The position numbers and the translations under genes were made by a program. A stretch of DNA of 28,133 nucleotides from a virus, in IMG/VR virus record IMGVR_UViG_3300033388_001872, positions 1 to 28,133 of that record. One strand, 5' to 3'. This document shows, piece by piece, positions 1-28,133 of this stretch (positions within the stretch are counted from its first letter, which is position 1; each line of letters opens with the position of its first letter). The notes beneath the pieces are model-generated. The model had not been told where the DNA came from and did no database searches. It saw nothing but the letters and a program-made list of their open reading frames with translations.

Positions 1-12
1 AACTTTACTCAT
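1..12 (-). CDS. Start of next gene, cut by window edge
   Basis: Only the first four codons (M-S-K-V) lie inside the window. An ATG at position 12 is preceded by a strong GGAGG ribosome binding site six bases upstream. This shows that the minus-strand operon continues past the left edge. No product can be named. Confidence 0.5.
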
Positions 13-45
13 TTTATTCCTCCGTTTAGATTATGGGATAATTCC

Positions 46-447
46 CTAGTCTAAGATTTGTAGAATCAAATTGCTATGGCCTAACAACTTATCCATGAAC
101 TCTTTGTAACCTTTACCACTGTGAGCGATACCTGGAACTCCGTTTATATCTTCAAATTGTTCCCCTATTAAAATACAACCGTTGGTGTCTTTAGAGGTAT
201 TCCCTTTGTGAAAAAGTATATGACTTCTATCCTCTACGTTTGTAATCTCAAAAGTATCCCCAAACTTAGGGCTTAAGACTCGCTTACAAACATACTGATT
301 AGCAGGGATACAGGAAATATTGCGCCTGTTATCTTCCCAAGGATTCTCAAGAGTGAGAGCAAAGGGTATCCCTTCGTCATCAATCAGAACACCGAATGTG
401 CCATGTTGATTATAGACAACCCTCTTGAGAGTAAAGTATTTCATCAT
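46..447 (-). CDS. DUF5675 family protein, possibly lysis-associated
   Basis: About 133 residues. The pattern of an N-terminal beta region, 'LENPWEDNRRNISCIPANQY', 'SPKFGDTFEI', 'RSHILFHKGN' and a following 'NGCILIG' matches what I recall of the DUF5675 family of phage and prophage proteins. The H-x-G-N plus G-C-I arrangement recalls L,D-transpeptidase-like folds, but a catalytic role is not established. The ATG at 447 overlaps the upstream TGA by one base (TGATG), and the GGGGGG run just upstream serves as ribosome binding site. A second ATG one codon later is equally possible. It sits at the end of the tail genes behind a one-TM protein, the usual place for lysis genes. No signal peptide is visible. 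Family confident, function not. Confidence 0.6.
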   Translation of the reverse strand: MMKYFTLKRVVYNQHGTFGVLIDDEGIPFALTLENPWEDNRRNISCIPANQYVCKRVLSPKFGDTFEITNVEDRSHILFHKGNTSKDTNGCILIGEQFEDINGVPGIAHSGKGYKEFMDKLLGHSNLILQILD

Positions 448-704
448 CAACCCCCCTTAATAATAATAGCACCTTTAAGCCAGATATATATATCTTTCAA
501 CGCCCACATTACCGCCGCTGTAAATATTAAAAAAACAAATTGTACTGCACGTTTTTTAGTAGCAAGTATCTGTTTAACCGCCAGAGATTCTTCTGGTGTT
601 AATCTGGTGTGGTCATCTCTATTCTTTCTTTTTGAGGTAAGTTTATCTGCGACTATATCCCCTAAATCCTCCATTTGTTTTTTAGATAGTTGGTGCTTAC
701 ACAT
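447..704 (-). CDS. Small single-TM membrane protein (holin-like candidate)
   Basis: 85 residues. The first 50 residues are charged (rich in K, R, D, E), followed by a hydrophobic stretch around residues 54-76 (VQFVFLIFTAAVMWALKDIYIWL) and a short tail ending IIIKGG. One membrane segment with a cytoplasmic-type charged N-terminus is compatible with a holin, a spanin-like accessory or a virion-associated membrane protein. The start overlaps the stop of the preceding ORF (TAATG) and its stop overlaps the DUF5675 start, so the three are translationally coupled. No family is recognised with certainty; the holin call rests on size, TM and position. Confidence 0.55.
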   Translation of the reverse strand: MCKHQLSKKQMEDLGDIVADKLTSKRKNRDDHTRLTPEESLAVKQILATKKRAVQFVFLIFTAAVMWALKDIYIWLKGAIIIKGG

Positions 705-856
705 TACACACGCTCCAGTGCTTCTACCCTCGCCAAGAGGTCTGTAAATTCTTGTCTTGAAGGTGGTTTATTATTTACAACTGGCTCGTCCGTTAAAGTA
801 ATCCAGTTGCCCTTTCCAAGTCTCTCTATCTCTTTAACTCGGAAATCATATTCCCT
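704..856 (-). CDS. 50-codon ORF in frame after amber stop, no usual start codon
   Basis: Directly after the TAG that ends the 208-residue tail protein, the same reading frame stays open for 50 codons and ends in a TAA overlapping the next gene's ATG (TAATG). The peptide (YDFRVKEIERLGKGNW, later PSRQEFTDLLARVEALERV) looks like genuine protein: amphipathic and ending in a short helix of coiled-coil type. It contains no early ATG, GTG or TTG. The ATG with a good GAGGG site at about 841-843 is in another frame and stops after seven codons. Possibilities are amber readthrough extending the upstream protein, a small gene that lost its start through a point change or sequencing error, or a non-canonical start. 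Confidence 0.5.
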   Translation of the reverse strand, partial: REYDFRVKEIERLGKGNWITLTDEPVVNNKPPSRQEFTDLLARVEALERV

Positions 857-1483
857 CTAAGTTGTTGCTGGTAATAGTACTGTTAAGGCTATCTGTGATA
901 TGGAAGCCGTAGAAACAGATATGACAAGGTTCTTGGCAACAGATGTTGAAATAGCACTTGGTGTTACCTTTGTCTTGATTGTTAAAACATCATTAGCTAA
1001 CCAACCCGCAACGTCTTCGGTAAACGTTATAAATAAGGTACTAGCCGTTAGAGATACGCTGGACTCTGTGCCAACAGCCGAACCATTGCGAAATATATTC
1101 GCATTTGCAAATCCAGCAGAATCTGTAGATAGCCCCTTCAAATCATATCTAATCCTTAATGAGCCAGCGAAAGGCAAGCCGACAGCCAGTTGCTCAACAT
1201 ATACCGTAGAGGCGTTACCAGTAGATTGCACAGTACTCCTAAAGATAGCGTGTGCGCCCGTAGAGTATGTCTTTGGGCTGATAAGTTTACTATTCAATCC
1301 ATCATGGTCGTGGAGTTGAGCCCCTACATAAGTAGAACCAGCCGCCCCTGTAAGCTGTTCCTGTACGTTAATAAGATTACCCCTAATACCTCCCATCAAA
1401 GTTATGTCTATAGGACTGTCTGCATCTACCATAGCGGTAGAAATTGTAGACCATACTTCTGTTGGTGCTAATGTTGAACCCAT
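857..1483 (-). CDS. Putative distal tail / baseplate-region protein
   Basis: 208 residues, starting with ATG behind AAGGAGG. It carries the motif 'LHDHDGLNSKLISPKTYSTGAH' in two adjoining parts around residues 57-78; the H-D-H-D-G-x-N-S-K signature is common in phage tail fibre and baseplate proteins. The C-terminal half is rich in Ser/Thr/Ala with alternating hydrophobics, suggesting a beta-sandwich. It follows the tail hub-like gene, consistent with a tail-tip or fibre-attachment role. The gene ends in TAG with an in-frame ORF immediately after it (704-856). Product class is moderately supported; exact role unknown. Confidence 0.55.
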   Translation of the reverse strand: MGSTLAPTEVWSTISTAMVDADSPIDITLMGGIRGNLINVQEQLTGAAGSTYVGAQLHDHDGLNSKLISPKTYSTGAHAIFRSTVQSTGNASTVYVEQLAVGLPFAGSLRIRYDLKGLSTDSAGFANANIFRNGSAVGTESSVSLTASTLFITFTEDVAGWLANDVLTIKTKVTPSAISTSVAKNLVISVSTASISQIALTVLLPATT

Positions 1484-1493
1484 CTTCGCCTCC

Positions 1494-3146
1494 TTACCAT
1501 ATATAATATGTATTAGTAGTTTCTACCGTAGAGCTTATAAATCCATATTCTTTCTGTGCATCCGTAGCACTTGAAAAATCAGGGAAACCTGCTGGGGCAA
1601 TAAAACCATATCTATGATACATCTTACTCTCGATTGCCTCTATATCAATAATACTATCCTTGAAATTTGGTCTGATAGAAGTCAACATTACCCTTTCATC
1701 TATCCATGAACTATCGCCCTTCTCAAAAGCGTCATCTGTAGTTATGTCCTTTAAGTCTGTTGGTTTTATAAAAGCGTCAGACCAGTTGACATTATTCATA
1801 TCCACTTTGAACTTGAGCTTAGTGGAAGGATTACGGTATCTACTTAAATACTTCTGGCCTAAAGATGTAGCAAATCTATCCCCTGGTATCGCTGTGATAG
1901 TAATTGTATCGGTTTGATTGCCAGCATCAAGCAAAGAAGTATCTACAACAACCCTGATAAACTTAGTCAAGTCTGCATCAAATACATCAAACTTACCGTC
2001 CTTGGAAAGTTCTACCGCTTCGCCTACAGCACCACTTGGTGCAGTCCACGTTAGCGTATTAGCTACTTGGTCAAAAGTCAAAGTTCCACTACCAGCACCG
2101 TTAGCTTTAGAAACGTGATATACTGTCACTCCTGTAATAGTAACCGTATTGTCGTGAGTAAAGGATTTAATCCACTTACTCATAATAGTCTTGGTTCTTA
2201 CCTCGTCCCACTGAGCCGTTGATTGTGAATCAGCATCTATATTGATTATAAGCGTATCAAAGTTTTCTTCATTATCCGAACCACTCTCGTTGTAATCGTA
2301 ATAAACTAATATCCTGTTAAAGAAGGCATCAATATAACCACTACCAGCACTTAATGAACCTTCTAATATATGATTATTATCTGACCACTTCTCAACAGAT
2401 ACTCCGGGTTTAGGTGGAGCAAAAACCTTATAGGTTATCTTCGCTCCGTCATGGTATATAAATGAATTAGTCTCTACCTGTAATTGATTCAAATATTCGT
2501 TAGCATCTTTAGGGTCTGTCACTACTCTCGATACTAGCCAGCTACTTAGCCAATCGTTTTGTTCAGCATCAAACTGCGCTACATCAACCAAGTCAGTACT
2601 TATACCAAGCAAAGAAGTTGAGGTTAGAATATTCTTCATAACGACAACAGGATTTATCCCAATTCCTCCACCTGTAGCATCTACACTCTGAGTCTTTGTT
2701 TCGTTTTCTTCTGGTATCTTTTTAAGACCTTCAATCAAATCATCTGAAACTGTTATAGTTAGAACATCACCCTTCCTTTTCCATTTATTTATCTTACCTG
2801 TGAACGTAGAGGCGTAGTCAGAATAAGCAAAGCCCGAACTAATAAATCCATCCATACGGGTAACTCTACGGTTCTTTAAAAAGTTATCCTTGATTAGAGT
2901 CTTGAAATTATCACGGCCTATAATCTCAAAAGTAATCTCACCCCTTGAGGAAAAGCCTTTCTTCTGGTCTATCTTATTCTGTAAAGAAGACACCTTACCA
3001 ACAATAGCTTGAACGTCATTAAAGCCCCCCGTTCCCGTCCCCCATTTTACAGTTCCAGAATCAAGCGCAACCTCAAGAATTACATTAGGAGCATTCTCTC
3101 CCTTTTTTAATTCAGCCTGAAAAGCAGATGTTAGAGTTATCGCCAC
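1494..3146 (-). CDS. Tail hub-like / baseplate protein with inserted beta domain
   Basis: 550 residues. The start is GTG overlapping the previous stop (TAGTG) with an upstream AAGGAAG site. The N-terminal 150 residues are a beta-rich region (FSSRGEITFEIIGRDNFKTL, TFTGKINKWKRKGDVLTI) of the kind seen in siphovirus tail hub proteins. The C-terminus has 'YGFIAPAGFPDFSSATDAQK', a motif I associate with phage tail proteins in this position. Roughly residues 335-425 look like an inserted Ig-like/all-beta module (GTLTFDQVANTLTWTAPSG). It follows tape measure and distal-tail genes, the standard place for the hub. No peptidase or lysozyme motif is seen. Location-based role is fairly sure, family name is not. 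Confidence 0.6.
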   Translation of the reverse strand: MAITLTSAFQAELKKGENAPNVILEVALDSGTVKWGTGTGGFNDVQAIVGKVSSLQNKIDQKKGFSSRGEITFEIIGRDNFKTLIKDNFLKNRRVTRMDGFISSGFAYSDYASTFTGKINKWKRKGDVLTITVSDDLIEGLKKIPEENETKTQSVDATGGGIGINPVVVMKNILTSTSLLGISTDLVDVAQFDAEQNDWLSSWLVSRVVTDPKDANEYLNQLQVETNSFIYHDGAKITYKVFAPPKPGVSVEKWSDNNHILEGSLSAGSGYIDAFFNRILVYYDYNESGSDNEENFDTLIINIDADSQSTAQWDEVRTKTIMSKWIKSFTHDNTVTITGVTVYHVSKANGAGSGTLTFDQVANTLTWTAPSGAVGEAVELSKDGKFDVFDADLTKFIRVVVDTSLLDAGNQTDTITITAIPGDRFATSLGQKYLSRYRNPSTKLKFKVDMNNVNWSDAFIKPTDLKDITTDDAFEKGDSSWIDERVMLTSIRPNFKDSIIDIEAIESKMYHRYGFIAPAGFPDFSSATDAQKEYGFISSTVETTNTYYIW

Positions 3147-3928
3147 TATTCTTTTCTTCCTTTAAGGTTAATAGTAACATTCCTAAACTTGTCTACATTA
3201 ATAGGGTTGTTAAAATTCCCATCTGGCCTAACTAAATAGACCGCCGAAGAATCGTTAGTTGTATCCCAAGCCATGAAAAAGTTTTTCATCCCGCTGTTCT
3301 CATGCCAAGTATTCAAGATGCTATATAGAGAAGTACTGACTCCACCAAATCCTAAACTGATACTTCGTTCTGTGTATTTCGTATGGATACCAGCAACAAA
3401 CCCACCCTCTGTCATATTGGTATTCATTACGGTCTTTTGTCCATGAGGGTCAAAGGGCGGTTGGATAAAGGCTACCGTTGAGACTGTACCCAAAGAAAGG
3501 ATGTTGACCGAAGGTGATGTACTTGCTCCGTTAATCTGAACTCTCCAATATCTCTTAGCTCCCGGTGCTGTAAATTCTTTTAAAAAAACAGTATCAGCAT
3601 CTACACTCGTACTGAATATAGTTACTTCCTCCCCTCCATAAGCTCCGCTGGTAGAATGTATTACCGCTACAGAAGAACCAACAGAGAAAAGGTTATGCCC
3701 TAAGATAGCAATATAATCAGCATCAAAAGTATTCCCTACGCCAGCATCAAAGTCTATATTCTGAGTAGCTGAACTCGCTCCTTTCCATCCGTTGACCTCT
3801 AGCATATTATGTACATCATCAATCGTATACGCACCTGTAGATGTAGAGGTTGCTGTAATAGTGCCCTCTGTACTCTGTAGCATATTATCGTAGAAAAACT
3901 TTAAGACTGTTCCTTGATTTTGACTCAT
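3146..3928 (-). CDS. Distal tail-like minor tail protein
   Basis: 260 residues, all-beta composition. The segment 'ADYIAILGHNLFSVGSSVAV' followed by 'AKRYWRVQINGAS' resembles a galactose-binding/discoidin-type sandwich (the Y-W-R-V strand is typical). The C-terminal part, 'TERSISLGFGGVSTSLYSIL' to 'AVYLVRPDGNFNNPINVDKF', resembles the tail-ring region of siphovirus minor tail proteins. The ATG overlaps the tape measure stop (ATGA). Its position between tape measure and hub-like gene is that of distal tail proteins. The assignment is by position and fold impression, not by a diagnostic motif. Confidence 0.55.
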   Translation of the reverse strand: MSQNQGTVLKFFYDNMLQSTEGTITATSTSTGAYTIDDVHNMLEVNGWKGASSATQNIDFDAGVGNTFDADYIAILGHNLFSVGSSVAVIHSTSGAYGGEEVTIFSTSVDADTVFLKEFTAPGAKRYWRVQINGASTSPSVNILSLGTVSTVAFIQPPFDPHGQKTVMNTNMTEGGFVAGIHTKYTERSISLGFGGVSTSLYSILNTWHENSGMKNFFMAWDTTNDSSAVYLVRPDGNFNNPINVDKFRNVTINLKGRKE

Positions 3929-5910
3929 GCCATCACCGTAATGTCTAAGGGTATATTACGTCCATCCACACCTGACAGCCCTTCCATAGCTGGCACTACA
4001 TTATCCTCTACAACTTTAGGCCAATCAACCTGAGAAGGGTCAAGGGCTGATATATTAATCGTTATTTCTTGAGAAGTCCCCATATTCTGATTACTTATAT
4101 CTGGATGTGTTGGCGTTTCGCCAAGATTAGCTGTTGGTATACTACTCACACTACCCCCACCCCCGCTACCTCCAATAGATGCTATCAAAGCTCCAGTATT
4201 CGCTAAAGAAGCCGCCGCAAAAATAGCGGCAACAGGAGGGCCACCCGCCGCCATACCCTTACCCCAAGCATCAACAGCGGCTACCTTCCCACTGACAATA
4301 GCATGAGCGATTGCAACTGCCTTCATAGCGGCCTCTGCTTGCTTACTTTGTGTTCCTGTCATAGTGATTAAGTCTTGAGCTATACTCGCTAACTTTCCTG
4401 TAACCGTACTAGCAAGAGCTATCCTTGTTGCTCCTAAATTTTCATCTAATGCTTTTTTCTTGTCGAGTGTTGCTTGATGAATAACTAATTCTTCAGCCCC
4501 AACTTCTTTCAAGCCTTCAATGTAGTCACTCCAAAATTCAGCAATACGCTCTTTTTCCATCTGTAGTTGTTCAACACTTGCCATACCACTAAGACCACCA
4601 GGAGCTTCCCCTAAACCAGCTAGAGCTTCCATAGCCTGAGTACGTTCTTTTGTATCTGCCAAGTCTTTCTCAACCGCTAACTGCTGTTCTCTGGCTAAGA
4701 TAAACCTATTAATCTGGTCAAGGGTTGCACCGTCTGTAGCCAAAGACAAAGTATCTAACTCAATCTTTCTTTCATTCGTTGCGTTAAGTTTCTCTGTAGC
4801 CATAACCACATTGAGAATCTTAGCTTCGAAATCAATCTTCTTTTTGGTTACTTCATTAGTTATCTTTATCTCATCCTTCGCTTTTTTGATACCTCCCTCT
4901 ACAGCCTCATTCTGTTTAAATATTGCTTTAGCCACTTCAAAAGCGGCATCTGCATTTTTAAAGGCTTCGACTCTAACTTCTGCCTCAAACTTAGCTAACC
5001 CTTTCATAGAATCAGAGGCATCTTTAAATATTTTCCCCATTTTACCTGGAAGCTTTGCCCCAAGGTCAAAGAGATGTGATAGTTTATCTGCGATTGTTTC
5101 AATTATCATAGCCACAGTTCCAGCCGCTAACTGCGTTATGCCTGTACCGAAAGCAACAATCGCAATAAGCATCTTGCCGACAGATATTCCTAAATTCTCT
5201 GCCGTAGCCTTAAACTTTTCCATAGCCTCTGCTGAAGTTATGGCCTGTGCGTTTATGCGTTCAGCTAAATCAGCACCGCTACGCATTGTCTCGTTTATGA
5301 AAGCCTGTTTCTTTTCCGTATCCGTCAAGGCTCGCCCTGTAATCTCCATAGCCTCTGCATAGCGCCTATTCGCATCCTCAGCTTTAACGATAATACCCAA
5401 GTTGTCAAGGACGAGTTTTGACTGTCTACCAATACCTTTAGCAATGTCTTGAAACGCTTCCTGCATAGATTGACCAGTAATTCTAGCCGTAGCTCTGGCA
5501 ATCTTCATCATGTCTTCTAACTGTTCAGCGGGGATACCCAAGAGCATAGCCGTACCAGCGCTCTGCATAAGATTGGCGGTTGAGATTGTACCTTTAGATA
5601 CTCTTGTTAGGTTATCTATTATCTTTTGAGAATTTACCCCATGCGAGGCGGCAAGGTTGGCAAACGCACCCTCTGCCTGTTGAAACTTAGCCGCATCAAA
5701 AGCTAAATCCCAAGCCTTAGACAAAGCAAAAATACCACCGATAGCACCAGTGATTTTACGGATAGTCCCTTCGAATTTATCCATAGACATCTTGGTCTTC
5801 TTGACATTATTATTCAGCTTGCCAATAGACTTACGAGCCTTATCCATATCCTTTTGGAGTCGTGCTACATTAGCCGCTATTTCAACTGTCAAAGACCCTG
5901 CGTTTGCCAT
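3925..5910 (-). CDS. Tape measure protein
   Basis: 661 residues, the longest product here, encoded directly after the G/GT chaperone frames. The N-terminal 60 residues form a helical region typical of tape measures (ANVARLQKDMDKARKSIGKL). Long Ala/Lys/Glu-rich helices follow. Hydrophobic helices lie at about residues 235-275 (VGKMLIAIVAFGTGITQLAA and following) and 525-575 (AAMKAVAIAHAIVSGKVAAV and following), then a Gly-rich linker (IGGSGGGGS). The C-terminal motif 'INISALDPSQVDWPKVVEDN' is common in tape measure C-termini. No lysozyme or peptidase domain is visible. At about 0.15 nm per residue, the usual rule for tape measures, the tail would be roughly 100 nm. The start overlaps the GT stop (TAATG). 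Confidence 0.9.
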   Translation of the reverse strand: MANAGSLTVEIAANVARLQKDMDKARKSIGKLNNNVKKTKMSMDKFEGTIRKITGAIGGIFALSKAWDLAFDAAKFQQAEGAFANLAASHGVNSQKIIDNLTRVSKGTISTANLMQSAGTAMLLGIPAEQLEDMMKIARATARITGQSMQEAFQDIAKGIGRQSKLVLDNLGIIVKAEDANRRYAEAMEITGRALTDTEKKQAFINETMRSGADLAERINAQAITSAEAMEKFKATAENLGISVGKMLIAIVAFGTGITQLAAGTVAMIIETIADKLSHLFDLGAKLPGKMGKIFKDASDSMKGLAKFEAEVRVEAFKNADAAFEVAKAIFKQNEAVEGGIKKAKDEIKITNEVTKKKIDFEAKILNVVMATEKLNATNERKIELDTLSLATDGATLDQINRFILAREQQLAVEKDLADTKERTQAMEALAGLGEAPGGLSGMASVEQLQMEKERIAEFWSDYIEGLKEVGAEELVIHQATLDKKKALDENLGATRIALASTVTGKLASIAQDLITMTGTQSKQAEAAMKAVAIAHAIVSGKVAAVDAWGKGMAAGGPPVAAIFAAASLANTGALIASIGGSGGGGSVSSIPTANLGETPTHPDISNQNMGTSQEITINISALDPSQVDWPKVVEDNVVPAMEGLSGVDGRNIPLDITVMA

Positions 5911-6490
5911 TACCTAATCACCATCTTTCCGTGTCCTCTCATGCCAGCTTTCATCTGTTCCTCTAGTGGTGGCCCATCTTTGGCTCTCTTTGCCTTCTCA
6001 TTCTCTATCTCGAAATATGCCATCCACTCAGTGACTTCTTGGCTATCCATCTTGGATAACATCTCACTAACAGTCATCCTCAGTTCTCTAGCGAGAGCAA
6101 AGTAAAAATATCTACTCCCTCTCGCCTTTAGTTTTTTACCATGTCCTCCACATCCTCAACACCGATACCGTTAAGTCTCTGAGCTACAGAAAACAAACGG
6201 TCTAAGGGCTTGGCTGACTTTGCACCGAGTCTGTTTATATCGGCCTCGGTAAAAACTCTCTTACCGTCCTTATCAACAATACACATGACAAGTAACTTAG
6301 CTCTCATATTCGCCATGTTCCGCTTGGCATCTCCGCCCTTAGAAGTGAACAAAGAAGTCTCAAACTCATCTCTTGCCGTACCTGTCATAGTGCTAACAAC
6401 AACCTCTCCGTTCTTATGCCACTCTGGAACTTTCACGCTTTCAGTCTTTAAATCTTTTGCCTTTAGAATTACATCTCTTGTTAGTATCAT
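5910..6490 (-). CDS. Tail assembly chaperone GT fusion, made by -1 frameshift
   Basis: The short chaperone frame (6490-6128) ends GTA AAA AAC TAA. A -1 slip on A AAA AAC lets ribosomes bypass the TAA and continue CTA AAG GCG AGA through 73 more codons to the TAA at 5910-5912, giving about 193 residues. The extension contains 'YFYFALARELRMTVSEMLSK' and 'EVTEWMAYFEIENEKAKRA', the typical look of gpT-like domains (small helical domain with the W-M-A-Y/F motif). The extension frame has no good start of its own and fills the 218-base gap before the tape measure. As in lambda gpG/gpGT, the long form would bridge tail tube subunits and tape measure during tail assembly. Confidence 0.85.
6128..6490 (-). 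CDS. Tail assembly chaperone G (short form)
   Basis: 120 residues. The N-terminus 'MILTRDVILKAKDLKTESVK' followed by 'VPEWHKNGEVVVSTMTGTAR' matches the common phage tail assembly chaperone opening (V-P-E-W ... V-x-x-M-T-G-T-x-R-D-x-F-E). The C-terminus is helical and ends at the frameshift site. It starts with ATG behind an AGGAGG site. It lies between the tail tube genes and the tape measure, the canonical location. It is expected to be the major product and GT the minor frameshift product. Confidence 0.85.
   Translation of the reverse strand: MILTRDVILKAKDLKTESVKVPEWHKNGEVVVSTMTGTARDEFETSLFTSKGGDAKRNMANMRAKLLVMCIVDKDGKRVFTEADINRLGAKSAKPLDRLFSVAQRLNGIGVEDVEDMVKN
6131..6137 (-). promoter_or_regulatory. 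Programmed -1 frameshift heptamer A AAA AAC
   Basis: In the zero frame the codons are AAA AAC, preceded by A and followed immediately by the stop TAA, so the heptamer fits X XXY YYZ exactly. Slipping one base back places tRNAs on AAA AAA and opens the 73-codon gpT-like frame. Placement directly before the stop of the G frame is the pattern known for siphovirus tail chaperones. I did not identify a convincing stimulatory stem-loop downstream. Confidence 0.85.
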
Positions 6491-6511
6491 CCCTCTGCCT
6501 CCTGTTTAAGA

Positions 6512-7174
6512 TTAGACTTTCTGGATACTCTTAACCGCACTCGTAATCTCTAGGGTAACTGAACCCTTAGTTGCATCGTCTACACCACCACTGATTGAAA
6601 AGCCCGTGACATAAGCATCAAAGAAGTCATAAGAAGGAGTCACGGTTGAGTCTGTGTATTTTATGTCATACACCCTCTTAGTCCTTGATGCTCTATCAGC
6701 CCTCATAGCCTTCTGTAACGCCGTAGTGTCGGTATTAAAAAACAAGTCCATAGTCAACTGACCTTCATCCCTCAGACCAATTAACTTCTCTTTAGCTGTA
6801 GAGCCTAAACTGGTCACATCAATAACGGATGCACTCCCAGAAGGGCCACCAAAGCTCATAACCTCGGCAATAGCTTCTAGGCTATGCCCTACCATAGTAA
6901 AGTTGATTCCTGTGGCTTGTGAGACGATTGGCTCATATACTGTCATTACGGTAGTCGCAACAGAAGCAATGGTATGAACCCTCGTACTATTAGAGGTTGA
7001 AGTGTTCTCCATCCTCATACCTGTTGACCATCCATCCGCTACAAAATCTCCTGCACTACGGGTAATATTCGTAGAGCCTGACGAAAAAGCTATAGTAGCT
7101 CCCGAAGATGAAGCCGTACTCCCTGCCGTAGTTGATTGTCTTCGTATTGTTATGCCTTGCGCTTCTAGTGCCAT
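6512..7174 (-). CDS. Tail tube protein paralog with inserted beta module
   Basis: 220 residues. It shares with the upstream 138-residue tube protein the N-terminus MALEAQG, then 'SFGGPSGSA', 'LGSTAKEKL', 'DEGQ', 'RADRASR', 'GFSISGGVDD' and 'SVTLEIT' in the same order. About 78 extra residues are inserted after the first few residues. The insert (ATIAFSSGSTNITRSAGDF, VADGWSTGMRME, then VHTIASVATTVMTVYEP) resembles a small beta module seen in other phage structural proteins (S-G-x-F-x-x-D-G-W/F ... V-T-x-x-T). Either this or its neighbour may be the main tube subunit; two tandem tube-like genes suggest a duplication. ATG behind an AGGAGG-like site. Confidence 0.8.
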   Translation of the reverse strand: MALEAQGITIRRQSTTAGSTASSSGATIAFSSGSTNITRSAGDFVADGWSTGMRMENTSTSNSTRVHTIASVATTVMTVYEPIVSQATGINFTMVGHSLEAIAEVMSFGGPSGSASVIDVTSLGSTAKEKLIGLRDEGQLTMDLFFNTDTTALQKAMRADRASRTKRVYDIKYTDSTVTPSYDFFDAYVTGFSISGGVDDATKGSVTLEITSAVKSIQKV

Positions 7175-7183
7175 GACAACCTC

Positions 7184-7600
7184 CTAGTTAGTAGTGCTGG
7201 TTATCGGGCCAGTAATCTCTAAGGTTACAGATGCTTTAAGTACGTCATCCACACCACCAGATATACTAAATCCTGTACAATAAGCATCTGCATAATCAAT
7301 AGAGCTTGCGGCATCTGTATATGCAATAGTAATATTCCGCTTACTTCTGGAAGCCCTATCAGCCCTTAGAGCGATATGTGAAGCCGCTGTAGCCTGATAA
7401 GTAATGTCAAAAGTTACCTGACCTTCATCTGGCAAACCCATCAGTTTCTCTTTTGCTGTAGAACCCAGGTTAGTAATATCGATTATCCCAGCGCTACCCG
7501 AAGGGCCGCCAAAACTTACTATCTGTGTAATCTCTATTGCGGTACTCTGTGCTGTTGATGCCGACCAAAACAATCTAGTTCCTTGCGCTTCTAGTGCCAT
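7184..7600 (-). CDS. Major tail tube protein
   Basis: 138 residues, compact beta-rich protein of the lambda gpV/HK97 tail tube type. Conserved segments are 'SFGGPSGSAGIIDITNLGST', 'AKEKLMGLPDEGQVTFDI', 'RADRASRSKRNITIAYTD' and 'CTGFSISGGVDDVLKASVTL'. It lies between the DUF3168 tail terminator and the chaperone genes, the canonical place. The ribosome binding site is AAGGAGG at good spacing, preceded by an 86-base structured intergenic region (7601-7686). Its paralog follows after nine bases. The length fits a minimal tube subunit. Confidence 0.8.
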   Translation of the reverse strand: MALEAQGTRLFWSASTAQSTAIEITQIVSFGGPSGSAGIIDITNLGSTAKEKLMGLPDEGQVTFDITYQATAASHIALRADRASRSKRNITIAYTDAASSIDYADAYCTGFSISGGVDDVLKASVTLEITGPITSTTN

Positions 7601-7686
7601 TTTACTACCTCCTTAAAGTGGACTCGTCAGGATGCCCTTCATAATCAGGCAGAGGGCGTAATCAATCCAGACACCCTGACAAGATG
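7601..7686 (-). other. Structured untranslated leader before tail tube gene
   Basis: This is one of the few non-coding gaps in the operon. On the minus strand, TTGTCAGG pairs with CCTGACGA (8 bp including one wobble), closing a region that also contains GCCCT...AGGGC (5 bp). The AAGGAGG site of the tube gene follows directly. The structure could stabilise or process the mRNA for a highly expressed gene or modulate its translation. There is no U-tract, so it is not an obvious terminator. The function is inference. Confidence 0.4.
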
Positions 7687-8055
7687 TTATTCTCTATTCC
7701 AACATGAGAAATCCATAGTTACTCTATGTAAGTTCAACTCGTCCTCGTATAAATCTGTATCGTTAATTAAAGTATTCTTAAAACCCGTTGACGTACCCAT
7801 CTGTGTTTGTATTGCATCTGCTAAAGTCTTAACCTGAGAATAACTTGTCGAGTAAACATCAATCTGTATCCTTGGATTTTCTAAGGTCAAGTACCCTTCA
7901 AGACCACTCTGCTGTCCTCCACTAATCCTCTGATAGACTGCGTAAGGATTACTAACTGCTTGTGGCGCTCTAACAGGATAAATCCTATTACCCATTGTTG
8001 CGGTAATAGTCGTTGAAGTAGTCAATAGATTAAATATTTTAATCTCTAGTGCCAT
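7687..8055 (-). CDS. DUF3168 family tail terminator / completion protein
   Basis: 122 residues. The layout 'IKIFNLLTTSTTITATMGNR', 'IYPVRAPQAVSNPYAVYQRI', 'RIQIDVYSTSYSQVKTLADA', then a C-terminal strand with 'LHRVTMDFSCW' is characteristic of DUF3168 (HK97 gp11 / SPP1 gp17-like) proteins, which cap the tail tube and join it to the head. It precedes the tail tube gene as usual. The ATG overlaps the stop of the 45-residue gene (TAATG). Confidence 0.8.
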   Translation of the reverse strand: MALEIKIFNLLTTSTTITATMGNRIYPVRAPQAVSNPYAVYQRISGGQQSGLEGYLTLENPRIQIDVYSTSYSQVKTLADAIQTQMGTSTGFKNTLINDTDLYEDELNLHRVTMDFSCWNRE

Positions 8056-8192
8056 TACCCTATCCTTCTAGTTCTATATCGCTTAGAAAATATACGGGGT
8101 GCAGTAATAATTGCAATACCTACTCCTAAACCCCATGCTAAGATTGCGGTTGTTCTTCCTAAACCATGTCCTATTGTCGTTACGTTATGCAC
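8055..8192 (-). CDS. Small single-TM protein, 45 residues
   Basis: Starts with GTG (MHNVTTIGHGLGRTTAILAW), overlapping the end of the fibre-like gene by eight bases, behind CAGGAG ten bases upstream. It ends in TAATG coupled to the DUF3168 gene. Residues about 14-32 form a Gly/Ala/Ile-rich hydrophobic helix followed by a strongly basic tail (FSKRYRTRRIG), giving a positive-inside topology. The perfect fit between two gene boundaries supports it as real. Function unknown; a membrane peptide between virion genes is unusual. Confidence 0.55.
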   Translation of the reverse strand: MHNVTTIGHGLGRTTAILAWGLGVGIAIITAPRIFSKRYRTRRIG

Positions 8193-10053
8193 TATTAGCT
8201 AACTCCTGAGCCATGATTCCAGCGGCTATATCAGTTATATTATTACCATCTTTGTCTTTTAATTCTTTAGTGAGAATAAAATCATTTCCAGCGGCATTAT
8301 ATATCTTCAAAGACCATACGCTACCTGTCTTCTTAATTACCTTTTTATTTTTGATATAGCTTAAAAGTAATTCCATATCTACATCGGATGCTCTTGAAGA
8401 AACGGCAACATCTAGCTTAGAGGTAATCTCATTTTCTATATTGACCACTTTACTTGTGAAAATATCTATGCTTTCACTTGCCGTTAAAGGTACGGCATCG
8501 GTAGACCTCCACATGATATGTAACTGTGAAGTTCCTGACACTAGATTAGACTTTGTATAATATAAAGACTTTTCTGCCGTAGCGTCTATGACTTGCTCAA
8601 CGACACCAACAGAAGTGTACGCCTGTAGTTCAACCCCAAATTCATCTACCAATGAGTACTCCATAGTTTTACCAGAGGGCATATTATGTACTGCTATCAT
8701 AGCTGTCTGAGATAAAACACTTGGGTCTGGGATACTTATCGTTGCTATAAGAACATCAGGAGTAACAATAATTGGAGCATCAACAATCGGTTCGGAAAGT
8801 ACCGAAGTTAAAGCCAATGTAGCTGGATTTATGAATACTACCTGAACAAACGGTTCGGGTAAAGTTGTTGACAATGTTAAAGCATCAGGTTCTAGAATCA
8901 ATGCTCCTATTATATCAGGGACAGGCATAGTAATGGGGGCTACAAGAGAATCAACACGAGCAGTAGCACTATAAGAAGGCTCTGGAAGTGTGGCTGTCAA
9001 AGGTAACGCACTAGGTTGGATTAATATAGCGTAGTCTACAACTAACTTAGGTTCTAATGAGCCATTGTCAGCCGCCCACCATCTTTTAAAGTTTCTCAGG
9101 CCATCAGCTATAGGCACATCTTCTATATCATGTCCTTCTCTAATGCCAAGATATGTTATTCCAGATGTATCTACCCATCCTTTTCCTGTAGTATTAAGTG
9201 GGAAATCATTATAAGCACTAGTGGCAGAGTCCTCCATCCTGATTCTATCGCCAGAATCTATACCCTCCGTAGGGTTATCAATGGCATCACCAACGTCTGT
9301 GTAATCAGAACTTACTATATTATTATCAAGGCTTATGTTGTTGGTCTGGACTATAGAAAAATAAGCTTGAGCATCATTATCAGTAAATACTAGGTTATCC
9401 CTATCATACAGGCTAACCGTGGCTGAGATAACTGAATGTGTCGCTCCTATGCCAGAGGTATCAAAGAGCATTATTCCTCTACCTATGGTAGTAATTGGCG
9501 ACCCTGAGTCTCTTCTCAAGTCCAAATTTATTGAAGTTCCAGTAGGCGACCCCAAATTACCTACTCCGTCATGTACACCATCCCAATCGTCAGCCGCAGT
9601 TGAATGCTGTGCATGCCCATCAACTGTAGTACCACCAACACCTGCATCTGGAAAAGAAGTATCCAAAGTAGCCGCCAATAACCCTGATACATCACGTCTA
9701 TATAATCCTGATTTCTTATATGGCAGATATTCTTTCGCAAACTTCACAAAATCAGGCCAGCGATAGCGAATTATATTTGCCCATTTAGCACCAACTCTGA
9801 AATCAGCACGAAAAAGTTTCTGTCCTTTGTTATCAATGTCTAAGAGACAAGTAACATGATTCTTGGCTATCTCAATAATAGGGGGAAGGTTCTGGTCGAT
9901 ACAGAGTAAGTCTTTACCTTCTGGATGATTAGCAATGGCAAGGAGTAGGGTCTGGTGTTCCCTGAACCAGAGATTTTCATTCATCGGTTGAATGACTTTA
10001 TCGTTTCTCGACAAACTCCAGTCGGAATATATAAATGGAAATAATTTAGCCAT
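8185..10053 (-). CDS. Large fibre-like virion protein with DNRLRE-like domain and Pro-rich repeats
   Basis: 622 residues. The N-terminal 120 residues are a basic, mixed domain. Residues about 130-340 look like a DNRLRE/beta-sandwich domain ('GIMLFDTSGIGATHSVISAT' followed by 'VSLYDRDN', then 'FKRWWAADNGSLEPKLVVDY'). Residues about 344-450 hold five imperfect repeats of roughly 20-23 residues built on P-x-x-L-x-L-T-x-x-L-P-E-P. The C-terminal 160 residues are a further alpha/beta region ending in helices. Such a composition suggests a tail fibre or decoration fibre. It starts with TAATG coupling to the tailspike-like gene. Its location before the tail terminator gene is atypical. Confidence 0.55.
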   Translation of the reverse strand: MAKLFPFIYSDWSLSRNDKVIQPMNENLWFREHQTLLLAIANHPEGKDLLCIDQNLPPIIEIAKNHVTCLLDIDNKGQKLFRADFRVGAKWANIIRYRWPDFVKFAKEYLPYKKSGLYRRDVSGLLAATLDTSFPDAGVGGTTVDGHAQHSTAADDWDGVHDGVGNLGSPTGTSINLDLRRDSGSPITTIGRGIMLFDTSGIGATHSVISATVSLYDRDNLVFTDNDAQAYFSIVQTNNISLDNNIVSSDYTDVGDAIDNPTEGIDSGDRIRMEDSATSAYNDFPLNTTGKGWVDTSGITYLGIREGHDIEDVPIADGLRNFKRWWAADNGSLEPKLVVDYAILIQPSALPLTATLPEPSYSATARVDSLVAPITMPVPDIIGALILEPDALTLSTTLPEPFVQVVFINPATLALTSVLSEPIVDAPIIVTPDVLIATISIPDPSVLSQTAMIAVHNMPSGKTMEYSLVDEFGVELQAYTSVGVVEQVIDATAEKSLYYTKSNLVSGTSQLHIMWRSTDAVPLTASESIDIFTSKVVNIENEITSKLDVAVSSRASDVDMELLLSYIKNKKVIKKTGSVWSLKIYNAAGNDFILTKELKDKDGNNITDIAAGIMAQELANSA

Positions 10054-11669
10054 TAGATAGCCACCCAGTCCCCAGTGCTTGTAGTTGCCTTAGCTTTATA
10101 CCACGTTCCTGATATAAGGGCATATTGCCCAACAAAGTCAGGTGTAGCACCGATAGAAGTAAGATAGTCTGTGATACCATTGTTGTTCTCAATGATACCT
10201 GATGCTCTAGCATTTGTAGGAATATTTGTCGCTGCCGTGTTATTATTCTTAAAGTTATTCCCTGTAATATTAAAATCACTTGCTCCACTTGCGATAGCAA
10301 GGCCGTAACGGTTATACCCGAAGGTACTATTTGAAACCATACAGCCTGTCGAGGTACTTGTAAGACTAAGGCCATCGGCAGTATTCATAGTCCAGCCTGC
10401 GTTTCTACATTTAAAGTTATTTATAGAGGTATCCGCTCCCCCATCCTCAATACCGAAACCAGCCGAACCTATGACAGATATGTCATCAATAACAGTATTG
10501 ACTGCACCATCAAGAATCTGAATACCATTTGCACTTGCGTCATTATTGTAAAGTTGTAGATTGACAATAGAAGTATCCACCACCCCAAAAGTACTACCAG
10601 CAACTTTAACCGCTGTAGCTCTACAATCATCAAAGTACATATCTGTAAATCTCTGTCCTGAAACGTTTGCTATGTCAGCTTCAATATGGATACAGGTTTC
10701 AAATCGAGCCATTGTAATATGACTCCATCTAATCCAATCCGAAGCGGATATATGAATAGCGGAATCTGCTACACCAGAAGGTGATTGCTCACCCATAATT
10801 AAGTTGTGTACTCTGTGACCACCGTAAGGAATTGGGGAATTTATATCTACCCCATATTTAACAGGCCAGAAGATAGCAATATCATCTAAAGTCCAATTAA
10901 ATCCTCGTTGAAATGTTATACCTATATATGGAAGAACTGTGCTGCATTTTGTTAATCGTGTTCCACTGACTCCTGAACCAGTATTGCCTAATATAAAATC
11001 TGAACCCGCTGTAGGAGTACCGTATGGGTGTCTAATATTTATACCATGCAAATGAACTGCATTGGCTGATACCCGTATAGCGTTTTGAGTTAAGTCTCTA
11101 GGGCGAATAGATATAGCTCCACCGATACTAAGATAAGAGCTGTAACATCTCTGTCCAACTACATTGAAATCTATCTCTCCTGTAATAACAGACACTCCAG
11201 CACCCCACAACTGATTCCCGCTTGCTATAGCGGCATTCCATCCTACAGTATCATCATGGTAAACTGTAATACCTGATAAGACACTAGTAGAAGTTGCTGG
11301 CGAAAAAGAGACTACATTACCAATGGGGTCGGCTGAAAGAGTCACCATAAGTTCTATACCCGCCACACCAGCCCCAGGAATTGCCATGTCATGTCCAGAT
11401 AGGTAAGATGAGGCATCTGTAAGGGTAGCTGAAGTTGAACCAAGACCTAAATTAGCAGCAAGTGTAGTTTCAACATTGGAGCCAGATACCCCATAATCAT
11501 GGGTATACGCCCAACTATCATTGAAGACATCCCCAACATCCGTAGTCTCATCAACAGCCCATTCAGGCGCAGTCTCACCAGTATTTACCTTTAAGACTTT
11601 ACCAGCGTTACCTGAGTAGGCGGGTACATCATTGAGGTCTTTTAGAATATTAGGTATAAATTGTGCCAT
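10053..11669 (-). CDS. Right-handed beta-helix tailspike-like protein
   Basis: 538 residues. Residues 1-45 resemble a fibre attachment segment (NAGKVLKVNTGETAPEWAVD), a motif common at the N-terminus of phage fibres. From about residue 180 to 490 the sequence shows short irregular N/D/G-rich strands of a pectate-lyase-type beta-helix ('HLHGINIRHPYGTP', 'DSAIHISASDWIRWSHITMA', 'SNSTFGYNRYGLAIASGASD', 'FNITGNNFKNNNTA'). Such spikes often bind or depolymerise surface polysaccharide. No catalytic residues can be assigned by eye. The C-terminus 'YALISGTWYKAKATTSTGDW' is a small beta cap. Start ATG behind GGGTGA. Confidence 0.7.
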   Translation of the reverse strand: MAQFIPNILKDLNDVPAYSGNAGKVLKVNTGETAPEWAVDETTDVGDVFNDSWAYTHDYGVSGSNVETTLAANLGLGSTSATLTDASSYLSGHDMAIPGAGVAGIELMVTLSADPIGNVVSFSPATSTSVLSGITVYHDDTVGWNAAIASGNQLWGAGVSVITGEIDFNVVGQRCYSSYLSIGGAISIRPRDLTQNAIRVSANAVHLHGINIRHPYGTPTAGSDFILGNTGSGVSGTRLTKCSTVLPYIGITFQRGFNWTLDDIAIFWPVKYGVDINSPIPYGGHRVHNLIMGEQSPSGVADSAIHISASDWIRWSHITMARFETCIHIEADIANVSGQRFTDMYFDDCRATAVKVAGSTFGVVDTSIVNLQLYNNDASANGIQILDGAVNTVIDDISVIGSAGFGIEDGGADTSINNFKCRNAGWTMNTADGLSLTSTSTGCMVSNSTFGYNRYGLAIASGASDFNITGNNFKNNNTAATNIPTNARASGIIENNNGITDYLTSIGATPDFVGQYALISGTWYKAKATTSTGDWVAI

Positions 11670-11672
11670 TAG

Positions 11673-12083
11673 TCACCCTATATAAAGAATGCCATCAGCA
11701 TGCCACTGAATCGTAAAATCAGAAGTACTGGAACTCTTATCAGAAGCAAAATCAATATAACCTATAAGAAATCCAGTCCCAGATTCATATACTATCGCAG
11801 CCCTCGCAGTTATTGTAGATGCAGACCAAGTTACATCGGCAGCATCCATGACCCCTCTATTGTTTGTGTTATCCTGAGTAGAGGTTTTGGAAGCTAAAGT
11901 CTCTCCACCTGCCACATAGCCAGTCCCTACTACCTCATTTGTTATATCCGTAAATCGAGTATGAGCATCTATATCTACTGAGTATGCGTTAGTAACCAAA
12001 GCAACCTTAATTGTATCTGTTAAATAAGCCACGTTAGCTTCGATACAATCATCCTTATATGAATTATATACTGCGTTTGCCAT
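11673..12083 (-). CDS. Conserved phage virion-like protein
   Basis: 136 residues. The pattern 'IKVALVTNAYSVDIDAHTRF', 'VVGTGYVAGGETLASKTSTQ', 'DVTWSASTITARAAIVYESG' and 'FTIQWHADGILYI' is one I recognise from phage hypothetical proteins encoded close to fibre genes. It is a beta-rich protein of probable structural role. The ATG overlaps the zinc-ribbon gene stop (TAATG), and four bases separate its end from the tailspike-like gene. It may be a fibre adaptor or a decoration protein. Function not established. Confidence 0.5.
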   Translation of the reverse strand: MANAVYNSYKDDCIEANVAYLTDTIKVALVTNAYSVDIDAHTRFTDITNEVVGTGYVAGGETLASKTSTQDNTNNRGVMDAADVTWSASTITARAAIVYESGTGFLIGYIDFASDKSSSTSDFTIQWHADGILYIG

Positions 12084-12277
12084 TACTTACCTCCTTTTGC
12101 TTTACCTTCTACAATCAATGGAGAAGGAGTAATTACTGTAGGTTCTCCAATCACTACAACATCTTCTGCTTTTACAAATTGAGTTTTGCAACCAACACAT
12201 CTCTTTGGTGTATCAGTTGAAACATGATTAATCTTTGATTCGCATTTCGGGCAAATCGTTGTTACTATCTCTGCCAT
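12083..12277 (-). CDS. Small zinc-ribbon protein
   Basis: 64 residues. C-P-K-C at residues 9-12 and C-V-G-C at about 27-30 form a classic four-cysteine zinc ribbon, followed by an acidic/hydrophobic linker and a Lys/Gly-rich tail (KAKGGK). It starts with ATG behind TAGGAGG. It is coupled by TAATG to the next gene. Small zinc ribbons are frequent in phage head-tail regions but their role is not known. Confidence 0.6.
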   Translation of the reverse strand: MAEIVTTICPKCESKINHVSTDTPKRCVGCKTQFVKAEDVVVIGEPTVITPSPLIVEGKAKGGK

Positions 12278-12296
12278 TTTCTCCTCCTATTTAGTA

Positions 12297-12827
12297 TTAA
12301 CCCTTCCTATAATTCTTTATCCCCTTTGCCATCTCTCTACGCATTACTTGTAAAATCTTTCCTTTGTTCTTATCAAAAGCTGGTCGCATAAAAGGAGTAC
12401 CCGAATAATGCTTACCACCTCGCATCTTATGACCATACTCAACCCACATCGCATAATAAGACTGTTGTGCATTTGATAGGCGAGTTGTAAATGTTCTGCT
12501 TGTCTTCTTGTCTAATCCACCAGCCTTATGACTAGCTCTTGAAATCAATAGACCAGGTAATGGTAAAGCCACATATCTAACAATCCACTTTGGAGTCTTC
12601 CTTACCTTCCTAACTACGATACTCTTTCTTAATGTACCCGCTGGATGGTCAAAGGCCACACCCTCCCAATCCTTAACTCTCTTAGGAGCGAGTCTCTTAG
12701 CCTCTCTCTGAACAACCTTAGTGGCCTCCCTAACAGCCTTAGACATTATCTTCCGTTGCACCTTAAGGGCTAACTTACTCAATTCAGCATCAAGTTCTTT
12801 AAACCCCTTTAGCTCAACTGTACTCAT
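12297..12827 (-). CDS. HK97 gp10-like head-tail/tail completion protein
   Basis: 176 residues from the ATG at 12827, which overlaps the previous stop (ATGA) and has AAGGGTGA upstream; a TTG seven codons earlier is less likely. Hallmarks are 'ELKGFKELDAELSKLALKVQ', then 'REATKVVQREAKRLAPKR', a central beta region, and 'YAMWVEYGHKMRGGKHYSGT' to 'PFMRPAFDKNK', the standard signature of the HK97 gp10 family. These proteins act at the neck between head connector and tail. Highly basic overall. Confidence 0.85.
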   Translation of the reverse strand: MSTVELKGFKELDAELSKLALKVQRKIMSKAVREATKVVQREAKRLAPKRVKDWEGVAFDHPAGTLRKSIVVRKVRKTPKWIVRYVALPLPGLLISRASHKAGGLDKKTSRTFTTRLSNAQQSYYAMWVEYGHKMRGGKHYSGTPFMRPAFDKNKGKILQVMRREMAKGIKNYRKG

Positions 12828-13147
12828 GAGGTAGTCACCCTTGAACAAAGAATTTCCATCTCTCTATTCCGCTGGTTAAGATTGGTTACTGACTCAACCT
12901 GATAATTCTCGTTATTAAAAACTATCCTGTTCTTAGAAGTAATCCCTGTTGTATATCGAGTAATAAAACGAGCCTCTATCCTACTTACATTCTGTTGACC
13001 ATCCTCAAATTCACGCCCAGATAAAGGTTCAACACTCGCCCACCTTCCACCTACATCAGCCCAAGTAACATTGTCCGCACCATAACTATCTTGTGTTGAT
13101 GTAGACCGTTGTAACGTAATCCTCTTTCTTAAAAGACCCGCTCTCAT
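12824..13147 (-). CDS. Head-tail joining protein (SPP1 gp16-like)
   Basis: 107 residues. 'MRAGLLRKRITLQRSTSTQD', 'YGADNVTWADVGGRWASVEP', 'LSGREFEDGQQNVSRIEARF', 'ITSKNRIVFNNENYQVESV' and 'REMEILCSRV' follow the phage head-tail joining family closely (start with R-K-R-I-T-L-Q, then W-x-x-V-x-x-x-W-A-x-V-x-P). It functions as the head-completion stopper. It overlaps both neighbours by ATGA junctions. Confidence 0.9.
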   Translation of the reverse strand: MRAGLLRKRITLQRSTSTQDSYGADNVTWADVGGRWASVEPLSGREFEDGQQNVSRIEARFITRYTTGITSKNRIVFNNENYQVESVTNLNQRNREMEILCSRVTTS

Positions 13148-13761
13148 GAAGAAACCGTGTTTAAAGTATACGGGTCAAGTAACCCGTCTATGAAATTCCT
13201 CGGTATCTTAAAGACCTGAGTATCAATCAAAGGCTCTCTGTACTCGTACATATGTCCAGCCCTCAATTTAATCCAAGTCTTTATCTCTTCTGGTACTGGC
13301 GTGGTAGCCGAACTATAACCAGACACATACTGAACCGTTACAGCGTTACGTTCCTGTCTAACATCATCAGGCCACTCCCCATCAAAGACAGGGTATATCT
13401 CACCAGGTTCACTATTAGAGTCGATATTAAAAACCGTAGAATCTACCGTTGTAGTATCCCCAACTGTAGTATCTTTAATATAAGTAATCGTTATATTCGT
13501 AGACGCTGTACTCAAAGGGGGGCGTGGTAACGACACAACCGCCGTTGTATGGGCGAAATCATCAAAGATTAATTGCCATGTCGTTACCACAAGGGAACGC
13601 TTAATAAGATTCTCAGCCTGTTTTCTGGAAGCTGTGATATAGCTATTTAAGAGCGTGTCCTCAGAAGTGGAATCTGTTGAATCAATCCGCAGAAACGTCT
13701 TAAGCTCTGGCAGAGTTACAGGTTCAACTGAAGATTCACTTATTAGCTTTAATATGCTCAC
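13144..13761 (-). CDS. Head-tail connector protein (gp6-like)
   Basis: 205 residues. 'EPVTLPELKTFLRIDSTDST', 'EDTLLNSYITASRKQAENLI' and 'RSLVVTTWQLIFDDF' are typical of gp6/gp15-type connector adaptors, a helical N-terminus followed by a beta domain, with a C-terminal helix region 'PEEIKTWIKLRAGHMYEYRE'. The start is GTG behind AGAGG with six-base spacing. It overlaps the 59-residue gene by 26 bases and the head-tail joining gene by ATGA. Order connector, stopper, gp10-like matches HK97-type neck modules. Confidence 0.85.
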   Translation of the reverse strand: MSILKLISESSVEPVTLPELKTFLRIDSTDSTSEDTLLNSYITASRKQAENLIKRSLVVTTWQLIFDDFAHTTAVVSLPRPPLSTASTNITITYIKDTTVGDTTTVDSTVFNIDSNSEPGEIYPVFDGEWPDDVRQERNAVTVQYVSGYSSATTPVPEEIKTWIKLRAGHMYEYREPLIDTQVFKIPRNFIDGLLDPYTLNTVSS

Positions 13762-13915
13762 AATTAACCTCTTTAGTTCTTACTGGCTCATTTTTCAATC
13801 CTTTAACACAAAGGATGCTATTTATATGTTCTGACTCTGGCTTGCTACATACTGGACACAGTTTTAACTCATTCACGTGAACTCTATTTTCAACTTCCCT
13901 GTTATAATCCTTCAT
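13736..13915 (-). CDS. Small Zn-finger-like protein, 59 residues
   Basis: The ATG at 13915 lies one base after the stop of the Rossmann protein, behind GGGGGTAAT. The 59-residue product has C-P-V-C at residues 20-23 (LKLCPVCSKPE), another Cys in 'SILCVKGL' and a C-E-H near the C-terminus, which could form a zinc site. It overlaps the connector start by 26 bases. Spacing and ribosome binding site make it a credible gene. Function unknown. Confidence 0.55.
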   Translation of the reverse strand: MKDYNREVENRVHVNELKLCPVCSKPESEHINSILCVKGLKNEPVRTKEVNCEHIKANK

Positions 13916-13916
13916 A

Positions 13917-14837
13917 TTACCCCCATATCTTATCCATCTCTTTTATCGCCTGTTCAGCCCCTATATATTGCTGAATCTTATTGTTAGAGATAAGGCTTAT
14001 CTGTTCTTCTTTAGCCTTCTTAGTGTTCATCATCTTAAGAATTGAGTTCCGCTTCTTCTTCCACTTTGTTTCTTTAGGCTCGTCAAATCCATAAAGGAAT
14101 CTAACTTTGAGAAGGTCGGCAGTATCGGGAATGAAAACCTTAATCCCCATCCCTCTTGCTATGCCTAAAAAGTATTCACAAGAAGGTCTTTGATGATGGT
14201 ACTCAGTGTCAACTGCCATATCGACACCGTAAACGTGAATTTCCTCAAAGCCTTCGTGTATCGCTAGAGCCAGCATCCAAGAGATAGAGTTAGTAAAGTA
14301 CTCGCCAAACTTCTCTAATACCTGTGGTAATGGATACGCTATGCTTGTTGGTACGATATCCCAAGACTTTTGCATATAGACAGGGCAATTAATATCACTC
14401 GCCCACTTACCCAAGTCCTTAAGATAATCATTTACTGGTTGCCCTCTAAAGTCGGGATTATCTCTACGCTTGTAAATCTCTCCATCCTTACTTATGTCAT
14501 GTATCTCAAACCACCTGTAACGGTCTGGATGTGCTTCAATTAAAGGATAAAGATTATTAACACCCCAAATCTCAAACTCATCATCTTTAAATGGAGCTTC
14601 ACCTTTTGAATCCGCACAACCGACAATGGCAACCTTCTTACGTCTCTTCCTAGTGATGACTCTCTGTTTCTGTTCTACTTCAACTACAGGCCATTCGGGT
14701 GTCGCTTCTTTGATTGCCCCTACACAAGAAGTACGCATAGTTACAAGTTCTTCCTCTTTTGCCACTTCTTTCTTCTTAGCCTTCTTCTTAGTAACCTTTT
14801 TCTTAATTGGTGTATCGTCTGCTATCTTTATAACCAT
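13917..14837 (-). CDS. Rossmann-like protein resembling DUF115/GT42-type sugar transferases
   Basis: 306 residues. Residues 1-68 are a Lys-rich, probably disordered extension. The core begins 'KVAIVGCADSKGEAPFKDDE' then 'FEIWGVNNLYPLIEAHPDRY' (Rossmann strand plus loop). Later 'NSISWMLALAIHEGFEEIHV' runs into 'YGVDMAVDTEYHHQRPSCEY' and 'GIKVFIPDTADLL'. The pattern S-x-x-x-x-x-x-x-A-x-x-x-G-F-x-x-I-x-x-x-G-x-D-M is shared with DUF115/MptE-like and GT42 sialyltransferase-type folds. Phages often carry such a gene near capsid genes, with unknown function. Here it sits between a capsid-associated gene and the neck genes, in a phage that also encodes NeuA and NeuB. Transferase activity is inference; no catalytic His can be assigned safely. 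Confidence 0.5.
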   Translation of the reverse strand: MVIKIADDTPIKKKVTKKKAKKKEVAKEEELVTMRTSCVGAIKEATPEWPVVEVEQKQRVITRKRRKKVAIVGCADSKGEAPFKDDEFEIWGVNNLYPLIEAHPDRYRWFEIHDISKDGEIYKRRDNPDFRGQPVNDYLKDLGKWASDINCPVYMQKSWDIVPTSIAYPLPQVLEKFGEYFTNSISWMLALAIHEGFEEIHVYGVDMAVDTEYHHQRPSCEYFLGIARGMGIKVFIPDTADLLKVRFLYGFDEPKETKWKKKRNSILKMMNTKKAKEEQISLISNNKIQQYIGAEQAIKEMDKIWG

Positions 14838-14858
14838 TTCCCTCTGCCTTCCTTTAGG

Positions 14859-14886
14859 GGCGAGAGGCCGTTATTGACCTCCCGCC
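14859..14886 (-). other. GC-rich stem-loop after capsid-module genes
   Basis: On the minus strand, GGCGGGAGG pairs with CCTCTCGCC (9 bp, one G-T wobble) around a 10-base loop. It lies in the 62-base gap between the probable decoration gene and the Rossmann-like gene. No run of T follows, so it is not a standard intrinsic terminator. It may protect the 3' end of capsid mRNA or lower downstream expression. Confidence 0.5.
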
Positions 14887-14899
14887 ATGTTAAGTTACG

Positions 14900-15667
14900 T
14901 TATGTACTCTTTATATTGGTACTGGCTAACTGGAAAGGCTCTTTGTAACGCATACCCTTCTTGATAGCACATACAGCGAGATTGACCGAAGTAACCGCTG
15001 TAGTTATGTGAATACCAACATAAGCACTTGTTGAGTTTAAGTCCTCAGATTTCACTGAAAAGATAACCTGTGACTTCTCACTCGTAAGGCCGTAAGCACC
15101 TGCCACACCTGTAAGACTCAAGTTGGTTGAAGCTGTGTTATTAACTCGAATCTGTACGTTAGCAGTTGAGACTGTAGCCGCTGTAAGACCCTGTAGAGCC
15201 GCTTCAGTCGAAGCATTAATGCCGCTTGACAAAGTATTCATGGACTCTTCAAGACCCTCAGCACTTGTAGAACCTGAATTAGAACCAAAGGTCAGAGCCG
15301 TAGCCGCTGGGGCAGTCGAGAAAGTCCAAGTAACACCGTTTACAACAACCGTCTGCGCTCCTGTAGCCGCTGTGGTCATCGTAATCAAAGCCTTCTTGAC
15401 CTTACTCAATGTCTCCGCAGTTGTCGGGCCTAGTGTCGCTGTAAGACCTCCGATTGTTGCGTTAGTAGAGAGTAGGTTATCTCCACTCTGTCTGACCGTA
15501 ATGGTCGGGGTTATCGCTGTAGCCGCCGCCAAAGCTGTACCCATACCAACTACGAAAGTTACCTCTTCGCAATCGTGCATGGAATATGCGCCACTCAATC
15601 CTGACGTTGCTGACGATATACTGATTAGTGAATTATTTAGCTGATACTCTTCTGCAACTCTGTTCAT
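14900..15667 (-). CDS. Possible head decoration / capsid-associated protein
   Basis: 255 residues, low in charge and very rich in Thr, Ser, Ala and Val (VRQSGDNLLSTNATIGGL, TTAATGAQTVVVNGVTWTFS). The core has a repeated beta-strand character, and 'GAQTVVVNGVTWTF' resembles small beta modules in other phage structural proteins. The C-terminal 'KSEDLNSTSAYVGIHITTAV' is followed by a basic end. It comes immediately after the major capsid gene, with AAGGAGG before the ATG, where decoration proteins are normally encoded. The family is not recognised, so the role is inferred from position. Confidence 0.45.
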   Translation of the reverse strand: MNRVAEEYQLNNSLISISSATSGLSGAYSMHDCEEVTFVVGMGTALAAATAITPTITVRQSGDNLLSTNATIGGLTATLGPTTAETLSKVKKALITMTTAATGAQTVVVNGVTWTFSTAPAATALTFGSNSGSTSAEGLEESMNTLSSGINASTEAALQGLTAATVSTANVQIRVNNTASTNLSLTGVAGAYGLTSEKSQVIFSVKSEDLNSTSAYVGIHITTAVTSVNLAVCAIKKGMRYKEPFQLASTNIKST

Positions 15668-15691
15668 CTGATTAACCTCCTTTTCGTAGTC

Positions 15692-16957
15692 TTAGGCCAG
15701 TATTACAAACGGGCTGACTGTATTTGATGTTGAACCTTCAAGCGGAATTGGCTCTGATAACCAAGACTGTCCATCCACTCTCCAAGTTATTCTAAAAGCA
15801 CCCTCGTTGTTCTGGAAACGATAATGCTCACTAAACGCTACAAATGGGCCACTACCATCCTTGATAAGATACTTACTAATATCAAGTAGCATCAAATCAC
15901 CAGTTGAACCAAGAGCAGGTGAACGCTCATTATAGAGAACTGGAATACCAAGGAGAGTCGGTGGGATATTAGCCGCCGCAGAATGTATCCAAAGGTTATT
16001 ACTTCCAGCATCTGCAATTGTAGTCAACTGAGGAATCGTGGTCTGTGATGTTACCCAAACCAACGAGCTACCTCTAAAAAGCATCCTTGCATACATACCA
16101 ACGATATCTGCATATGCAATCTGACTAGCCGTTGCTCTAGCAACTTCAATCTTACAAGGGGAGTTTGTTATACCCAATGCACGATTGACTCCAGAACCCT
16201 GTAGGAAGTCAGTATCTTCCGCACCTGCAACCGCAAGCCTCATCTGTTCACGGATAAAGGTATCAGCCGCCGCCCAGTTAGTCATAAGCTCGTTACTAGC
16301 GGTCATGAAAGCTGATATCCTTCTAGGCTGTAGTGAAACCTGTTTGATTTTAGCGTCTGTCTCGGTAATGCTGTCCGACTCGCCATCATGGTTAATAACT
16401 ACGCCACCATACATATTTTCACTTGATGTCTGGTCAAGAGTATTAATCTTAATCTCAGCATCAGGTGGTGAGCCTGCGGGGATGACTGTCGCTCTCGGTC
16501 TGACAATCGCCTCCTGTGGGGATACACTTAAAAGACCTTCCATGAACTGGTCAGGTATAGCATAACCTCCAGAAGTACCGTTCTTCATCTGCTGGACTCT
16601 CATTTCAGCAAGTCTTACGTCATCAGGGTTACTCCTGATTGTAGCGAAGAACTCACCAAGACTTCCGAACTCCTCATCAAGTCCATTCGCCCTAGTTATG
16701 ATACCTGAAGGCTTATAGAGTTTATCCACCTCCTCAAGGTCATCTCTTTCATCCTTCAGCTTCTTTTTTCTCGCCTCGGCCTCATCAGCCTTGCGAATTT
16801 CCTCTTTGACTTCCGTAAGCGAAGTATCAAAGTCTGTAAAACTCTTTTCCTCTTCCTCTGTGAAGTCTCTCTTCTCTTCGTCTGCCTTTGAGATAAGAGC
16901 TTCCATATCAGTAACTATAGAATCTCTGCTCTCATGCAGTTCTACAAGTGTCTTCAT
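15692..16957 (-). CDS. Major capsid protein, HK97 fold
   Basis: 421 residues from the ATG at 16957, which overlaps the protease stop (TAATG) behind AAAGGAGG; longer in-frame starts lack support. Residues 1-90 form a charged coiled-coil delta/scaffold domain (LVELHESRDSIVTDMEALIS, then DFTEEEEKSFTDFDTSLTEV), to be removed by the prohead protease. The mature part begins near 'QMKNGTSGGYAIPDQFMEGL' and has 'ISAFMTASNELMTNWAAADT', 'DTDFLQGSGVNRALGITNS', 'PTLLGIPVLYNERSPALGS' and 'YLIKDGSGPFVAFSEHYRFQ', the standard course of HK97-type capsid proteins. Length and neighbours fit. Confidence 0.93.
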   Translation of the reverse strand: MKTLVELHESRDSIVTDMEALISKADEEKRDFTEEEEKSFTDFDTSLTEVKEEIRKADEAEARKKKLKDERDDLEEVDKLYKPSGIITRANGLDEEFGSLGEFFATIRSNPDDVRLAEMRVQQMKNGTSGGYAIPDQFMEGLLSVSPQEAIVRPRATVIPAGSPPDAEIKINTLDQTSSENMYGGVVINHDGESDSITETDAKIKQVSLQPRRISAFMTASNELMTNWAAADTFIREQMRLAVAGAEDTDFLQGSGVNRALGITNSPCKIEVARATASQIAYADIVGMYARMLFRGSSLVWVTSQTTIPQLTTIADAGSNNLWIHSAAANIPPTLLGIPVLYNERSPALGSTGDLMLLDISKYLIKDGSGPFVAFSEHYRFQNNEGAFRITWRVDGQSWLSEPIPLEGSTSNTVSPFVILA

Positions 16958-17535
16958 TATTTGTCCTCCTTTGCTTTTCTTAGTTTTAGTTTCTTTTTTA
17001 AAAGGTTTAACTTCCAAGGTTTATTGTCTTTCTGCCATATATCGTGTGAACGAACCGCCACGGCTGTGCCTTCGTAAGCGGGGAAAGTAACGGGCGATAT
17101 ATCAAATAGCCTGACCTCCTTGAGAGTCCTTAAATCTGGTTCTCCATTTTCACCTTCCCGCCATTCCTCTGCTACGGTCTGGAAACCAAAACTCATCTGG
17201 TCAATATCACCTCGTTTTATACTCGTCATTAAATCCCTAGCAAACTGTGTATCTGGGGGTGTCACCTTTATCGCTAGTCCATGCTTATCCTCCCTAAGTT
17301 CAAGTGTCCCTGCCTTGTTACGTCCTAAAACATGATTAGGGTCGTGATTAAATAAAGCCCTAACGTCATCTACCTTAATAGAGTCTTTGAACGCACCAGG
17401 GGCAATCCTCTCGTTAAAACCCATGATGGAAGTCTCTTCGTTAAAGACTGCCGCATGACCTTGTAAGACAGGTGGCCCTTCTCCATCCTCTCTAGTCTCG
17501 ATATTAAATGTAAAAGCTCTTACTTCTTTATCCAT
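16957..17535 (-). CDS. Prohead protease, HK97 / U35 family
   Basis: 192 residues. 'GHAAVFNEETSIMGFNERIA' then 'PGAFKDSI', 'RALFNHDPNHVLGRNKAGTL', 'DTQFARDLMTSIKRGDIDQM', 'SFGF', and 'LKEVRLFDISPVTFPAYEGT' are the family signature. The likely catalytic residues are His64 (F-N-H-D) and Ser115 (Q-M-S-F-G-F). It cleaves the delta domain of the capsid protein and itself during head maturation. The C-terminus is a Lys-rich tail. It is coupled to the capsid gene by TAATG. Confidence 0.93.
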   Translation of the reverse strand: MDKEVRAFTFNIETREDGEGPPVLQGHAAVFNEETSIMGFNERIAPGAFKDSIKVDDVRALFNHDPNHVLGRNKAGTLELREDKHGLAIKVTPPDTQFARDLMTSIKRGDIDQMSFGFQTVAEEWREGENGEPDLRTLKEVRLFDISPVTFPAYEGTAVAVRSHDIWQKDNKPWKLNLLKKKLKLRKAKEDK

Positions 17536-17547
17536 ATAACCTCCTTA

Positions 17548-18396
17548 CTATGTTATTTCAAAATGTCCTTGCATCTTAATTTGAAAATCCGTTAAATCAG
17601 TCAAATCATCTTGTATTACACATTCTATAAATTCATTATTAGAAGCATCTAAACTTATAATAGCTCCTGAACCTGTACGGAGACTCCATCTACCTGTAGT
17701 TGAGTTCGCTCCACCGCCAGCCTTTGCACCATAAGTGACGTCGTACATATCTTCTTTTAAATCCTTATTTGCTTTCCATATAGCTAAAGTCTCATAAGAC
17801 TCTCCATTATTAACATTCTTCCTGACATGTATACCATTAGTTAAGGCAGCGATACCACCAAACTTGCTATCATCCCCTGCCGCACTATGTACAATCTCAA
17901 TTAGCATCCTTGTTATATGGATAATCTCTGTACCACTTGGGTGCATAGCAAAAACTTGAGGCGTAGAGCCATCTACTGCCATATTAAATGTTTTCTGGTC
18001 AATCTGAGAACCATCAGGAAGTGCTGTGTCAACCCCCGCATCTATAGTCAGTGTATTAGTTGCTATACTGATAATTTCTCGATAACTATGTGTGTGTACA
18101 GTTCCTATATGCAAAGATATCTTATCTCCAGCATTAAACCCTGTAGCATCATTTAGGATAATAGTCTTTGAATCTATTGCTGTTATACCATTGGTAGTAT
18201 CTGTGATACCTGGCTCAAAAGAAAAATAATGATTCCACATCTTATGGTGCGTATCAGCTACATGAACATCTAGGTGGTAGTCTCCAGCATCACCTAAAGT
18301 AAAGTTCACTGGATTACCTGCGATACTAGTAAGTATTACATTCTTAGCAGTAAATGTTGGAGAGTCTCTACCCCATGATTTCTCTTTAATTTCCAA
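17548..18396 (-). CDS. Unknown structural-type protein, 282 residues
   Basis: Starts with TTG within the end of the preceding gene (11-base overlap) behind GAGGG at seven-base spacing. The product is beta-rich with His-containing segments (DYHLDVHVADTHHKMWNHYF, ISLHIGTVHTHSYREIISIA). It contains a small module 'TIILNDATGFNAGDKISLHI', a type found in many phage surface proteins. The C-terminal 'ASNNEFIECVIQDDLTDLTD' ends in a beta strand. It lies between portal and protease, where an extra gene is unusual. No family recognised; it may be a virion fibre or capsid accessory protein. Confidence 0.45.
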   Translation of the reverse strand: MEIKEKSWGRDSPTFTAKNVILTSIAGNPVNFTLGDAGDYHLDVHVADTHHKMWNHYFSFEPGITDTTNGITAIDSKTIILNDATGFNAGDKISLHIGTVHTHSYREIISIATNTLTIDAGVDTALPDGSQIDQKTFNMAVDGSTPQVFAMHPSGTEIIHITRMLIEIVHSAAGDDSKFGGIAALTNGIHVRKNVNNGESYETLAIWKANKDLKEDMYDVTYGAKAGGGANSTTGRWSLRTGSGAIISLDASNNEFIECVIQDDLTDLTDFQIKMQGHFEIT

Positions 18397-18907
18397 AAGA
18401 TACCCTCGTTCTTATTATTCCGCCACCTTGACCACTTTGATAACTTAAAGATAGTGTGTCTTGTGGCTTTAAAATCAATTCATCTTCCCAAACGTTCCTA
18501 TCACCAACGGCCTGTGTATACCAACGGTCTATCTCATCCCCTTCTCTTGTAAGTACGGGATTACTGTCAAGACAAGATACCCCTGCCTGTCTATCGCCAT
18601 CTATATTCATCGGAGTTGTCGCATCCCCACCTCTCTCCAACTGCCTACCTATCGAGATAAAGAAGTAATTGTCCTGATTGGGAAACCCCGTTATCTTCGG
18701 TACTATCATCTGATGCACAATCTTAGTAATTTTAATATCCCTTGTAGCACTGATATTCTTCATATATAAGGCTACTGTTTCTTGACCGTCCAACTGAGCC
18801 TTGCCCGAAACCCTAAACTGTGACATCGGCATCGACTCTATAACTTCTATTGCCCGTTCTTCACTCTTCTTCAATATCTGTCTCTTCGTCATCTTGATTA
18901 TCTTCAT
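18386..18907 (-). CDS. Unknown protein between portal and protease, 173 residues
   Basis: A basic N-terminal helix (MTKRQILKKSEERAIEVIES) precedes a beta-rich region with 'NYFFISIGRQLERGGDATTP' and 'ELILKPQDTLSLSYQSGQGG'. The coordinate given uses the most upstream start, overlapping the portal end by 47 bases. ATG at 18892 or a start further down at M-P-M-S-Q are alternatives, and no ribosome binding site clearly decides between them. Together with the 282-residue gene it forms a two-gene insert between portal and protease. The segment resembles receptor- or ligand-type virion proteins only in composition, and no function can be assigned. Confidence 0.45.
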   Translation of the reverse strand: MKIIKMTKRQILKKSEERAIEVIESMPMSQFRVSGKAQLDGQETVALYMKNISATRDIKITKIVHQMIVPKITGFPNQDNYFFISIGRQLERGGDATTPMNIDGDRQAGVSCLDSNPVLTREGDEIDRWYTQAVGDRNVWEDELILKPQDTLSLSYQSGQGGGIIRTRVSFGN

Positions 18908-20113
18908 CTGGAGTACCAGGACTTATATTAGGATTCTCAAATACATCCCCCGCTGACCCTATAGAGTTCATGTTCTCCAGCTTCCTCACTTCATTAACCG
19001 ACATATAACGGTTTTGAATAGCTAACGCATAAGACTCATTTCTTGTTTTCTTGTCACCCCTCAAAAGACCATCCAGATTATGCTCTGTAAAAAACTTCTT
19101 CTGGTCATTGGAGAGCAAAAGGTTCTTGTCGGCAGACTGTTCAATCCTGACCGCCCAAGGCCGGATAGTGTGAACAACAAAGTTGAGGTTTTGTTGCTCC
19201 ACACTGGCAAACGTAGCGGCCTTATCCGCATGACCTATCAAAATGGACGGGACTTTAAATATTCTCGCTATATCCTCAACCTGAAAAGCCCTAGTCTCTA
19301 AGAACTGAGAATCTTCGTTAGAACTTCGTTAGAAAAGCCTACCTCTTTCCATGTCAACCCTTCCTCAAGAATTGCAACCTTATGAGCGTTCCCTCCCCCT
19401 GAATGTGCTTCCTGCCAACTCTTCTTAAGTCTTGTCTGAGCATCTTCTTTAATCACACCCGGAGTTTCCAGAATCCCACCAGGTTTGGCATCATTTGAAA
19501 ATAATCTAGCCCCATATTCCTCTGTAGCCAGAGAAAGACCAATAGCCTCCCTTGCCATACCTATTGGAGAGAGTCCAACAAGTCCATCAGTAGAAAGACC
19601 CTTAACGTGCCATATCTTCTCTCTAGGAAAGACCTGATACTTCCCATCTTCCCAAGTGTACTGATAGAATACACGCCCCTTCTCTTCCATGACCTGCATA
19701 CGAGCAGGGTTGAGGATAATAAGACTCTTAGTCCTACCTATACCGTTCATCTCCTTAAAGGCGTAGAAATTACCCCTAAGAGTAAGGTGTGCCATCATCG
19801 TCTCTCTAAATTCAAACGAAGTCATATGGTCATTGGGATTTTGAAAGAGTAATTGGAGGGAATGATTCTCGGCGTGGTTCTTACCATCTGCTGTGCGTTC
19901 GTAAACCTTATATGGAAGGGAAGCGATAGCCTCAGAAAGAACACGCACACAAGCATAAACCGCTGATGTCTTCATAGCACTATCAGCAGTAACTGTTTGG
20001 CCTGATTTTGAGATAGCTCCAAAGACACCACCCCAGATAGGGTCGTGAGGACTATTAGAATTGGCTCTTAGCTCTCCACCTAAAACATTTATGAGTTTAC
20101 TTCTTATTCCCAT
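18861..20113 (-). pseudogene. Portal protein, HK97 family, disrupted by 11-bp tandem duplication
   Basis: The 5' frame (20113-19298) encodes 'MGIRSKLINVLGGELRANSN', 'MKTSAVYACVRVLSEAIASL' followed by 'PYKVYER', 'FEFRETMMAHLTLRGNFYAF' and 'EYGARLFSNDAKPGGILETP', typical portal segments, then shifts out of frame at 'EVGFSNE'. The other frame continues with 'DSQFLETRAFQVEDIARIFK' then 'VPSILIGHADKAATFASVEQ' and 'VVHTIRPWAVRIEQ', the expected portal C-terminal half. Removing one 11-bp copy at 19313-19334 restores a single 413-residue frame, a normal portal length. Portal is essential, so the mutation would be lethal unless it is an assembly error or a minority variant. The ATG has no clear ribosome binding site and directly follows a T-tract. 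Confidence 0.88.
19313..19334 (-). repeat. Exact 11-bp tandem duplication inside portal gene
   Basis: On the plus strand CTTCGTTAGAA occurs twice in direct succession (19313-19323 and 19324-19334). Eleven is not a multiple of three, so the second copy shifts the portal reading frame. With one copy the coding sequence reads G-F-S-N-E-D-S-Q-F-L-E, matching the family consensus. Confidence 0.95.
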
Positions 20114-20158
20114 AAAAAAAGCCGAATCCAGTAGATTGCTCTACCTAATCCGACTCGG
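20114..20158 (-). terminator. Terminator-like hairpin abutting portal start codon
   Basis: On the minus strand CCGAGTC pairs with GATTCGG (7 bp, one G-T). Inside it GTAGA pairs with TCTAC around a GCAA tetraloop, and CTTTTTTT follows the stem and runs straight into the portal ATG. This is the layout of an intrinsic terminator or attenuator. AGCC at about 20172-20175 could instead pair with GGCT at the base of the stem, giving an alternative fold. It may end transcripts of the cargo island or attenuate those starting at the promoter just upstream. Confidence 0.5.
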
Positions 20159-20222
20159 TTGTTCCGATATTGGCTAAAAGTTAAAAAGCGTTATCACCAA
20201 CAGGCTCGATTGTCTCGATACT

Positions 20223-20262
20223 CTATTAGTGTATTAGTCTATACTAATATAAGCATACTAAT
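20223..20262. repeat. Operator-like cluster of ATTAGT/ACTAAT repeats
   Basis: Four copies of ATTAGT or its complement ACTAAT lie at 20225-20230, 20233-20238, 20243-20248 and 20257-20262. The middle pair forms a perfect palindrome TATTAGT-CTAT-ACTAATA (20232-20249). The outer copies extend the symmetry imperfectly. It overlaps the candidate -10 box, so it could be a repressor or activator site. Confidence 0.45.
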
Positions 20263-20275
20263 TAGAGGAAAGCAA
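20246..20275 (-). promoter_or_regulatory. Candidate sigma-70-type promoter for structural genes
   Basis: On the minus strand TTGCTT (20275-20270) and TATATT (20251-20246) are separated by 18 bases. The -10 box matches TATAAT at five of six positions; the -35 box is weak. It lies in the only sizeable gap (168 bases) between the cargo island and the head genes, and would give a leader of about 125 bases before portal. By-eye promoter, so uncertain. Confidence 0.35.
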
Positions 20276-20281
20276 GCTTTT

Positions 20282-20467
20282 TTACGTTGAACTATCAATT
20301 ATTTTTATCATCGCCTCCGAAACAGGACGTTCTGAGGGCTTCACAGTCTCTATTTTCCTATATAGAGTGACCTTGCCAGCGATTAGAGTCAATTCTAGGC
20401 TACCGTAAAAGCTCTCACGGTTTAAATTGATAATTAGGTTTTTTATATCGTTGGGGTCGAACTCCAC
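20282..20467 (-). CDS. Small unknown protein, 61 residues
   Basis: Starts with GTG overlapping the methyltransferase stop by one base (TAGTG). The sequence 'MEFDPNDIKNLIINLNRESF' then 'YGSLELTLIAGKVTLYRKIE' suggests a small alpha/beta domain, 'NLNRESFYGSLELTLIAGKV' resembling short phage and plasmid proteins with a single sheet. It is the last gene of the cargo island and is translationally coupled to FkbM. Function unknown. Confidence 0.5.
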   Translation of the reverse strand: MEFDPNDIKNLIINLNRESFYGSLELTLIAGKVTLYRKIETVKPSERPVSEAMIKIIDSST

Positions 20468-21216
20468 TACGACCTCGTAAAGATTACGTTCTCTGCTTTG
20501 ATGCCTTCTTTCTTTCTACGGATACGAGAGTGGTTAGGGTGGTTGTTGAAATCGTTATCAGTAGTATATTGATAAACCCACTCCACATCCTCCTTAAGTG
20601 TGCCCCCATCATTACATTCAATTAAAAAAGATTTCATGCGTATATTCTCTAATTCCCAATACATCCCTTCTACAATTTCTTTTTCGTGTCCGTCTACATC
20701 AATCTTGACATGATAATCTCCCATATCAAAATCTTCCATAAAATTCAAGAAACTTAAATGTTGTATAAGATATTCCGTTTGCGATTGAAATTTATCCCCT
20801 TGCTCATCTACTGGACTATTAATCTGTGTTCCTGATTGTCCAACTTCATCTCTAGGCACATATATCTTTTCAAAGCGGGGACAGGGATAATGTTTTTCAT
20901 CAAATGCCACATTAAAACAATGCACATTCTTAAACCCATTCAACTCTACGTTCTGTAAAAGCCTAATAAAGTTCTTTGGCATAGGCTCAAAGGCGTATAT
21001 TTGAGAGTTAGGGTAGAGAGAGGCACAATAAAGGGAATAGATACCTATGTTAGCACCTATGTCGAAAAAGGCTTCTCCGTCTTTGAAAGATTCTAGCCAG
21101 GATAGTGTTTCACATTCCTTAAACCAGAAACTGTCATATCTGTATTCTTCTATTCCATTTTCACAATACATCTTAAAATAAACTTTCCCATCTTTCTCTA
21201 TTGTTTTGATAGCCAT
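20467..21216 (-). CDS. FkbM family SAM-dependent methyltransferase
   Basis: 249 residues. SAM-binding motif I is 'FFDIGANIGIYSLYCASLYP' (about residues 49-68), motif II is 'IYAFEPMPKNFIRLLQNVEL', and the late motif 'YHVKIDVDGHEKEIVEGMYW' is diagnostic of the FkbM family. Members O-methylate sugars and natural products. Here it could cap a surface or virion glycan, in keeping with the NeuA/NeuB genes upstream. The ATG lies within the last 19 bases of the HNH gene behind AAGGGGG. The family is certain, the substrate is not. Confidence 0.88.
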   Translation of the reverse strand: MAIKTIEKDGKVYFKMYCENGIEEYRYDSFWFKECETLSWLESFKDGEAFFDIGANIGIYSLYCASLYPNSQIYAFEPMPKNFIRLLQNVELNGFKNVHCFNVAFDEKHYPCPRFEKIYVPRDEVGQSGTQINSPVDEQGDKFQSQTEYLIQHLSFLNFMEDFDMGDYHVKIDVDGHEKEIVEGMYWELENIRMKSFLIECNDGGTLKEDVEWVYQYTTDNDFNNHPNHSRIRRKKEGIKAENVIFTRS

Positions 21217-21905
21217 CTCGCACCGCCCCCTTTTGATTGATTATCACTAGCCCATAATGGCTGGAGATTCTCTAATGCCCAACATTCTTTAAATTCTTTA
21301 TCGTCATAAGATTGAATACTAAAAATAGATACTGGCGTAACATGATCTATATGCCATTTCCCATAATTATCCCAAGTCATACCAGCAATAAAAAGTGACT
21401 CCAAATGAGACATCAACTCTTCCAATGAATAATTGACCAAACTTTTCCAACTTTTACCTTCTTTTCTCCCTTTCAAGCTACACCATATAAGATGTTTCAT
21501 GTTTCTATTAATTTTCACTTGTGGCTTCTTATATCTTTCACGCTCATATATTCGGGCTTTTCCTCGCCTACTTTTTAAGTACATTTTTATTTTATCTGGA
21601 TTAGCCTGTCTCCACTCCCTCCCTTTCTGCAATATGTTCTCTCGATCTCTCTGATAGCGATCTTTACGGTGTTTTATTATTTTATCTTTATTCTCAATAA
21701 AATAGATTTTCTTCTTTTCTAATATTGACTCACTATTCTTATCGTAAGTTTTTCTTTTCCTTTTGCGAACTCTTTCTGGATGTTCTTCTTGCTCTCTTTT
21801 TTTGTAGGCTAAAACCTTTTCTTTATTTGCCCAATAATATTCTCTTGCTTTCTTTTTCACCTTTTCCTTATCACGTTGATAAATCTCAGCCCTAGAAAGA
21901 CTCAT
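21198..21905 (-). CDS. HNH endonuclease with basic helical repeat N-terminus
   Basis: 235 residues. Residues about 1-130 are strongly basic, built from imperfect repeats of the type Y-x-x-N-K-D/E-K-I/V-x-x-x-K-x-x-Y (EYYWANKEKVLAYKKREQEE, IYFIENKDKIIKHRKDRYQR), likely DNA-binding helices. The C-terminal nuclease motif is 'WHIDHVTPVSIF' followed by 'ECWALENLQPLWASDNQSKG', with the H-x-D-H...N-L-x-P-L-W...N-x-x-K-G pattern of HNH enzymes. Such free-standing enzymes are often homing endonucleases in phages. It overlaps FkbM by 19 bases and appears more A+T-rich than its neighbours. ATG behind AAAGGAGAG. Confidence 0.85.
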   Translation of the reverse strand: MSLSRAEIYQRDKEKVKKKAREYYWANKEKVLAYKKREQEEHPERVRKRKRKTYDKNSESILEKKKIYFIENKDKIIKHRKDRYQRDRENILQKGREWRQANPDKIKMYLKSRRGKARIYERERYKKPQVKINRNMKHLIWCSLKGRKEGKSWKSLVNYSLEELMSHLESLFIAGMTWDNYGKWHIDHVTPVSIFSIQSYDDKEFKECWALENLQPLWASDNQSKGGGARWLSKQ

Positions 21906-21922
21906 TTTCTCTCCTTTAGTTT

Positions 21923-22150
21923 CTATTTTGCAAATAATAACCCAACTATCTTATTGTCCTGTAAATCAACACAGAACATATCTATCCCCCTAATTTTCTT
22001 ATTTGTAATAGGCAAACGCTTCCCAATAAGTTTATCTGATATTTCATCGTGAGTATATTCACCAATAAGTTTTGCTGAATAAGACCTGCCCCTATCCCGA
22101 ACTACATACGAGTCTCCAAGAAACTCAAATTCTATCCCATTAACTTTCAT
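21923..22150 (-). CDS. Small unknown protein, 75 residues
   Basis: ATG overlaps the previous stop (ATGA). The product 'MKVNGIEFEFLGDSYVVRDR' then 'GRSYSAKLIGEYTHDEISDK' and 'IDMFCVDLQDNKIVGLLFAK' has the look of a compact beta-barrel-like domain. It lies between the NeuA group and the HNH gene. No family recognised; its coupling to the 137-residue gene suggests they work together. Confidence 0.5.
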   Translation of the reverse strand: MKVNGIEFEFLGDSYVVRDRGRSYSAKLIGEYTHDEISDKLIGKRLPITNKKIRGIDMFCVDLQDNKIVGLLFAK

Positions 22151-22560
22151 TCTGCCCCCTTTTTGTCTAATATTTCCTTCCCACTCTCTCTACCCATTAT
22201 CCTCTTCGGGTCTTGGTACTTCTCTATATCTGTATATGCAAGTTTCCAATTAATACTTCTAGGTGGGCCGAACCCTTCTGGTGTGTATGATGAATCACCA
22301 TTATACGTTGAGAAGCCCATTGACCAATTATCCCCATGATAAGCCCAAACTCCAGGTACTTCCCGCATAACCCCATCAACCTCTTTTAATTCAGGGCAAG
22401 AGTAACCACTCTCACTCCAACCTCCAGAAAACGAACCGATATGACTATTGGGGTCTTTTAATATTTTCAACATCCGCTCACAGAAGTCAATCGCTAACAT
22501 CTTATCTCTTTTCATACGCTTCCAAACATGAGGCTGAACAGTAAACTCTCGCTTTTTCAT
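22147..22560 (-). CDS. Unknown protein, 137 residues
   Basis: ATG overlaps the NeuA-like stop (ATGA). The N-terminus is basic and helical (MKKREFTVQPHVWKRMKRDK, FCERMLKILKDP). The middle is rich in Gly, Trp and Tyr (GSFSGGWSESGYSCPELKEV, GVWAYHGDNWSMGFSTYNGD). The C-terminus is charged (PKRIMGRESGKEILDKKGAE). No catalytic motif can be named. The tight junctions to NeuA-like and 75-residue genes place it in the same cargo operon. Confidence 0.5.
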   Translation of the reverse strand: MKKREFTVQPHVWKRMKRDKMLAIDFCERMLKILKDPNSHIGSFSGGWSESGYSCPELKEVDGVMREVPGVWAYHGDNWSMGFSTYNGDSSYTPEGFGPPRSINWKLAYTDIEKYQDPKRIMGRESGKEILDKKGAE

Positions 22561-23282
22561 TTCATCTCCCTTAATTTAACAAGCCCCCTATTAACAAGTT
22601 CCTCTGCCAGTATCCAGTCGGTTTCTTCGTTTATATCAAATCCCTCATACCCTTCTGTGAAGTAAGGCATGATATGACCACCACAGACGTTACCGTATTT
22701 CTCTATCGTCCTCGTCCACATGATTTCAATAGAACCGTTTTGAACAAAGTATTCAGGTAAAGATTGAGTTGATTTAGTGAAATCTTCCTCTGCCCCTATC
22801 ATTATCGGAAGAATACCGTTACCGTTCTTGCACCACATCTTATGGGGGTGTTGGCTTACTCTCTCAACTGCCCTCATAGAATCAAAGCCTATATTACTCT
22901 TAAACTGCTCCATTGACTCTACTAACATCTTCTTTGTGCGGAAGGGGTTGGTAGGGCGAAGGATGCAGAGGGTATCGGGTTTATTATCAATTCTACCGTT
23001 TCGACAGAAATTTAATGTTAGAGCATCCTTTATCCACTCTATATCTGGACTATCATCTTGTGCGAATTCTTCTGGTCTTGGAAAATATTCTGCACCGTAT
23101 CTCTCTGCAATCATACCAATCTCTTTAGAATCAGTAGACACTATCACCCTATCATACACCCCTGATTCTACAGCCGTCCTTATCGTGTAAGCTAAAAGAG
23201 GGTGACCAAAGAAATCTTTAGTGTTCTTTGAGGGTATTCTTTTAGAACCCGACCTTGCAGGGATAAGGGCTATGGTTACCAT
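22557..23282 (-). CDS. neuA: CMP-nonulosonate (sialic acid-type) cytidylyltransferase, NeuA family
   Basis: 241 residues from the ATG at 23282, overlapping the SDR stop by seven bases. The N-terminal nucleotide-binding motif 'ALIPARSGSKRIPSKNTKDF' is the family hallmark (A-R-x-G-S-K-x-x-x-x-K-N). It is followed by 'GHPLLAYTIRTAVESGVYDR', 'VIVSTDSKEI', 'LRPTNPFRTKKMLVESMEQF' (matching the family's Q-P-T-S-P-L-R) and 'FVQNGSIEIMWTRTIEKYGN'. It transfers CMP from CTP to a sialic-acid-like sugar acid such as legionaminic, pseudaminic or N-acetylneuraminic acid; the sequence alone does not settle which. It lies in a cluster with NeuB and an SDR, an order reminiscent of flagellin and LPS nonulosonate gene sets. 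Confidence 0.88.
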   Translation of the reverse strand: MVTIALIPARSGSKRIPSKNTKDFFGHPLLAYTIRTAVESGVYDRVIVSTDSKEIGMIAERYGAEYFPRPEEFAQDDSPDIEWIKDALTLNFCRNGRIDNKPDTLCILRPTNPFRTKKMLVESMEQFKSNIGFDSMRAVERVSQHPHKMWCKNGNGILPIMIGAEEDFTKSTQSLPEYFVQNGSIEIMWTRTIEKYGNVCGGHIMPYFTEGYEGFDINEETDWILAEELVNRGLVKLREMK

Positions 23283-23959
23283 GCCTGAAACCCCGCATCC
23301 ACGAGACAATCCTGACCTGCGAACTCTTCACAACAGGCCGCAAACAAAAGAGCCTGTTGAACAGACTTCTTAGAGAGTATCCTTCCCATTGGGACGTTCT
23401 TCAAGAACTTCTCTTTAAATTCAGGGTCGAACTTACCGTTATCAAATGGGCCAAAGGCTATTGTTACCCCTCTTATTCCATATCGTCCATATTGAGTAGT
23501 GATACTTCGAGATAACTGTAACAACCCTGCCTTAGAAACGTTATACCCAACTGGCTTCTCCCATCCTTCCTCATAGTTGCGCCAATCAGCCCCACCGTAA
23601 GCCATAATAGAACTCACATTAATTACAACCCCGCCCTTCTCCTTCATAGCTGGAATGAAAGTCTCACAGACGTTAATAGCCCCATTTAGGTTAGTCTTTA
23701 CTATATCCTCATGACAACCAAAGAAAGAAGCATCCGAACCAGGGGGGTTGTCTATTGCCGCATTATTCACAATTATATCTGGCACTTCCCCCATCCTTAA
23801 AGCAAAATCTTTCAGGTCTGCGGGTACTCTCACGTCATATCTTGGAAACTTCAATTCATGGACGGTTGCCCCTGCTTGCTTTAGAGTCTCTACCCATACT
23901 GGCCCAAGATTCCCGTCCGAACCTGTCACTACTGCTACCTTACCTTTTAAACTAAACAT
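23276..23959 (-). CDS. Short-chain dehydrogenase/reductase (SDR), PtmA-like context
   Basis: 227 residues from the ATG at 23959, supported by GGGAGG upstream and the usual SDR opening 'MFSLKGKVAVVTGSDGNLGP'. The NAD(P) motif is T-G-S-D-G-N-L-G, then 'IIVNNAA' and the catalytic Ser in 'VINVSSIMAYGGADW' with Tyr/Lys in 'GYNVSKAGLL'. Near the C-terminus is 'EFAGQDCLVDAGFQ'. Between NeuB and NeuA, an SDR of this type matches PtmA-type genes of nonulosonate clusters, although the exact reaction is not settled by sequence. The stop codon overlaps the NeuA start. Confidence 0.85.
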   Translation of the reverse strand: MFSLKGKVAVVTGSDGNLGPVWVETLKQAGATVHELKFPRYDVRVPADLKDFALRMGEVPDIIVNNAAIDNPPGSDASFFGCHEDIVKTNLNGAINVCETFIPAMKEKGGVVINVSSIMAYGGADWRNYEEGWEKPVGYNVSKAGLLQLSRSITTQYGRYGIRGVTIAFGPFDNGKFDPEFKEKFLKNVPMGRILSKKSVQQALLFAACCEEFAGQDCLVDAGFQAW

Positions 23960-24080
23960 CCTCTGCCTCCCTTTCGTCTTCAATATGACAAGTAATTACA
24001 ATCGAACAAAATAAACCAATCGCAATCCCTAAAACAATAAGCCCTACATACATTGATAAACCCGGAAACCAAGTAGTCAT
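23952..24080 (-). CDS. Small single-TM protein, 42 residues
   Basis: ATG at 24080 behind GGGAGG, overlapping the preceding gene by four bases (ATGA), and ending TAG eight bases into the SDR. The sequence 'MTTWFPGLSMYVGLIVLGIA' continues into 'IGLFCSIVITCHIEDEREAE': a hydrophobic helix at about residues 10-31 and an acidic tail. Exact junctions and a good ribosome binding site support it as real. Its role in the cluster is unknown. Confidence 0.55.
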   Translation of the reverse strand: MTTWFPGLSMYVGLIVLGIAIGLFCSIVITCHIEDEREAEDV

Positions 24081-24283
24081 TCTGCCTCCCTTTCATAAAT
24101 GTTATACCACCCCGTCATAGTATCTAACTCTATCTTTATATTGCCCAACCTGTCTTTATAAGAATGAATCTTCCCCTTAAGACTTATCATATCCAAAGGC
24201 TCACCCTTATAGTAAATAGCTCCAGCTATCTCGTGAGGTGTAATATCACCATCTTTGATATGACCTTTGCCTGTCTTATTCAA
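24077..24283 (-). CDS. Small unknown protein, 68 residues
   Basis: The best start is TTG at 24283 behind AAGGAGGGGG; a longer in-frame ATG at 24343 lies deep inside NeuB and lacks that site. The product 'NKTGKGHIKDGDITPHEIAG' then 'AIYYKGEPLDMISLKGKIHS' and 'YKDRLGNIKIELDTMTGWYN' suggests a small beta domain with a charged end. It overlaps the NeuB stop by eight bases and is followed by the small TM gene. No family recognised. Confidence 0.5.
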   Translation of the reverse strand: MNKTGKGHIKDGDITPHEIAGAIYYKGEPLDMISLKGKIHSYKDRLGNIKIELDTMTGWYNIYEREAE

Positions 24284-25319
24284 AATCCCCCTCCTTGATT
24301 GAATTACTACTCGACAAATCGTTAATAGAAATCTTACCGTCAAGCCCTTCCAAGTCGTAAGGCTTCAACCCACCGCCCGGAGTCTTTAAAGCAAAGTCAT
24401 CCAAACAGACCTTCTCCCCTTTCTTTATCTCTCTTACAGGCCAGATACCTTTTGACATCTTCTCTATTGGTGCTTTCTCAGCCTCCAGAACTTTCTTCTC
24501 TCCATCCCCCAGCGCCCTCCTAACGCTTTTCAAATCTTGGCAGAGAGTAGCAAGCCCTTTTGGTTCTAAAGACAAACCGTGGTCTGTTCCTTTAGATGCT
24601 CGGTTAAGTGTAAAGTGAACTTCAATTATAGACGCTCCAAGATTAGCCGCCGCTAAACTCATATAGACAGACGGATGATGAGAAGAGAAACCAATAACAG
24701 TATCAGGATATCTTAAACGCATCTGCTCGATACACCTTAGATTCAAATCCTCCGCTTGGTTCGGGTAAGTAGCCACACAATGAAGGAAGGAAAATTCAGC
24801 ACGTCCTTTGAGTGTTAGATAAACCGTATCTATATCCTCAACCGTTGCTCCCCCTGTAGAGATAATCGTAGGTTTACCGAACTTAATTATATGCTCAATA
24901 AGAGGGATGTTGGTAATGTCAGCAGAAGCAATCTTGAAGGCTGGCATATTTACTCTATCTATAAAATCTGCTGACCGAATATCAAAAGCAGTTGAAAAGA
25001 AATCAAGACCTAAGTCCTTCGCTAAATGCGTTAATGCTTGGTATTCAACGATACCAAACTCTAAAAACTCCCTATGCTCCCCGTAAGTCTTGCCGTAAGA
25101 GTTGGCGTTATCGTAGGGCTTGTCGTAAAAGGCTTTTGTATAGAGGGTCTTGTTATCACGCTTCTGAAGCTTCACAGCATCAGCCCCCGCCCTCTTCGCC
25201 GCCCTGAACATCTTTTTACAAGTCTCTAAAGAACCCCCATGATTGTTGCCTATCTCAGCAATCACATAAACATCTGACTCATCATTAATGGTTCTACTCG
25301 CTATTTCTAGTGTTCTCAT
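24276..25319 (-). CDS. neuB: Sialic acid / nonulosonate synthase, NeuB family
   Basis: 347 residues from the ATG at 25319 with GGAG upstream; a TTG four codons earlier is weaker. The TIM-barrel NeuB domain shows 'VYVIAEIGNNHGGSLETCKK', 'AGADAVKLQKRDNKTLYTKA', 'FSFLHCVATYPNQAEDLNLR', 'VIGFSSHHPSVYMSLAAANL' and 'GASIIEVHFTLNRASKGTDH' leading to 'GLSLEPKGL'. The C-terminal antifreeze-like SAF domain is present ('GIWPVREIKKGEKVCLDDFA' then 'LKTPGGGLKPYDLEGL'). The enzyme condenses a hexosamine-derived sugar with phosphoenolpyruvate. It is the first biosynthetic gene of the island, two bases after the preceding stop. Which nine-carbon sugar it makes cannot be told. Confidence 0.9.
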   Translation of the reverse strand: MRTLEIASRTINDESDVYVIAEIGNNHGGSLETCKKMFRAAKRAGADAVKLQKRDNKTLYTKAFYDKPYDNANSYGKTYGEHREFLEFGIVEYQALTHLAKDLGLDFFSTAFDIRSADFIDRVNMPAFKIASADITNIPLIEHIIKFGKPTIISTGGATVEDIDTVYLTLKGRAEFSFLHCVATYPNQAEDLNLRCIEQMRLRYPDTVIGFSSHHPSVYMSLAAANLGASIIEVHFTLNRASKGTDHGLSLEPKGLATLCQDLKSVRRALGDGEKKVLEAEKAPIEKMSKGIWPVREIKKGEKVCLDDFALKTPGGGLKPYDLEGLDGKISINDLSSSNSIKEGDFE

Positions 25320-25321
25320 TT

Positions 25322-25690
25322 TTATCTCCAAGTTCTATGGGTTTCTGCAATCCACTCAGTACCATCATATTCTTCTATTTCCCAACTCACATCATCTGGA
25401 ATTTCAATTACTTCTAACCCCGCACAAGAACCATCAGCTTTTTCTCCCAATTCTTCAACGACTTTAATTAAATCTATATCATCTCTAGCAATATCTCTAT
25501 CACTAAAATAAGTATCATTATCCCAAATTTCCTTTCCTTCTTCATCTTTCCTTATAGGAGCTTTAGAATAATGAGGATAAAAATCATCTCCACCAACATA
25601 AAGTTTAAATCCTTTTAATTCCGCATATCTCATAACCCCAACTTTAGATAAACTAAAGCCCCCAAAACAACTGTTGATAACTATTTTCAT
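25322..25690 (-). CDS. Conserved phage hypothetical protein, 122 residues
   Basis: 'MKIVINSCFGGFSLSKVGVM' at the start and 'VIEIPDDVSWEIEEYDGTEW' then 'IAETHRTWR' at the end define a family I recognise from many phages and some bacteria without a known function. The middle is acidic with 'YFSDRDIARDDIDLIKVVEE'. The ATG follows AGGAGG that overlaps the terminase stop. It is the first gene after the large terminase, before NeuB. The function is unknown. Confidence 0.7.
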   Translation of the reverse strand: MKIVINSCFGGFSLSKVGVMRYAELKGFKLYVGGDDFYPHYSKAPIRKDEEGKEIWDNDTYFSDRDIARDDIDLIKVVEELGEKADGSCAGLEVIEIPDDVSWEIEEYDGTEWIAETHRTWR

Positions 25691-25701
25691 CCCTCTACCT
25701 C

Positions 25702-27414
25702 CTATAAGCTGATGATACCCCTGTCCTCGTATATCGAGCCACCCTCATCCCCTACCGCCCTTGAAAGACCCATAATAGCACTTATCACACCATCTATCTT
25801 TTCTGTTGATACCGCCTTACTTGGTTTCATGTTCCCCGAAGCATCAAACTGAACAACCGTATTACTAACCATCCAAGTCATACAAGGGTTTTTATCATGC
25901 ACCAACTCCCTTGAGAATATCATCTTCTCAAATTCCTTAGTCGGGCCTGACATAGCACTTATACCCTGAGAGAATTGTATCAAGTGTCGGGGAGCGTGTT
26001 TAACATTCTCAGCCTCAAACCCCATATCGATTAAATCGTTGACCAACTTAGAAGCCCCCCACTTATCATAAGCCACCTCCAACAAATCGAAGTCCTGACA
26101 GTCTTGGTCTAACTGTTTAAGAATAAAGCCGTAGTCAACAGTCTCACCTGGAGTCGGGGTTATAAACCCCTGCCGTACCCAAGTGTCATAAGGTACTCGG
26201 TCTTTCCTAACCCTATCCTGTATATTCTCTTTAGGTATCCAGAAACGAGGGACTAACTTATACCCTTCCCCTTCCTCTCTGGGAGGGAAAATCAAAACCA
26301 AAGCCGATATATCGATATTGGAAGAAAGATCAAGGCCAGCATAACAGGTACGCCCTTTCAAGTCTTTCAGGTCTATGTCTTGTCCACAAGCATCCCACTT
26401 ATCCGTTGGTATCCACTTGGTAACTGAGTCCGTCCAGATGTTCATATGGAGACGGAGGAAACTATTTAAAGCCGTTGGTACTTCTTTAGCTTTCCTAGCC
26501 TTCATCCTCAAATCTTCAATGTTAGTACAGACCGACAAGTTAGGGTTAGCTTTTATCCAAAGGCTCTCATCTTCCCAATCATCATCCTCTTCGTCTTCGC
26601 TCTCAGCCAAGTCTAAGGTGTAGATAATCCCGAAGTGAGTCTCGTCCTTAATCAACCCTTCTAATACTTTCTCCGTGTAGTCGTGCTGTTCCCAACAGAT
26701 AGACTGCTTATTAAAACCAGCCGTAGTGATAGCCATGATAAGAGGTTGTTTCCTTGCCCCTGTAGCTGTAGTAATGACCTCCCATAAGTCTCTGGTCTTG
26801 TGTGCGTGAAGCTCATCTATCAACCCTCTCGATACATTCAAACCGTCAAGAGTCTTACTATCAGAACCTAAAGGCTCGAACTTAGAACCTGTCTCAACTA
26901 CATGGAGATTGTTCTTGTAAATCTTAATAACCTTGCTGAGTTGTGGAGACTTCCGAACCATCATAGAGGCGGCACTATGACTAATCCTAGCTTGGTCAAG
27001 CTTTGTTGCAACACTGTACACCTCTGCCCCTCCCTCCTTATCTGCACTCACCCCTTGAAGCCCAACCCCCGCCAATAGCTCTGTCTTACCTGACTTCCTC
27101 GCTGTCTCAAGGTACGCATATCTAAATCTACGGCTACCATCTGACTCATTCATCCATCCAAAGATGTTAGCAAGGATGAACTGTTGCCAAGGTTCTAGCT
27201 TAAATACCTTCCCCGACCACTCCCCCTTAGTAAACTTGAGAAGCTTGAAGAACTTAAAGACCTTCTCAACAGCCTTCTCGTCAAAATATATACCCAACTT
27301 GTCAGCATTATCAAGGTCAGACAGGTATCTAACTGTAGCCAAACGTACCCACTTACAGGCTAAGACCTTCCCTGAACCTACGTCTAAAGCATATTGATGG
27401 TAAGGCTTAGACAT
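25702..27414 (-). CDS. terL: Terminase large subunit (Terminase_1 / HK97-like)
   Basis: 570 residues. The ATPase half has Walker A 'ARKSGKT' (about 105-111), Walker B 'GLIDELHAH' (197-205) and a coupling motif 'AITTAG' (228-233). The RNase H-like nuclease half has acidic residues at D362 ('AGLDLSSNIDISALVL'), D450 ('VAYDKWGAS') and D541 ('EKIDGVIS'). It cuts and pumps DNA into the prohead. It overlaps the small subunit by eight bases. Both halves are intact. Normally the portal follows directly; here a cargo island intervenes. Confidence 0.95.
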   Translation of the reverse strand: MSKPYHQYALDVGSGKVLACKWVRLATVRYLSDLDNADKLGIYFDEKAVEKVFKFFKLLKFTKGEWSGKVFKLEPWQQFILANIFGWMNESDGSRRFRYAYLETARKSGKTELLAGVGLQGVSADKEGGAEVYSVATKLDQARISHSAASMMVRKSPQLSKVIKIYKNNLHVVETGSKFEPLGSDSKTLDGLNVSRGLIDELHAHKTRDLWEVITTATGARKQPLIMAITTAGFNKQSICWEQHDYTEKVLEGLIKDETHFGIIYTLDLAESEDEEDDDWEDESLWIKANPNLSVCTNIEDLRMKARKAKEVPTALNSFLRLHMNIWTDSVTKWIPTDKWDACGQDIDLKDLKGRTCYAGLDLSSNIDISALVLIFPPREEGEGYKLVPRFWIPKENIQDRVRKDRVPYDTWVRQGFITPTPGETVDYGFILKQLDQDCQDFDLLEVAYDKWGASKLVNDLIDMGFEAENVKHAPRHLIQFSQGISAMSGPTKEFEKMIFSRELVHDKNPCMTWMVSNTVVQFDASGNMKPSKAVSTEKIDGVISAIMGLSRAVGDEGGSIYEDRGIISL

Positions 27415-27892
27415 CCAATATACCTTCTTCCTCTGGTTCTGGTTTGCCTTCTACCTTTAGCCTCGGTCTACTCGTAGGGTCAAGACCAAGATTACTTGAG
27501 TAACCCCTGAACTGAGTCAGTAAGTTATTATACTGAGTACAGGCGGGGTTCGTCTTAGCATCGTAATACTTACTACCATCCTCCCTCATCTTCTCAACAT
27601 ACAACAACCGACCATGCTCTTGAATGTCTTTCCTCAACCCTCTTAAGTCAGATACTATCCCACAGAAGTTAGCCAGAGTATCTAAGTCAAGCTCAGACAA
27701 GATACGAGTCTTAATCAACAAGGGAGCGTAATAGTTCCAAGTGGAGCGTGCCACCTCATCTCCCTCTAAATGCTCTGGACATTCAACACCCTCTAAAAGA
27801 GTCGGCATAGGTTCATCCTCATTAGTACGACATGGTTGGAGAGTACCCTGTAAGTCCTTAGTGACAGTAGGTTTTGGTTTGGCGCCTCTCAT
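27407..27892 (-). CDS. terS: Terminase small subunit, P27 family
   Basis: 161 residues. 'MRGAKPKPTVTKDLQGTLQP' (the R-G-x-K-P-K-P opening), 'PEHLEGDEVARSTWNYYAPL', 'LSELDLDTLANFCGIVSDLR' and 'FRGYSSNLGLDPTSRPRLKV' match P27-type small terminases that recognise the packaging site. Its ATG overlaps the preceding stop (ATGA), and its end overlaps the large subunit by eight bases. Confidence 0.92.
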   Translation of the reverse strand: MRGAKPKPTVTKDLQGTLQPCRTNEDEPMPTLLEGVECPEHLEGDEVARSTWNYYAPLLIKTRILSELDLDTLANFCGIVSDLRGLRKDIQEHGRLLYVEKMREDGSKYYDAKTNPACTQYNNLLTQFRGYSSNLGLDPTSRPRLKVEGKPEPEEEGILDV

Positions 27893-28089
27893 TGTTTCAC
27901 ATTGTAAGTCTGCATCATAGCTAACAAAGAACTCTTAAGCACTTCTGCATTAGTTACCGCCTTTTCTACGCCAAGCGCACCCTCCAAAATAGCTTGCTTA
28001 GTGCAACCATCTAATTTCATATCAAGAAGATATGTCCGTATGTGTTGGATTTGCTTATGTATTAATTCGTTATCTAATTCGTTTTCCAT
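27889..28089 (-). CDS. Small unknown protein upstream of terminase, 66 residues
   Basis: ATG behind AAGGGGGAG. Helical: 'MENELDNELIHKQIQHIRTY', then 'GCTKQAILEGALGVEKAVTN' and 'LLAMMQTYNVKQ'. It overlaps terS by four bases (ATGA), so it is probably coupled to packaging functions. No family recognised. The 44 bases upstream (28090-28133) contain no gene or promoter I can support. Confidence 0.5.
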   Translation of the reverse strand: MENELDNELIHKQIQHIRTYLLDMKLDGCTKQAILEGALGVEKAVTNAEVLKSSLLAMMQTYNVKQ

Positions 28090-28133
28090 TACTCCCCCTT
28101 GAATGCTTAATTATGCACATAAAAAGATGAACC

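Follow-up and report, generated by a model that had tools for sequence, protein, structure and literature searches.

Glycans on phage structural proteins are known from mycobacteriophages, in which the capsid and tail tube proteins are modified (Freeman et al. 2023, cited in PMC12619734 and PMC12691614). The locus described here is similar in that glycans on structural proteins are proposed. The excerpts of these sources describe no sialic-acid-like synthesis genes for mycobacteriophages, whereas the head gene block of the window has genes for both synthesis and CMP activation. In Acinetobacter baumannii, the prophage proteins EpaA and EpaB, a CTP transferase-reductase and an SDR, act on the host's pseudaminic acid, converting it for the capsule (PMC12053666). 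Both systems would have phage-borne enzymes of the CTP_transf_3 and SDR families that work on nonulosonates, but EpaA/EpaB come without NeuB, and no position between terL and portal is reported for them. Cyanophage AG-345-L05 (MH319754) also groups SDR, CTP_transf_3, NeuB (36% identical) and HAD-like genes; its NeuB, however, is short and lacks the SAF domain, its CTP transferase belongs to another subfamily, and the genes form part of a large glycan cluster. The nearest NeuB (45–50%) and CTP transferase (49%, a Nitrospirota protein) were found in the NeuB–SDR–transketolase cassettes of Nitrospirota and Streptomyces (L012, L226, L227, L008). These have the same gene set but are cellular and contain an aldehyde dehydrogenase, unlike the phage island. 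The solved fold closest to the predicted model of H306, a protein encoded near the capsid gene, is that of the GT42 enzymes CstI and CstII of Campylobacter jejuni. In contrast to these, H306 has no sequence-level match, seems by eye not to keep the catalytic His position and shares about 15% identity. Our partial literature coverage yielded no report of a phage head block containing genes for nonulosonate synthesis.

The window, a 28,133-nt stretch of an IMG/VR virus record (IMGVR_UViG_3300033388_001872), carries the features listed in Table 1. The first-pass annotation had placed NeuB, SDR, cytidylyltransferase and FkbM genes between terL and portal, which are usually adjacent. Profile matches and intact frames bore this out. 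In 72 relatives with both genes visible, the median gap between the TerL and portal matches was about 190 nt, and none of the 72 had NeuB, SDR, CTP transferase or FkbM in it. The ATG of the CTP transferase overlaps the stop of the SDR. The interval does not consist purely of nonulosonate genes: it also contains the phrog_16527 ORF, small unknown ORFs and an endonuclease-VII/HNH-like gene, which is probably a homing-type passenger. The earlier observation is confirmed, and its extent is greater than first described. The GT42-like candidate (13917–14837), the conservation of the module elsewhere and the broken portal frame had not been noted.

Table 1. Features of the head gene block and of the interval between terL and portal.
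Feature	Position	Strand	Evidence
terS	27407-27892	-	phrog_83
Terminase large subunit (upstream border of island)	25702..27414	-	phrog_9, E 5e-175
Uncharacterised phage-family ORF, phrog_16527	25322..25690	-	E 1.5e-29
Full-length NeuB-type synthase of 347 aa, including the SAF domain	24276..25319	-	PF03102, E 5e-70
Unknown small ORF	24077..24282	-	ORF listing alone
SDR oxidoreductase, 227 aa	23276..23959	-	adh_short_C2, E 8e-19
CMP-sugar synthetase (CTP transferase)	22557..23282	-	CTP_transf_3, PF02348, E 4e-21
137-aa ORF without family	22147..22560	-	profile searches
Endonuclease-VII/HNH-like gene	21198..21905	-	phrog_1035, E 1e-7
FkbM-family methyltransferase	20467..21216	-	TIGR01444, E 2e-22
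Structured stretch: hairpin and T7 run, ends at portal start	20114..20300	-	z -4.4
Portal (downstream border), interrupted frame	18861..20113	-	PF04860, E 3e-69, two pieces
Head maturation protease	16957..17535	-	phrog_80, E 3e-62
Major capsid protein (MCP)	15692..17017	-	phrog_10, E 7e-46
Ser/Thr-rich protein, candidate acceptor	14900..15667	-	family conserved between MCP and H306
H306, putative CMP-sugar transferase of GT42-like fold	13917..14837	-	AlphaFold core, PDB fold matches

The portal frame is interrupted near 19320 in the window and intact in relatives. A programmed frameshift was rejected, since the relatives show one uninterrupted frame. The structured stretch 5' of the portal was rejected as a conserved RNA element, being not strong in most relatives; the T run ahead of the portal also occurs in relative L013. 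Rfam gave no matches. The promoter/terminator scan was no richer than shuffles and did not list the pre-portal hairpin. Expression from a late operon, as had been suggested from the gene placement, stays a prediction; the hairpin and T7 run abuts the portal start.

Missing catalytic residues would have spoken against the first-pass annotation. In the NeuB alignment, all 12 PEP-, metal- and sugar-binding positions checked were kept in 49 of 49 homologues. The assignment away from KDO enzymes also held, given the NeuB family match (5e-70) and the much higher score of the CTP transferase with PseF (137.7 bits) than with the KdsB models (42.1 bits). By alignment, the CTP transferase has the N-terminal ARxGSKxxPxKN motif of CTP_transf_3 (ARSGSKRIPSKN), and the SDR, with 37% identity to the cassette SDRs, retains the Ser and YxxxK.

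NeuB scored below the equivalog cut-offs for N-acetylneuraminate synthase (TIGR03569, 260 vs 400 bits) and pseudaminic acid synthase (TIGR03586, 229 vs 340 bits), and the CTP transferase scored below that for PseF (TIGR03584, 137.7 vs 205.7 bits). The alignment placed a Thr of the window's NeuB at the equivalent of Arg314, the SAF-domain residue that we take to be the N-acyl contact of the Neu/Leg/Pse synthases. This position is Arg in the reference loci L005, L010 and L011, and Ser in the Nitrospirota/Streptomyces cassettes. With NeuB under both equivalog cut-offs and lacking the Arg314 equivalent, the product may be something other than Neu, Leg or Pse. The CMP-activated sugar is probably nonulosonate-like and not Neu5Ac or Pse, because Arg314 is replaced and the nearest cellular cassettes carry a transketolase and a KdsC-type phosphatase. 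We left the sugar unnamed, since the references for Neu/Leg/Pse placement were few and defined by context (L005, L010, L011). The earlier claim that both key NulO steps are encoded therefore stands for the class of chemistry and not for a named NulO. The precursor genes neuC, legB/legC and pseB/pseC were absent from the window and the mapped relatives, as had been noted for the hexosamine-precursor enzymes, and the host may supply Neu/Leg/Pse precursors. A transketolase is present in several relatives and a HAD phosphatase in one, as in the most closely related cellular cassettes, so the precursor may be something other than a hexosamine.

About 15 other independent IMG/VR contigs carry the cassette TerL–NeuB–SDR–CTP transferase–(transketolase)–FkbM–portal at this site, with the FkbM methyltransferase kept at the equivalent place. 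These relatives came from alignment-based scans; scans with the single NeuB protein picked up a single cellular locus and nothing viral. Among the capsid relatives with both flanks visible, nine had the island together with the capsid-linked H306 and 17 had neither; these counts are not independent, because most carriers within the capsid clade belong to a single lineage. The distances of the island genes track those of MCP and portal, and dN/dS was low for NeuB, CTP transferase, FkbM and H306. The fixed site and the tracking distances speak against the earlier term "cargo island" if it is taken to mean a recent insert: we saw neither the sporadic presence nor the separate history from flanking structural genes that mark a moron. 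An integrase was found in one of the 12 partial relatives searched.

The AlphaFold core of H306 was predicted with a pLDDT of 92 and a pTM of 0.88. In the PDB fold search with the predicted model, the best 15 matches were all CstII/CstI, GT42 sialyltransferases (E from 5e-5), and GT42 was the sole high-ranking fold in two models. The TM-scores against CstII were modest, at 0.48–0.56 of the query, and none of 16 H306 members matched Pfam, including the GT42 profile. The position of the catalytic His188 of CstII, aligned by eye and not by structural superposition, is Gln in 42 of 44 H306 sequences. Of 13 NeuB phages with a different backbone, 11 carried H306, whereas none of 46 island-free structural relatives did; a search of 24 Nitrospirota genomes gave no H306. 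H306 with no NeuB in view was seen in L087, L098 and a Microcystis phage. H113, Y213, Q216 and R217 of H306 are conserved, and an intein-like insert sits at the conserved motif of the protein. The Ser/Thr-rich family has a mean S+T content of 24% in 47 relatives. From the predicted fold, H306 would be a putative GT42-like CMP-sugar transferase, with the transferase activity inferred.

On balance, we favor a conserved module that glycosylates the phage head with a CMP-activated nonulosonate-like sugar. NeuB would condense PEP with an aldose, or an aldose phosphate, to a nonulosonate-type acid, the sugar being made or tailored by the SDR and, in some relatives, by the transketolase or HAD phosphatase. 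The CTP transferase would convert the acid to the CMP-sugar. H306 would then transfer the sugar, most likely to the head, where the Ser/Thr-rich protein or MCP itself may be the acceptor, and FkbM would methylate it. What sequence or prediction shows is the class of each enzyme, the catalytic residues of NeuB, the fixed site, inheritance together with the head genes and the GT42-like fold. From these we infer the activities, the sugar and its acceptor, and a benefit such as virion shielding or changed adsorption. The points for the module are the roughly 15 contigs, the nine-to-17 split, the tracking distances, the dN/dS values, the NeuB residues and the GT42 fold, together with the distribution of H306 (11/13 vs 0/46), the Ser/Thr-rich neighbor and the intein-like insert. 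The points against it are the missing Arg314, the Gln aligned by eye at the His position, the modest TM-scores, H306 without NeuB in view, the single lineage of most carriers and the interrupted portal.

The first-pass annotation had offered surface remodelling and virion glycosylation side by side. The virion option gained support, and host-surface remodelling became the weaker one because the transferase candidate adjoins the capsid gene. In such remodelling, a CMP-nonulosonate would be made or diverted, and host transferases or H306 would place the sugar on LPS, capsule or flagella for receptor masking or superinfection exclusion. Nonulosonates are usual surface sugars and prophage EpaA/EpaB alter host capsular pseudaminic acid (PMC12053666), but the island lies inside the head genes and shares their history, and the rarity of integrase among the partial relatives also argues against this route, which we regard as unlikely.

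Less probable still is another role, whether a different H306 chemistry on the GT42-like fold, phage DNA modification, or a KDO-like ulosonic acid from a NeuB-like enzyme. DNA-modifying phage glycosyltransferases exist (Pyle 2024, as cited in PMC12619734). The sub-threshold NeuB scores, the absent Arg314 equivalent, the H306 position without the expected His and the KdsC-like phosphatase of the nearest cellular cassettes would fit such a role. Against it stand the NeuB family match with its SAF domain, the preference for PseF over KdsB, GT42 as the sole top fold and the joint presence of H306 and NeuB in phages with other backbones; the record, which is partial, gave no recognisable base-modification genes. 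Chance capture of a bacterial sugar cassette without a phage role is favored by the existence of cellular relatives and by the interrupted portal frame of this record, but it is strongly disfavoured by the conserved site in many contigs, the distances tracking the capsid genes, the low dN/dS and the intact catalytic residues, and we give it very little weight.

Head glycosylation by such a module invites a wider and more tentative proposal, to which we lean less than to the module itself: a clade of uncultured tailed phages may make and CMP-activate its own nonulosonate-type sugar, perhaps of undescribed chemistry, with a capsid-linked GT42-like enzyme putting it on the head and the pathway wired into the head-assembly block. 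The proposal also draws attention to the GT42-like phage protein family and the unexplained transketolase-containing nonulosonate cassette common to bacteria and phages. Phage virion glycosylation is so far a matter of a few mycobacteriophages. If the proposal is true, a lineage with synthesis, activation and a candidate transferase in one head block would depend far less on its host for it. Phage particles would then carry virus-made sialic-acid-like coats, and the clade would offer a ready system for asking what sugar coats do for the virion.

The record is linear, one entire IMG/VR entry of 28,133 bases. On its minus strand, terS and terL are followed by a phrog_16527 ORF, NeuB, a small ORF, an SDR, a CTP transferase, two small ORFs, an endonuclease-VII/HNH-like gene, an FkbM methyltransferase, and the portal gene. 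After the portal come two unknown genes, the head protease, the major capsid protein (MCP), a Ser/Thr-rich protein, H306 (a putative CMP-sugar transferase), a head-tail adaptor, and more head and tail genes. The NeuB, SDR, CTP transferase, and FkbM genes named in the first-pass annotation were all present, with strong family scores. Start and stop codons overlap between the SDR and the CTP transferase, and between the latter and the next ORF, which suggests a single transcript. The strongly structured stretch ahead of the portal would be a terminator-like element or a regulatory RNA. A similar T run precedes the portal in the related contig L013, and in the window as in L013 the hairpin and T run may separate transcription of the island from that of the head genes. 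The portals of relatives are uninterrupted; because its own portal frame is broken, the window copy may be a defective phage or an assembly error.

Coordinates of features in the window and in other records met in the searches
Record	Feature	Position	Strand	Remarks
Window	H306	13917-14837	-	second gene after MCP
Window	portal	18861-20113	-	frame broken by short tandem duplication near 19320
Window	structured stretch	20114-20300	-	z -4.4; ends in a hairpin and T7 run abutting the portal start codon
L003 (related contig)	TerL	4032-6113		split by long in-frame insert, intein-like in look
L004 (cyanophage AG-345-L05)	gene after NeuB and HAD	7142-7816		C-terminal motif H306-like by eye; no Pfam match
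L006 (LR756508, uncultured phage, 484-kb)	four GT29 genes adjoining NeuB gene	5253-10074		PF00777, eukaryote-type sialyltransferase, E 1e-26 to 1e-32
L008	cellular cassette	6001-9849		uncharacterised
L012	cellular cassette	7995-14513		uncharacterised
L226, L227	cellular cassette			uncharacterised
L169	H306 insert	12182-13930		in frame; starts Cys, ends His-Asn
L189	H306 insert	2407-3966		in frame; starts Cys, ends His-Asn
L190	H306 insert	4426-5985		in frame; starts Cys, ends His-Asn

A terL-alignment scan of IMG/VR gave 80 related contigs, 72 of them with both terL and portal. The median gap between the two matches was near 190 nt, and none of the 72 gaps held NeuB, SDR, CTP transferase, or FkbM. 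The adjacency of terL and portal, described as usual in the first-pass annotation, is thus the normal state of the relatives. The island is not a one-off. Searching IMG/VR with an alignment of the window NeuB and its Nitrospirota and Streptomyces relatives yielded 49 NeuB-coding loci; a CTP-transferase alignment added four matches, two on contigs already in the set. Contigs were mapped by tblastn and ORF calling, each arrangement being seen as far as the contig extends. The common order was TerL-NeuB-(HAD)-SDR-CTP transferase-(transketolase)-(H306 copy)-FkbM-portal-protease-MCP (L013, L014, L015/L064, L016/L017, L023/L024, L025/L026, L031/L032, L036, L065). TerL through FkbM was in view in L028, with the portal further downstream; L040 and L043 retained only NeuB at the site. 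An MCP scan blind to the sugar genes (80 contigs, 68 non-redundant) added the full set in L162, L169, L170, L177, L183, and L196. All carriers in the capsid clade are metagenomic contigs, many partial.

These contigs form two groups. Of the non-redundant contigs in which the flank downstream of MCP and the stretch from TerL to portal can both be seen, nine combined an H306 gene following MCP with sugar genes between TerL and portal, 17 had neither, and none had one alone (Fisher p 3e-7, although the nine are not independent events, being largely one clade). One of the nine, L150, carries FkbM and an H306 copy without NeuB. A shorter H306 copy adjoins FkbM inside the island of L014, L016/L017, L150, L183, and L187; the copy after MCP is likewise present in L150, L183, L187, and the contig of L017 (as L179), so some phages hold two GT42-like genes.

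Pairwise protein distances of NeuB, SDR, CTP transferase, and FkbM correlated with those of MCP (r 0.53-0.67), and with the portal for NeuB (0.68) and FkbM (0.73), values comparable to that of MCP versus portal (0.70); 0 of 5000 permutations attained the observed values. NeuB and TerL distances showed no correlation (0.07). Because the distances track MCP and portal but not TerL, the island has travelled mostly with portal and capsid, terL having been exchanged. IQ-TREE placed the 18 capsid-clade NeuB proteins on one side of a weakly supported branch (61/17) and separated them, with strong support, from neuC-linked synthases and PseI. In close pairs, dN/dS was low for NeuB (0.02/0.36), CTP transferase (0.03/0.43), FkbM (0.14/0.89), and H306 (0.06/0.67 and 0.08/1.17); the SDR pairs were unusable, either too closely related or too saturated.

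The closest cellular relatives lie in a Nitrospirota MAG cassette, NeuB-KdsC-type HAD-SDR-aldehyde dehydrogenase-CTP transferase-transketolase, whose first part recurs in two further Nitrospirota genomes; a Streptomyces plasmid carries NeuB-SDR-transketolase. The tabulated cellular cassettes, from Nitrospirota and Streptomyces, follow NeuB-(HAD)-SDR-(ALDH)-(CTP transferase)-transketolase. Several phages of the clade encode a transketolase (two domains recognised), and L013 a HAD. The checked catalytic positions of NeuB were retained in all 49 homologues. Arg314 of N. meningitidis NeuB (1xuu structure) contacts the N-acyl group; the entry 4ipi is listed as the R314A mutant. At the equivalent position, the neuC-linked synthases and PseI used as references have Arg, but the window NeuB has Thr and its group has Ser, Ala, Cys, or further residues. 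The window NeuB scored under the equivalog cut-offs of both NeuB and PseI. From these sequences, we infer a nonulosonate-type product of a non-N-acylated, possibly phosphorylated aldose, and name no specific sugar.

H306 had no match in Pfam, NCBIfam, PHROG, or PDB sequences. An AlphaFold model built with 16 relatives had a confident core, and its best 13 PDB matches were all GT42 sialyltransferases. A second core model (residues 60-250, 44 relatives; pLDDT 92.4, pTM 0.88) had CstII/CstI as all of its best 15 matches (E from 5e-5, probability 1.00, TM 0.48-0.56 of query). Since the position of the catalytic His188 of CstII is apparently Gln in nearly all members (aligned by eye), we call H306 GT42-like by predicted fold, a putative GT42 enzyme at most. 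H306 occurs in 11 of the 13 viral records that carry NeuB on another backbone, in none of the 46 long records from island-free structural relatives, and in none of the 24 Nitrospirota genomes. As exceptions, L087 and L098, two partial records excluded from the 46, and a Microcystis phage show H306 but no NeuB in view. H306 of L169 and L189/L190 bears an intein-like insert between GVDMAVD and (S/T)EYxxQRPS, its most conserved motif. Inteins favour active sites as their location. Elsewhere, the GT29 and NeuB genes of L006 form a second, unrelated phage sialylation-like set.

The Ser/Thr-rich protein encoded between MCP and H306 is a candidate acceptor: its mean S+T content is 24% (47 relatives), compared with mostly 8-16% in other window proteins. 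A few contigs with no H306 in view likewise encode relatives of this protein. The chief rival to virion glycosylation is a change of the host surface, for which the EpaA/EpaB prophage offers a precedent (PMC12053666). The location of the genes and their shared inheritance with the head genes speak for the virion, short of proof. Mycobacteriophages have virion glycans, according to the passages of PMC12619734 and PMC12691614 citing Freeman 2023. Most likely, judging from gene content and the predicted fold, the phage enzymes would make a nonulosonate-like sugar and CMP-activate it, H306 would transfer it onto a head protein, and FkbM would methylate it.
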